DNA of 64,000 bases from the NCBI GenBank assembly GCA_028685185.1, contig JAQUEK010000002.1:118520-182519 (forward strand). The letters are read 5' to 3'. Under the pieces are notes generated by a model. It saw only the letters and a program-made list of their open reading frames with translations. It searched no databases and was not told where the DNA came from. The position numbers and the translations under genes are program-made. Below, piece by piece: positions 1-64,000 of the stretch (position 1 is its first letter; each line of letters begins with the position of its first letter). The stretch is from Candidatus Altimarinota bacterium. GTDB taxonomy: Bacteria; Patescibacteriota; Gracilibacteria; BD1-5; UBA2023.

Positions 1-1699
1 AAGCTTCCTTTACTACAAAATTTATCGGCTTTCAGACAATATTTCATAATATTCATTTAAGTGCGATTATTCATTCATCTATCTTATCTATTCAAGTCAA
101 TCCCAATTTCATGATTTTTGCAGTTCATTTTATGAGCTTCTTATTCAGTTCTAAAGGGATTCAAGTTATAGAATCGAATTTTTCAATGACTTCAATTGAT
201 TTTTTTGTCGCTTTTATAGCCCCTTTTGCCAAATTGTTCTCTACTGATACCAAAGCATCATTAACAACCTTATTAACTCATTTTTTAGGTACGATAAGTC
301 ATCATGTACGAGATAATTCTGTAGCTATTCATTTTATCGGTTCTGGTAAGTCTTTCAATAGTTTTGTGTTTCATTTCTCGATTTCTTTAAGTATCTCCAT
401 AAGCTTCTCTCAATCCATTCAAGTTTTTCATCTTACTTTTGAAACTGTTTCAATGGCTTTATTAAGATCTTTCCATGTCTTTACCTTATTTAATTCAAAC
501 ACTTTTTCAAATCATTCTATAAAAGATCAGAATTTTACATTCAAAGGAAGGATTTTTTTCAATTTTCAGAAACCTTTAACTCATAGGATCGATCATGCGA
601 ACTGTCAGAAAATGTTTCAGATCATTTCTGCCTGTTTTCCTGGATCTTTTTCAGCAGCTATTTTCTGCATAGATTCAGTTATTCATTTTTCCACTGCACT
701 GAAAAAGTCAGTAAGCAGTTTTTTGTGTTTCGTTCTTTTGTAATAATCTATCGCAACTCATATCATTTCTCAAGTCTTATCTCTTGACTCCTGATGTACA
801 GCATTCGAATACAAGAATTTCATACCTCAGACTAACATCATTATAGGAGCTATCACGGCTGCATCTGCAGTTCATTTCAGTAATCACCATGTTCAATTAA
901 TTCATAATAATGTCAATTCTGGAATTTCATCAAGATGATTAAGGAAAAGATCCTTAACTTTCGGATCCTTAAGTCTTTCTTTTAAAATAGTTTCATATTG
1001 TCTCTTTACAGATTCAAGCTGTTTCAATTGGATTGAATTACAAGTTTTAGACCTTTTCAATTCAGAATAATCCCTCAAAAAATCTATATATGACCTGAAT
1101 AACATATCTTTTGATGTTTCGATCGCATTTACATAGATATCTCTGTTATTTCAGAAATATTTGTTCATTATTATAGAATTATCAAGAAAATCCGAGAATA
1201 ACGTGCTGTTTTTCTTAAAATCGTTATTAATTCATTCTATATTTTGCTGAACTCAGTTTCAGATATTCTTATACTTAAGGATTTTCCTTTCTGCCTTTAT
1301 CGTTCATGATTCATTTTCTTTCTTAAGGATCGAATCAAGTCTCGAAACTATATTATTTATATCATCTGCAGAGCTTTTTACTTCCACTCAATTGACTACA
1401 CTGTTAAAAACCAATACTATATTCGATTTATCGGTTGAAAAATAAACCTTATTCTCGACTCATCAATTCTCTCATCAGATATTATGCTTCTTAAGCACCC
1501 AGTTCAAAATCTTGATAAGTTCTTGCTTTCAATCAAGTTCTTTACTTCAAAGCGAATTCAGAGATTGAATCTTTGAATTAAGATTCTCAAATTTCTTGAG
1601 ATTCCCTTGAAATCTCACAACTTTTTCATTGTTTGGTCCGTTTTTCTCTTCTTTCCTTATAAAGGAATTATCAAGATTATCTTTTTTGTTTTCTGACAT
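1..1699 (-). CDS. Large hypothetical protein, C-terminus cut by window edge
   Basis: Minus-strand frame open from the ATG at 1697-1699 to the left edge with no TAA/TAG (at least 566 codons), when UGA is read as Gly. I read the first 900 bases of this frame codon by codon. The N-terminus (MSENKKDNLDNSF) is charged and without signal peptide; the middle is lysine- and asparagine-rich and probably helical, and around residues 265-300 there is a Gly/Ala-rich stretch. It starts 4 nt after the stop of the 96-aa gene upstream, so the two are probably co-transcribed. No family recognised; function unknown. Confidence 0.75.
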
Positions 1700-1703
1700 A
1701 TTT

Positions 1704-1994
1704 TTATATTAGTAATTCGTTATCAATATTTATCAACTCTATTTCCTTATCATTACTCTGTATGTAATCAAGCATCTTTGTGATTATCTTGGAGGAATCC
1801 TGATTTATGATATCAAATATTTCCTCTTCTTTGGCCGAATAATAACTGAAAAAATCCGTCAGAAGAGATCTTATCTCATCATTTAAAGGATTATCCAATA
1901 ATTTTCTCTTGGAATTTTCATCAATTAAAAAAGAATATCGAATCATTTCCTTCAATTCGGTATCCTTATGATCTTCTATTAAATCTTCCTCCAT
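1704..1994 (-). CDS. Small acidic hypothetical protein (96 aa)
   Basis: Complete ORF with TAA stop and no UGA codon, beginning MEEDLIEDHKDTELKEMI. It is strongly acidic and predicted helical, with no membrane segment or cysteine. It sits 4 nt upstream of the large unknown gene on the same strand, which suggests a two-gene unit and perhaps partner proteins. Short acidic helical proteins of this sort recur in CPR genomes, but I do not recognise a named family. Confidence 0.7.
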   Translation of the reverse strand: MEEDLIEDHKDTELKEMIRYSFLIDENSKRKLLDNPLNDEIRSLLTDFFSYYSAKEEEIFDIINQDSSKIITKMLDYIQSNDKEIELINIDNELLI

Positions 1995-2078
1995 TCAATA
2001 AGTTTAAAAATATGACTTCATGTTATCATAAAATCATATTTAAAGCAAAAAAACGGCATCAATGCTGATATTTTTCAT

Positions 2079-3791
2079 TTATTTCTTTTTCCTTCAGAAT
2101 TTCTCTCGTATCCTTTTGGCTTCTTTCTCTCATATCTTCTCTTCTAATGTAAAGTTCAGATGAGCCTCCTCATCAAACAAAGAAGCATCGAAATCCAGTC
2201 ATCTTTCAAGCCTGAACTTATAATCATCATAATTTCAATAGCTCAATTTCAATTCTTGATCCTTTATTATCCAAAGATGTGTAGCTATCTTATTTATGAA
2301 ATATCTATCGTGTGATATGAAAAGGATGGTTCATTTGAATTTAAGGAGCTCTTTTTCGAGCGCTTCGCGGAAATCATAGTCAAGATGATTCGTAGGCTCA
2401 TCAAGAACAAGAAAATTACAGTCTTTCTGCCCAAGTATCGCGAAAAGTATCTTGCTTATCTGTCAACCAGAAAATTCCCTGACTTTCTTATCCAAATCAT
2501 CCTTATCGAAAAGGTAATTCGATAGGATTGCTGTAAGTTTTTCAGTAGAATAATCGAGTCATGAACGGATGAAGTTCTCTCTCAATGTCTTATCTTTATC
2601 AAGTTCTTCATGAAGCTGCGAATAATAGCTTATCTGCAATCATTTTCATCTTGAGATATGACCTTCCAATGGTTCTATCTCATCCAGTATGGTTTTTATC
2701 AGAGTCGATTTTCCTACTCAATTCTCTCATATTATTCAGATTTTCTGTCATAATGTCAGCTCGGTTTCAGATATGAAAAAAAGAGGTTCTTTCCTTCAAA
2801 TGAATATTTCCTTAAAATAAAGGAGCTGTCTGTTCGGAGCTTCTGAAAAATTGAAGCTGAATTTCGGTTTTTTCGGTATATATGGTTTTTCTATGATATC
2901 GATCTTTTCCAATGCCTTTCATCTGCTTTTTGCCATTCAGGCTCTGCTTCAAGCTCTGAATCTGCTTATCAGCTTCTTTTCCTTATCTATGAATTCCTGC
3001 TGCCTATCGAAATTCTCAAGAAGAATCTCTTCCTTTTTCGCCTTTTCCTTAACATAATAGGAATAGTTTCAATTATAGGTCTCAATAGGCCTTACAGGAA
3101 GAAGCTCATAGGTCTTTGAACATGTCTTATCGAGAAAATCCCTATCGTGTGAGATTATTATATAACCTCACTTCCATATGCTTTTCAGATAATTTTCAAG
3201 CCATTCCACAGATGCAAGATCTATGAAATTCGTCGGCTCATCCAAAAGCAGGAAATCAGGTGACTGCAGAAGAATCTTAGCTAAAGCCACTTTTGTCCTT
3301 TGTCATCAGCTTATCTCAACAACCTTCTTATCAAGCAGATCAAGTATTCATAATCAGTTTGAAACTCTGGCGATCTTATTCTGATATTCATATCATCAGA
3401 TATTGTTGAAATATTCTATTAGCTGCGAATATTCTCAGATTATTCACATATCATCGGATTTCTCATTCATCAGCTTCTCGAGAACATCAAGCTTTTTTTC
3501 AGTTTCGATAATCGCTTCAAATGCCTCTTTAAGTTCATCTTTAACAAGCTTCTGTTCATCATCGAAAAATATCTGTGCAAGATATCATAGGCTTAATGAT
3601 CAGATATTCTCAATATTTCATGAAAAATCGCTTATCTCTCAGGTAAGAATCTTCAGAAGCGATGTCTTCCCTACTCAATTTCATCAAACTATCGATATCC
3701 TATCCTTCTCATTCACAAGGAAAGAAATATCTTTCAAAATCTCTTTTTTATTGTTCTCATAAAGGTCTACCTTTATCTTCAGATGCCTCAT
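2079..3791 (-). CDS. ABC-F family ATPase (translation factor type)
   Basis: 570 aa, two ABC ATPase domains in one chain and no membrane segments, which defines the ABC-F class (Uup/EttA/antibiotic-resistance type). The first domain has a Walker A loop (VGGNGVGKTSLL), ISGGQRTKVALAK signature and LLLDEPTNFID Walker B; the second has GENGVGKSTL, FSGGQISKILFA and LVLDEPTNHLDY. Between them lies a charged linker helix that in this family reaches into the ribosomal exit-site region. Several loop glycines are UGA. Such proteins bind the ribosome and modulate elongation; which subtype this is cannot be told by eye. Convergent with nothing; a weak hairpin with T-run follows at about 2047-2070. Confidence 0.93.
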
Positions 3792-3958
3792 TAATTTAAA
3801 ATTACTTCTATTGTCTGTTATTCTAGAATCTATTATCTCTCGCATATATATCACATTCAAGTATACAAAAATATGCCGATAATCAAGAAAAATATTATTT
3901 TTTTGGACTTTTCAGATGTTTCTGATACTATTAAATCAATTAAAATTATTAAATCAAT

Positions 3959-4345
3959 ATGAACACACAACTTGAGATAGTGATGAAGATCATAGATGAT
4001 ATATCAATATATGAGCTTATCTGAGAAATAGACGAAACCAATGCTGATAATACATTCAAGGAAATATTCGACACATTTTTCTGAAAAAAAATAATATATG
4101 ATCTTTGACAACTTACGCATGGTAATTCAAAATTCATCGGCTATCTCATAAACATGAACGAATTCATAGAGGAAAAAGGGTGAAAGATGTATATCGCAAA
4201 CTGCATCGATCCTTTGAAAGACATATTGGAGCTTGCATGAATAGATAAGATGATAAATATGTCAGATACTCTGGAAAAGGCTATAATTGAGATAAATTCA
4301 GACAATACACCTACATTATTCACAAGGATTCAGCAGGAAAATTAA
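3959..4345 (+). CDS. STAS-domain protein (anti-sigma factor antagonist-like)
   Basis: 128 aa, cytoplasmic, single STAS domain. The pattern THGNSKFIGYLINMNEF followed by EEKGGKMYIANC and LKDILELAGIDKMINM matches the SpoIIAA/RsbV-type fold: the Ser in GNSK sits where the phosphorylatable serine lies, and the LELAGIDK segment is the typical last helix. Members bind anti-sigma kinases or act in stressosome-like switches. No kinase or sigma factor is encoded nearby, so the partner is unknown. It ends 65 nt before tRNA-Phe. Confidence 0.8.
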
Positions 4346-4363
4346 ATAACTTTTCAAAAAAAT

Positions 4364-4390
4364 TTGATTTATCTTATTTTTTTATATAAT
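4364..4390 (+). promoter_or_regulatory. Promoter of tRNA-Phe
   Basis: TTGATT (4364-4369) and perfect TATAAT (4385-4390) with a 15-nt spacer, 20 nt before the mature tRNA 5' end. The same TTGATT-N15-TATAAT arrangement recurs at 54139 and 57043, so it may be a host promoter type. Confidence 0.6.
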
Positions 4391-4410
4391 AAGCTCACTT
4401 TTATAAGTAT

Positions 4411-4485
4411 GGCGGGGTAGCTCAGTGGTAGAGCAGAGGCCTGAAAAGCCTTGTGTCGGTAGTTCAATTCTACTCCTCGCCACCA
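4411..4485 (+). tRNA. tRNA-Phe (GAA), integration target
   Basis: Full cloverleaf: acceptor GGCGGGG pairs with CCTCGCC (one G-U), D-arm AGCTC...GAGC, anticodon stem GAGGC/GCCTT around loop CTGAAAA with anticodon GAA, T-loop TTCAATT, and an encoded CCA. The 3' 45 bases (4441-4485) recur exactly at 14690-14734, showing that an element integrated here and rebuilt the gene with its own 3' half. Confidence 0.95.
4441..4485 (+). repeat. Left attachment repeat (att), 45 bp
   Basis: Identical over 45 bp to 14690-14734, starting at the anticodon loop and ending at CCA. The neighbouring bases differ on both sides. Together with the integrase gene next to the right copy this marks both ends of the element. 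Confidence 0.93.
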
Positions 4486-5053
4486 TAAATTGCATAAAAT
4501 AAACTAAATTTTACTATAAAAATTACTCTTAAATCTTCCTAACGACCATAAACCGAAAGGCCTTGTGTCGCTAACATTTATATAATTTGAGGCCTTGCTC
4601 TCAAATAAGCCAAAAACATAACTTCTAAAAAGACCTATTAAATTAAGTCTTTTTTTGTTATCTAAAAAAAATACAAAAATAAATTATAAAAATAAAAAAA
4701 TAATCTTCTAAAAATAAATTAATCTAACTGCGTTAAAATTATCTAGCAAGATATCTTTTCCTTGCGTAAAAAAATATGATCTTTTAAAAAAAATAAAAGG
4801 TCTATCAGCAAGCCTGCTATTGATAACTTTTTATATAATAACCTATAAAAAACTTACTTTAAAAATCTATACCGCCGTACATAGATAATGTACGGCGATT
4901 GAAACCATTGAACCCGACTTTATCTCTTAACTAACCGAATCCTCGTAACAAAATAGACAAAATAAAACCCCACTTTTACAAAAATAATTGATATTGTCTA
5001 TTCAAAAAAAGCTATTAATGGCTTTATTATAATATTTCTTAACTTTATGAAAA
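4486..5053. other. Left non-coding region of the element
   Basis: About 570 bp with no convincing gene. It holds a degenerate copy of the tRNA anticodon/variable region (about 4553-4571, GCCTTGTGTCG core), a weak terminator-like hairpin (4627-4656) ending in seven Ts, and a GC-rich perfect hairpin at 4873-4897. It probably contains the early promoter and replication signals; low-complexity A/T runs fill the rest. Confidence 0.5.
4873..4897 (+). other. Perfect 10-bp GC-rich hairpin, candidate replication nick site/origin
   Basis: CGCCGTACAT, loop AGATA, ATGTACGGCG: a perfect 10-bp stem in otherwise very AT-rich sequence, about 330 bp before the replication initiator. Rolling-circle origins often place the nick in or beside such a hairpin. 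Function is inferred from position and shape. Confidence 0.45.
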
Positions 5054-5185
5054 ATGAGTTTTTCAAAAGAACAGATATTACAAGCTTTAAAAGAATCTAC
5101 TTCTGATCAAAATAAAGTTTTACAATGAGATAAATTAGATTTTATCAAAGAAATTCTTGATTTTATATTCCCAAAACAAAAATAA
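5054..5185 (+). CDS. Small hypothetical phage protein (43 aa)
   Basis: Short ORF MSFSKEQILQALKE... with one UGA, ending FPKQK, TAA. Helical and charged, no membrane segment. Its last codons form the A-rich AAACAAAAATAAAT motif that precedes many element genes, so its stop is embedded in the start signal of the next gene. First gene of the replication block; function unknown. An alternative start lies a few bases upstream in another frame. Confidence 0.55.
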
Positions 5186-5205
5186 ATATTCCTTAAATCT
5201 TATTT

Positions 5206-6279
5206 ATGAATATTTCGCCTGAAACTCCTTTCAAGGCGATTGACTTTATAAAAGGTAAAACCTCATATATCTATTATGAGAATATAGACTTTTTGACTGT
5301 TAGATTATCTCCAAACATTCCATTAATAATCAAGTTGAACGGTCTAGTCAATAATAATGACACTCATTTACTGGATATTGAAGATTTAAAATTTGTTTAT
5401 TTTTGACTTGTTAACGGTAATCTGCAGAAAGTTATTCACTTAAAGGATAAATACGATAACATACTCGCTTTTATTCATATTAAGCAAGACTCCTTTAAAA
5501 TTGATTGAAAAAAGAAAAATCCGAAAAACTATTCTACTGATATAGAATTCGTTTGATTATTCTTTTATTACTATTCATATCTTTTTGATTATATCTGTGA
5601 AATATTTGAAATTGATAAAAATAAGAAAAATATCGTAAAAAGAATTGATTATTGTTTCGATATAGCCTGAATTACTCTTTTTGATATTCTTAAATTTCGT
5701 TTCAATACTTCTGATAAATCGCAAGAAAATAATTTTTGAACCTATAAAACATATTATCGCCTAAAAAATGAACGTCATCAATTCGTTCTATATGATAAAA
5801 AATATCAGATCTTGGATGAAAAAAAATTTAAGCAAAAAATCTGAACAGTTCATATTTTTAAAAAATATCTTGATCTTAATTTTCCGATAACTCGATACGA
5901 ATATAGAAAAATGGCAAAGCCACTTTCAGAATTAACTGAAAACTCTATAAATCATTTATTCGATTATATTAGATCATATGCCGTTGATTATTTTAATTCT
6001 AAGATTGATTTAGATTTTAATAATCTTTTTTTATATACCGAACATAAACCACGTATCTATCGTGATGATACTTTAGTCAATACTTTAACTGCTAAAAAGA
6101 TTGAAAAATATTTGACTATGTCTATGGCTTATGCTGATAATTTCATTCTTCTTAAATCTGAGCGTAAATTCTTTGATTATCTTTCTTCAAAATTCTGAAA
6201 AAGGATAATGAGATATTTTGTTGATTTATATAAGCGTACTGAAGATATTGAATTCTTGGCTTTGTTCGATAAAAAATAA
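5206..6279 (+). CDS. Replication initiation protein, Rep_trans/inovirus gpII-like
   Basis: 357 aa. Three landmarks in the right order match the Rep_trans (PF02486-type) initiators of inoviruses and rolling-circle plasmids: IVKRIDYCFDIAG (the R-x-D acid block), TYYRLKNERHQFVLYDKKY (the substrate/YDK block) and ITRYEYRKM (the R-x-E block). Such proteins nick the double-stranded origin and start rolling-circle synthesis. At least seven UGA codons are read as Gly. It is the longest gene of the left half, and it follows the 43-aa ORF by 20 nt. Start ATG chosen at the first ATG after the A-rich motif. The exact catalytic tyrosine is not assigned. Confidence 0.75.
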
Positions 6280-6304
6280 TTTAATTACTAATACAAAAAC
6301 AAAT

Positions 6305-6616
6305 ATGTGAAGTGCCACAAGTGATAACCTATTTAAACAAGCTGAATTTATAGCAAATCAGCAATACACCGAAGAAGATATCAGACTTTTATTATCTTGT
6401 CTTTCGGAAGAAGAAAAAAAGCTTTTAGATAAGCATATTTATGCTATTAAATGACAGCATGATTATCGTCAAATCGTACTAGCTTGGTGTTCAGTCGTTG
6501 AATTATCTATCTTAAAGCAAGCTAGATTAAAAAATCTTTCCAAAAAAATACCAATTATTCTTATTAATCCAAAAGGAAAGCAAGATTTGACTCATAAAGT
6601 TCGTTTTATTTCTTAA
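6305..6616 (+). CDS. Hypothetical phage protein (103 aa)
   Basis: Starts MGSATSDNLFKQAEF (second codon UGA) right after ACAAAAACAAAT. Charged, soluble, helical; middle segment has QHDYRQIVLAWCSVVELSIL, an amphipathic helix, and the C-terminus is basic (LINPKGKQDLTHKVRF). By position after the initiator it could be a replication accessory or DNA-binding protein; not recognised. Confidence 0.65.
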
Positions 6617-6629
6617 ATCAAAAATAAAT

Positions 6630-6812
6630 ATGTTTAATAAACTTTTTTTATTAAAAATTTTTCTTCCGTTGTCTTTATCTTCTTTAACTTCATTATTATT
6701 ATTTTGAAAATTTACAATTTTTGAAATGAATTTTAATGAGTTAGTTATTCATATTTTATTGTGAATTTTTGCTTTGTTAGTTTCAATAATTTTACTTTTT
6801 AAACAAAAATAA
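6630..6812 (+). CDS. Small two-helix membrane protein (60 aa)
   Basis: Basic N-terminus (MFNKLFLLK) and two hydrophobic segments, ending LLFKQK. Preceded by TCAAAAATAAAT at the ATG; its own stop lies within the same motif of the next gene. Resembles the tiny coat-cap or assembly proteins of filamentous phages in size and topology only. Confidence 0.6.
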
Positions 6813-6814
6813 AT

Positions 6815-6985
6815 ATGTCAATTTTTATAATAATTGTTTTGATTTTATCTGTTTCATTGATCTGAATATTAGTTCTTTGATATTATGAAGAACAAAAACA
6901 AATTAAACGCACAAAAGAGCTTTTTAAACGTTCAAAATCTATTTGAATAAAAGGCTTTCCGATAAATCCTAAATATAGGAAATAA
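6815..6985 (+). CDS. Small single-span membrane protein (56 aa)
   Basis: One N-terminal transmembrane helix (MSIFIIIVLILSVSLIG...) followed by a basic tail (KQIKRTKELFKRSKS). The ATG starts 2 nt after the stop of the preceding gene, inside ACAAAAATAAATATG. Topology fits a minor coat or membrane anchor; family unknown. Confidence 0.6.
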
Positions 6986-7014
6986 ATTTTAAATTTTAAA
7001 ACAAAAATAAATAT

Positions 7015-7155
7015 ATGACACCAAAACAAATATCTGATCGCATTATTCAAGTAAAAAATCTTGAATTAATCAATCAAGTCAATCAATGACTTTTAAAATA
7101 TAAAAATCAAAATAGAAATGTCTGAAAAACAAAATCTTGATCGTATAAAAGATAA
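7015..7155 (+). CDS. Short hypothetical ORF (46 aa)
   Basis: MTPKQISDRIIQVKNLEL..., preceded by AAACAAAAATAAAT, with three UGA codons and a basic C-terminus (GKTKSGSYKR). It overlaps the next ORF by 38 nt in another frame. The conserved start motif argues that it is translated; function unknown. Confidence 0.45.
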
Positions 7156-7348
7156 GGATTTCATTAAAAATATGTATCTATATACATATAAAAAAACATG
7201 ACTTTCTTTAAAACAGATTAAACATTTTTTGAATGATTTTACATTTTCCGAAATATTATCTTGAAACTGGGTCAAATGAAAATTTAAACCAAAACAGTTT
7301 GAAGTATACAAAATTGAGTTATCTATAACTTTAAAGCTTATTTTTTAA
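7118..7348 (+). CDS. Hypothetical phage protein (76 aa)
   Basis: MSEKQNLDRIKDKDFIKNM..., basic, soluble, containing KKTGLSLKQIKHFLNDF and a final hydrophobic stretch. It overlaps the 46-aa ORF and lacks the A-rich motif at its ATG, so translation may be coupled. Could bind nucleic acid by charge; not recognised. Confidence 0.5.
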
Positions 7349-7358
7349 ATAAATAATT

Positions 7359-7805
7359 ATGTTTGAACAATTATCACCATTATTGCCTTTATTTTATTTT
7401 CTGTGATTACTTTTTTTATTATGATTAATATGAGTTTGAATTCAAGAAATAGGGTATAGGTATTGAGCTTTTGAAAGACCTATACAATATAATGATTGAG
7501 ATATATTAGAGGAAGAAAAAATTGTTTCTATTGAAAGAAATAGTGATATAAAAGGTAGTTCTAGTTGAAGTTTTGTCCTTTGATTTTGAAGTTTTAGTTG
7601 AAGTATTTGACAAGAAATGCGTTATTATTATTACACTGTTTTTGATGATTGAGATTATAAACTTGATTCAATAAGTGCTGATAATACATATATAAGAGAG
7701 TCAAAAGAATATCCAGCATTATTAAGAATATATAATTCTAATTGAAATAATTATTTTGTTTTAAGAGTTCCTTTTTGAACTATTAAAAAAGAATATAAAA
7801 TTTAA
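7359..7805 (+). CDS. Membrane-anchored hypothetical protein (148 aa)
   Basis: N-terminal transmembrane segment (LLPLFYFLGLLFLLGLIGVG) followed by a soluble, Tyr- and Gly-rich beta-type domain (RYYYYTVFDDGDYKLDS) ending IKKEYKI. About a dozen UGA codons as Gly. Could be an exclusion or minor structural protein exposed on the outside of the membrane; family unknown. Confidence 0.6.
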
Positions 7806-7828
7806 TTTAATACTAAACAAAAATAAAT

Positions 7829-8053
7829 ATGTCCGATAATAATCAAAATCAGAACTATAATTCTAATTATAAAAATAAAAAAATAGATTATAAGCTTTTT
7901 CTGATAATAAGTGTTTCTATAAATTTCGTTTTATTATACTTGTTATATTTTTTATATACTACTCCACTTGATTTAAAAGTTAATGACCTTGCTAAGCAAA
8001 ATAAAGCTACTTATGATACATTAATCAAGATAAAATCAGTTGTAAATAATTAG
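7829..8053 (+). CDS. Single-span membrane protein (74 aa)
   Basis: N-terminus very Asn-rich (MSDNNQNQNYNSNYKNKK), one central transmembrane helix (FLIISVSINFVLLYLLYFLY), then a polar tail. Preceded by AAACAAAAATAAAT at the ATG. No UGA codons because it contains no Gly. Unknown function; probable type II-oriented accessory protein. Confidence 0.6.
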   Translation: MSDNNQNQNYNSNYKNKKIDYKLFLIISVSINFVLLYLLYFLYTTPLDLKVNDLAKQNKATYDTLIKIKSVVNN

Positions 8054-8192
8054 TTATAGGGTAATTCTATTTTTTTGGCTTTGTTATCTATTGACTATTT
8101 AAAAATATATGTTTTTTTTGGTCTTTTTAACTTTTTTTATATTGTTACTGCATACACAAATTTAATTTAATTTTTAATACAAAAATAAATTT

Positions 8193-8408
8193 ATGTCTAA
8201 AAATACAATATTATTTGATTGATGAAAATTGACTGTTACTAATATTAGTTCAGTTAATGAAAAGGATGAAACTTTTGAATACATTGAGATTCAAAATATA
8301 AAAACAAAGAATTGACAAGCTATTATACAAAAAATTACTTTGTCTGTTGATAGATTTGTTGATATGGTTAAGAAATTAAATATTGTCATTAATCCAAAAT
8401 CTGTTTAA
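8193..8408 (+). CDS. Small soluble protein (71 aa), candidate ssDNA-binding protein
   Basis: MSKNTILFDGGKLTVTNIS..., beta-rich pattern of alternating hydrophobic residues and no membrane segment. Its place, last of the replication block and just before the intergenic region and the major coat gene, is where inoviruses keep the single-strand-binding gpV. That is only a positional suggestion. Preceded by ACAAAAATAAAT. Confidence 0.5.
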
Positions 8409-8671
8409 TCCTTTTTTTGAAAAATTGTTCCTTAATTTAAAAAAATCGCTCCCAGTTGGATTATAATATCAGGTTTTTAGCGATACCTCATATTAGCCCC
8501 CTCCTTGGGGGCTTTTTTTGTGCCTTGTTTTCTCTTGCTTGGCAAGTTCAAGAAATAGACGTCTAACGATACTGATCTTGATTTAATGGTCTACCTCCTG
8601 AAAGGTTATAAATCCATACTTGCCAAACAAGAGGCTACAAGCTTCTATTTATTTTTTTAACTTAATTCATT
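8409..8671 (+). other. Intergenic region with stacked inverted repeats (candidate packaging signal/origin)
   Basis: Contains an 11-bp inverted repeat (TAATATCAGGT 8464-8474 with ACCTCATATTA 8485-8495, one mismatch), the terminator at 8496-8519, and a 16-bp inverted repeat (CTCTTGCTTGGCAAGT 8532-8547 against 8618-8633, one mismatch) enclosing 70 nt. Filamentous phages place the packaging hairpin and origins in such a gap; assignment here is by analogy. Confidence 0.5.
8496..8519 (+). terminator. Rho-independent terminator after replication block
   Basis: GCCCCC, loop TCCTT, GGGGGC followed by seven Ts; separates the replication block from the coat gene. Confidence 0.85.
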
Positions 8672-8917
8672 ATGAATAAGTTTAACAAATACTTGTCTCT
8701 AGGTCTATGAGCTGTTTGAGCTTTAGCTACTACTGCAAGTACATTCGCCTCTACTTATACCCTTAGCGGTTCAGAGGTTACAAGTCTTGGATGAGCTTCG
8801 ACTGATATAGCGAACTCATTGTTCTGATCTCTTGCTACACTTCTTCCAGTATTCATTCCATTAATCGTTATCGGTTTTGTGATATGAATGGTTAGAAGCT
8901 ACATCGGTAAAAGATAA
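8672..8917 (+). CDS. Major coat protein, inovirus gpVIII-like
   Basis: 81 aa. A signal peptide (MNKFNKYLSLGLGAVGALATTA, cleavage probably after TFA at residue 26) precedes a 55-aa mature chain: short polar amphipathic part (STYTLSGSEV), one long hydrophobic helix (TLLPVFIPLIVIGFVIGMV) and a basic end (RSYIGKR). This acidic/polar - hydrophobic - basic layout is the hallmark of filamentous phage major coat proteins, where the basic tail contacts DNA. Several Gly are UGA. It is followed by an attenuator-like hairpin, as expected for the most strongly expressed virion gene. Confidence 0.85.
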
Positions 8918-8929
8918 TATTGAACCTGT

Positions 8930-8956
8930 AAGGCGTAATGATAAAGATTACGCTTT
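8930..8956 (+). terminator. Hairpin after major coat gene (partial terminator)
   Basis: GCGTAAT and ATTACGC (8933-8939, 8947-8953) with flanking A/T pairs and loop GATAAAG, then a short T/A tail. A weak terminator just after the coat gene would set its higher expression, as in other inoviruses. Confidence 0.5.
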
Positions 8957-8981
8957 ATGGTTTAACCTTATCTAAAAATAT

Positions 8982-9125
8982 ATGTATTTTGATTTAAGTT
9001 ATATTCAGGCTATATACTATGTTTTCCTTGATATTCTTCCTGTTACTATATTAACTGGTTTTGTCTTTGTATTTTTCTTATTTTGTTTTGAAATGTTTTT
9101 TATTGTATTTTTTAGCAATCGTTAA
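8982..9125 (+). CDS. Small hydrophobic protein (47 aa), coat-like
   Basis: MYFDLSYIQAIYYVFLDIL... followed by a long hydrophobic helix rich in Phe/Val (GFVFVFFLFCFEMFF) and a final NR. Stop TAA is 2 nt before the next ATG. Size, single span and position after the major coat fit the gpVII/gpIX class of end-cap proteins; this is inferred. Confidence 0.55.
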   Translation: MYFDLSYIQAIYYVFLDILPVTILTGFVFVFFLFCFEMFFIVFFSNR

Positions 9126-9127
9126 AT

Positions 9128-9328
9128 ATGAAAACTTTTAATTTTAATCAAGATTGTTCTAATACCTTAACAGCTTCTTGAAGTGTTCAAACTACTTCTT
9201 GTTATTATTCTTTTGATTATACTGAAACACGTGATTTCTTTTTTAATAATTTTCTCCTTGTTGTTATTTGAGTCTATATTTTCTTCAAAATTCTTAGGAC
9301 TATTTTAGATTTATTTTTTAATCGTTAA
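9128..9328 (+). CDS. Small membrane protein (66 aa), minor coat-like
   Basis: Polar, Cys-containing N-terminal half (CSNTLTASGSVQTTSC) and one C-terminal transmembrane helix (NNFLLVVIGVYIFFKIL) followed by basic residues ending FFNR. Topology with the N-terminus outside matches minor coat proteins inserted before virion extrusion. Family not recognised. Confidence 0.55.
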
Positions 9329-9333
9329 TAAAC

Positions 9334-11253
9334 ATGTATAAAAAAATAATCTTTTCTTTAATCTTCTTTATATCTTGATTTTCTCTTGTTTCAGCTTCTG
9401 ATTATATGCTTTATACTAATCATTCTCAAGGTGATAAATGTTATCGAAAATTAGCTTCAGATTTGACTACAAATAATGGTACTGCTATGACTACTGTTTG
9501 ATGTATTACTCCTTCCTATTCAAAAGATTGACAGTATATTTATTACTCTAATGTTTCGGATGGTTATAAATGTTATAAAAAAAATGCTAATGATAATTCT
9601 AATGGTACTGCGATTACCTCTAATGTTTGTTATTTTCCTGTTGAGTCTTTTGATTGAACCAAAATTTATTATCGTAATGCTACTGATTGAGATAAAATTT
9701 ATGTAAAAAATTCTAATGATTCTTCAAATTGATCTGTTTTTATCAATTATGCCTTATCTAATCCTGAAATTTCTCCTGATTGAACTAAAATGCTTGTTGA
9801 TTCTCTTACTCAGTATTCAAGTTTTTGACAAATTCGTTCAATTTCTAATCCTTGAACTGTTTTATATCAATCTACTTATAATTGTATGGACGCTTCATAT
9901 TCTCCTGATTGAACTAAAATAATTTGTTCTAATTTACAATCTCCTACTTCAAGTAAACTTTATTTAATGGATTCTAATTTATCTTCTAATCCTAATTTTT
10001 TTTTAATAAATAATTCTTATTCTCGTTTTCCTGTTTTTACTCCTGATTCTAATTATGTTGTTTATACTTATTGAAATGTGTATTGAGTTTGTTACTATAA
10101 GGATATTTTTTATGGTAATACTTCTAATGGTTATGCTATAACAACTGATTCCTGCATGTATCCGACATATTCTCCTGTTCCAAATGCAACTTGTCAAGAT
10201 CAAATCCAAAATCAAGATGAAACTTGAATAGATACATGAGGTATTTGTGGTAATCAGACTTGTGCAATGCAAGAAACAAATATGAAATATATCTCATATG
10301 GTTATACCTGATCTTATAGTACTTATACAAATCAGATTTATTGATCTTCTACATGAGCTGAAAGTTATTTATTGATTCAAACCCCTCCCTCTAGTTATTC
10401 ATATTATAAATTTGAGGTTTGATCGTATAAAGCTGTTTGAATGGTTTTTACTTCACCTTTAAAAACTTTTGAGGATTTATTCAATTGAAATTTATCTTTT
10501 TATGTTCCTTGAAGTGTTCAAAGTCCTCTTGATTCTTTAAATTTCAGTAAACCATATTTAGAGCTTTCTTCTTATTCATATCCTATTGATTGGTTTTGGA
10601 TTAATTGATCTGATTGAACTATTGATTGAGAGAATTCTTCTGATTCTATAAAAGATTGATATAATTGTGTGTTTTTGCAAGATTGAAATTGAAATGAAAT
10701 AAAAGATCAGACTTGAAGAACTTGTTTTCCTGTTTGAACTACTGGTTTTTCTTTGACTAATCTTATAAAGCCTAATTCTAATTGAGAGTATATTCTAAGG
10801 ATTATGTTTAATCATAATATGCTTGATAAGAATTATAAAATTACTTGAATCGGTTATTGACATTATACTGATCAGTTTATGGAGAATTATGTTTGTAAAA
10901 ATAATGATACTTCTGAATATACTTTAAATTGAAATCCTATCACCGATGATAGATATGCCGAAATTACTTGAATTAATGATGAAATTAGAGAGTCTATTTC
11001 TGATAATCGAGTTAAAATTGATGATATTGATTTAAATACATATTCAATCAATAATGATATATCCATTAAATCTTTATTTACTTCTTGTCCTGCTTGATTG
11101 AAAAATATTGATATAAGTTATTTTTCTTTTATGACTTATAACCTTTCTGTTCCTTTGACTGATATAAATTTAAATCCATTTTCTTGAATGGCTTGTGGTT
11201 TAAAGTCTATTATGAATACTTATAATTATTTCAGAAGCAATGCTTTTAATTAA
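9334..11253 (+). CDS. Adsorption/minor coat protein, gpIII position, with PD40/TolB-like repeats
   Basis: 639 aa, the largest gene of the element, directly upstream of the gpVI/gpI-like genes, as gpIII is. A signal peptide (MYKKIIFSLIFFISGFSLVSA) is followed, over roughly residues 30-270, by repeated units of the form S/F-x-DG-T/Q-K/Y-I-x-Y (SKDGQYIYYSN, FDGTKIYYRN, SPDGTKMLVD, SPDGTKIICSN), the signature of TolB/PD40 beta-propeller blades. A Cys-bearing segment (ICGNQTC) and a long beta-rich C-terminal half follow. No clear C-terminal membrane anchor is seen; the next gene, a small membrane protein, may supply it. Dozens of UGA codons read as Gly. Receptor binding is inferred from position. 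Confidence 0.7.
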
Positions 11254-11267
11254 TAACCTTTAGGATT

Positions 11268-11528
11268 ATGCAAATTTTTTGAATAACTACCACTGCTTGA
11301 AACCATGTATTTAATTTTGCAAGTCAAATGTGAGATATTTCTGAATATACTTATTGATTGTATTTTTGAGATATTATACTTTTGATTATGTGTTTTACTT
11401 TATTGTTAGCTTTGCTTTGAATGTGATTTAAAGCAAGTGATTTTTCTTCTTCTCCTGCTTCTACTGAAGAAAAACGTTTATCTAATCAGGCTTCTTATAA
11501 AGCAAGAATTGAGGCAAAATATAAATAA
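11268..11528 (+). CDS. Small membrane protein (86 aa), minor coat-like
   Basis: One strong transmembrane helix (GDIILLIMCFTLLLALLGMG) at about residues 33-55, then a polar Ser-rich and basic tail (SSSPASTEEKRLSNQ). It sits between the gpIII-like and Zot-like genes. Could anchor the adsorption protein in the virion or play the gpVI role. Confidence 0.6.
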
Positions 11529-11552
11529 TATTTATTTTTTAATTTTTAAATT

Positions 11553-11786
11553 ATGTCTGATGTTGTTCGTATGATTGTTTGAACGTTTATCGTTTGAATC
11601 TTAATTACTTTTTTTTGATGAGCTTTATATTATCTTATTTCTTTTTGAAAAATCTTTCTTGATACATTTTTATTTATAATGAAATTTCTTTGATATCATA
11701 ATTCTATAATGTGATTGTTTCTCGTTTTATTGTTTTGAACGTTGATTTTTTGAGCTATAAAATTTGTTAAATCTTTTATTTCATAA
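11553..11786 (+). CDS. Polytopic membrane protein (77 aa), gpVI-like
   Basis: Two to three hydrophobic segments with very high Gly content, mostly UGA codons (VGTFIVGILITFFGGALYYL, then LFLVLLFGTLIFGAIKF). Multi-span minor coat proteins immediately upstream of the Zot gene are typical gpVI candidates. Assigned by topology and position only. Confidence 0.6.
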
Positions 11787-11799
11787 ATAAATATAAAAA

Positions 11800-12597
11800 A
11801 TGGCTTCATATTGATTAGAGATAATAGTTTGAGCTTATGGAACTTGAAAATCTTTTTTTACTCATCGTTCTATAACAAATTGGTTTTGAAGAAATACTAT
11901 TCGTATTTGAAATTATTGTAGTCCTGATTTTCATTTGCAATTTAGAAGCGTTAAGGATTTGATTGAAATTTTACAAGCAATAAATAATTTTAAAAAAGAT
12001 CCTAAGAATCTTAAGCAAAAAATAGAGATTATTATTGATGAGTGAGCTTTATATTTTTGAAATAGAGAATTTAAAACATTTCCGAAAGGTCTTTTATCCT
12101 TTTTGGTTCAGTTAAGGAAATTAAACGTAAATACAAAAATTATTCTTCAGGATTTAAAAATGGCTGATATCACTTTCAGAAGACTTTGTTATAATGTTCG
12201 AAAATATTATGTTTGAATGTGATTTATTCGATTTTATAAGGATTTTGAGCTTTTAAGTGAAGACGCCAACCTTAATGATCCTATTAATTCTCTTGTTTCT
12301 CGTCCTTATTTTAAGCTTTGACCTTGGCTCACTGTTAAAATATTCTGATTGGTTACTCGTTTTTTCTGATCTAGTCTTTATGATACTAATGAGGTTATTT
12401 TGCCATATAATAATATATTAGATAATGAAAAATTATTGCGTATTTTTCCATACACTAAAAGAATTGAATCTGATGAGGATTATAAACAACTTATAAAAGA
12501 TAAGGAAAAGGCATTTTTTGAAGCTATAAAGCTCACTAAAAATAAAAAGCTTTATAAACATTACTTTGATATTTATAACTATAATTTACTTACTTAA
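11800..12597 (+). CDS. Zot-like assembly ATPase (inovirus gpI)
   Basis: 265 aa. Walker A GAYGTGKS at residues 11-18 (first and other Gly partly UGA), Walker B KIEIIIDEGALYF, and the segment LVQLRKLNVNTKIILQDL...ITFRRLC that corresponds to the conserved helix/arginine region of Zot (PF05707-type). A C-terminal hydrophobic patch (PWLTVKIFGLVTRFFG) may be the membrane-associated segment. These inner-membrane ATPases drive virion extrusion and are the most diagnostic inovirus gene. Located last in the structural block, as usual. Confidence 0.82.
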
Positions 12598-12606
12598 TTT
12601 TAAGTT

Positions 12607-12738
12607 ATGCAATATGTTTCATATGCTATTAAAGTCTTAATCCGGTCTTTAATTTTTCAATTAATCCGTAATCCGGTTTATATTTTAATATTGATTTTGA
12701 TTTTATTATATTTCACTTGACATTTAATCCTAAGATAA
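12607..12738 (+). CDS. Small membrane protein (43 aa)
   Basis: MQYVSYAIKVLIRSLIFQL... with a C-terminal hydrophobic helix (NPVYILILILILLYFTG). It closes the structural operon 9 nt after the Zot-like gene and runs into the terminator. Unknown role. Confidence 0.5.
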
Positions 12739-12767
12739 AATAAGGACTCCATGCGGAGTCCTTATTT
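12738..12767 (+). terminator. Strong terminator of structural operon
   Basis: AAATAAGGACTCC, loop ATGC, GGAGTCCTTATTT: a perfect 13-bp stem followed by T-rich sequence; active on both strands in principle. Confidence 0.9.
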
Positions 12768-12774
12768 GTTTTTT

Positions 12775-12814
12775 CCCCTGATTCCCCTGATTCCTTTGAT
12801 TCCCCTAATTCCCC
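12775..12814 (+). repeat. Tandem C-tract repeat (CCCCTGATT units)
   Basis: Four 9-bp units (CCCCTGATT twice, CCTTTGATT, CCCCTAATT) and a closing CCCC. The minus strand therefore carries four G4 tracts separated by 5, 14 and 5 nt, able to form a G-quadruplex. It lies in the second intergenic region of a phage that replicates through single-stranded DNA. Confidence 0.8.
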
Positions 12815-12903
12815 TTTTTTCCTTTCTTTTTTCTTATCCTCCTAATTTTTCCCCCGAAAATTCTCTAAGAATCGCTTTATTATTTATTGTTTTCAGAGAA
12901 AAC

Positions 12904-12941
12904 TACCAAAAAAGCGATATTTTTTATATCACCTTTTGGTA
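12904..12941. other. Large imperfect hairpin before the divergent regulatory region
   Basis: TACCAAAA (12904) pairs with TTTTGGTA (12934), and GATAT with ATATC inside; a competing pairing ATCGCTTT/AAAGCGAT starts near 12871. It also ends close to the stop of the minus-strand gene, so it may act as its terminator or as a replication/packaging structure. Confidence 0.45.
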
Positions 12942-12947
12942 ATTTAT

Positions 12948-13151
12948 TTATATTTTTTCGTTTAATTTATCTTTTATATCTTCTAATTGATTATTAATTA
13001 ATTTTTGTAATTCAATTAATTCTTTTTGCAATTCTATTCTTTCATTTATTTTCCAATACCAACATGTAATATCTCTAATTATATAAATAATAAATATAAT
13101 TCATAATATAGTTATTCAAAATATTATTGGACTATTTAATGCAGTAAACAT
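12948..13151 (-). CDS. Membrane/coiled-coil protein (67 aa), only minus-strand element gene
   Basis: N-terminal transmembrane helix (SPIIFGITILGIIFIIYII) followed by a charged coiled-coil (ERIELQKELIELQKLINNQ) to the end. Divergent from the ribbon-helix-helix-like gene, across 110 bp that must hold both promoters. An opposed gene next to a regulator in a prophage is often an immunity or lysogeny gene; here that is only a guess. Confidence 0.6.
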
Positions 13152-13261
13152 ATTTTTATTTTAATATTAATATCAATATATAATCATATTTTAAAATTAT
13201 TTGCAAATAATCGTATATAAATATACTTATTTTAATATATATACTTTTATTATAAAATATC

Positions 13262-13435
13262 ATGAATTCAGCCTTAAAACCTCAATCAGTTAGACTAGAA
13301 GCAGAAACAATAGAAAAACTTAAAAATCTTGAAATATCTCTTTGATGAATAAAATTAAAAACTTATGAAGATAAAATATCACACTTAATATGGTTTTTTC
13401 AGCACTATGAAAACAATAATTGACAAAAACATTAA
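13262..13435 (+). CDS. Ribbon-helix-helix-like DNA-binding protein (57 aa)
   Basis: The pattern LKPQSVRLEAETIEKLKNLE (short strand, then helix) with a second helix YEDKISHLIWFFQHYE resembles CopG/Arc-type ribbon-helix-helix repressors, which are dimers using the strand to read DNA. Stand-alone gene in the region that would control lysogeny. Similarity is by pattern only. Confidence 0.5.
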
Positions 13436-13592
13436 AATTAAATTAAAAAAACATTAAATTTATTTGACATTATCATTTTTATATATTATTATGTCTTTGT
13501 ACTTAAATATTAAGTGCAAAAGTTCTTTAACATAATCCGATATTTTTAGAAGATTACAAAAAAAATATCTTTATATCCTTATTTTTGTAATT

Positions 13593-14492
13593 ATGAAATA
13601 TGATAATTTTTTTATTGATAGTTTCCTTATTGAAAAACAAGTAAATGAGTGATTATCTTTAAATACTATGAAAGCATATAAAACTGTTTTTAATACTTTC
13701 ATTTTAAATGATTTTGTAAAAATTAATGATTCTGAAACTTATACAGATTATAATTTTAAAAGGTTTCTTTGAGAGTCTTTGACTCGATATAATTGGACTT
13801 CTTGGACTTATAACCGATATAAGAAGTGTTTAAAATGTTATTGTGATTTCCTTATTCGTGAATGATATTTAAAAGAAAATCCATTATTAAAGATTAAGAC
13901 TCGAAAGATTGCTCAAACCTTACCAAAGTTTTATAATCAAAAACAAGTCGATTTAATAATGTATACTATTAATAGGCTCTATTCTTGAAATGATTTTATT
14001 TCTGTTAGAAATAGGACTATTATTTATTTTTATTTTTATACCTGATTAAGACTTCATGAACTTATAGACTTAAAACTTACTGATCTTAATTTTGAAGAAT
14101 CCTGTTTAAAAGTAGTTAAATGAAAATGATCTAAAGACCGATTTATACCTATTATTAAAAAACTTGAAAATATCCTTTTTTTCTATCTTGATTATCGTTC
14201 TAAGCTTGATTTAAAAACTTTAAATCTCTTTACTACTAAATATGATTGAGTTATGCAACATCGTGATATTTACACTATAATTAATAAGCTTAAATCAAAT
14301 CTTGATTTTCCTTTGACTACTCATATGTTTCGACACACTTTTGCAACTGAACTCGCAAGAAACAATATCAATATTTTCAACATAGCTCAAATTCTTGGAC
14401 ACTCCAAAATTGAGACAACTAAAATATACCTGAATTTTAATCTTACAAGTGTTGCAAATTCTATAAATGCCATTGATATGTATAATTCCTAA
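13593..14492 (+). CDS. Tyrosine recombinase (integrase)
   Basis: 299 aa. An N-terminal SAM-like core-binding domain (roughly residues 5-100) is followed by the catalytic domain with all key residues: Arg153 in TGLRLHE, the Lys of GKGSKDR, His244 and Arg247 in HMFRHT, His270 in LGHS and nucleophile Tyr279 in KIYLN. Many UGA codons. It lies about 200 bp from the right att copy, and the target is a tRNA 3' half, as is usual for such enzymes. It should catalyse integration and, with or without a helper, excision. Confidence 0.93.
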
Positions 14493-14503
14493 TTTTTGTT
14501 ATT

Positions 14504-14656
14504 ATGTGAATTCGATTTAAACCTCTTGATATAAGTCCTTTTAATTTAGATTTATGATCATGATTTGTATTTGATTTTGAAGATGAAGAAGAAGTTGAAG
14601 AAAACTGAAAAAAGGTAAATAAAGAAAAACCTTTTATTGATTTCTCTTTATTTTAA
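14504..14656 (+). CDS. Small acidic protein (50 aa)
   Basis: MGIRFKPLDISPFNLDLGSG... with an acidic run (DFEDEEEVEEN) and basic C-terminal part; 11 nt after the integrase stop. It might be an excision/accessory factor by position, although most excisionases are basic. Unrecognised. Confidence 0.45.
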
Positions 14657-14689
14657 ATCTTGACAATTTGTTTAATTTTATGTATATAT

Positions 14690-14734
14690 CTGAAAAGCCT
14701 TGTGTCGGTAGTTCAATTCTACTCCTCGCCACCA
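14690..14734 (+). repeat. Right attachment repeat (att), original tRNA-Phe 3' end
   Basis: Exact 45-bp match to 4441-4485. Because the tRNA 5' half is at the left, this copy is the displaced chromosomal 3' end. Confidence 0.93.
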
Positions 14735-14749
14735 ATAAAACAAACAGTA

Positions 14750-14786
14750 AAAAAGAGATCAGATATAATTCTGACCTCTTTTTTTG
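14750..14786. terminator. Bidirectional terminator, original tRNA-Phe / NUDIX gene
   Basis: AAAAAGAGATCAGA, loop TATAAT, TCTGACCTCTTTTTTT with one A/C mismatch. It follows att and also the stop of the convergent NUDIX gene. Confidence 0.8.
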
Positions 14787-14800
14787 ATTTGAATTGAAGA

Positions 14801-15196
14801 TTAACCTCAAAAATTTTCCAATATCCTTTCTTTGATTGAATCTGAATGTATGAGCATATCAGGTATCTGGTCGATATCGTGCCATTCTAGGATATATCTG
14901 TTATTTTCGCAGTTTTTTTCCGCTTCAGGTCAGCCAAGTGCCATATCACCTGAGAATTCCGTCACAAGGAAAACATGATGAAGCCTTGAATCGAATTCAT
15001 CCTTATGTTCGAAAAGCTTTTTAGAGATGATTATGTCGAAATTTGTTTCTTCCTTAGCTTCCCTTATAGCTGCCATTTCTGCAGTTTCATGACTTTCAAC
15101 GCTTCCTCAAGGAAATACGAAATATTCCATATTATCCTTGAACCTATGTATCAGAAGTATCTTATTATCCTTTATTATCGCCAATGTAGCTCTCAT
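14801..15196 (-). CDS. NUDIX hydrolase
   Basis: 131 aa. The Nudix box is intact (GGSVESHETAEMAAIREAKEE plus TN), fitting G-x5-E-x7-R-E-x2-E-E; its first Gly is UGA. N-terminus MRATLAIIKDNKILLIHRF is the usual first strands. The enzyme should hydrolyse a nucleoside diphosphate linked to another moiety with Mg2+ held by the box glutamates; the substrate is not evident. Stop lies just after the shared terminator. Confidence 0.92.
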
Positions 15197-15313
15197 ATAA
15201 CAAATCTAGATATCAATTAAAATAACCCTGTAATTGTAATGTTAAATTAAAGAATTGCAATGAAAAAACATTGATATGAGTTAAAACTTAGCAATTTAAT
15301 GATATCAAACAGT

Positions 15314-15344
15314 AAAAAACCTTCCTGTTCCAGGAAGGTTTTTA
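15314..15344 (-). terminator. Terminator of the giant surface-protein gene
   Basis: AAAAACCTTCCT, loop GTTCC, AGGAAGGTTTTT: perfect 12-bp stem, 17 nt after the giant gene stop. Confidence 0.9.
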
Positions 15345-15360
15345 AAAAAACAGATCAATA

Positions 15361-18300
15361 TTAGTCAGTAATGAATTCAGATTTCACGAATCAGATTCAG
15401 TCTTGCCACATGATTTCAGTGAATCAGTCGACAACATCCAATATGATGATTTTCTCTCAGTTGAATAAAGTTGTTTTGATCTTACTATCCGGATATGGTT
15501 CAGTCCTTACGAATACGCTTCTGGCAACTTTTATCTTCTTCCAATCAATGTTTGTCAAAGAATTCGCTTCATAGAATATCTGAGAAGGTAGAGTCCTATT
15601 CCTGTCGCTTTGATTCTCATCCCTAAGATATTTTGATCTTATGAATCAGTTGTATCAGTCGAATAGGATTTTACTCCATCAGTTAGATTGTTCATCCAGC
15701 AGTTCAACCTTATAGTTTCTAGGCAGATAACTTATAATCTTTGAGCTGAATGAATCGAATTCCCTTATTGCGTACGAATTTGCAACATTCAGAAACTTAT
15801 ATACTACAAGCTTAGGGTTCTTGATTATTTCGACTTGAGGATTCTTCAGTGATGAATCGATCGAAGGATTTGACACAGGAGTTCAAGAATTTTGGTTTGA
15901 ACCATTGTTTCATTCTGAAGGCTTGATATTAAGATTCTTAAGGTCTGTCAATCATTTTATAACAGCCTTGCTTCTTGTTATGACAAGAGAATTATATTCT
16001 TCCTTTTCTTTTGTAATTGAAGTATCTTTCAAAGCGGTTTCAGCAGTTGCTATGACATTTTCCCAAAATTTTATCTTGGAATCTATCGTAGGTAATTGAG
16101 GATAATTAGATTTCTTAGCTTCGTATATGAATCTCTTTATGGATTCGCTATTGGTCAATACTGAAGTGTTTGAGATAACAGATGGTTTTGTTCAGCATGA
16201 TGAGTCATAATAACTGTTTGAATAGTCACCATTCGGACAGCTATCTACAGATATAGAAGAACTTCCTCCACCACCTCATCAGTTATTGCTTATAACTATC
16301 ATATTTCAAGTCAATTTCACTACTGTGAAGTAAGAAAGGCTGTCTGTTCTGAAGTTGCATGTTTTAGCGCTATCAAGGATACATGTCCTATCAGGTACAT
16401 TTTGCTGCCATGTGTTTCAATCTGTTGATCTGAATATGTTTACCGTATCACCAGCAGCTCAATTCTGAACTTCAAAGTTTGCGATGAAATATCATCCGTT
16501 TATTCATACGGGCACATTTCATGAAACTGAAACCGTATTCAATATTGTTCAGCTATAGACTACCGTAGGAGTATTGAAAGAAGCGATAAGTCAAGTCAAT
16601 TCAGCAACAGTAGCTGATTGCGGAGCGTTCGGATCCACTAACACAGGAGATGTTATGACTCAATTCCATCAATTAGGGTAAGTCAAAGTAGTGTTTCATG
16701 GGATTGTGATATTCGAATTCAAAAGATTGCTTCAAGTGCTTGAATTGATTATCAAAGTGTTTCAGCTCATACTCAATGTATTGTTCACAGAATCTGTAAG
16801 GCTCAATGCGACAGAACCTGTCTGAACTATGGTTCATGAATTCGAATTCAGGCTTACATCAGTTGCAGTTGTGAAAGCTCAATTCGATGAAGAGATATTA
16901 CCGAAATCATCTTGCATCACAAGATTATAAAGATAATTCGTTCAGCTTAATAATGTATTGAAAACAGCGGTTCATGTATTGTTTACGATATTTCAGAAAG
17001 TAAGCTGAGGGATCGTATTTATGATATTGGTTCAATCAGTGATGCTCAAAGTTCAATTAGCGAAAGTGTTTTGATTGAAATGCGAATCATTGAATAGGAA
17101 ATTGAAGATTGCTCAGGCAACTGTTATATTAGTTATGCTGACACCGAATATCTGAGGCCCTGTAGTGTCGATGCTGTTCAATGCCGATACTACGGTGTTT
17201 GTTATATTTCAAAGGTTATCAGAAGAATCTATGAAATAATAATATGTCTGATTCGGAAGAAGTCATGGTATCACAGAAGAATGTCATGTTCATGATGTCG
17301 TACCGCTTGCAACAAGAGTAGAAAGAACGTTGGATCATGTTCATACATATAACGTGCTTGTAGAGAATTCATTCGTATTGAATGAATAATCCATATTCAT
17401 CACGATTCATGAAACATTAGGAATGACAACAAGATTGCTTAATGCAGGTCAAAGATTGTCATGTGTGATATCCAGAGTTACTCATGTTGAAGAATTTCAT
17501 GCAAGATCAACACTTGATCAATTCAATGTATTTATAGAATTCAGTATCAATGGGAAAGTAAGTGTATAATTTCAAGATGAATCTGCAATCGAGCTTATAT
17601 TGGAAACTCCATTTGAAAAATTAACCGTTGCTCAGGATTCAGTAGTTCATGTAAGTGTTACATTGTTTGTATTTATTGAAGCAGGAAGTGTATTTACGGT
17701 CAATATCGGTGCGATATCATCCTGATTTATCATAAAGCCTTGGCTTGCGCTTAATGTGGTCGCATCGGTTGCAGTGACTGAGATATTATTAGCTGAATTC
17801 AGATTTAACGGAACTATAACTGTAAAATCTCAAGTTACACTATCTCAAACCGTATTTATAGCAGCTCAGCTTCATCATGTTACTACAACATCTGCATTCT
17901 TCTTGGTATTTCATGTGAATGTAAATGTAGGATTTCTGGTAAAGCTATTTGCCACGCTCATATTAAGGAATATAACGACGCTATCATGAGTGATTGAAAC
18001 ATTTCAGTTTCATGAATTTCAAGCCGCATCAGTTGCAACAACTGAGATATTGTTAACAGAATCAGAATTAAGTGTTACAGGGATTGAGAAATTTCATGCT
18101 ATATCAGATACTCAGAAGAAGGTTCATGATCATCAGCTTATAACGATTGTCGAATTGCTTTCGGTGATTCAATCGATATTTACTATCTGATTGTTTGTTG
18201 TTTGTGATTGTGTAGAGATATTCACAGTAGGATACATATTATCCTGAGTGATGACCAGATTTCAGCTTACAATATTTCAGACCAAATCAGTTGAAGTGAT

Positions 18301-21300
18301 TATAAGATTATTAGAGGCATTCAGAGTCAGGCTTACATTTATAGAAAAATCTCATGCAGAATCCGGAGTTCAATTCGCAACGCTAGCTCATCATATTATC
18401 TGGATTGAAGAATTTGGTTTTGTGGATCATGTAAGAATTATGGAATTCTGGCTTGTAGATAATGAAGGTGTTCAGATTATCAAAGCATTCGGCACACTAT
18501 CTTCAGTGATAGAGACATTTGCAGCAGCTGATATGTTCAATGCTGGATCTGTTGCTATGACACTGAATGAATTCATTGCATCTTGAGATAAAGGAGTTGA
18601 TATGGAGAATATTCAAGATGAATCTGAAGCACCGTTTGAAACTGTTGTTCAGCTGCTTGTTATATTTATATCACTGTTCGGTTCAGTTGTTCAGCTAATG
18701 TTTATAGAATTCGCATTTACTATCGAAGGAAGAGGATCAAGAATCACATTTGGTGAAATGCTATCTTGTATAATCGTTACATTTCAAGAATTCGTATTAG
18801 AACCTGAATCTGTAACAATTATATGGAATGAATTTACAGAATTTATATCAAGCGGAACTGTAAATATCATGGATCATGTAGAATCAGTTGTTCAGCTTGA
18901 AACCAATATGGCTCAGCTAAATACCTCTGCAAGGATTCAAGATTCAGTCTGAACTGATATGTCAGCAGTTGTGCTGTTTGTAAAAGCAGGAGCGTTTATG
19001 ACCAATGGATTCGGAGTAAGCGTATCGCTGATTATAACAACACTTGAAGTTCAGATATTTCAAGCGACATCAGTAGCGCTGACAGAAATATTATTTACAG
19101 CATCTAAATCCAATGTTATATCAGAATTGAAATCTCAAGCTCAATCTGAAACAATATTTGTCACAGATCCTGAATTATCTATAGAAACGCTTATATTAGG
19201 CTCTGTAGTTCAAGCTATATTGATAGTCGCAGTATTGATTGTCTGTGATTGAGTCGTGATATTCACAATCGGTGCAGTGTTATCAACCGTAAGCCATCCA
19301 GGAACAGATTGTGAAACATTGTCATTCGGATCGGATCAAATGATATTATATAATCAATCAGAAATTCAATTCGGTACGGTTATAGTATTTATTGATCCAG
19401 CTAAAACTGATCTTATCACAAATCCTGAACCATTGGCTACGGCTGCATTAAGTTCAGCAACAGTGGAGACTGTCGTTCAAGTCAATACCAGATATATATC
19501 TCCGTCTTCATCTATAGAAACATTGGAAGTTGAACTAGCTCATGATTTCAATGTTTGAGCAGCATTTATAGGAGCAGAAGCTATCGGTGGAGTTATATCA
19601 AGGGCAAGTGATTGGTATATGAACGGAATTCAAGGAGTTGAAGCCGTGAGAGTAAGGATATTTGATCATGTCGATACTGTGACTCAAGTATTTGAATTAT
19701 TCATTATAGCGTCAGCAAGTCAACTTACTATTTCAGCAGCAGAATCTCCGTTTAAGGTAAGATAATCGTTATCGACTCAATCTATCACAGCCCTGAAAGT
19801 TATTCAAGCTCTAAAGATTCAGCTTGGTGTCATATCAACAACCTGTGCCACGGGCAATCAGTTTGCAGTGACTGTTATCGGTGTCGTAGAATTGATTATA
19901 CTGACATTGCTAGTGACGAAAGGAATTCATGCGATGTTGCTTGTAAGGTTAATCGTTCAAGAATTGAAGCTTGAAGTGACAGATCAGATTGCATTTATAT
20001 TTAAAAGAATCTGGTTAATTGTTGTGTTTTCATCAGTATCGAAATTTTGAAGGATTGAATTTCAATCAATGCTGAAACCGATGAAATCTCATTCCACTAA
20101 AGTAGGCATGACCATTTCGGTCTCTTGTTTCACGGCGACGACATTGTCTACCGTAGTTGCAGGAGATATCGAATTATCTATCGTAAAGCTTCCTATTGAA
20201 AACGGAACTCATGCAGTTGTTGCAGTGAAGACAAGATCGCTTCAAGATATATTCAGACTTACTCAAGTCGCTATGGAATCTACTTTGGATTTGAATGAAT
20301 CAAGTGTTTCTGATTCGCTTCAGCTGAAAACCTCAGTTATAAGATTTCAATCGATATTTATGCTAAGCATATCTCAAGCTATTATCGCTCTAGGCAATGT
20401 GATCGAGTCGACTTGAGCTTGAGCTGGAACGTTTGCAACCATGTTCACACTGTTTGTTGCGCTTGTTATGTTAAGTATTCAAGAAACGAAAGCTATTCAA
20501 GGAGTGTTTGAAGTTATCGTGAACGTTGAGTTTGCTGAATCAAATGAAGAATTGATTTCAGACAATGTATTTATCTTGTCAGATAAAGCCTGTAAGGTTT
20601 CATCCTTGCTTCATGAAAAAGATTGTACAAGAGTACTTCATGCAATATCAAGTGAAAGACTATCACCTGATGTCAATGTCCTTGAAACTGTTAATGTATC
20701 GACTTGTGAACCAGAATCAACATTAGGCTGTGAGTTAATTGAATTTATCGTTACTCAAGTTCATTGCAAAGAAGCTGAAAATCAAGTTCAAGGATTCTTA
20801 GATGTCAGAGTGAATTCACCAGAAGCTGTATTGACGACAGAAGATATTTCAGGAAGATTTGTGATCTGAGAGTTCATTAACGACAATGTTGTATCAGTAT
20901 CTGTCGTAAATGGTTGATTTATTATATTTCAATTTATATTTATAGAAATATTATCAGTGCTTTCGATAGGATATGGAATTGTCAGCGTATCAACTTGTGC
21001 TACTCATGTGACATTCGGATTAACTGAAGTCGGAGCTGTAGTATTCTTTATCTCAGTCTTGTCGATAGTGAAAGCGTCTCAGGCGTTTTTTCCTTCTATC
21101 ACAATTCAAAGAGATCCTGATGCAGTTGCGTTAACTGTAGTTACATTTGCATTAATCTGAGAAATGATGTTATTCAATGTTGTAAGGCTATCTGAAGAAA
21201 AGCTTCATGTTGAAGTGATTCAATTCACAACTATCGTAATCTCATCTCATGGAACGAAATTGGAAGGTAAATCGATTTCGCTTTTCTGTGTTGCTCATAC

Positions 21301-23832
21301 GAAATTTGAGATAGTAAGGATTGGAGCCTGAACATTTGAAAATGAAGCGGTTCATAGGTTGAATGAATATCCGGCATCCTTTGCAGTCAATGTGAAAGTT
21401 CTTGACGGAATATCGACAGAACTATCAATTCAAGGCAATGAATTCAAAGTATTATTAAGGTTTATTAGAGAAGTTATGCTATCGCTTGTGAAATTCTGAA
21501 TAACAGGGATTCAATCGACTGTAACTGAGAATGTATCTCAAGAAACGAAATCTCTAGGAATGACAAGTGAATCAACCTGAGCCACTGCAAGCTGAGGGCC
21601 TGTCAGATTTCAGCTTATAGAACCGGAAGTTCAGTCGAAAAAATTTATATTATTAAGATTATCCTGGATTCAAGATGTCTTGTAAGTTGCTATGACTCAA
21701 GTTCAGCTAGTGTTCAATATTCAATTGTTCGGATCGCTTATTCAACTTATTCATCTCAATAATGCAGCGATTGTAGAAGTTGAACTGATTCAGCTTATAT
21801 CTAAAATCGCCGAATCATCGCTACAATCCGTATCAACAGTAACTGATCATGTGCTGAAATCAATCGTACAGCTTCAGATGATAATATTTGTACTGTCAGC
21901 TGGAACTGAATCTATACTGATATCGAGAGATGCTTTAACTTCTGGAATGCTTCAAGTCATTGTAATTCATGTGAAAGTCGATCATGAGATTGAAACATTT
22001 GATATTGAAAAAGGAGTTCAAGCAGTTGTTGCATCCAGAGTAAAAGTTTTGGTTCATATATTTAAAGTGCTATTTACCGTAGCAACATCGTTCATCTTAG
22101 TATTAAGCTCATCTAAGGTAGTGTTTGCATCAATGCTGAAATTTTGCAAGATATCTGTTCAATCAACATTAAGTGAGATATTATCTCCTGAAAAAAGATC
22201 TGATGGTATGCTGAAGATATTTCTTTGATTAACTGATTTTGAGCTTGCCTGCAATATCGTAGGATAAAGGGAATTCAAAATTGAAACGTTTGAGACATTG
22301 AAATCAACTCATGCAATGCTTGATTCCAATGTTATTGAATTCATAGCTGTATCAGGAGTTGCAATGATATTAAGAGTTCATGAATTTATCTTTGCAGCGA
22401 GAGAATTCAAAGTATCATCTGCAGTAATTGCAAAATTCTCAGAAATCGTATTTCAGTTTATCACCAAAGATGCGACATCTCAAGACTGAAAAGGCCTTTG
22501 TAGAGCGATTATGGATTTCTTCTTCTGAGCAATGACATTTGATATAACTCAACTGCTGGTTAGGTCTGAAGAAATGAACAATCAAGATGCAGTGAATGGA
22601 GTTCCTGGTTTTGTGGAAGAAATAGTAAGTGTCCTATTGGTAAGATTTACAGAAGAGGTGACATCAGCAACATCTGCGATTATATTATCACTTAGGTCAT
22701 TCAATGTATTATCGTTTGTACCGTTAAATCATTGTGATACATCAATTCAATTCACTGAGAAATGAATGATATCTCAGAAGTATACATCTCTTGGAACTGT
22801 GATATGATCAATCTGTGAAACAGCTTCAATATTAGGGATTGAATTAATAGAATTTACAGTTCAACCTGTTATATCGACCTGAGAAACAGTAAAAGGAGTT
22901 CCAGGAATCTCTGAGGTTATTGTTATCTCATTTCCAGAAACAGAACTGCTCACTTCTGGCAATGCATCGATCTGGTCGCTTAGGCTTGAAATCGTATCAT
23001 CGCTATCTCATTGGAAAGATTGTATTGTAGGCGTATTTGAATTTATTGTCAGGGTTATAGTTTCATCAGAATATATCTCTCTTGGGAAAGTTATCTTTTC
23101 AACCTGAGAGACAGGAATAATATTTGGAATAGGATGAGCTACATTTATTCAGTTAGATGCGATATTCAAGTTTGACATTCAAAATCAGATTCATGGAGTC
23201 TTCGCTATAAGATTGATAGTATTTGACGAACTGTCGTATGATCAGCTAGCATCTGTAAGAAGTGTTATCTTATCAGCAAATGCCTGCAAAGTCTCATCTT
23301 TGCTTCAGCTGAAATTCTCCAACACTCAAGTTCAGGAAATATTCATAACAAGAGTATCTCAATCAAAAAGATTCTGAGGGATTGCAACGTTTGATTCCTG
23401 AGCAACTGCAACTATATTCGGAACAGTTATATTAGGAATTATCGGTGACCTCGTAATCAGCAAATCTCAAATCAGATATGGGATTCAAGGGACATTTGCT
23501 GTAATGATCAAGGTTCTGTCAGTAGAGTCATAGTTTGATGATACCGAGCTTACCAAAGAGTTTATGTTATCACTAAACAGGTCAAGAGTATTATCGCTTG
23601 TAGTATCGAATAATTGGGAAACATATGTTCAGTCGATGGTTATCTCAACCAAATCACCTGAAACCAAATCCCTTGGAACAGGTATTTTACTTACCTGTGC
23701 AACAGGAGCTACATTCGGTGTTGTAAGTGTTGAATCAAAGGAAGGTAAAGCAGCAAAAGTCAAGGTAGGTGCCACAATATTTAAGATAAGCGTAACAATT
23801 AGGGTTGAGCTTATCTTTCTTCTTGTGATCAT
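15361..23832 (-). CDS. Giant secreted repeat protein (2,823 aa), probable adhesin
   Basis: One uninterrupted code-25 frame of 8,472 bp. Signal peptide: MITRRKISSTLIVTLILNIV...TFA. The N-terminal third (read at 21.5-23.7 kb) is a tandem of about 95-100-aa beta-type units, each with AQV-x-K/S-I-x-I/V-PRDL and GD near its start and T-x-PGTPF near its end. Further on (read at 17.6-17.8 and 19.0 kb) come Ig-like units (VTLTGTTESGATV; ISVSATDVAGN). Then a Cys pair domain around STDGNTW...C...C at about residue 2,480, a GGGGG-SSS linker near 2,522, a CPNGDYSNSYYDSSC motif near 2,530, a helical segment, and two SH3b-like domains (about 2,670-2,740 and 2,755-2,823). No sorting motif or C-terminal membrane anchor is seen; the SH3b-like domains could bind cell wall. 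An in-frame ATG at 23859 is reachable only through a UGA codon and is less likely as start. Confidence 0.85.
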
Positions 23833-24194
23833 ATTTCATACATATGCTAGATTGATCATATTTATTGAATTAATTGGAAATAAAAAAAACAGACACTTTT
23901 TTGGCTTCAAAGTTATCTGTATATTTATTTTTGTTTTATTTGTTTCTTAAAAATAATTATTTTAACTGAATAGTCAAATTTATTATGTATAAAATATTTA
24001 TTTTGACAATAGTAACCACTTTCAAAAAAGTGATTTGGTTATAATAACGTTTACTCAAATATCGCGAAATTATTATTTTTAAAATTGAACTAAAAATTTA
24101 TACGTGATTTTTAAAGTATTTTTATTAAGCTGTTAAACCATTATATATGAATAAAAAGTGATATTAAATATTTGATTTTCAATTGAGAATAAAA
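23833..24194 (-). promoter_or_regulatory. Long leader of the giant gene
   Basis: About 360 bp without a gene. On the minus strand it holds a TTGACT-like box, a CACTTT-CAAA-AAAGTG hairpin near 24017-24043, the A-rich motif AAACAAAAATAAATAT (complement of 23921-23937) and then a terminator-like hairpin, all upstream of the ATG. Confidence 0.45.
23882..23920 (-). terminator. Terminator-like hairpin within giant-gene leader (attenuator candidate)
   Basis: On the minus strand ACAGATAACTTT, loop, AAAGTGTCTGT then eight Ts, 50 nt before the ATG. A hairpin plus T-run at this place could stop transcription before the coding region. Confidence 0.5.
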
Positions 24195-24226
24195 AAAAGC
24201 CGTAATCAAAGATTGCGGCTTTTCTT
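24195..24226 (-). terminator. Terminator of bacteriohemerythrin gene
   Basis: AAAAGCCGTAATC, loop AAA, GATTGCGGCTTTT (one wobble), 22 nt after the stop; A/T-runs on both sides. Confidence 0.85.
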
Positions 24227-24247
24227 TCTACAATGTGCCTGTTTTTT

Positions 24248-24643
24248 TTAGGTTGTCAGGAATTTTCCGAGCTTCTTGTCTGTTCCCTGAATATGCTTTG
24301 CCAGCCAGTTCTTAAGGAAATCAAGAACTGTTATGGAAATTGTCATTGTACCAGATTGAACTTTTTCGTTCAGTTCCCTTGCCTGTTTGAGTAGTTCCTC
24401 ATGTTCCCTCTTATGTGAGGGGAAGTCAGGATATGACTTCTGTGTCATGAGTTTTTCCTCAGTTGCGAAGTGGGCGACGGTATATGTCACCAGCTCCTTT
24501 AAAACCTTCTTGCAGACTTCCGAACCTTTTCCTGCCTTCATCGCATCATGAAGCTCGTTCAACGAATTGACAAGTTTCTGATGTTCCTGATCGATCTGCG
24601 GATGGCCGACGACTAGTGTTGAATTCCAGGTGATAAAAGCCAT
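24248..24643 (-). CDS. Bacteriohemerythrin
   Basis: 131 aa with the full set of diiron ligands of the hemerythrin fold: His in VVGHPQIDQEHQ (H and H-x3 pattern), HFATEE, SHKREH and HIQGTDK. It should bind O2 (or sense it) at a non-haem diiron centre in the cytoplasm. All six Gly codons are GGN and none is UGA, unlike its neighbours, and it has a strong Shine-Dalgarno (GGGGAG) with TTGATT-N15-TAATAT upstream and its own terminator. It therefore looks like a gene acquired from a standard-code bacterium. Confidence 0.95.
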   Translation of the reverse strand: MAFITWNSTLVVGHPQIDQEHQKLVNSLNELHDAMKAGKGSEVCKKVLKELVTYTVAHFATEEKLMTQKSYPDFPSHKREHEELLKQARELNEKVQSGTMTISITVLDFLKNWLAKHIQGTDKKLGKFLTT

Positions 24644-24721
24644 TATAGTCTCCCCTTTTTTCTTTCGTTTAAAAAGCTTGACTATATTAATAATATATAA
24701 AGAAAATCAAATAAAAATAAA

Positions 24722-24745
24722 AAACTCCCCTTTTCCAGGAGAGCT
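24722..24745 (-). terminator. Terminator of lipoprotein gene
   Basis: On the minus strand CTCTCC, loop TGGAAAA, GGGGAG then TTTTTTATTTT; stem of six with one wobble. Confidence 0.55.
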
Positions 24746-24760
24746 TAAAAGAAAAAACTA

Positions 24761-25453
24761 TTAATTAGCAGGAGTAGGTGCTGGATTCAAAACAGGAGTT
24801 CACGCAGCATTAGGTCATTTTATGCCGTTATTCTTCTGCATTGCAATAGAATCCTTACACATCTTTTTCTGACTATCTGTAGATATCTTATCGCAATATT
24901 TGTCATCCTGTGAAGCCATTGCAAGATTGAATGATGCTTGATTTATACAATTTTCCTTTGTTGACATCATGGGAGGCAAAGCTGATCATGAATTTGTTTT
25001 AGGTGTTTTGATCACATCACAGATAGATAGGTCTTTTTTCTTAATAGCTAAACTCATTGCTGATTGTGAAATACAATTATCCTTATTCTGTTTCAAACTA
25101 TCACATAGCGCAATATTTCAAGTCTTATCAACCTTCGAAATTATTATTCCTTGCTTACAGAATTCTACAGCCATAGAATCGCTAAGGTCATCACAGACAG
25201 ATTCATCATTCTTTGTTCTGGCTCTTTCATTCACAGCTTGACTAAGGCACATGTTTACACTATTGGCAAGACAGTTTTCCATTATGGTGCTTTCTTTATA
25301 TTCGGCTTTGATTTTAGAATACACTTCATCAAATGAAACTCAAGAATTTGCCAAAGCTGGATTTGCAGAATTGTTTTCACTTTGTATTTCAGACTTATTG
25401 CATGAAACAACCAGAAGAGTTGTAGCAAGCAATAATAATATTTTCTTTCACAT
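24761..25453 (-). CDS. Cys-rich secreted lipoprotein (230 aa), unknown
   Basis: MGKKILLLLATTLLVVSC is a lipoprotein signal with lipobox VVSC; the second codon is UGA. The mature part has regularly spaced pairs of cysteines in segments of the form C-x(10-12)-C (ENCLANSVNMCLSQ, SVCDDLSDSMAVEFCKQG, LCDSLKQNKDNCISQS, YCDKISTDSQKKMCKDS), i.e. a helical-hairpin disulfide repeat of about 40 aa. Probably membrane-anchored and exposed; function unknown. It uses UGA as Gly, so unlike the genes on both sides it is native. Confidence 0.75.
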
Positions 25454-25533
25454 AGAATAAAAGTTATTAAATAATGACGGAAATAATAATATATCATTTT
25501 TTTAAAAAACAAAATTATTATTGAGATAATATT

Positions 25534-25570
25534 AAAGACGCCCTCTTACGAAGGCGTCTTCTGTTTTTTT
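25534..25570. terminator. Terminator between cheW and lipoprotein gene
   Basis: AAGACGCC, loop CTCTTACGAA, GGCGTCTT. T-run is stronger on the plus side, but the hairpin sits 40 nt after the cheW stop. Confidence 0.7.
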
Positions 25571-25609
25571 GTGTTCATTTATACATTTCAATCTTTTTTG
25601 CAGTAGAGG

Positions 25610-26107
25610 TTATTCAATCAATGCAGCTGCAACATCTGGTGGAAAAACTTTTTTCAGATCAAGAAGGATGATTAGTTGATCATCACGATTTATAACCCCT
25701 GCAATGCTATCCTGATCAAGACCACCGGATGTCATTATCGGTGGTGGCTGAATCTCTTCGCCAGATATCCTGATGACTTCGGAAACACCGTCCACTGTGA
25801 AACCTGTCAGTTCACCATTGACATCCATGACAATGATACGGGTTTGACTATCATCGTCAATATCAATGAGATTGAATTTTCTCCTCAATGAAATTATCGG
25901 GATGACTTTGCCACGTAGATTAATTATACCATCCACGTAAACTGGTGTATTAGGCATTTTCGTCAATGTCGGCTTACGTATGATTTCACGCACCGTAAGG
26001 ACATCAACACCATACATCTCATCTGCAAGAATGAAGCTCACCAACTGGATCAGTTCGTGGCTGCCGGTTTTGCCATCATCTTTTACTGCGGGCATATTTC
26101 CTTTCAT
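25610..26107 (-). CDS. cheW: CheW chemotaxis scaffold protein
   Basis: 165 aa, one CheW domain: IQLVSFILADEMYGVDVLTVREIIR, PVYVDGIINLRGKVIPIISLRRKF and the C-terminal LIILLDLKKVF. CheW couples chemoreceptors to the CheA kinase, yet no CheA, CheY or receptor is present in the window. About 14 glycines and not one UGA codon; Shine-Dalgarno GGAGGA 5 nt before ATG; GC-richer than neighbours. I infer recent acquisition from a standard-code, probably proteobacterial, donor. An internal start (MPAVKDD) with AAAGGA upstream is possible. Confidence 0.93.
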   Translation of the reverse strand: MKGNMPAVKDDGKTGSHELIQLVSFILADEMYGVDVLTVREIIRKPTLTKMPNTPVYVDGIINLRGKVIPIISLRRKFNLIDIDDDSQTRIIVMDVNGELTGFTVDGVSEVIRISGEEIQPPPIMTSGGLDQDSIAGVINRDDQLIILLDLKKVFPPDVAAALIE

Positions 26108-26424
26108 ATTTTCCTCCGATCTGATTTGTTTTCCTTAAAGCAAATATAGACACATCAACCAAAATTAACCTACCACACTCCCCTTTCCTGAGATTTTAAT
26201 AATCAGCCATGGCCAATTAGAAATGTATATTAATGAGCACGATTTTTCCCCTTTTTTTATTTTCCAGTCTGAACTGAAAAATTATCTCTTTATAAAAATA
26301 TAGATCTTAAAGTCAAAAGATTTTTATAATAACATGAAAATCAAGGAATTATTTATATAATATGGTTGCTATTTTATAGAAATATGTAGAATCTAACGAA
26401 TTGATATCTTTAACTTTTTTTAGG

Positions 26425-27234
26425 ATGAAAATATACTATCTTTGAGAATTATGAGCATATTCGCATATTGCTTGAACAATAGCCAAAAAGAACCTATGAG
26501 ATAATGTTGAATTGATAAATCTGCCATCATTTTGAGATATATGGAACAGTATATCGGTCTGAAGCATATGAGTGGTTCCCATTGAAAATTCATATGCAGG
26601 ATCGATCCATGAAAATCTGTATAATTTCCTAAGATACGATTTCAAGATCATATGAGAGATAAAGCTTGAGATAAACAACTGCCTTATTTCAAAAGAAACG
26701 GATATATCTAAAATAAAGACTGTATATTCGCATCATCAGGCATTATCGCAATGCTATGAATTCATGAAGGAATATTCGATAGAATGAATAAAATCATCAA
26801 GCACAGCAAGTGCAGCAAAGATGGTAAGCGAATCTGATGAAAGATGAATCTGAGCCATTTCATCAGAGCTTTCTGCTGAAATATATTGATTGAACATCTT
26901 GGCAAAATGAATCCAGGACCAGAAATGAAACACAACAAGATTCTTCATAATCGCCCATAAGGATGAGAAGATAGAATATAGCGATAAGAAAAACAAAGTC
27001 ACCATAGTATTCGAGGCAAGGAATATTCCAGCTTCGCTATATAAATGTTTATGAAGCTTCGCTACAAATTCTATAAACCTTGCAAAAATAGAATCGCTTC
27101 CGAGTCTGAAAGACCCGTTTTCATACATGTTTTGGCTTGATTTCGAAGGAAACCTCTGAGAGGAAAATGTAAAAGAAGCATTGAAGGAATTACAATATTT
27201 CACTAAATCATTGAAGATATTAGGCGAATACTAG
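26425..27234 (+). CDS. pheA: Prephenate dehydratase
   Basis: 269 aa. The catalytic part (residues 1-180) shows MKIYYLGELGAYSHIAG, VVPIENSYAGSIHENL, SSTASAAKMV and the key GNTTRFFII motif (the catalytic T-R-F). A C-terminal ACT domain (residues 190-269) has IPASLYKCL and IESLPSL where Phe-binding enzymes have GAL and ESRP, so feedback control may differ. It converts prephenate to phenylpyruvate for Phe synthesis. Many Gly are UGA, so it is native. Free-standing here, with no other aromatic-pathway gene in view. Confidence 0.92.
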
Positions 27235-27314
27235 GATTTCCTTGTTAATAAGATAACCCATCCGCCCTTTGGGCAAGTTCCCTTTATGGGGTAAGGAAAG
27301 TAGAAAGATATTTT

Positions 27315-28430
27315 TTATCTCAAAGTAATCTCAACTATTTCTGATCTACTGTTTGTTCTCATGGCAGGTCACCAGGTACTGACTCATATAGAAGTGAATA
27401 TCTGGAAATCTCATATCTTTGTAAGTCATAAATCATGTCAGGCGTATATTATCGATGTTATTAAATTAAATGGAAATAATTGTCATCTATGTGTATGTCC
27501 TGATAATTGAAGGTCGATTCATGCATTTTTCGCTTCATCCAAATGCATAGGATTATGATAAAGAAGTATTTTTGGCTTATCGGAAGAAAGTTTAAGGTTT
27601 GAAAATGTTTTCTTGAAATCCTTGAATTCTCATCTTAAAGGATAACTCAATCATATGATTTCGATTCAATCAATATCAAGTTTTTCATCATCAAGTATTT
27701 TCACTCAGGTATTCTCAAGAGATTTGAGAGCATTATCGACTCAAAGATATGTTTCATGGTTTCAAGTGACAAAAAATGTTCATTTCTTTGTTTTAAGATT
27801 ATCCAATGGTTTTACATATTTATCCAGATGTCAATCCATTCAATCAAAAAGATCTCATACGATAAAAACCGCTTCAGGATTTATTATATTTATCTTATCT
27901 ACAACTTTTTTCATAAAATCATCATTATAGATATTACCCAGATGCACATCTGATATCATGACGATTTTCTTATTCTTCCAGCTGTCAGGGAGATTCTTAA
28001 GTTTTACAGAAACTTCATTTACCTGCGGAGACAATGCATTGAATATTCAATACGATGAATAGACAATACATAGAAATATCATGATTCATCAGGCATAAAC
28101 CTTATAATCGATGAATCAGTATTTTTTCAATATGAGATCGATTATAACAAGCACTCATATGAACATATTTATGTTAACCAGGAATCAAAGCCATAATCAT
28201 GAAATGAAATAAGCTCATCTTGAAAACGGATTATCAAAATAATGCGTTAATATTGAAGCTAAGATAAAGCTTATTCAGAGTATGAAAAGAATTCATCAGA
28301 TATAAATCTTAACATTATGGTTCGAGATATTGAAAAACTTTATAAGAAATACATATATGGAAAAATTTCATAGAAACAGCACTGAAACAAGAACAATGAG
28401 AAACATCGAAGCGAATATTATTGAGTTCAT
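27315..28430 (-). CDS. Membrane-bound calcineurin-like metallophosphoesterase
   Basis: 371 aa. Four hydrophobic helices fill residues 1-140, then a phosphoesterase domain with all metal motifs: DVHLGN, GDLFDG, GNHE, YHNP and GHTHRGQ. This matches the YkuE-type family (D-x-H, G-D-x2-D, G-N-H-E, G-H-x-H). It probably cleaves a phosphodiester at the membrane, perhaps of lipids; the substrate is unknown. Gly of the metal motifs are partly UGA. Confidence 0.88.
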
Positions 28431-28517
28431 ATTAATGTTTTAATCAATTAATGATGATATTGTAATGATTTTTGATTTTAAATCTACTAAACTGATTTTT
28501 TATTGAAAATAATATAT

Positions 28518-28545
28518 TTGACAAATGGTTAATAATTTCTATTAT
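28518..28545 (+). promoter_or_regulatory. Promoter of the Cys-rich small protein gene
   Basis: Perfect TTGACA (28518-28523), 16-nt spacer, TATTAT (28540-28545), 50 nt before the ATG. Confidence 0.7.
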
Positions 28546-28594
28546 ACAAATTAATTGTAGTTAATCCTATATGTATGTTCAAAAGGAGGACAGC

Positions 28595-28750
28595 ATGAAA
28601 GAAGGAAAGAAAAGGAAGACACGGGTCAAAGTCAGAAAAGTCAAACGTAACTTTGATACTGCATGTTGCAGAAGAAAACGTTATAGCAACGGCTGTAGAA
28701 GCGAGAAAGCAAAGGGTAATAACCCTATCTGCAAGAATTGCCCCAAGTAA
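28595..28750 (+). CDS. Small basic Cys-rich protein (51 aa), UGA-free
   Basis: Preceded by a near-perfect Shine-Dalgarno AAAAGGAGGA. The N-terminal half is almost pure Lys/Arg (KEGKKRKTRVKVRKVKR); five cysteines follow (C24, C25, C34, C46, C49; the last pair CKNC). Could bind a metal and nucleic acid, but I do not recognise it. No UGA; three Gly are GGN. With its own consensus promoter and terminator it is an isolated cassette between two recoded host genes. Confidence 0.75.
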   Translation: MKEGKKRKTRVKVRKVKRNFDTACCRRKRYSNGCRSEKAKGNNPICKNCPK

Positions 28751-28777
28751 CATCTTTTGAATACTTTTTCAGCATAA

Positions 28778-28806
28778 AAAAAACGGCTCTCGCGAGCCGT
28801 TTTTTA
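28778..28806 (+). terminator. Terminator of Cys-rich small gene (and lepA)
   Basis: AAAAAACGGCTC, loop TCGC, GAGCCGTTTTTT: perfect 12-bp stem, symmetrical, so it can also end the convergent lepA transcript. Confidence 0.92.
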
Positions 28807-28816
28807 AGTTTTAAAT

Positions 28817-30694
28817 TTAATCCTTTTTAAGTATATTTACGAATGTCTCACTTGGTATACTTACCTTTCAGAACATCTTAAGTTTCTTCTTTCATTCTTT
28901 CTGCTTTTCCAAAACTTTTCTCTTTCTTGAGACATCTCAACCATATAGTTTTGCGGTCACATCCTTTCTAAGCGCTCAGATATCCTCACGTGCGATGACC
29001 TGAGCTCAAAGCGCAGCCTGTATGGCTATTGAGAATTGTGCTTTCGGGATATTATCCTTAAGCTTCTTGCATATTTTTCATCAGACCAGTCTTGCTTTCT
29101 TTTCGTGCACCATCATGGAAAGCGCATCCACCCTTTCTCATGCTATAAGGAAATCTATCTTCACAATATCATCGATGCTATATTTCAGGAATTCATAATT
29201 AAGGCTGGCATATCAGCTTGAAAGGCTTTTCAGATCATCATAGAAATCTCCTACGAGCTCGCCCATAGGTATCTCATAGACAAGAACCACACGTGCAGCA
29301 TCGAGAAAAAACTGATTCAGGAAGATTCATCTTCTGTCTTGAGCCAATTGCATCATATTTCAGATATAATCGGTATGTGTTATAATCTCTACTTTTGCAA
29401 TAGGTTCTTCTATATGTATATATGTTCAAGGTTTAGGCAGATCTTCAGGATTTGAAAAATAAATGAATGTGCAGGTCTTTCATTGATGTTCTATAAGTTC
29501 AGTATGAAACCTATTATAAAGCTCGACCTTATTTCATACGACAAGAACCTTGTATGTTACTTGAGGGCTTGTCATTATGACATCCATTCAGAATTCCCTC
29601 CAGAGCCTTTCTTTCACTATATCAAGATGGAGAAGTCATAAAAATCAGCATCTGAATCAATAACCAAGAGCTGGCGATACTTCATTTTCAGTTGTAAGAG
29701 ATGAATCATTAAGACATAGCTTTTCTACTGAGTCCTTAAGTTTGATGTATTCATCATTATCGACAGGATATATTCATGCATATACGAAAGGGGTGATTTG
29801 CTTGAATCATTTTATTCCGAACTTAAGATCGCTCTTTCAGGCGAAAACAGTATCTCAAACCCTTGCTTCTGTAATTGATTTCAATCAGGTTACAACATAT
29901 CAGATCTCTCATTCCTTCAGAACTCAATTCGGAATATAGCTCGGAGCGAAATATCAGACCTCTGTAGCCTCTATTCTTGCTCAGGTATTGACAAGCTCAA
30001 GCTTATCTCATTTTCTAATCTCTCAGCTGAAAAGCTTAAGATAGACCACAACTCATTTATACGTATCATATTGGGAATCGAATATAAGTCACTTCACCAC
30101 TCAAGGTTCATCGGAAGTCGATTCGAAAGGTATAAGATTCGATTCCTTATCAAGCTTCTTCGGAAGTGGCACTCTTTCAATTATCGCATCAAGGAGGGAT
30201 TCTACATTTTCTCAGGTCTTAGCGGAGACCATTATTATATCCTCTCTTTTACAACCGAGAAGCGAAATCACTTCATTACTGACTCTCTCGACATCTGCAG
30301 AAGGAAGATCGATCTTGTTCAATACAGGTATGATCTCAAGATCGTTTTCTATAGCAAGATAAACATTGCTTAAAGTCTGAGCTTCGATTCATTGCGTCGC
30401 ATCGACAACAAGAACAGCGCCTTCAACACTTGCAAGACTCCTTGAAACCTCGTATTGGAAATCCACATGTCATGGAGTATCTATAAGGTTAAGTTGGATT
30501 CATTTCCAATTCATCCTAACAGGAGTAAGTTTGATTGTAATTCACCTCTCCTGTTCTATTTCCATGGTATCAAGAGCTTGTGCATGCTTCATATCACGTT
30601 TCGCGATCGTTCATGTGATTTCAAGCATCCTGTCAGCCAATGTCGATTTTCCGTGATCGATATGTGCGATTATACAAAAATTCCTTATAGACAT
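28817..30694 (-). CDS. lepA: Elongation factor 4 (LepA)
   Basis: 625 aa GTPase. G1 [15 protein letters not shown], switch EQERGITIK, G3 DTPGHVDF, G4 NKIDLPSAD and the LepA-specific C-terminal end [22 protein letters not shown] are all present. It acts on stalled or mistranslocated ribosomes. Many Gly are UGA. Length is normal for the family (about 600). Confidence 0.96.
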
Positions 30695-30820
30695 CAATAT
30701 TCGATTATAGTTAAATTAATGGCAAAATTATAAGGAAAAATGGAAAAAAGCAATAGGAAAAACATATTTGAAATAGTCGATTATTTTTATAGAATCTAAA
30801 GAATAATTAATATTTTATAA

Positions 30821-31414
30821 ATGACCTCAACAGAAAGACAATCACCAGAAACTATCGAAAGTGCTGAAATAACACATGCTGCAAGATATCATTTTGCTAA
30901 AAAATTTTTGAAATCCGATCAGATAACGCTTGATGCACCATGCTGAACATGATATTGAACATCTATAATAACCCAGATTTGAGCCAAATGCAGATGAATA
31001 GATATTTCAAAAGATGCTATAAACCATGCAAATACCTTTTTCAGCAACGATCTAAATGATTTTCTGGTATGAAATATAGAAAAGATCAACAATTATTTTA
31101 ATGACAGATTTGATGCTGTGATAAGCTTCGAATGAATTGAACATATAAGCAATCAAGAAGATTTTCTTGATTGAGTCAAAAAAATCTTGAAAAAAAATTG
31201 AGTATTAATTATCTCCACACCAAGAAAACCACATTGAAACCCATTCCATATAAAAGAGCTTGAACTCGAAGAATTCGTGAATCTACTTAATTATCGTTTT
31301 AAAGTCATAAGTATCTATACTCAAGCTTTTACTGATTTTCAACCATACGATGAAAGAAAGGATTATAGTATATACAAAAAGCTGAATTATATTGCGATTT
31401 GCAGGAAAAAATAG
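30821..31414 (+). CDS. SAM-dependent methyltransferase (class I)
   Basis: 197 aa. Motif I DAPCGTGYGTSII, acidic motif II GIDIS, motif with FDAVISFEGIEHI and the post-motif LKKNGVLIISTPRKP define a class I methyltransferase of the UbiE/Methyltransf_11-like type, often acting on lipids, quinones or sugars. Substrate unknown. 125 bp from the divergent lepA start. Confidence 0.88.
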
Positions 31415-31442
31415 ATGATATCCTTAAAAGCTGAATATATTA

Positions 31443-31470
31443 TTGACAATATATCAAAATTAAATATAAA
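31443..31470 (+). promoter_or_regulatory. Promoter of the 31498-32907 pair
   Basis: TTGACA, 16-nt spacer, TATAAA, 28 nt before the ATG at 31498. Same layout as at 42770. Confidence 0.6.
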
Positions 31471-31497
31471 CAAATTATTATACTTAAATGAAAACAG

Positions 31498-32289
31498 ATG
31501 GCTCAATCTATAGATACCCTATATAAACGAGGTGATGTGGAAATGGAAGAGATCGAAGAGACACTTGAACATAGCCTGAATTCAAAAGCAGCATTCAATC
31601 AGAAAAAGGTCATAGATATAATCATAAAGATGAGTCTTTGAAATGATGATCTGCATTCCATAAAGAAATTCATCGAGGATAGGATACATCCTTTGAATAA
31701 TCCGAAATATTCAAATATAAAGAAGCTTTATGTTGGGCTTATCTGAAAGATTTCAAATATGATAAAGTTTTGAGTCACGATAGATGAAACCCGTGAAGAT
31801 GTGAAAAGGATTTCTGAAACTGGATGATGAAGGAGAAAAAGATGAAAGACCAGGGCTGCTGACAGAAAAGAGATGTGAATAAACCAGACCAGAGACCATA
31901 GAAGATTGGAACAACAAAGAAGAAAACCTGAAATGCCTGAAGCAATAGATACCATAACTAAAAAAGTGAAAGAAAGGGTTTACAGTGCAATCAGAGAATG
32001 ACTGACATGAAAATTCCTGAAGCCTGCACTAAAATTTTTCAGGGAACTTAATGATAAGAACGAAAGGAGTGAAACATGATATATTCTTTCAAAGAAAGAG
32101 ATGATAACATTAAAGAGGCATATCGCTAATGTTAGATCCGATCTGGATTGACAGCTTGGAACAGAAAAGTTTGCAATTCTTGTGAATATAAATACACATA
32201 TCTCAAACAGGGCAAATAATAAATCTAGCTTGAATTTCAAAGAGATACAGGATGATTTTGATAATTTCGATAAGCTTCTAACAGAATAA
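31498..32289 (+). CDS. Hypothetical helical protein (263 aa)
   Basis: Highly charged, Lys/Arg/Glu-rich, with a very basic middle (GGRRKRGKTRAADRKE) and helical flanks; no membrane segment. Next gene begins 6 nt after its stop, so it forms an operon with a methyltransferase. I do not recognise a family; the basic centre could bind nucleic acid. Confidence 0.7.
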
Positions 32290-32295
32290 AAACTT

Positions 32296-32907
32296 ATGCA
32301 TGAAAGTGAGATTGAGGCAATAAGAATATGATTGCCACCTATAAACCAAGAACAAAAGGAATTAAGGAAAAGAATAGAACACAACATAAGTGTTGTATTA
32401 TCTGAAGAATACGATAGTTTCATATTAGAGAGAAGAAGGGATGATTTCGCAAAAATATGCAGAGATTTCCTGAGGTGATTCCTTGATTCTTCAAAAAACT
32501 ACAGGGCATTGGAAGTCTGAGCATGAACATGAGTGATAACAAAAAGGCTCAATGAGATCGAGAATCTTGATGTTTTCGCTTTAGATATGAAAGCGGATTT
32601 TCTGGAATTCGCAAGAAGCAATAATAGGTTCAAGGAAAATCAGAATGTTGTGACAGGTGATTTCAATGATTTGCCTTTTGAAGACAATTTTTTCGATCTG
32701 TATACCTGAATTGCCATATTGAACCAAAGGAATGACATTGAAAAATTCTATTCCGAAGCTCTTAGGGTATTAAAAAAGGATTGATTCATATTCCTGCCAT
32801 GGACAAGGGTGAATATAGATAGGAAGGAAAAAGAGAAAGAATATATCAAAGACCTATGAATAAATATAATACAGGAATCTGATTGGTATCTGATATTAAG
32901 CAAATAA
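32296..32907 (+). CDS. SAM-dependent methyltransferase (class I)
   Basis: 203 aa. An N-terminal helical extension is followed by motif I LEVGAGTGVITKRL, acidic DMKADFLEFA, then GDFNDLPFEDNFFDL and LRVLKKDGFIFL. This is the Methyltransf_11 pattern. Only the N-terminal part differs from the enzyme at 30821, so they are distinct. Substrate unknown; co-transcribed with the basic protein upstream. Confidence 0.85.
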
Positions 32908-32908
32908 A

Positions 32909-32938
32909 AAAAACCGGATATCATATCCGGTTTTTTTT
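32909..32938. terminator. Bidirectional terminator
   Basis: AAAACCGGATA, loop TCA, TATCCGGTTTTTTTT between convergent genes. Confidence 0.9.
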
Positions 32939-33479
32939 ATCATATCAGTTTTTCAGCTTCTTCGTAGAATTCAACCATAGTCTGATTATTATATATAACT
33001 TTCTGCGATATATCTCTCATAGCCTTGATCCTCAATTCAGTCTCAAATGTTCATTCTTTCTTGAATAGTTCGAAATCCATGCTTTTTTCATTGCTATTCT
33101 CTCATCTGTTTCTTAGTCTTTCGAATCTGTTCTCTTCCGTGGAATCTATGTATATGAGCTTGAATCAAGGCAGATCCTCAACATATTCTATATCCTCCAC
33201 CCTTCTTATTCAATCCAATATTATTATCCTTGATTTTGCCTTATCTATATTCGCAAGCATGACTTTTGATAATATATCCTCTCAGAACTCATTTCTAAGT
33301 GTCAATGATATCTTGGCAAGATTCTCCCTTATTATCGGCAGATTCAATGTTGTAAGGATTTCACGGAATGTATCTGAATATCTGAATATAACAGCATCAT
33401 GTTTTTCCACCAGATAGCTTGCAAGGGTTCATTTTCAGCATCATCTCTCTCAGACCAATCAAAGAATTATCTTTTCCAT
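32937..33479 (-). CDS. P-loop nucleotide kinase-like protein (180 aa)
   Basis: Walker A GLVGERGCGKGTLASYL at the N-terminus and an IIILDGIRR segment as Walker B, then a lid-like basic helix (ERLRNRGENS). The pattern resembles dephospho-CoA/NMP kinase-like P-loop proteins (AAA_18/UPF0200-type). The phosphoryl acceptor cannot be told; the DGIRR step is typical of dNMP-kinase-like proteins. Confidence 0.7.
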
Positions 33480-33616
33480 GTATTCCTATAAAAAAATATT
33501 AATTCAATATTAAGAAAATTATCAGAATTGCAAGTGTAAAAAACTTTAAAAAATTAATTTTGTTTTTCAAAAAAATAAACTATATTGACTTAAATAATAT
33601 TTTTTATCTAAGATTC

Positions 33617-36600
33617 ATGTCATCTTTCGTACATCTGCATGTACATACCAATTATTCGATACTTAACGGTCTTTGAAAACCGAAAGAATTCGTAAAAAAA
33701 GCGAAAGAGCTGTGATTCGAATGACTTGCCATCACAGATAGCTGAAACCTTTACTGATATTTCGAATTCTATAAGGCCTGTAAGGATAACTGAATAAATC
33801 CTATACTATGAATTGAAGCATCAATCTCAAAGAAATGAATCTGAAACAAAGATAAGGACAATGAATACTATGAAGTGATACTTCTTGCAAAAAACATAGA
33901 TTGATTCAAGAATCTAATCGAGCTAACCACAATATCTTATCTTGATTGATTCTATTATAAGCCAAGGATAGATTTTGAGCTTCTTGAGAAATATTCCAAA
34001 GATATAATATGCCTTTCCTGATCTTTCTTATGAGAAATCGCCCAGCATATAATCACATGAAAGAACGAAGATTTCATAGTAGATAGGATAGATTACTATA
34101 AATGAGTTTTCGGAAAAGATGATTTCTACCTTGAAATCCAAGAACATCCTGATAGGCAAAGCCAATGAAAGGTAAATGACTATATAGTCAATCTAGCGAA
34201 AAAACATTGATTCAAAGTGGTAGCTACAAATGATGTACATTATCTTACAGAATCAGATGCAGAAGCACAAGACCTGCTTTTTTCAATCTGAGATTGAAGA
34301 CCTTTTGATGATCCGGACAGGCCTACATTGATAGAATGAAATTACAGCCTCAGAAGCACACAGGAAATGGAAGAGCTGTTTTCATATTTCCCACAGGCAA
34401 TAAGTACAACATCAGAGATAAATGAAAAGGTTAATATAATAATCCCTTATGGATGAACGCTTATCCCGGTTTCAGAATTGAATCAGGAACAAAAAGAGAT
34501 ATTTGAGAAATATAAGATTTTCGTAAAGGACGATAAATCAATAAAAGATCTTTGAGAGGAAGAATGGTGATTGAGATATCTTTGTATGAGGTGATTGAAT
34601 CATCGTTATGAATATTGATTCGATGAAGATACCATATTCGAACTCATAAAGAAGAAAGATATCGAAAAACCTGACAAGAAACTTAGTGATATGTCTGCTA
34701 TTGAACTCCACGAGCTTTCAAGGCAATATTTCACTGACAGGAAAAATGACTTTGTAAAAGCTTTGCGCGAAGATCAGCAATCTATAATCGATAGGCTTGA
34801 ATATGAGCTTGTGGTTGTAGATCTTATGTGATTCAACTGATATTTCATCATCGTTGCGGATTTCATAAATTGGGCGAAAAGCCAAGATATTCCGGTTTGA
34901 CCTTGAAGATGATCTGCTGCATGAGCACTATTGGCATATCTATCAGGAATAACAGATATCGATCCATTGAAATATTCCCTGCTCTTTGAAAGGTTCCTGA
35001 ATCCTGCAAGGGTATCCATGCCTGATATCGATGTGGATTTTTCAGATGAATGAAGATGAAAGGTTCTGGAATACGTAAGGAACAAATATTGAAAAGATCA
35101 TGTCGCACAGATATGCACATTTTGAACCATGGCCGCAAGAGCAGCGGTAAAGGATATATGAAGAGCTCTTTGACTCCCTTTTTCTGAGATGAATGACATT
35201 GCGAAGCTGATTCCTGCGAAACCTTGAATAAAGATAAAAGATGCACTTGAAGAAAGCGTTGAATTCAAAAACCTTTATAATTCATGAGACAAATATAAGA
35301 AGATAATCGATAATGCAATGAGGCTTGAAGGTTCTGTAAGACAGCTATGAGTCCATGCCTGTGCTGTTATAATCGCACCCGAAAAGATGACGAACTTCTG
35401 TTCCTTGCAGCATCCTCCGAAAGATGACCAAGTGACCGTAACCCAGCTTTCACAATATCCGCTTGAAGATCTAGGACTTCTGAAAATGGATTTCCTTTGA
35501 CTGAGAAATCTTACGATCATCCATAGATGTCTTACGATCATCAAGAAAAACCATGACAGAGAGATAGATCTGCTGAAAATCGATTATGAGGACAAAAAGG
35601 TTTTTAAGATATTCGCCGACTGAGACACTACTTGAGTATTCCAATTTGAGTCCGCATGAATGAGAAAATATCTTAAAGAGCTGAAACCGAATGCATTTGA
35701 AGATATCATCGTTATGGTATCGTTATATCGTCCAGGTCCGCTTCTGTATATCCCTACTTATATCGCCAGAAAACACTGAAAAGAAAAGGTGAAATACCCT
35801 CATCCTTCACTAGAAAACATATTGAAGCATACTCAATGAATAGCAGTATATCAGGAACAGATAATGCAGCTTGTTCAGGCATTTGCAGGTTTTTCACTTG
35901 GTGAGGCTGATATATTGAGACGTGCGATCGGTAAGAAAAAAGTTGACCTTCTTATGGAACAGAAACAGAAATTCATAGATGCTGCGATAGTCCAATGACA
36001 TCCGAAAGAGCTTGCCATATATATATTCGAGGATATCATCGAGCCTTTTGCAGGTTATTGATTCAATAAGTCCCATGCTGCCTGCTATTCGATGATAGCA
36101 TATCAGACTGCATATCTGAAGGCATACTACCCTACCGAATTCATGACTGCGCTAATGGTATCGGACGAAGAAGATATGGAGAGGATAACCCTTGAGATAA
36201 ATGAATGCAAGTCCAAGAAGATAAATGTACTTGCACCTGATATAAATGAATCGATGAAGCATTTCACATACATAGACAAGGATAATATCCGTTTCTGATT
36301 GAAGGCGATAAAATGACTGTGATGATGACCTATAGATACAATAAGGAAATCCAGGGATTCAGAATGAAAATTCGAATCAGTTCTGGATCTTATAAACAAG
36401 ACATGATGAGATGTTATAAACAAGAAAAGCTTGGAGGCACTGATTCTCAGCTGAGCGCTTGATAATTTCGGCGAAAGAGCAAGTCTTATGGCTTCCATAC
36501 AGAAAATCACAGCATATCTGAAGGAAAACCAGAAAAAGCAAGAAACTAACCAGATATGACTGTTCGATCTATGAATAAGCGATGAAAAACTGAAATTTCA

Positions 36601-37531
36601 TCTTGAGAAAGCTATACCTATGAATTTTGAAGAAAAGATAAGATGAGAAAGGGATATGATATGATATTCGGTAACATGACATTGACTCGATTGACTTAAG
36701 AAATATCTGACCCAGAAATCCATAGGTCTTGAGAATGTCTACGAATTCAAGAAAAAAATGCAAGAAAAGACTGTCGAACTGAAAGAATTCATAAGCGATA
36801 AGATCATAGAAACATGAGAAACTGATGGTTCTGAGCAAATCATAGAACCTCAAAAAACAGAAGATGATGTAAAGCAAGTTGAAGAGGAAGAGATAATCAA
36901 AGTCGAAGAGAAGAAAGTAAGAAAAAAGGATGTGAAAGTCAGATTTTTCGGACTTGTGACATTCATAAGAAAAGTTCAGACCAAAAGCTGAAAGATGATG
37001 CTTATAGCAAACTGTGACTCAACGACATTCAAATTCAATGTCTTGGTCTTTCCAAGGGATTACGAAAAATTTGTGAATACCATACAGGAATATAAGGTGC
37101 TTTTGGTGGATTGAAATCTATCGCTTAATGAAGATAGAGAGGAAATCGCTGTGATGCCGGCAAGTATAAGGTCCACTACGATATGATTCCTAAGGGAGCA
37201 AGCAATAGATATCTGAGTGTTCGATGAGAATGATAAGATAAATTATCTTATGGAAGACGAAGATTCGTTATTAAGCCAAGAAAAGACCAAAAACGAAAAA
37301 ACTGAAAAAAACATTGCTTTTGTTAAGGAAATCAAAAAAGATGATAGATATATGATAGATATACCTAACCATGCCGTAAGGGAAGATCTGGTCAAATTAA
37401 AAGAATATATGGTCACTTTGAAATGATGAGATATAAGGATATTCCTGAATATAAAATGACAGGAAATAGATAGCAAATTGAGCCTTGATGAAACTTCAGA
37501 GCTTGAAGAATGGATAAAAACTAATTTTTAA
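33617..37531 (+). CDS. dnaE: DNA polymerase III alpha subunit
   Basis: 1,304 aa, somewhat longer than the usual 1,160. N-terminal PHP domain ([15 protein letters not shown]), palm catalytic motif [10 protein letters not shown] and fingers motifs ([39 protein letters not shown]) are complete. A charged Glu/Lys insert (about residues 1,080-1,120) separates the polymerase from a C-terminal OB-type region ([13 protein letters not shown]). Replicative polymerase. Dozens of UGA codons as Gly. It is followed 1 nt later by a hypothetical gene. Confidence 0.97.
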
Positions 37532-37532
37532 A

Positions 37533-37949
37533 ATGATGGAACTTGATATAGAAGTCCTAAAAAGGCTTAGCAAAAAAAGCAATAATTCTAAAGTGCAATT
37601 TCGTTGAGATTATCAGAAGCTGATAGACGAGGTGATTTTACTATTGGAAGAAAAAACGATAGAGCTAGTATGAAAGAAATTCAAGATAAATTATACCTCT
37701 GTCTGAAAGAATAATCTCAAGATCAAGATAGAAGATGATGAACTTAAAATCGAAAAGCTCATAGATTGCGTATTGCGCCACACTTTAGCGGAAGAGAAGT
37801 ATTGATATGTTATAATAGATATGATTGCAAACGAGTATTCGAAAAAACCTAAATCAGTGATACTCTGAAAATATGACCTTATGAAAAAAGATATTCTTGT
37901 TGATGCTGTCATAGGAAAGATGTTTCAGATCATAGATGAAATCCAATAG
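37533..37949 (+). CDS. Hypothetical protein (138 aa) in dnaE operon
   Basis: Starts at ATGATG immediately after the dnaE stop. Helical and charged, with no membrane or cysteine motif (MELDIEVLKRLSKKSNN, then KLIDEVILLLEEKTIELVG). Translational coupling to dnaE is likely; function unknown. Confidence 0.7.
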
Positions 37950-37974
37950 ATTTTTAAAACTTTAAAAAAATAAT

Positions 37975-38913
37975 ATGACAATACTTGTAACCGGATCAAT
38001 AGCTTTTGACTATATAATGGATTTTCAGGACAGATTCAAAAATCATATCCTTCCTGAAAAGATCCATATACTTAACGTATCGTTTTTCATAAGTGACCTG
38101 AAGAAGGAAAAATGAGGGACCGCAGCAAATATAGCATATTCATTGGCTCTGCTTTGAGAAAGGCCATTATTGGCAGGATGCGTATGAAAGGATTTTTCCA
38201 TAGAGGATGATATCGGGGATAATATCGACAAACGATATGTTATGAAAAAAGAAGATGTCTTCACTGCGAATGCACACATAATGACTGATCTCGATGATAA
38301 TCAGATAACCACATTCTATCCTGGTGCTATGATGAATGCATGAGATATCTCAATCAGCGATATAGATGAAGAAATCAATTATGCGATAATCTCGCCGAAT
38401 GAATCAAATGCGATGATAAAATATGTAAAAGAATGCAATGACAGATGAATAAAGACATTTTTCGATCCAGGACAGCAGATCACGACACATTCCAAAGAAA
38501 CCCTTATCTGAGTCATGGAAACTGCAAATTATCTTATATTGAACGATTATGAGCTGAACCTTTATTCTAAGATAACAGAATTGAGTGAAGATGAGATAAT
38601 AAGATCATTTGAGAAGGTGATTGTCACGCTTTGAGAGAAATGAAGCATAATCTATGTCTGAGATGAAAAGACAGAAATCGATTCCGTGAAGGTCGAGAAT
38701 ATAGTAGATCCGACCGGATGCTGAGATTCTTTCAGATCAGGTCTTCTAAGATGACTTAATATCTGACTTGATTGGGAGACATCAGCAAAGATATGAAGCC
38801 TCACAGCATCATACTGCATACAGAAATACTGAACACAAAACCATAGTTTCACGAAAGATGAGTTTGAAAAGAAATTCAAGGAAAGCTTTGGAATAAATTT
38901 AGATTTAAATTAG
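37975..38913 (+). CDS. PfkB-family kinase, probably adenosine kinase
   Basis: 312 aa. Both PfkB signatures are visible: GGTAANIAYSLALLGERP near the N-terminus and DPTGCGDSFRSGLLRG with the catalytic Asp and anion hole. Substrate cannot be read directly, but its place 59 nt before S-adenosylhomocysteinase suggests adenosine as acceptor, giving AMP and pulling SAH hydrolysis forward. Ribokinase is the alternative. Confidence 0.85.
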
Positions 38914-38972
38914 ATTTTTAACAAATTTCTCATATAATTTCGCGGTAAATTTTATTAAATAATTGAAAAAAT

Positions 38973-40376
<1,404 letters not shown>

Positions 40377-40388
40377 TTTGCATTTTTA

Positions 40389-40430
40389 AAAAATTGAGCA
40401 TTATTACAGAAGTGATGGTGCTCAATTTTT
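40389..40430 (+). terminator. Terminator of ahcY
   Basis: AAAAATTGAGCA ... TGCTCAATTTTT, 12-bp perfect stem with an 18-nt loop. Confidence 0.8.
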
Positions 40431-40476
40431 ATTTGAAATGCTCATTGACTGAAATTTTAAATTTAAGATATTAACC

Positions 40477-40857
40477 ATGAATATAAATGAACAATCCATG
40501 TGATTCGGTTTAAAAAGAAGGAAAATTAAAGATAAGGAGGTTTTCGCATGAAATCTTGACGAAGAAATGAAATGATTGCCTGAAAAGATCAGGTGAATGT
40601 TTTTAGCCAAATCATTAGTATCAGGCATTCTGGATTTGGATTCGATGGAGAATACCGCCGATTGATTCAAGATAAGCAGAACAGAAACGGGAGAGACACT
40701 GAGATTCACATTCGATAAGGATTTTTCCGAAAGGAAATATTGAAAGATATTGGTTGAATCTGTAAGTGAAAGTTCAGAAAAACGATGATTTATATGAAAA
40801 TTCCATGTGTCAGATATAGAGAAGATTGCAGATAGGATAATAAAAAACTTGAACTAA
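40477..40857 (+). CDS. Hypothetical protein (126 aa)
   Basis: Lys-rich, starting MNINEQSMGFGLKRRKIKDKE; mixed alpha/beta with no membrane segment. Between two strong terminators, so it is its own unit. Not recognised. Confidence 0.65.
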
Positions 40858-40882
40858 TATGGTTATAAAACCATAGAACAAA

Positions 40883-40911
40883 AAAATAAAAGCCTCAGAG
40901 GCTTTTATTTT
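40883..40911. terminator. Bidirectional terminator
   Basis: AAAATAAAAGCC-TCAGA-GGCTTTTATTTT between convergent genes; the stop codon of the minus-strand gene lies inside it. Confidence 0.85.
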
Positions 40912-42695
40912 GATAATATATACATTGGAATGTCCTGATTTTTCAATTTCAGATAGAAATCAGTCGGCGTTCCATGGCAGGATATCTCAATATCCTTTGA
41001 AAATTCGCTTTTGATCAAACGCTTGAAAGGTATGATTATCTTTGATATCATCTCATTCTTGCTTGATGTATATGCTGATTTTGAGAATTCGCTATTGCTT
41101 AAGTCTACATTCAGATTATCAAGAAGCTTCATGAAAATCTCTATTGTCGCATTCTGAGAAAGAAGTTCAGTTGAATTGATTTTCCTTCACTTTATCAGAA
41201 TCTTCTTGTTTACTATGTCGAAAATAATACCATCCGATCATTTCTCCAAAAGATTCTCATATGAATCGAAAGAGGTGAATGAATTATAAGAGACCATTAT
41301 AAAATTATTCGAATTGTAATTGCTATTCTTAAATCATGAGAACAGGTTCTGCTCGATTACGATTCATTCATTAGAATTAGTATCATGCTTGCTTGAGAAT
41401 ATCATGGAAGATGTTTCTCAGAAGTTCTTTGTAAGCTCTTCATTGAACTTTTCTGCATTGAATTTCGGAAGATGAGACGAAATGAGTATCACATACTTCA
41501 TATCCACAGAAGGTCATGAAACATAGATGAAGAAATCTTTTTCCTCTATTCAAGGGTAGAATATCTTAAGGATATTCGATAGTATTATCATATTTTTGTT
41601 ATATATCTCATAAGAGACTATATTCATCTTTCATAGAAGCGAGTTTATTATCTCAGAATGCCTTTTCAGGAAATATGCAAGATAATCGAATTTTTCCTTT
41701 CATTCGAATGTATCAAGAAATGCTTTTGCAACATTCATTCAGTAAGATGAGATGACATCGATGGATTTATCCAGATTTTCATTTATATCATAGCTATCGA
41801 GATAGAATTTTCATGATATATCCTTCAGTTCTGATTTTGCCAGAAATGTCTCTTTCAGATCATTTGAGGAATTATTCCAATTCGATATCGAATTGAACCA
41901 ATTGGAATTCTTGAAGTCTCAGATACTGAGAACCAATGTATCATATGGCAAAGTCTGTATAGAAGATACATCTATAAGTTCATCTAACCTGTATGATATA
42001 TATGAGACTTTCTTATGTTTGATATTTTCCTGTTTATCGCTTTTAGAATCCTTATTCTTGATTCTGGTATTCACGAATTTTTCCTGCATATGTAATATAG
42101 GATATTTCGTGTCGATTATTCAGCAAAGCGTTGTAGAAAGGCTTGATGATCAGATTGTCATATCATTATATTGGCAACGCAAGAAAAGAATGGTATCAAG
42201 GAAATCAGAAAATCCCTTATCAGATAATAAGGATGGCAGATATCTGCTTTTCCAATCTAAGATAGCTTTTTCATTGAATGTCTCATTAAAAAGCTTCAGT
42301 CAGAATAATATTCACCCAATTATAAGCTCTGAATTCTTTCAATCGAATTCAGAAAGAACCATTATATCTATTCATACATCTCAATATTCACTTACAAGCG
42401 CATCGAAGAATATCTTTCCGGGATTATAGAATTCATCACCTATCACTTCCGTGAAATCATTTATATAGAAATCATATTTAAGGAAAGATCTGAACCTGTA
42501 TTTTCATGTATTGTTTCTTTTTATTCACACATAAACCCTATGTGGAATAACCTGGCTTAATATTATTCATCAGAAAACACAGGAAGTTCATCAGCTTATT
42601 GCTATAGAAACAGGTAAACTGACGACTATATCGCAAGATGAGTAGAATTTCTCATAAACTCACTTATGTTTGTCGATAAAACTGTTTGAATTCAT
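40905..42695 (-). CDS. Large hypothetical protein (596 aa)
   Basis: One code-25 frame from MNSNSFIDKHKGVYEKFYSS to IPMYILSK. The N-terminal region (SSCDIVVSLPVSIAISGGTS) resembles a soluble alpha/beta core; the rest is Asn/Ser/Ile-rich. No signal peptide. The ATG lies within the start region of a divergent short ORF. I cannot assign a family; a distant resemblance to GHMP-type kinase N-termini is too weak to use. Confidence 0.7.
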
Positions 42696-42769
42696 AGCTA
42701 TGTTGTTATTTATTCTGATTTTCATATATTTATATATAAAATATGCAAAATATCAATTAAAAATTCCAT

Positions 42770-42797
42770 TTGACATATTCATATATTTCATTATAAA
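42770..42797 (+). promoter_or_regulatory. Promoter of the small membrane-protein cassette
   Basis: TTGACA (42770-42775), 16-nt spacer, TATAAA (42792-42797). It implies a leader of about 120 nt before the first gene. Confidence 0.65.
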
Positions 42798-42874
42798 TAT
42801 CTGGTATTTTGTATGTCTGCAAGAAAGCAGGTCGTATGGAAATATTGTTCCTTAAAATGCTTTATCAGACTCAA

Positions 42875-42890
42875 GCTCCCGGAAGGAGCT
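42875..42890 (+). promoter_or_regulatory. Leader hairpin copy 1 with GGA in the loop
   Basis: AGCTCC-CGGAA-GGAGCT, then CAAAAAATA. Shares CTCCCGGAAGGAG with copy 2 at 43245-43257 while the closing pairs differ compatibly. Confidence 0.6.
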
Positions 42891-42926
42891 CAAAAAATAT
42901 AGGAAAATAACTAAGGAGAATTGCTC

Positions 42927-43139
42927 ATGCATACAACACTTCATATCATCATCCAGTATCAGTTCATAATATTTTCGGTATGTAATTTAATTTTGTTCTG
43001 TGTAATCGGCTATCGTAAATCGAAGAATTATTCGGCAATGATGTTCTTTATCATAAACACATGGCCTGTGAATTTCATTTTTGTTACATGCATGGTATAT
43101 AAATATCTAAATCATGATATAATATACCAAAAAAATTAA
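42927..43139 (+). CDS. Small membrane protein (70 aa), UGA-free cassette gene 1
   Basis: Two to three hydrophobic segments (IIIQYQFIIFSVCNLILFCVI and MMFFIINTWPVNFIFV). Shine-Dalgarno AAGGAG 8 nt before the ATG. No UGA; stop TAA. The hairpin leader lies just upstream. Function unknown. Confidence 0.7.
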   Translation: MHTTLHIIIQYQFIIFSVCNLILFCVIGYRKSKNYSAMMFFIINTWPVNFIFVTCMVYKYLNHDIIYQKN

Positions 43140-43155
43140 TGGTTACATAGCTACT

Positions 43156-43242
43156 ATGACTCTGTTATCTATTGTTGCAGGGCTCATCGGATACTGGATA
43201 GGAAAATTTATCCGAAGGATCAGGATTGTTCCAGAAGAATAA
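43156..43242 (+). CDS. Tiny membrane peptide (28 aa), cassette gene 2
   Basis: MTLLSIVAGLIGYWIGKFIRR...EE: one hydrophobic helix followed by basic residues and two glutamates. It lies between cassette genes 1 and 3 and is followed 2 nt later by the second leader hairpin. The three Gly are GGN. It has no strong Shine-Dalgarno; real but short. Confidence 0.45.
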   Translation: MTLLSIVAGLIGYWIGKFIRRIRIVPEE

Positions 43243-43244
43243 AA

Positions 43245-43257
43245 CTCCCGGAAGGAG
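43245..43257 (+). promoter_or_regulatory. Leader hairpin copy 2
   Basis: ACTCC-CGGAA-GGAGT followed by CCAAAAAATA, 43 nt before the start of cassette gene 3. Confidence 0.6.
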
Positions 43258-43299
43258 TCCAAAAAATAATTGGGAGTATACCCAAAATTGGAGAATTAT

Positions 43300-43653
43300 A
43301 TGGTTACTCAAAGCATTCTAGCAAAATTCCTGATAATCCAAGACCTTTTGTTTTATACTGTATTTTTAGCAAATGGTTATTTACCGAAAAAAACAAATGG
43401 CAAGTTTTTGTTTAATGCGTTTACGACATATTTTTGTTATTGCATGTTTTTACTTAATGCTGCTGTGCTTTGCATAAATATAGATGTTTTTAAGATACAG
43501 ATGCAGAATATGACAGATAGATTGGTTATCATGTTTACTGCAGTGATATTTTATGCGGTGATTGTGCCGATCATAGTATCGATTATCGCTTACTTAATGG
43601 GTAGATTAATCCGATATGTTGTAAATTTCTTCCGATCCGAGACAAGAGTCTGA
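43300..43653 (+). CDS. Membrane protein (117 aa), cassette gene 3, ends at UGA
   Basis: Three or four hydrophobic segments (LIIQDLLFYTVFLANGYL; FNAFTTYFCYCMFLLNAAVL; VIFYAVIVPIIVSIIAYL), basic end FFRSETRV. Shine-Dalgarno TTGGAGA upstream of ATG. The frame reaches TGA at 43651-43653; 20 nt later a strong terminator follows. Read in code 25 it would run on through the terminator to TAA about 44 codons later. I therefore report the standard-code end. All Gly codons are GGN. Confidence 0.65.
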   Translation: MVTQSILAKFLIIQDLLFYTVFLANGYLPKKTNGKFLFNAFTTYFCYCMFLLNAAVLCINIDVFKIQMQNMTDRLVIMFTAVIFYAVIVPIIVSIIAYLMGRLIRYVVNFFRSETRV

Positions 43654-43673
43654 AATAAAGCTTTATTAAGGTT

Positions 43674-43702
43674 AAAGGCTCAGCTTGCGCTGAGCCTTTT
43701 TC
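43674..43702 (+). terminator. Terminator of the cassette
   Basis: AAAGGCTCAGC, loop TTGC, GCTGAGCCTTTTT; perfect 11-bp stem. Confidence 0.92.
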
Positions 43703-43755
43703 TGTGGTTGGGAGATGATTTTTCCCAAAAACATTTGCATTTTTCTGAAAAATAT

Positions 43756-43796
43756 ATAACCTATACCTGAGGTTATGGTTTATTATAAATTATAAT
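43756..43796 (+). promoter_or_regulatory. copA promoter with palindromic operator
   Basis: ATAACCT-N7-AGGTTAT (43756-43776) and TATAAT (43791-43796), 9 nt before the copA ATG. The palindrome sits where metal-responsive MerR/CueR-type regulators bind between -35 and -10; no such regulator gene is in view. Confidence 0.5.
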
Positions 43797-43804
43797 AATT
43801 AATT

Positions 43805-46447
43805 ATGAAAAAAACAAGAATCAGCTTACCGTCAATTCATTGCCAATCATGCATAAAGATGATTGACATGACATTGAATAATTTAGCATGAATAAATGAA
43901 AAAAACTTCAATCTGGATAAGAAAGAGGTTATTCTGAGGTATGATGAGAAAATCATAAGTTCAGCTGAAATAGCAAGTGCGATCGTGACAGATGCTTGAT
44001 ATGAAGCCGAGGTGATAAGCGAAGAGGATGATTGAGATGAATCAGATGATGATGAATCCCACCCCAGCATCGAAGATGAAGCTAAAACTGAGGAAATCAT
44101 AACATCACAGATAGCATGATGATCGCAAGTTGCAACATTGAACATAGAATGAATGCATTGTACAAGCTGTGCTGGCCTTATCGAGAAATCCTTAAAGAAG
44201 GTTTCCTGAGTCGATGAGGTGAATGTGAATTTCGCATCAGAGAAAGCAAGGATAAAATTCGATTCTACAAAAGTGAATGTGAATGATATTGAAATGGCAA
44301 TTGAAAAAGCATGATATTGAGCTACATTGCAGGTAAAATGAGAAAATGAGATAGACAAAAGAAAAAAAGAGACCAAGTATTGGCTGAGCAAGATAATCTG
44401 GTGAATCATATTAACTCTTCCTATGGCATTTTTCATGGTATATGATTTTGTGCCAAATCTTCCTTTTGAAAGTAAAATCATGCCGATATCCGCATTGATA
44501 TCGCTTATATTGACCACACCTGTATTATTTGTGATCTGAAGAGATTATTTCGGATGAGCAATTTCAGCACTTAAGATGAAGACATTCAACATGTTTTCCC
44601 TTATTTCCATATGAACAATAGTAGCATACGTCTTCAGTATCTACAGTTATGTGACATACATAAATGAAACATGATCTATAATAGGTTTGAATTGAATGAA
44701 AATTCCGAACATATATTTCGAAGTCGCATCGTTCCTTATAGTTTTCGTCTCCATCTGAAAATATCTTGAAGCGAAAGCTAAAGGTAAGACATCCGAAGCT
44801 ATTGAAAAGCTTATGTGACTGGCACCAAAGACAGCAAAAGTCAAAAGATGACAGGAAATCATAGATATATCCATTGATGAAGTCATGAACTGAGACATAA
44901 TAATCGTAAGGCCTTGAGAAAAGGTTCCTGTTGATTGAGAGATAGTGGTCTGATATTCAAGCATCGATGAATCCATGCTTACATGAGAAAGTATGCCAGT
45001 CGAGAAAAAAATATGATCAAAGGTGTTAGCATGAACCATAAATAAGGTATGAAGCTTTGAATTCATTACTACAAAAGTATGAGAAGAAACAGCCTTGTCA
45101 CAGATAATAAAGCTTATCGAAGAGGCTCAATGATCAAAAGCGCCTATCCAATGATTCGCAGATAAGATTTCTGCAGTATTTGTTCCTGTTGTCATAATAA
45201 TCGCCATCATAACATTCCTTGTTTGGTATTTCTTGCTATGAGCAAGCTTTGCAGCATCTCTCCTATATTTTTCTGCAGTGATAGTCATTGCCTGTCCTTG
45301 TGCGCTTTGACTTGCAACTCCGACAGCCATAATGGTATGAACAGGTAAGTGAGCCCAGAATTGAATATTAATAAAATGATGAGAACCTCTTGAGACTGCC
45401 TGTACGATAAATGCGGTAGTTTTCGATAAGACCTGAACCATAACAGAATGAAAACCAAAGGTTACAGATATCATTGAGACCGGTCTCCTATTAGAGACCG
45501 GTCTAAAGATGCTCGATATTGCAGCATCTTTAGAGCTGAAATCAGAGCATCCTTTGGCAGAAGTGATAGTGAGGCACGGACAGGAAAGCGGTTCAATAGA
45601 GCATATTGTTGAAGGATTTGAAGCAATTCCCGGATGATGAGTAAAATGATCCATAGGATGAAATATTTACTATCTATGAACCAGAAAACTACTCCAAGAT
45701 AATGGTATAAAAATCAATGCGATATCAAAGATAGAGAGTCTTGAACTTGAATGAAAGACAGTGATGCTTCTTGCAAATGCAAGGGAAATAATATGACTTA
45801 TCGCGGTTGCAGATACAATTAAACCGACTTCAACCGAAGCGATTGAAAGGCTTAAGAAAATGTGAATTAAGGTATTCATGATAACATGAGATAATGCCAG
45901 AACCGCAAATGCAATCGCTTCCCAAGTTAACATAGATAATGTGTTAAGCGAAGTATTGCCTGAAAACAAAGCACAAGAGGTGAAAAAACTGCAGATGCTA
46001 TGATACAAGGTAGCGATGGTCTGAGATTGAATAAATGATTCTCCTGCTCTGGTTCAGGCGGATCTTTGAATTGCGATGTGAAGCTGAGCTGATGTAGCTA
46101 TGGAATCAGGATGAATAATAATCATGAGAAATGATTTGAACGATGTGATAACTTCAATCAGATTAAGCAAGGAGACCGTATGAAAAATCAAGCAGAACCT
46201 TTTCTTCTCACTTTTCTATAATGTATTATGAATCCCTGTTGCTGCATGAGTTTTTGCTTCTGTATGATTCATGCTTAAGCCAGAGCTTGCATGACTAGCG
46301 ATGGCATTATCTTCAGTTTCCGTTGTAAGCAATTCCCTACTTCTGAAGAATTTCCATCCTAAGAAGATCAATATAATCTCAAAGATTGCTCCAGTTATAA
46401 TGACTGCTTTCTTTCTATTCATATTTTGGGAATTCTCTCAGTTATAA
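43805..46447 (+). CDS. copA: Copper-translocating P1B-type ATPase
   Basis: 880 aa. Two N-terminal heavy-metal domains with CQSC and CTSC, separated by an acidic linker (EEDDGDESDDDESHPS). Then eight membrane helices with CPCALGLATPTA (Cu+ site), DKTGT phosphorylation site, SEHPLAE and hinge GDGINDSPAL. Exports Cu+ from the cytoplasm using ATP. UGA codes for the Gly of DKTGT. Upstream palindrome suggests metal control. Confidence 0.96.
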
Positions 46448-46549
46448 ATAAACACGATCAGACATATGCAACGAATAATCCGGTAGTGATACATCTTTTA
46501 TCTTAAAGCAAGGTCAAAATATGATTCCGATGAACAGAATCTGCCGAAA

Positions 46550-46831
46550 ATGTTCTATGCAGTAAATGAGATTCCCTCAGATATAATAATTAAAGATTGA
46601 GATTCCAAATCGGATGATAATACCACTGCATTATGATATAATGAAGCATCTATGATGATAAAGGAAAAGCTTGTAAAATGAGTATGATCTGAGATTATAT
46701 GATTATTCTGAATAGATAAGATAAAGATCATATGAATACTGAGTCCTACAAATAAATGGATTGATGATTCATATTTCATCAATCCTGATACTTTCGAAAA
46801 ATTGAAATTGAAAGAAGATATGAAAAGATAA
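46550..46831 (+). CDS. Small hypothetical protein (93 aa)
   Basis: Code-25 frame MFYAVNEIPSDIIIKDGDSK... with nine UGA codons as Gly, ending KLKEDMKR. Alpha/beta, soluble. The upstream in-frame TAG fixes the maximum length. No clear Shine-Dalgarno. Unknown. Confidence 0.55.
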
Positions 46832-46840
46832 TTTCCTAAA

Positions 46841-46873
46841 AATAAGCGTTTCTAAGAAACGCCTATTTTTTTT
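46841..46873 (+). terminator. Terminator
   Basis: GCGTTTC, loop TAA, GAAACGC followed by CTAT and nine Ts. Confidence 0.85.
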
Positions 46874-46889
46874 AGACAAAAAAAAGAAA

Positions 46890-47801
46890 ATGGATAAACT
46901 TTCGAAAAATAATCATATAGAAATGAAAAACATAATTGCTGAGTTCATAAGCAAAAAGACATCATTGCCGAAAATCATAGTGATATATTGACCTACTGCA
47001 AGCGGTAAGACTGCATTGAGCCTAGAAATTGCAAAGATGCTTGATTCGGAAATCATCTGAGCGGATTCGCGTCAGATATATAAGAAGCTTGATATCTGAA
47101 CATGAAAGATCACAAAAGATGAGATGTCAGGAATAAGACATCATATGATTGATATCCTCGATATAGGTCAGAATTATTCGGTATGAGAATATAAGAAAGA
47201 AACGGAGAAGATAATAAATAAGCTTCATGAGGATTGAAAGATGCCTATAATCTGCTGAGGAACCGGACTATATATAGATTCAATAGTATATGAGTTCGAT
47301 ATCCCTAAGATTGAGCCGGACTGGGAATACAGGGAAGATCTTGAAAAGCTCAGAATCGAAAACTGAAATGATTTCCTATGGCAATTATTGAACAGGCTTG
47401 ATCCGGAATATGCGCAGATGCTAGAACCTAACAACTACAGGTACGTAATAAGATGACTGGAGATTTTTGAGAAAAGCTGAAAATCTATGCTAGAACTAAA
47501 ATGAACAAATGAATTGAAATATGATGTATTGTTTTTGACACCATATGATGGTGATAGAGTGAAATTATATGAAAGAATAAACTTGAGAGTGGAAGAGATG
47601 TTCGAAGCAGGATTGGTAGATGAGGTTAAAAAAATACTGGAATCACATACGAAAGATAGCTTCTGACTTAATACCATATGATATAAAGAGATAGCTGAAT
47701 ATCTTGAATGAAACCTTGATCTGGAAACATGCAGAAATCTCGTAAAGCAGCATAATAGGAACTATGCGAAAAGACAGCTTACTTGGTTCAGGAAATATTA
47801 G
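46890..47801 (+). CDS. miaA: tRNA dimethylallyltransferase
   Basis: 303 aa. P-loop IYGPTASGKTALSLEIA (first Gly UGA), DSRQIYKKLDIGTGK, HHMIDILD, and substrate loop CGGTGLYIDSI match MiaA; C-terminal KRQLTWFRKY is the tRNA-binding end. It adds dimethylallyl to A37 of UNN-reading tRNAs. Normal length. Confidence 0.95.
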
Positions 47802-47838
47802 CAGCAATAATAAAATTCAAAAAGAAAGTATAGATTTA

Positions 47839-49020
47839 TTAAAAAACTGTTTTAAGATCCCTAACCGATAATAAAAAATCTAGCAAATGTATAGGCGAAA
47901 CTATTTTTCATATTCTAAAAGATGTTCATGGAGTTTTATATCAATGTGTACACCAATTTACATCAATATAAGTTTCATCTTTTCTTCTTATGGTAAAAAC
48001 CGCATTATAAAATCATCAAGGAATTAGAGATGAAACCTTAAATAATACATTATTTAATTCATTTCAATATCAATATAATGCATTAACAACTTTTCACGAT
48101 TTAAATAATTCTTGAAATTCTTCAACGTTATAATTTGAAGTCTGTACATATCGCTTATTATAAAAGTGTTTTGCTCAATCGAAAGAATATATTAAAAATG
48201 GTCATTCATCTACAATCTGATCTCATATCAATGTCATGAAATCAATATATTTAACAATTACATTGAAATTTTCATTTCAACCGATGAAATGATTTAAAAT
48301 TTGCCCTGTTTTTGATGAAGATGACATAATTTGCTGAATCAAAACTTTATATTGAGTCCAATATTTATTGAAATCAAACCTTAAATCAGGTATTTCTTCC
48401 ATTGTGTTTTTCAATAAATAATTAGCAAAAAATCATAGTTCAGTAACATCTTCTGCTATTCTTACGGATCAATCTATTCAGCTATTATATTTTGTATTGA
48501 ATTTAAGTTTTCTTCATGATTTTGTTTGAAAAATTTCATCTATATATCATCATGTTTCCTTGATTTCAGAAGTTTTATCAAGCGCATTCTTAAGTGTTTC
48601 ACCAGAGTATATCTCTTTATAAAGAATTCATTTTTTTGCAAGATCCAAAACTTTTTGAAAGTCATTGATTCAGATTGAATGAAGATATGCTTTATTAAGA
48701 TACATTGGAATCTGGGTATTATCAAAAATTGATATGATCGGCAAATCATGAATACAACCTTGATCATAATTTTTCGGTATATTTAATATCTTATCAACTC
48801 CAAATGCTTTAATTTTTATCACATCAAAAAGAGCTTGGTTTTTTTCAGCAAGAATAGGTCAATTTGCTGGATTTTCACAATATCTTAGAAGATTATCTAT
48901 GATAAATTTTATACGTATCAAAATATCTTCACAATGAGAAATATTTTTCGAAGATATCATTGAAGCGATTTCATTTCAGAAATTATGATTGTTGGCAGTA
49001 TGTGAATTATCTTTTTCCAT
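47839..49020 (-). CDS. PAS-like sensory protein downstream of pilus ATPase
   Basis: 393 aa, soluble. Around residues 95-200 a PAS-type pattern is visible (ISIFDNTQIPMYLNKAYL ... KETGGYIDEIFQTKSGRKL ... GSVRIAEDVTEL), and a second similar block near the C-terminus (TSNYNVEEFQELF ... FTIRRKDETYIDVNW). Its start overlaps the end of the pilus ATPase by 14 nt (ATGG in the last codons), so the two are translationally coupled. It may regulate the motor in response to a signal. No output domain seen. Confidence 0.65.
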
Positions 49021-51760
49021 GATTTGTATCGGTATTATTAAGTGTCATTTTAACTATATTTAAAACACTAGAAAGCAAAGAGAATATTTCTTTATTTGTG
49101 TTGGTTTTATGTTTTCAAACTAAATTCATAGTGTCAGTGAGCATAGATTCAACATTAGCATTGGAAATATTATCAGGATTTTGATCTGCAACCATTTTTT
49201 CTAATTCACCTAAAGAAAATTCATCAGAAGTTAAGATTTTCTCTTTGATTTTTCATGCATGAATAAAATTAATTGAATCATCTTCTCATCATGAGTAAAT
49301 AGCTCTTATGATTTCATCCTTAGATAAATCTCATTCTAAAATCCTTCTGATTTCTTCAAGCTTCCTTTTTCTCTTTGGAGCTTGTAGACTTCTAGAAACT
49401 CTTAATACCTCTTCTAGAGTTGTCGTATAATCAATAGCTTTCAAAAAACCATCTTCAACCATGGAAGTCATTCAGAATTCACGGGCAAGATCTTCTATTT
49501 CTTTTGCTGTTGCATGATTTATAACAGATTTTTTCAGTGTCTCATTTACACACAATAGCTCATATATTCAAACTCTTCATTTGTATCATGTATAATTACA
49601 ATGATCGCATCATATTCATTTTTTAAATTTAATTTTTTTATCGATAAGCAGTTCATCCAAATCTTCAATCATGACCCTAAAAAATTCAAGGACATCATCT
49701 TTTGGCTTATATTCTTCTTGACACTGAGGACAAATCTTTCTTACAAGCCTCTGGGCAAGTATAGAAACCAAAGTAGACGATAACATAAATGGTTTGATTC
49801 ATAAATCTCAAAGCCTTGTTATAGAAGATGTTGTATCATTTGCATGAAGAGTTGTAAAAAGCAAATGTCAAGTAAGTCAAGCTGCCATAGCAATGGAAGC
49901 AGACTCAGAGTCTCTCATTTCTCAAAACATAATGATATCTGGATCCTGTCTTAAAACAGATTTTAAAGCTTGATTATAAGTAATTCATTGATTTTTCCCT
50001 TCTGATATCTTGACCTGATTAACTCAATCAATTATATATTCGGGAGGATCTTCGGCTGTAATGATATTTATTCATTCCTTATTTAAATGTCCTATCGTAG
50101 AAAATAGTGTTGTTGTTTTTCAACTACCTGTGGGTCAAGATACGATAATGATTCAAGATGACATTGATATGACTTTTTCATATTTCATCATTATATTCTT
50201 ACTCATTCATAACTGTTGAAATGTTTGTACTTGATCATTTTGAATCAAAAGCCTTATTACCATTTTTTCTCAAAATTGGGTAGGTATTATTGATATCCTT
50301 AAATCAACATATTGATTCTTATTTTCATAAAATACCCTTACTCTTTCATCATGTGTAGCGAATGGTTTCCATGCATCAGCAAATTTGAAATAAGTTTTAA
50401 CAGCATTTAACATAGTATTTTTTGCTACTGCAGGCAATTCATTCATCAATTTAAGAACTCAATCAATTCTATATCTTATTTTGATTTTTTTATCAAAAGG
50501 TTCTATATGTATATCTGATGCCCTTTGGTCGATTCAAAGCTTTATGATGTTTACAAATGCATTAATATTATCATTGCCTGAATAATATTTATTACCAATA
50601 TGAAGTATTGGAATTCATTCTACAGTTTCATGTTTGATTTCAGATATCCTATGAATAGAATCTTCAAGCTCTGTTTTTGAATTAAATGAATTGATTATAA
50701 AATTAGTGATTTCTTGTTCAATTGATAATCAAAAAATGATTTTGATTTTATTATTCGGATAAGGTATTCTCTCTTCAGGTTTTTTTCATTCGTTTAAACT
50801 TTTATGTTTTTTTCTTTCAATTTCTTCAAACCTTGCAACCAACATTATTATTAACTCTTTCAAATCATGTCTTTTTGGATCAGATATTAGTATAGTGTAA
50901 GTGATTTCCTTATTTATTTCATTATCAATTTTTCAATAAGGAATAAATTTCAATCTCAATAATTCATCTTTGGTAAAATCGAAAAAAAGCAGAATATCCA
51001 TATATCATGTGTCTGGTTTTATTCTAGACAAAGAATGTTGTTTTGCCAAAGCCCTTGTCAATATCTCAATATTGGTAACTTTTAAATCATTTATTAATAT
51101 ATCTCATATTTTTCTATATGATTTTCTTTGTGTCTGTAAAGTTATATCTAAATTTTCTTGAGAAATCAATCAATTCTCTACTAAGATTTCTCATATTTTT
51201 TTATTTACTTTTCTTTGATAATCGATTGCATTTTTCAATACTTCTTTTGATACATATCATTTACTCAATAAGATATCACCTAAAGCCTTATCTTCCTTAT
51301 AATGGAGACTTAAAACCTCCTTTAGCATATCTTTTGAAATTATGCCTTTTTCTACTAAAATATCTCATAATTTTTTATAAGAATTTTTTTGTATCTGCAG
51401 TGATTTATCAAGATCGTCTTGAGATAAGAATCATTTATGGCAAAGCAGATTTCAAATCGATTTATTATTTGTATTTTGAATTTCTTTTGCTCTTAAAAGA
51501 TCTTCTTGTGAAATATGTCATTCCATCACTAGTATCTCTCAAATAGGAATATCAATTCAAAGTTCTTGTGTGATTTTGATAAACTTATTTGAATCAATAA
51601 ATTGATGTTCAACCAAAATCTGAAGAATAGTTTTTTTAACTCATCTTAAAAAAAGCTCTGATTGGTGGGATAAAGCTTTTCACATACTATCTTCTGAAAT
51701 TACTCATTTATCAATCAGTAATTCTCAAATTCTCATTTTTCTATTAATGCCTTTATGCAT
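49007..51760 (-). CDS. Type IV pilus/type II secretion ATPase (PilB/GspE-like) with tandem MshEN-like repeats
   Basis: 917 aa. The first ~300 residues hold about eight tandem units of about 35 aa of the form K/S-x-IGDILVEKG-x-IS-x3-L-x3-L-x2-Q (examples GDILVEKGIISKDMLKEV, GDILLSKGYVSKEVLKNA, GEILVENGLISQENLDIT). This resembles the MshEN/GspE-N motif that binds c-di-GMP, normally present as one pair. A middle region follows, then the motor: SGPTGSGKTTTLFSTI (Walker A), AEDPPEY Asp box, LRQDPDIIMFGEMRD (Walker B), and LLFTTLHANDT His box, and a CPQC...CDHC zinc site. It should power pilus extension. Confidence 0.9.
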
Positions 51761-51989
51761 TTAAATTTAACGTAATTTACAAAAATATATTTATTATTTT
51801 AATATAGATATATTAAGAATATTATAATTATGTCAACCTATATAATATTATTCAATTGACAGAATAATATTATATATTCAAATATACTTTTATTGAAATT
51901 GAGCCTAAAAAAACATATAAAAACTTGCTCTTTCATTCAGTATTTATAATATATGAAAAATACCAGAGATAAATAACCAACCTAAGCCA

Positions 51990-52376
51990 ATGTCAAAAAC
52001 GTTAAAAATCAGGATATATATAATCACCCTGATAATAATATTCATAACAAGCATAATCTCAGCATTGCTGCTATTTTTCTATATGAACATAGAATCCAAT
52101 ATAAAGGTTTCATATGCTACCATGTGAACCGCTACCTTCCTTAGCATAAGCTCATTTCTGACGCTTATCATATTTTTCTTCAAGAACATATATTACAGAT
52201 GAGATATCTACATAAGGAATCTAAGCTCATCATTGAGGCAATGAGTACTTATGACCTCTTTCATACTTTGAAACATAGTATTTATGGCTACTTGAGTATT
52301 CAGCTATAAGACTTCCCTTCTCCTGTTTTTTGTGATATTTTTCATAGAGCTCATATTTCAGAGCATGTGAGATTAG
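51990..52376 (+). CDS. Membrane protein with four helices (128 aa)
   Basis: MSKTLKIRIYIITLIIIFIT... four hydrophobic segments with basic connectors and an end at MGD. Last 4 nt overlap the stop of the convergent ankyrin gene. No UGA problem; four Gly as UGA. Family unknown. Confidence 0.7.
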
Positions 52377-52867
52377 TTGTTTTCACTGAATTTCTTGTTT
52401 AAAGAAGCGCACATCTGCTTTTTTGAATAGTCCGTACCTATTCATCTCCTTGCAAAATCTTCAGCGCTTAGTCAATTGCTGGTCTTATTGTTTGTAACAT
52501 CCTTAAGACAAAGTATATAGCTTACAAGCGCTGAACTTCAGTTATAGCAAGCATGCATCAATGCAGTTCTTCAGTATTTATCTTGTATATTTATCACTCA
52601 GGTCTTCATTATCTTATCTATTATATCCTCTGTTCATTTTTCCCTTCTTAGAAAAGATACGATTATCTCCTTATTCTTATCACTCAGCTGTGAAGTTCAA
52701 TTCTTGGATTCAACGTTTCTGGAAGGATTCTGAAATACATAATCAAGTCTCTTCCCAACATCTCAAACCACTCAAAGATTCCTTCAGCCTTCTTCTGAAG
52801 CGGTCCTACCTAAGATCTTCTCAATCCGACTAAGCAATCAATCATTTTGCTTTAGTTCTAAAGCCAT
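52373..52867 (-). CDS. Ankyrin-repeat protein (164 aa)
   Basis: The segment INIQDKYGRTALMHACYNGSSALVSYIL is a canonical ankyrin repeat, followed by a second partial one (SNGLSAEDFARR). N-terminal part is charged and disordered-looking (GRTASEEGGRNLG). Ankyrin proteins bind other proteins and are frequent in host-associated bacteria. No signal peptide. Confidence 0.85.
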
Positions 52868-52936
52868 ATTTTTCAGATTAAAAAATATTACACATAAATT
52901 ATGAAATATAATTTTAATAATGTCAAATAGAATTGA

Positions 52937-52976
52937 AAAATACTTAAGCGAATCTTAAATTTGCCTAAGTATTTAA
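52937..52976. terminator. Bidirectional terminator
   Basis: AAATACTTAAGCGAA, loop, TTTGCCTAAGTATTT with two mismatches, between ruvB end and the ankyrin gene start; it ends ruvB. Confidence 0.65.
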
Positions 52977-52988
52977 AAAAAATATTAT

Positions 52989-54005
52989 TTAAATTGTAAG
53001 ATGTCTCTTACCAGCTTCTGTGATCTGCCTTCATCTTGATGTCCTTTCTATGAATCATATCTTCAGAAGATAAGGCTCTATGACATCTTCAATTGTGTCT
53101 TCCTCCTCTCAGATGACAGATGCCAGAGTATGAAGGCCTACAGGTTTTCATGAGAAGTTCATATGAAGCGTTTCAAGTATTTTCCTATCAAGATAATCAA
53201 GTCATAACGAATCGACTCATAATCACTCGAATATCTCCTCTATTCATTTTTCGGTCTCAACATCATATCAGACAACCTTGTAATCTCTTATGATCTTTAC
53301 GAATCTGTTTGCAATTCTCGGTGTTCATCGGCTTTTTTTGGCTATAGCTTCGAATATGCCGTTATTGTTTATTTCAGTGTCAAGTATCCTGAATGATCTT
53401 GAAACTATCTTTGATAGATCATTTGTCTCATAAAAATCTAGCTTCAGGATATTTCAGAACCTATCCCTAAGCGGGCTTGAAAGCATAGAAAGTTTTGTAG
53501 TAGCTCAGATAAGAGTAAATTTCGGGATCTCCATTTTTATCGAAGTTGCTCATGTTCCTGATCAGACCATTATATCTATGGAAAAATCTTCCATCGCTCA
53601 GTAAAGTATTTCCTCTATCTGAGGCTTAAGCCTATGTATCTCATCTATAAAAAGGATATCTCATTCCTGCACTGAAGTCAGTATTGAAACTATATCTGAG
53701 CTCTTATCAATGGCAGGACCTGAAGTATGCTTAAGATTTACTCACATCTCATTCGAGATTATAAGCGAAAGTGTGGTTTTTCCGAGTCATGGAGGTCAGT
53801 AAAGCAGAATATGCTCCAATGGCTCATTTCTTATCTTTGCAGAATCTATAGCGATTTTCAGATGCTTTTTTATTGAATCCTGTCATACATAGTCCTCTAT
53901 ATATTTAGGACGGAGTTTTACATCATTCTGAAAATCTTCAACCTTTTCGTTCGATGATATGATTCTCTCTCATTGATCCTTTTCTTTTGTCGATTTTATA
54001 GCCAT
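52989..54005 (-). CDS. ruvB: Holliday junction DNA helicase RuvB
   Basis: 338 aa. N-terminal LRPKYIEDYVGQDSIKKHL, Walker A GPPGLGKTTLS (UGA at two Gly), Walker B ILFIDEIHRL, sensor LIGATT and the winged-helix end GLHTLASVIGEEEDTIEDVIEPYL...RTSRGRQIT all fit RuvB. Drives branch migration with RuvA. Normal length. Confidence 0.97.
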
Positions 54006-54138
54006 ATATGAATTGTTTTATTTAAATCAGTCTCATTATATTTAATTTATCATATAGCAAAATTTTTTATTAAAGATGACGAATTAATAGCTTTATACAG
54101 CAGTTATATCTATCATTTTACAATTTTGAAAACTTCTG

Positions 54139-54165
54139 TTGATTTTCTGAAAAAATCCATATAAT
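54139..54165 (+). promoter_or_regulatory. Promoter of rplK
   Basis: TTGATT, 15-nt spacer, TATAAT (54160-54165). Downstream, before the ATG, a CCTTCA...TGAAGG hairpin (54189-54214) may be an autoregulatory leader. Confidence 0.6.
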
Positions 54166-54258
54166 GTCCGTGCTTCTAAAAACCAAATCCTTCAGTCTTT
54201 CTCCAGAATGAAGGTATCAAACATAAATTTATATTATTAGTAATTCTTAACAAGCACT

Positions 54259-54696
54259 ATGGCACCAAAAAAGAAACCAAGTAAAGTTGTAAAATTACAA
54301 CTTAAAGCAGGTCAAGCGACTCCAGCTCCTCCGGTCGGTACCGCTCTAGGACCCACTTGAATCCAGATCGCAGAATTCTGTAAACAATTCAATGACGCTA
54401 CAAAAGAAAAATTAGGTACTGTTCTTCCAGTAGTTATCAATATCTATGAAGATAGGACTTTCGATTTCTACACAAAGCAACCACCTATGACTTACCTTAT
54501 AAAGGCTGAGTTAAAATTGGAAAGCGGTTCAAAAGTTCCTCACAAGGAAAAAGTATGACATCTTACAATGGATCAATTAAAAACCATAGCGGAAGCTAAG
54601 ATGGTTGATCTTAACGCAAATGACATAAATCAAGCAATGACTATCGTTGCCGGTTCAGCTCGCTCTATGTGAATTACTTCTGACTTGAAGAAATAA
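54259..54696 (+). CDS. rplK: Ribosomal protein L11
   Basis: 145 aa, normal length. [35 protein letters not shown] is the L11 N-terminal signature, with a UGA in GPTG at a conserved Gly. C-terminal GSARSMGI matches the RNA-binding end. Part of the GTPase centre of the 50S subunit. The usual partner rplA is not next to it. Confidence 0.98.
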
Positions 54697-54705
54697 AACA
54701 CTAGG

Positions 54706-54726
54706 CCCCGTTCACTCGGGGTTTTT
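54706..54726 (+). terminator. Terminator after rplK
   Basis: CCCCG, loop TTCACT, CGGGG then five Ts; ends exactly at the start of tRNA-Glu. Confidence 0.75.
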
Positions 54727-54804
54727 GCTTCCATCGTCTAGCCCGGTCCAGGACGTTGCCCTCTCACGGCGAAAACAGGGGTTCGAATCCCCTTGGAAGT
54801 ACCA
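54727..54804 (+). tRNA. tRNA-Glu (CUC)
   Basis: Acceptor GCTTCCA/TGGAAGT (first pair G-U), anticodon loop CTCTCAC with anticodon CTC, T-arm AGGGG/CCCCT around TTCGAAT, encoded CCA. Its last 20 bases recur 208 bp downstream. Confidence 0.93.
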
Positions 54805-54816
54805 ATGAAATCTAAG

Positions 54817-54842
54817 AAAAACTTCCGCAAGGAAGTTTTTTA
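54817..54842 (+). terminator. Terminator of tRNA-Glu
   Basis: AAAAACTTCC, loop GCAA, GGAAGTTTTTT; perfect stem. Confidence 0.9.
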
Positions 54843-54877
54843 ATTGTTTAAATTTTAGGATTCGAAACCATAGCAAC

Positions 54878-54926
54878 CTCAACGAGGAACAAGTTGAGAT
54901 AATGTGCCTTGAATGGCACATTATCT
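54878..54926 (+). other. Double hairpin inside the tRNA-Glu duplication
   Basis: CTCAAC...GTTGAG (6 bp) followed by AGATAATGTGCC-TTGAAT-GGCACATTATCT (perfect 12 bp). Could be a small structured RNA or recombination arm sites. Confidence 0.5.
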
Positions 54927-55144
54927 TGCAAGGCGTTTTTCTAAGATTGTATTAATAAATTGATTAATAATAAAAATATTATTAAGAAAAAAGAATCCCC
55001 TTGGAAGTACCAAAAGATAAACAAGATCTTAAAGAGTTCATTTTCCTTATAAATGAGCCTTTTTTGTCCAAAATTAGTTCACTCTGAAGAATTTTAATAG
55101 ACTACAACAGGCTTTTTAAAGGATATACTTAAAATAAAAGTATG

Positions 55145-55172
55145 TTGACATTTTCTATGCTTTCAATATATT
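55145..55172 (+). promoter_or_regulatory. Promoter of the diguanylate cyclase gene
   Basis: TTGACA, 16-nt spacer, TATATT, 23 nt before the ATG. A hairpin with T-run at 55032-55066 ends transcription from upstream. Confidence 0.6.
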
Positions 55173-55194
55173 ACAATATATAATCATAATTAAT

Positions 55195-57039
55195 ATGTGA
55201 ACGAAAGATCTAGAAAAAACAGAGAGAAAATCTGAGATTTTGGTTGAAATAAGACCAGAAAGTCGTATTAGCGTAATGATTCAAAATTCACTTGAAAGTA
55301 TACTTTGAAAATTCAGTAAAAAACTTATCAGAAGAATTATATCCGAGGTTCAGAGAATCCTGAATACCGAACAAATCAAAAATGCTATCCATTCAAAATA
55401 TATTCTTGATTCATTTAGCGATTATGCCATTAATTTCCAAGATGAAAACCATATAATAATAGATTGCAATAATGCCTATGTAGAATTGGTCTGATTTCCA
55501 AAAGATGAGATTATATGAAAAAGATGTACTGAAATTTTCTGTACATGAGGTAATTGTAAAGAAAACTGTCCGATAGAACATACTAAAATTTGAGAAAAAT
55601 TGAGCTTCATCTGTGATTTAGATGATAAAATTTTTGAAAAAAAAGCTGAAATGGTTTTTGATGATTATGGTAATTTTTTAGGTTATGTTGAGACATATCA
55701 TGATAGAACCGAAATCATTCAAAAAGACAGAGAATTAGTGAAATCAAATATACAGATAACTAAAACGAAAGAATTCTTAGAATCGGCACTTGAAAATTCC
55801 AAACAATGAATATGGGAATGGAATATGCAAACCTGAGAAGTTGAGGCAGATAATAACTTCTATAAAATACTTGGTTATGACCCAGAAAAAGAAAGAATGT
55901 CATATGAATTTTGGGAAGAGATATTACATCCGGAAGATAAATCAATAATCCAAGAAGAAATTGAAAAACATATTAAATGAATGACTGAACATTTTCAATT
56001 CACATATAGATTAAAACACAAAAATTGAGAATATATTTGGCTTACTGCAACTTGAAAAGTTACAGAAACTGATATCAATGGTAATCCGATAAAGGCAATC
56101 TGAACCCACATGGACTTTACAGAAATTACTAACATGAAGAATTTCTTGATTGCAAATGAACAGAAGTTACAAGCGATCATTGGTTCTATCCCGGATTTAT
56201 TGCTTGTACTCGATAAAGAATGAAAATACAAAGAAATATATTCAGGAAATCCTAATTATTTTATGGGAAACAGAAAAGTAGGAACAAGTATTTTAAGTAT
56301 TTTTGATAATAAAAATTCTGCAATAATTCAAGATAAGATTACAAAAGCCATCAAAACCCAAAGTGTTGAATCAATAAATTATAGTATTATGGATTCAGCT
56401 TGAAATATTCATTATTTCAGCTGAAAAATCAGGGCACTAAATGATGATGAGGTTGTTATAATTACGAGAGATATAACCAAGGAGAAAGAAAGGGAAAAAC
56501 AAATCGAATTTCTAGCAATGCATGATATTCTTACTGGACTTCCTAATAGAGCCTACTTTAATGAAGAAATTCCAAGATTCATTAATCTTTCATCAAGACA
56601 AAAAAACAAATTAGCCGTATTATATTTTGATCTTGATTGATTCAAAAATGTAAATGATACACATGGTCATGATGTTTGAGATAAATTACTGATAGAAGTA
56701 TGAAATAGAATCAATGCTATTGCCAGAGAATCAGATATTTTTGCTAGAATAGGTGGTGATGAATTTTGAATGATTATTAATAATTATGGAAAAAAAGAAA
56801 ATATATCAACTGTTTGTGAAAGAATACTAAGTGAAATCAAAAGGCCTTTTGATATTGACTGACATGAATTAAAAGTTGGTGCAAGTATTGGAATAAGCTT
56901 ATTCCCCGAAGATTGAACCGACCAGATTGAACTTCAAAAAAAAGCAGACATTGCAATGTATAAAGTAAAAAATAGCTGAAAAAATTGATTCAGATTTTTT
57001 GAATGATCTCTTGATATCAATAAAACAAAGGGGCTATAA
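55195..57039 (+). CDS. Diguanylate cyclase with three PAS-type domains
   Basis: 614 aa, soluble. A short N-terminal helix is followed by PAS-like domains (about residues 70-190, with a C-rich loop CTGGNCKENCPIEH; 205-330, with a PAC end TEITNMKN; 335-440). The C-terminal GGDEF domain (445-605) has FDLDGFKNVNDTHGHDVGD, the active site GGDEF, and RESD five residues before GGDEF, the inhibitory I-site. It should make c-di-GMP under sensory control. Together with the MshEN-like repeats on the pilus ATPase this makes a plausible signalling route. Many UGA as Gly. Confidence 0.93.
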
Positions 57040-57042
57040 TAG

Positions 57043-57069
57043 TTGATTGATAAAACTAATCACTATAAT
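57043..57069 (+). promoter_or_regulatory. Promoter upstream of tRNA-Leu
   Basis: TTGATT, 15-nt spacer, TATAAT; 127 nt before the tRNA, in a 155-bp gap without other features. Confidence 0.5.
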
Positions 57070-57195
57070 AGGCATCATAGATAGAAAATCAGGACAAATA
57101 AAAAATATGTGTTTTCCATATTAGAAAATAATGAATTAATAGAATATTTTCTATTAATATTGATTTTCAGAGATTTTTCCATAGATTAGCCATAT

Positions 57196-57282
57196 GCCCG
57201 GGTGGTGAAATTGGTAGACACGCAGGTATCAGAAGCCTGTGAGAGCAATCTTGTGTGAGTTCGAGTCTCATCCCGGGCACCA
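57196..57282 (+). tRNA. tRNA-Leu (CAG)
   Basis: Acceptor GCCCGGG/CCCGGGC, anticodon loop ATCAGAA (CAG), long variable arm typical of Leu, T-arm around TTCGAGT, encoded CCA. 87 nt. Confidence 0.93.
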
Positions 57283-57397
57283 AAATTCAAAGTGCATATA
57301 AGCGAAGAAATTTGTTTTATAAAAAAGATTAATTTGAATATTGCACAAATCGAAGTTTATAATACAATACCCTAAATTTACAATTAAAAATAAGCAT

Positions 57398-57613
57398 ATG
57401 AAAAAATCCGATGCAAATGAAAAAGATAAGATAGAAGATATTATTGAAGAAATCGAGGTCATAGAAGAGAAACCAAAACCTGTGCTTCCGAAAGTTCCTG
57501 TTCAAAAGGCTTGACCTATATTCCCTAATGCGAACCGATTCTGAAGATGAATGCAGTGAAGTAGTACAAATAACAGGCAAAGGCCAGGTAGAGCTGCCTG
57601 AAGATGAAGATAA
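57398..57613 (+). CDS. Small acidic protein with Gly/Arg-rich tail (71 aa)
   Basis: Acidic N-terminal half (DKIEDIIEEIEVIEEKPKP) and a Gly/Arg/Asn-rich tail (GRGMQGSSTNNRQRPGR...GRGR), where UGA supplies most Gly. Such tails often bind RNA. Terminator follows at once. Not recognised. Confidence 0.6.
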
Positions 57614-57626
57614 ATCTTGAATTCAG

Positions 57627-57668
57627 AAAAATCGAATGATCTGGAAAATCCCATATCATTCGATTTTT
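57627..57668 (+). terminator. Terminator
   Basis: AAAAATCGAATGAT, 14-nt loop, ATCATTCGATTTTT. After it, 57669-57948 holds nothing I can identify before rplS. Confidence 0.85.
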
Positions 57669-57948
57669 GTTTTAATATCATTAATGATATATGATAAAAT
57701 TAATTTTTTCTTATCAAAAAACTTGAAAAAATTCATTAAATCACAGCTTTAAAGGATAATCAGGCTACATTAAATATAATTGATTCATATAAAAACATCT
57801 GAAAATGATTATTTTTAAAAATAAATTTGATTTTTTCTTGCTTTTCGATATATTTTCCTCACTTAAAACCTCCCTATTAAAAAATATTTAGTATTTTGGT
57901 AGCGGAAGACATTTTTTTGTTTAGAATTTAGAATTATAAAAACATATT

Positions 57949-58308
57949 ATGGATGCAACATTAATAAAAGAGATTCAGAAAGATTTCATAACAAAAGAAA
58001 TGCCTGAAATCAAAACTTGAATGGAGATCGAAGTAACTTTGATTATCAAGGAATGAAACAAAGAAAGGAATCAAAAATTCAGAGGTCTTGTAATAAAAAC
58101 AAGCGGTAAATCGCTTCTTGAAAAAACTATCACAGTTAGAAAGACTACAGATTGATTTTCTATAGAGAAGATATTTGTCATCTACTCACCTACTATAGCT
58201 AAGATTGAAGTGATAAGACAATTCAAGGTCAGAAGAGCTAACATCAAGTTCATAAAGAAATTAAGTGGTAAGGCTGCAAGACTTAAAGAAGTTAAAAAAG
58301 CTATGTAA
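57949..58308 (+). CDS. rplS: Ribosomal protein L19
   Basis: 119 aa. [58 protein letters not shown] and [22 protein letters not shown] follow the L19 pattern throughout. Surface protein at the subunit interface. Only four UGA codons, all at Gly. Confidence 0.97.
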
Positions 58309-58325
58309 TAGATCATCTAAAATCG

Positions 58326-58361
58326 AATCCCTATTAAGAATTTATTAGGGATTTATTTTTT
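58326..58361 (+). terminator. Terminator of rplS
   Basis: AATCCCTA, 12-nt loop, TAGGGATT, then T-rich. Confidence 0.75.
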
Positions 58362-58519
58362 GACAAAAAATTAACAAAAATCATCATTCAAAAATTTGTG
58401 TTTTTCGATTATTATTAGTAAAATCAATTAGCTGAATAATTAATTTATTCATGAAAATTGATTTATGCCTTAGAATAAAAACAAACAAGTCTTTTGTATA
58501 AAAAAGTTCTTCAAAAAGC

Positions 58520-58551
58520 CATTGTCAAATGTTTTTTTTCTTTTGACAATG
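58520..58551. promoter_or_regulatory. Inverted repeat upstream of dnaA
   Basis: CATTGTCAAA (58520) and TTTGACAATG (58542), perfect 10 bp with a 12-nt T-rich spacer, 55 nt before dnaA. The right arm contains TTGACA. May be an operator. I see no consensus DnaA box around it. Confidence 0.5.
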
Positions 58552-58605
58552 CCAAAAAAATGAATAGAAATGATTAAATTTTTCTAGATTTTAACAAATT
58601 TGAAA

Positions 58606-60021
58606 ATGGATAAAACCTCTGAGGTCTCAGTACTGAAAAATATAATAAAAGAAGTTGCTGGAAAAATCAGAAAACAAGATTTCCTGACTTATTTTAAAAA
58701 GGTATCCATTGTGGATATATCTGAGGACAGTATATCTTTAGGTTTTGTATCAAGTTTTGCAAAGGATAATATCAGCCATAAGTTCAAATGAGAGATAGAG
58801 GATTCCATAAAGGCGGTATTGCCGAATATCCTACACCTAAAATTCATCGTCGATTCAAACATAGATAATCCATCAAACTACAAGGTAATAGACTGTATCA
58901 AGGAATACAAGGAGATATTCTCAAAGAAGAAGAAAGAAGAGATAGATGAGAACAACAGTTCAGATTGAATAGAGGTGAAGATAATAAATGATAAGTACAG
59001 ATTCGACAATTTCGTCGTATGACCTTCAAACCAGCTTGCCTCTGCAGCATCAGAAGCTGTAGCCAGAAAACCTTGAAGCGCATATAATCCGCTTTATATA
59101 TACTGAAATGTATGACTAGGTAAGACTCACTTGCTCCAAGCTACATGAAACGCCATAAAGACAAGATTCAAGGATAAGAAGATAGTCTATACTACTGCAG
59201 ACAAATTCACAACCGACTATGTTACAAGCATCAAAAAGAAAACAACCGATAAGCTTAGGGAAAAATACAGGAATATCGATGTATTAGTCATCGATGATGT
59301 TCAATTTTTAGCATGAAAGAAACAAACACAGGAAGAATTGTACAATATCTTCAATATAATGTACGAATCAAATAAACAGATAATACTTAGCTGAGATAGG
59401 CCTGCAAGAGAATTATCAGAATTGGAACCAAGGCTTAGATCAAGATTCGAATGGTGAATAATCGTAGATATCTCTGAGCCTGATTACGAAACAAGGCTTG
59501 CTATCATCCAAGAGAAGTCAAAAGCTAAGGAATTCATGCTTCCGCAAGAGGTTTCAGAATTCATAGCATACAATACAGGATCAAATGTAAGGGAGCTTGA
59601 ATGAATCCTTAATCAGATAATTGCCGAATATGAACTCCACAATACTCCGCCAACCATCGACAATGTAGCTTCAAGGATGAATAAGCTATCAATCACAGAC
59701 AATCTTCTTGGTAACAGGAAAATAAAGAACAGGATTAAGACTTATGAGGAATTGGTAGATGCTGTAAGTACACATTTCTGAATACTCAAGAAAGACCTGT
59801 TATGAGACGATAGAAGAAAAGAGAATATGATCCCCCGCCAAGTCGCAATGTACTTGCTTAAGAACAATATGAACTATACTTTCGAGAGAATATGAAACAT
59901 CTTTTCCGGAAGAAATCATTCTGCTGTGCTTTATTCTTGCAAAAAGCTTGAATCCATACTAAAAAGAAACCAAAACCTTTTCTACGAAATCAATGTTTTA
60001 AGAGATAAGTTAGGAATATAA
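58606..60021 (+). CDS. dnaA: Chromosomal replication initiator DnaA
   Basis: 471 aa. Domain I at the N-terminus, an acidic linker (KKKEEIDENNSSDG), AAA+ domain with NPLYIYGNVGLGKTHLLQA (Walker A) and IDVLVIDDVQFLAG (Walker B), SRFEWGIIVDI, and a C-terminal DNA-binding domain (PRQVAMYLLKN...GRNHSAVLYSCKK). Start set at ATG 58606; a TTG lies two codons upstream. UGA used at Walker A Gly. dnaN is not adjacent. Confidence 0.97.
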
Positions 60022-60022
60022 T

Positions 60023-60565
60023 ATGATCATCAATATCTGAACAGCAAACAAATCTAAAATTCAGACCATACAGGAATTGGACTGATATTATGATTGGTTT
60101 AAAATAAATGAATTGAATCCCATCAAAGTATCATCAGGAGTAAATGAACAACCTCTTACCATAGAAGAGACTCTCACTTGAGCCAGAAACAGGGCTTTTG
60201 CGGCATATAGTCATTCAAAATGTGACCTTTGAATCTGAATGGAAAGCTGACTTATGAAGCTCGAATGAAGCTTAACCTGATATGTTGCATGCGAATGTTC
60301 TGCAGTATATGACTGAGAAAGATATTATATCTGAACATGATGATGATTCGAATATCCGAAAATTGCGATAGACAGGGTTATGGAATATTGAGAGGATCTG
60401 AGTGAAGCATATAGGAACTGATGACTTACAGATGAAGAGAAAATAGGAGAAAATGATTGAGCCATATGACAATTGACGGTATGAAGGATTAACAGGAAAG
60501 ACTATCAGAAAAGGGTGGTTGAATACGCCTTGACTTCCCTGCACAATAAAAACCTTTATATTTAA
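60023..60565 (+). CDS. yjjX: Inosine/xanthosine triphosphatase (DUF84, YjjX-like)
   Basis: 180 aa. The pattern SSGVNEQPLTIEETLTGARNRAFAA, GIGMESGL and GFEYP is that of the YjjX/DUF84 family, which removes ITP/XTP or related non-canonical NTPs. Begins 1 nt after dnaA stop, so probably in one transcript. Confidence 0.88.
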
Positions 60566-60574
60566 TTTGAAATA

Positions 60575-61228
60575 ATGCTCTATATAGTTTCCACACCCAT
60601 CTGAAATCTTGAAGATATAACCTTCAGGGCAGTTAGAATATTGAAAGAGGTGGATTATATAGCCTGCGAAGATACGAGGACATCCTGAGTCCTTTTAAAG
60701 CATTATGAGATAAAGAATAATCTTATAAGCTTTCATTCGTATTCTGATGACAAGAAACTCGACCAGATCATAAATCTGTTGAGGGAATGAAAGGATATAG
60801 CATTGATATCAGATGCCTGAACGCCATGAATCTCAGATCCTGCATATAACCTCGTTAAAAGGGTGATAGAGGAAAATATCACTGTCTGCCCTATTCCCTG
60901 AGCATCTGCATTGCTTTCTGGACTTGTTGCATCATGAATGCATACGCATGATTTCAGATATCTAGGGTTCCTTCCTATCAAAAAATGAAGGCAAACTCTT
61001 TTTCTGTCTTTACAGAATAAAGATTATACGGTTATAATATATGAATCAGTCCATAGGTTATTAAAAACATTGGATGATCTCGAAAAATATTTCTGACCTG
61101 AATATAAGATCGTCGTAGCACGTGAACTGACCAAGAAATTCGAGGAATTCAAAAGATGAACGGTAACAGAATGCAAAGAACATTTCAAAAAACAAGGACT
61201 CAAATGAGAATTTGTCATCATTTTCTAA
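60575..61228 (+). CDS. rsmI: 16S rRNA (cytidine-2'-O)-methyltransferase RsmI
   Basis: 217 aa. LYIVSTPIGNLEDIT, ACEDTRTSGVLLKHY, LISDAGTPGISDP, PIPGASALLSGLVASGM and YESVHRL are the SAM-binding signatures of RsmI. Ends at residue 217, about 70 residues shorter than E. coli RsmI (286), so the C-terminal domain is missing, as in many reduced genomes. Modifies C1402. Confidence 0.95.
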
Positions 61229-61259
61229 GAAAAATCCGGATAAAGCCGGATTTTTCTTC
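61227..61259 (+). terminator. Terminator of dnaA-yjjX-rsmI
   Basis: AAGAAAAATCCGG, loop ATAAAG, CCGGATTTTTCTT; overlaps the rsmI stop. Confidence 0.9.
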
Positions 61260-61327
61260 ATTTTTTTGCTTATACAGATAACATATGCTAATATTTAATC
61301 ATATTTTATCAATAAGTAGAAATAAAT

Positions 61328-61948
61328 ATGGAAAAAATTAAAGGCGATAATACTCTTGAATGATTAGAACAAAGCTTCGATAAGGATTTTGATTCTAAAA
61401 GCTTTTCAAAGACAGAAACAGATAATATCAAAAGCTTAAGCTTAAAACCATTGACAAACAAAGAACAGAAACATTCTAAAGAAGATGTGGATGTTGCTAT
61501 AGAAAAAAGGTTGAACTCAGAAATATCAACATTATGACATTGAGCCAATTCAGATGAATTAAATAAAAAGAAGACAGAATTATTCGAAAAGATTAAGAAA
61601 ATAGAAAATATTGAAGATAAGCTAAAAGCGTATAGTAAAGCTTTAGAAGGAATGAAGCCGGAAGTCTCAACATGAGTCGCAGAACAGAAAAAACAAGAAC
61701 AATATCTTGAACAGAGCCAAAAGACCGCAGATAGTAAAAACACTGAAAACAAAAATGACTTCTTCAAGAAATTATGAGAAAGCATAAAAAAAGAGTTAGA
61801 CAGATTGACTGCTGAAAATAAGAAAATAACAGATGCTAAAGAAATTGAGGCTAAAGCAGAATGAAACAAAGAATTAGCTAAATCTTGAGTAGATGCACGA
61901 GGTTTAGTTGCATCATCAGAATCTCCAGAAAAATTCTGGCCTGCATAA
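61328..61948 (+). CDS. Coiled-coil hypothetical protein (206 aa)
   Basis: Lys/Glu-rich throughout (ELNKKKTELFEKIKKIENIEDKL), no membrane segment, ends SPEKFWPA. Predicted long helices. Own transcription unit. No family recognised. Confidence 0.7.
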
Positions 61949-61950
61949 AG

Positions 61951-62000
61951 ATATATAAATAAAAATCCCTTCCGATCGGAAGGGATTTTTATTTATATAT
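61951..62000. terminator. Bidirectional terminator, 50-nt perfect palindrome
   Basis: 23-bp perfect stem around GATC (core AAAAATCCCTTCC). Separates two convergent genes. Confidence 0.92.
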
Positions 62001-62015
62001 CTTTATTGGTTATCT

Positions 62016-63161
62016 TTAGTTATTACTTACTATTTCAGAAAGGTTCATGATAGGCTGCATTATACCTATCGCTATGAATCAGATCACAACAGCCATGGTT
62101 ACGATGATTATAGGCTCAAGAAGCTTTTGTATATTGTTGATGGTGGTTTCCACCTCATCATCGTAGAAGTCAGCTATCTTGATGATTATGGTATCAAGCT
62201 TTGCGGTCTCCTCTCATACCTTTATCATCTGTACTAGCATATCAGGAAATAATGCATCGTCTTCAAGGCTCTCTCAAATCTTTATTCACTTCTTGATATC
62301 CTCCCTAAGAAGCATTATCCTCTGCCTATAGACTTCATTTCATGCGATATCAGAAACTATTCTCAATGATTCTACTATAGAGATTCAGTTTCATAGAAGA
62401 TTTGACAAGACCCTTGCAAATTTAGAAAGCACAACTTTCCTGTTCATACTTCAGAAAATCGGAATATAAAGCATGAATTGATCGAATTTATACTTTCAGT
62501 AAGGGGTTTTCTTCCAGAATCATATGAATATGATGAATCAGATTACAAACATTATTATAAGCCAAAGGTAATTCACGAAAAAATCGCTCGTTCATATAAG
62601 GATTTGTGTCAAAGGTGGTAATTTTGATTTATCTCAGAATATCTCAACTATTTTCGGCACTACCAAAGTCATCAGAACAGAAACTGCTCAAAACATTACA
62701 AATATTATCGCAACCGGGTAAATCAGGGCACCTTTGATCTTCTTTGTCATATTCTCAATCTTTTCAACCTGATCAGCCAATTGTATAAGTGCTGAGTTAA
62801 GCTTTCATGTCTTTTCACCTGATTCTATGATAGAACATTCTGAATCTGTAAAGTTATCATCATAATCCCTTAGGCAAGTGCTAAGATTCTTTCATGATCT
62901 GATTCAATGTATGATTTCAGAATAAAGCTTTTTCAGAATCGGGTTCTGTTCTTGCTTATCAAGGATTGAAATTGCTTTCAATATTGATATTCAAGCATTT
63001 ACCATAGTTGACAGAAGCCTGAAAAACATAACCTTTCAATTCAGACTAATCCTTTGTCTTGCGATTATCCAATCATTAATGGATTCAAGGCTAAATGAAA
63101 AAGCCTTACCTTCCTTTTGATTTTCTATTCAAGAATCTAATATGATCAAATTTTCAGACAT
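62016..63161 (-). CDS. Type IV pilus / type II secretion inner-membrane protein (PilC/GspF)
   Basis: 381 aa, three hydrophobic spans. Two T2SSF-type domains: FFRLLSTMVNAGISILKAISIL...CSIIESGEKTGKLNSAL and its second copy SKFARVLSNLLWNGISIVESLRIV...LVQMIKVGEETAKLDTII. It forms the platform on which the ATPase drives pilin assembly. Begins 17 nt after the stop of the ATPase gene, so co-transcribed. Confidence 0.93.
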
Positions 63162-63178
63162 ATACCATTTATTAAATA

Positions 63179-64000
63179 TTAATTTTCCTTAACTGCACTA
63201 TAAACCTCTTCGATTGAAGTAAGTCAATTCAATGCTTTGATTATTCAGTCCTGTTCCAAAGAAATCATTCATTCATCTACTGCTGTTTCTCCTATCACAA
63301 CTGAACTTTCTCATTTTATTATCATTTGTTTCAGTATTGGTGTGATTTCCATTATCTCATATATTCAAAGCCTTCAAGAATATCATGACTTGTTGCATTT
63401 ATCGCATCATACTGGAATATAGAATATTGATTTTTTAAGCTTTTCAAGTCAAACCCTATTGATAAGTTCTTCTTTTTTTGTTTTTGATAATGCTTTTTTT
63501 ATCATTTCCTTGTAATTTTCAGGAAGTTCTTCAGCATTTACCTCTTTCTTACATGTACATAATTTTCTTATAAGCCTTTGTGCAATTATAGCATTTACAG
63601 AAGCAGGAAGTAGAAATGCTTGTATTCACATGTTTAATATCCTTGTTATCGTTTCAGCCGCAGAATTCGTATGAATTGTGGACATTACAAGATGTCACGT
63701 AAGAGATGCTTCAATTGCAATGTTTATGGTTTCCTTATCTCTTATCTCTCATACCATTATGATATCAGGATCCTGACGCAAAGCGGTCCTAAGTCCAGAT
63801 GCGAAAGTATATCAGATATCAGGAAAAACTTGGCTTTGACTGATTCAATCGATAGTGTTTTCGACTGGGTCCTCAAGTGTCATTATATTTACATTTGGCT
63901 TATTCAGGCTTGATAAGCAAGCATATAAAGTAGTTGATTTTCAGCTTCATGTAGGTCCGGATGTAAGTATGATACCATTTGGCTGACCTATTGCTTTTTC
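63179..64000 (-). CDS. Second PilB/GspE-like ATPase, N-terminus cut by window edge
   Basis: 274 codons in view. SGPTGSGKSTTLYACL (Walker A), TLEDPVE, LRQDPDIIMVGEIRD (Walker B), LVMSTIHTNSA (His box), zinc site C-T-C...CDKCNKSGY and C-terminal arginine-finger region RLGIYEIMEI are all present. A motor for pilus extension or secretion, distinct from the copy at 49007-51760 and with a usual C-terminus. Read-through of UGA is needed. Confidence 0.92.

Follow-up and report, generated by a model that had tools for sequence, protein, structure and literature searches.

The 64,000-nucleotide stretch of Candidatus Altimarinota DNA analysed here (the window) comes from a genome that reads UGA as glycine. 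Between positions 24195 and 28806, it carries three genes with no UGA codons, those for bacteriohemerythrin (Hr), CheW, and a Cys/Lys/Arg-rich 51-aa protein (C51), interspersed with UGA-rich genes. The features are as follows.

24195..24224, minus strand: terminator hairpin 3' of the Hr gene, then a T run; -12.5 kcal/mol
24248..24643, minus strand: bacteriohemerythrin, 131 aa (NF033749, PF01814); 0 UGA and 6 GGN glycine codons; ends in UAA
24650..24655, minus strand: Shine-Dalgarno-like sequence GGGGAG of the Hr gene
24761..25453, minus strand: native lipoprotein gene between the Hr and CheW genes; 6 UGA and 2 GGN codons; no Shine-Dalgarno site
25534..25561, minus strand: terminator hairpin 3' of the CheW gene; 12 pairs, 6 of them GC
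25610..26107, minus strand: CheW, 165 aa (PF01584); 0 UGA and 13 GGN codons; 5 CGT arginines; ends in UAA
26113..26117, minus strand: Shine-Dalgarno sequence GGAGG of the CheW gene
26425..28430, both strands: native genes for prephenate dehydratase (plus) and phosphoesterase (minus); UGA-rich, no Shine-Dalgarno sites
28583-28589, plus strand: Shine-Dalgarno sequence AAAGGAGG of the 51-aa ORF
28595..28750, plus strand: 51-aa ORF (C51), probable import; 0 UGA and 3 GGN codons; ends in UAA

The original prediction had placed all three genes correctly, and its identifications of Hr and CheW hold: Hr matches the bacterial hemerythrin subfamily NF033749 with 156 bits against a cut-off of 84, and the CheW-like domain spans nearly the full length of its protein (PF01584, residues 21-155, 125 bits). 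On inspection, the motifs DQEH, HFATEE, HKREH, and HIQGTD in Hr contain candidate di-iron ligands. C51 has no family match, and no homologue of it was found, with none convincing among 99 relatives.

Glycine codons and translation signals

The analysis sampled contigs C3 and C4 and part of contig C5, approximately half of the genome. In the 504 genes called on C3 and C4 (600 kb), UGA accounts for 9071 of 11611 glycines (78%); its share is bimodally distributed and falls below 0.2 in only 6 of the 460 genes with at least 6 glycines. Code 25, with UGA as glycine and release factor 2 absent, agrees with the neighbouring LepA gene (39 UGA and 8 GGN codons) and with the search for prfB, which returned nothing above its cut-off and, below it, a single release factor that itself contains 16 UGA codons. 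ARAGORN saw no UCA-anticodon tRNA in the sampled half.

Against this background, the per-gene chance of containing zero UGA codons is 2.7e-9 for CheW, 1.1e-4 for Hr, and 0.01 for C51, a gene too short to be judged by this test alone. The zero counts predicted for the three genes are confirmed, except that CheW has 13 glycines rather than about 14, and the genes between them do use UGA freely (UGA/GGN of 6/2 in the lipoprotein, 16/3 in the prephenate dehydratase, and 29/2 in the phosphoesterase). The remaining codons of CheW are also unlike those of the recipient (z -2.96). Hr has a GC3 of 0.50 versus a native mean of 0.32 and is only mildly foreign in its non-glycine codon usage (z -1.99, p 0.03); for C51 such foreignness is not significant (p 0.11).

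A second, independent marker supports reading these UGA-free genes as imports. GGAGG or AGGAG precedes just 1 of 399 native genes, and even loose Shine-Dalgarno motifs precede only about 2% of them, but 7 of the 8 imports checked for a Shine-Dalgarno site have one (6 of 7 without the site singled out by the original prediction). The contrast between natives lacking such sites and imports bearing them is a marker of foreign origin. Strong sites had been claimed for each of the three genes; CheW and C51 carry this motif class, while the GGGGAG of Hr is Shine-Dalgarno-like. C51 is probably an import, a case that rests mainly on this site. Flanking terminators, likewise claimed for each, are real for Hr and CheW. 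C51 and LepA are convergent, and the hairpin between them (about 28777-28805) may belong to LepA. Because 14 to 22% of native genes also have strong 3' terminators, these are weak evidence of import in any case.

Further imports and their donor stop codons

A scan of 620 kb for UGA avoidance and Shine-Dalgarno sites yielded at least 16 imports by both markers, from which a doubtful 170-aa ORF at C3:177764 was left out. Two further ones lie in the window.

42927..43139, plus strand: UGA-free ORF of 70 aa with Shine-Dalgarno sequence and start codon CTAAGGAGAATTGCTC-ATG
43300..43653, plus strand: ORF of 117 aa; donor stop UGA at 43651-43653, with the code-25 frame continuing to a UAA at 43788
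43677..43696, plus strand: terminator hairpin GGCTCAGC-TTGC-GCTGAGCC followed by T5; placed after the donor UGA and ahead of the in-frame UAA

Four of the 16 imports keep the UGA that served the donor as a stop. It is now read as glycine, 1 to 45 codons ahead of the UAA of the frame, and two of these four (the SLT gene and the window ORF at 43300-43788) have a terminator hairpin in the stretch from UGA to UAA. In the chemoreceptor gene MCP2 (571/573), the SLT gene (227/259), and a 78-aa ORF on C5 (79/79), the sole UGA codon is the one at the donor stop. The same is true in other genomes of the CheW of G011 (165/167) and the MCPs of G061 (368/373), G031, and G070, the last two again with the terminator between UGA and UAA. 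Single-gene transfers had been proposed to work because TAA stops need no recoding. CheW, Hr, and C51 agree with this, but it is not a rule, as these four imports (one in the window) came with UGA stops that are read through, in two cases past the gene's own terminator. Non-glycine codon usage or GC3 is foreign in CheW, MCP2, and a 97-aa protein.

CheW, Hr, and probably C51 appear to be recent single-gene acquisitions from bacteria that stop at UGA, among at least 16 such acquisitions in the half of the genome that was sampled (probability approximately 0.9). An assembly artefact, in which single donor genes were joined into contigs during metagenome assembly or came in by contamination, is very unlikely. 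The genome is a draft of 8 contigs, the chemotaxis cluster of G011 sits at a contig end, and some MCPs of other genomes are on short contigs; however, the islands of one or two genes each are closely flanked by UGA-rich natives on both sides, deep inside contigs of 284 and 316 kb, the same anatomy recurs in independent assemblies, and estimated contamination is 1.37%. The islands share no boundary sequences beyond the coding similarity of MCP1 to MCP2 and to its G011 counterpart.

Chemosensory genes without CheA

CheW had been described as lacking other chemotaxis genes, which is correct within the window but not genome-wide: two MCPs (chemoreceptors), coded much like CheW, lie on other contigs. 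The window CheW is the sole CheW-domain gene of the genome and, since only one CheW-like domain was found there, a CheA of the usual architecture is absent. CheW is thus an orphan accompanied by two MCPs, without the CheA kinase of a working chemotaxis system. The distribution of these genes is patchy, with a CheW domain in 4 of the 99 relatives and a hemerythrin in 6 (identity of at most 32%); a GTDB scan with CheW returned a single, distant relative. The MCPs of low-UGA genomes (G007, G008, and genus g11) were set aside as uninformative.

UGA-free chemosensory genes recur in eight heavy-UGA genomes of the order, likewise without CheA. It is conceivable, if quite improbable, that action or expression in a standard-code host is the reason why chemoreceptor and CheW genes are captured again and again and stay in the universal code; a CheA-less, host-dependent bacterium would thereby tamper with the chemotaxis array of its host. 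Even less probable is that the islands in general are old acquisitions that selection has kept free of UGA, owing to their expression or action in such a host cell. The recurrence would suit this explanation, but the remaining composition is foreign too (GC3 at or above that of every neighbour), the same coding is seen in non-chemotaxis genes, an MCP of G012 has 21 UGA codons among 24 glycines, and several fossil UGA stops meet a terminator before a usable stop, which looks unpolished.

Origin of the imports and comparison with known systems

It is extremely unlikely that the donors were same-family relatives that hardly use UGA, so that no code boundary was crossed. Such genomes exist (LepA lacks UGA in G018, G020, and G025), and some of them have MCPs, but they are poor candidates because they too lack Shine-Dalgarno sites (0 of 57 genes in light- or no-UGA relatives); CheW occurs in none of the low-UGA g11 genomes, and genes ending in UGA imply a donor in which this codon means stop. 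Chance or expression bias, with short, highly expressed natives favouring GGN, can be dismissed: the gene read as EF-Tu is indeed below average in UGA use but still has 17 UGA codons among 41 glycines, a rate at which the 0 of 13 in CheW would have a p of about 0.001, and neither Shine-Dalgarno sites nor fossil stops would be explained.

Transfer from a standard-code organism, as originally predicted, is strongly supported by UGA-free glycines, the Shine-Dalgarno sites that the imports have kept, a third-position composition that is foreign, and donor UGA stops elsewhere in the genome. Its recency is indicated by recipient-unlike codon usage, patchy distribution, and retained donor-type signals, although the stop of both CheW and Hr is UAA rather than UGA. 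The best explanation of these sequence features is that the donors were Shine-Dalgarno-using, UGA-stop bacteria. A prey or host bacterium, as originally suggested, would be a candidate donor. No close donor gene was found, the best available relatives being 44-48% identical; plasmid relatives are all below 50% identity. Queries with Hr, CheW, C51, and the 97-aa protein found no relatives in IMG/VR contigs, INPHARED yielded only weak matches, and no phage genes were found beside the imports. With the few references available, the CheW and Hr trees are unresolved, and a single clade of the G000 and G011 CheW proteins is neither supported nor rejected (p-AU 0.12). Gene order around LepA varies across the ten relatives compared, so that no empty site was found.

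The imported unit would consist of a Shine-Dalgarno site, a gene, and usually a terminator, presumably integrated as a short fragment of donor DNA. Donor codons other than UGA would keep their meaning, so that genes ending in UAA or UAG could be translated unchanged, while those ending in UGA would be extended by a glycine and by a tail that runs to the next UAA or UAG. Where the donor terminator precedes the usable stop, the transcript would probably be stop-less and need ribosome rescue. Over time, imports would be expected to gain UGA codons and drift toward native composition, or be lost.

It has long been asked whether an altered genetic code blocks gene inflow; here, inflow occurs despite recoding. 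UGA-free glycines, Shine-Dalgarno sites, and unrepaired UGA stops, some with the donor terminator coming after them and before a usable stop, form a per-gene record of arrival in a recoded lineage. With this record one can measure the transfer rate, the order in which imports ameliorate, and what read-through costs. Why kinase-less chemosensory genes are taken up repeatedly is a question that it raises.

In Vampirococcus lugosii, a code-25 member of Absconditabacteria, 126 horizontal acquisitions were reported from phylogeny, and its authors speculated that UGA read-through could protect from foreign DNA (PMC8080830). In both cases a host-dependent bacterium with an altered code carries genes from distant donors that use the standard code, but the present imports are recognized by codon identity, Shine-Dalgarno retention, and fossil stops, and the predicted read-through is visible in the sequence; no description of chemosensory orphans was found for V. 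lugosii. Phages of Gracilibacteria and Absconditabacteria are compatible with the standard code, and dual compatibility has been proposed to serve host range (PMC10746230). Like those phages, the imports lack in-frame UGA codons, have backup stops near UGA stops, and are readable in both codes, but they are isolated bacterial genes, some without a nearby backup stop. Bacteria with scarce Shine-Dalgarno sites and no conserved CCUCC tail include Absconditabacteria SR1 (PMC10783764); native genes here likewise lack such sites, and 16S tails in nine relatives are AUCUCC or AUCUCU, whereas the contrast in Shine-Dalgarno sites is used here, unlike in that study, to mark foreign genes.

Glycine codon usage and the UGA-free genes

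The genome that contains the window comprises 1.17 Mb in 8 contigs, one of which, C4 (284 kb), carries the window itself at positions 118520-182519; the sequence sampled, approximately half of the genome, consisted of two complete contigs, C3 and C4, plus 20 kb from C5. The window genes require code 25, as shown by the 39 in-frame UGA codons in LepA alone, a profile search of the genome found no release factor 2 above the family cut-off, and the single release-factor match, which scores below that cut-off, is encoded by a gene with 16 UGA codons. The order of this genome behaves like Gracilibacteria/BD1-5. The assembly, although its stated completeness is 100%, yielded no 16S rRNA gene. Within one family, UGA use spans from none to about 80%: LepA lacks UGA in the relatives G018, G020, G025, G007, and G008, at 73 to 78% identity to LepA of the window.

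The 504 genes of C3 and C4 were called by amino acid composition, and therefore independently of glycine codon choice. UGA accounts for 78% of their glycine codons (9071 UGA and 2540 GGN), and its share per gene is bimodal, being below 0.2 in 6 of the 460 genes with at least 6 glycines. These are CheW (0/13) and hemerythrin (0/6) of the window, the chemoreceptor MCP2, SLT (a lytic transglycosylase-domain protein), a 248-aa protein not assigned to a family, and one doubtful ORF. The original prediction had singled out three genes of the window:

24248-24643, minus strand: hemerythrin
25610-26107, minus strand: CheW
28595-28750: 51-aa ORF

Their lack of UGA is borne out by a per-gene codon test (chance of zero UGA: CheW, 2.7e-9; hemerythrin, 1.1e-4; 51-aa ORF, 0.01), and the intervening genes are indeed UGA-rich and native in composition. 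Hemerythrin directly adjoins a gene for a 2833-aa repeat-rich surface-type protein (15361-23859, 169 UGA). A low-GC stretch (22 to 27%) at 4411-14700, beginning beside tRNA-Phe (4411-4485) and carrying many small UGA-using ORFs on the plus strand, may represent an integrated element that itself uses code 25.

Shine-Dalgarno sites and retained UGA stops

Under a generous test, which accepted GGAGG or AGGAG upstream of any one of the four earliest candidate start codons, Shine-Dalgarno (SD) sites were found in 1/399 native, UGA-using genes versus 7/8 proposed imports from standard-code bacteria tested at that stage (Fisher p 2e-13), or, more fairly, 6/7 without the 51-aa ORF, which had been chosen partly for its SD. 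The predicted strong SD is thus diagnostic and is carried by CheW and the 51-aa ORF, hemerythrin having only the looser GGGGAG, which occurs upstream of about 2% of native genes. The contrast recurs in relatives: across six further heavy-UGA genomes, SD sites occur at 1/111 UGA-using genes and on most UGA-free islands, with the exception of G037 (1/5 chemoreceptors). Relatives that use UGA little or not at all have none (0/57 genes), which argues against such relatives as donors.

A scan of about 620 kb for an SD and a UGA-free frame, combined with the UGA test, yielded 16 imports with 144 glycines and no UGA ahead of the donor stop, the set being partly selected on that property. The donor UGA stop is retained in 4 of the 16, and similar cases are found in other genomes.

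Retained UGA stops
MCP2: codon 571/573
SLT: codon 227/259, strong terminator between UGA and the frame's UAA
78-aa ORF on C5: codon 79/79
117-aa ORF, window 43300-43653: strong terminator between UGA and the frame's UAA
CheW of G011: codon 165/167
Chemoreceptor of G061: codon 368/373
Chemoreceptors of G031 and G070: terminator ahead of the first usable stop

A UGA placed where gene and terminator indicate a stop is expected after transfer from an organism that stops at UGA. The original idea that UAA stops permit such transfers is therefore only part of the explanation; imports with UGA stops occur as well, and pay with an added tail or a probable nonstop transcript. The 117-aa ORF, membrane-protein-like, lies with a 70-aa ORF in a further import island (42880-43800). 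Each has an SD-like site, and their near-alike leaders (GGAAGGAG..TC.AAAAAATA) suggest a tandem duplicate with a broken first copy.

Assembly chimerism is an unlikely source of the islands, many of which lie deep inside long contigs and which also occur in separate assemblies. High expression does not account for zero UGA, as the gene read as EF-Tu still uses UGA at 17/41 glycines. The closest available relatives show 44 to 48% identity, trees of CheW and hemerythrin with the few references available did not single out a donor, and comparison of gene order in relatives recovered no empty insertion site.

Chemosensory genes

CheW had been described as a lone gene in a segment without other chemotaxis genes. 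Two chemoreceptors (MCPs), coded like CheW, are present on other contigs of the genome; CheA is absent (a single PF01584 domain genome-wide). One MCP adjoins a gene of 97 codons for a periplasmic protein; the relative of this gene in G011 (genus g12; 58% identity) sits with CheW and an MCP end at a contig end. CheW without CheA cannot work in the normal chemotaxis pathway; the lone hemerythrin could be an oxygen binder.

UGA-free chemosensory genes were identified in eight heavy-UGA genomes (G000, the window's own, and G011, G012, G031, G037, G049, G061, and G070), and no CheA was found in any of these. Their MCPs share about 30% mutual identity (55% for the G031/G070 pair), with GC3 at least equal to that of every neighboring gene, a pattern that fits separate recent arrivals. 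One G012 MCP, with UGA at 21/24 glycines and native-like GC3, may be an older arrival. Enrichment of chemosensory genes among imports is only suggestive, since MCPs had been searched for; in the unselected C3 and C4 sequence, they make up 2 of 13 to 14 imports. In G031 and G049 (L075:5838-7395 and L076:5836-7771), the PAS domain and MCP body occupy separate, slightly overlapping frames, either through a frameshift or as a genuine two-gene aerotaxis-type arrangement.

Relation to known systems

The 16S tails of nine relatives (L141-L149) are AUCUCC or AUCUCU, the canonical tail at this position being ACCUCC; the loci read GGACUAUCUCC(U)U or UCUCUU versus the usual CACCUCCUU. SD sites are largely absent from native genes across the whole order. 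Horizontal acquisition is already known in code-25 bacteria (PMC8080830), as are Gracilibacteria phages compatible with the standard code (PMC10746230); no prior use of fossil UGA stops or SD retention as import markers was found in the literature searched, which included few subscription papers. A 64-aa protein, bS21-like by eye (C3:252873-253067; L136:1873-2067), has an SD (TATAGGAGATTCTA-ATG), unlike native genes, which recalls the extended SD retained by rpsU of Flavobacteriales (PMC9976891). In its SD-poor native genes and non-CCUCC 16S tails, the order is similar to Absconditabacteria SR1, for which both SD scarcity and such a tail have been published (PMC10783764).
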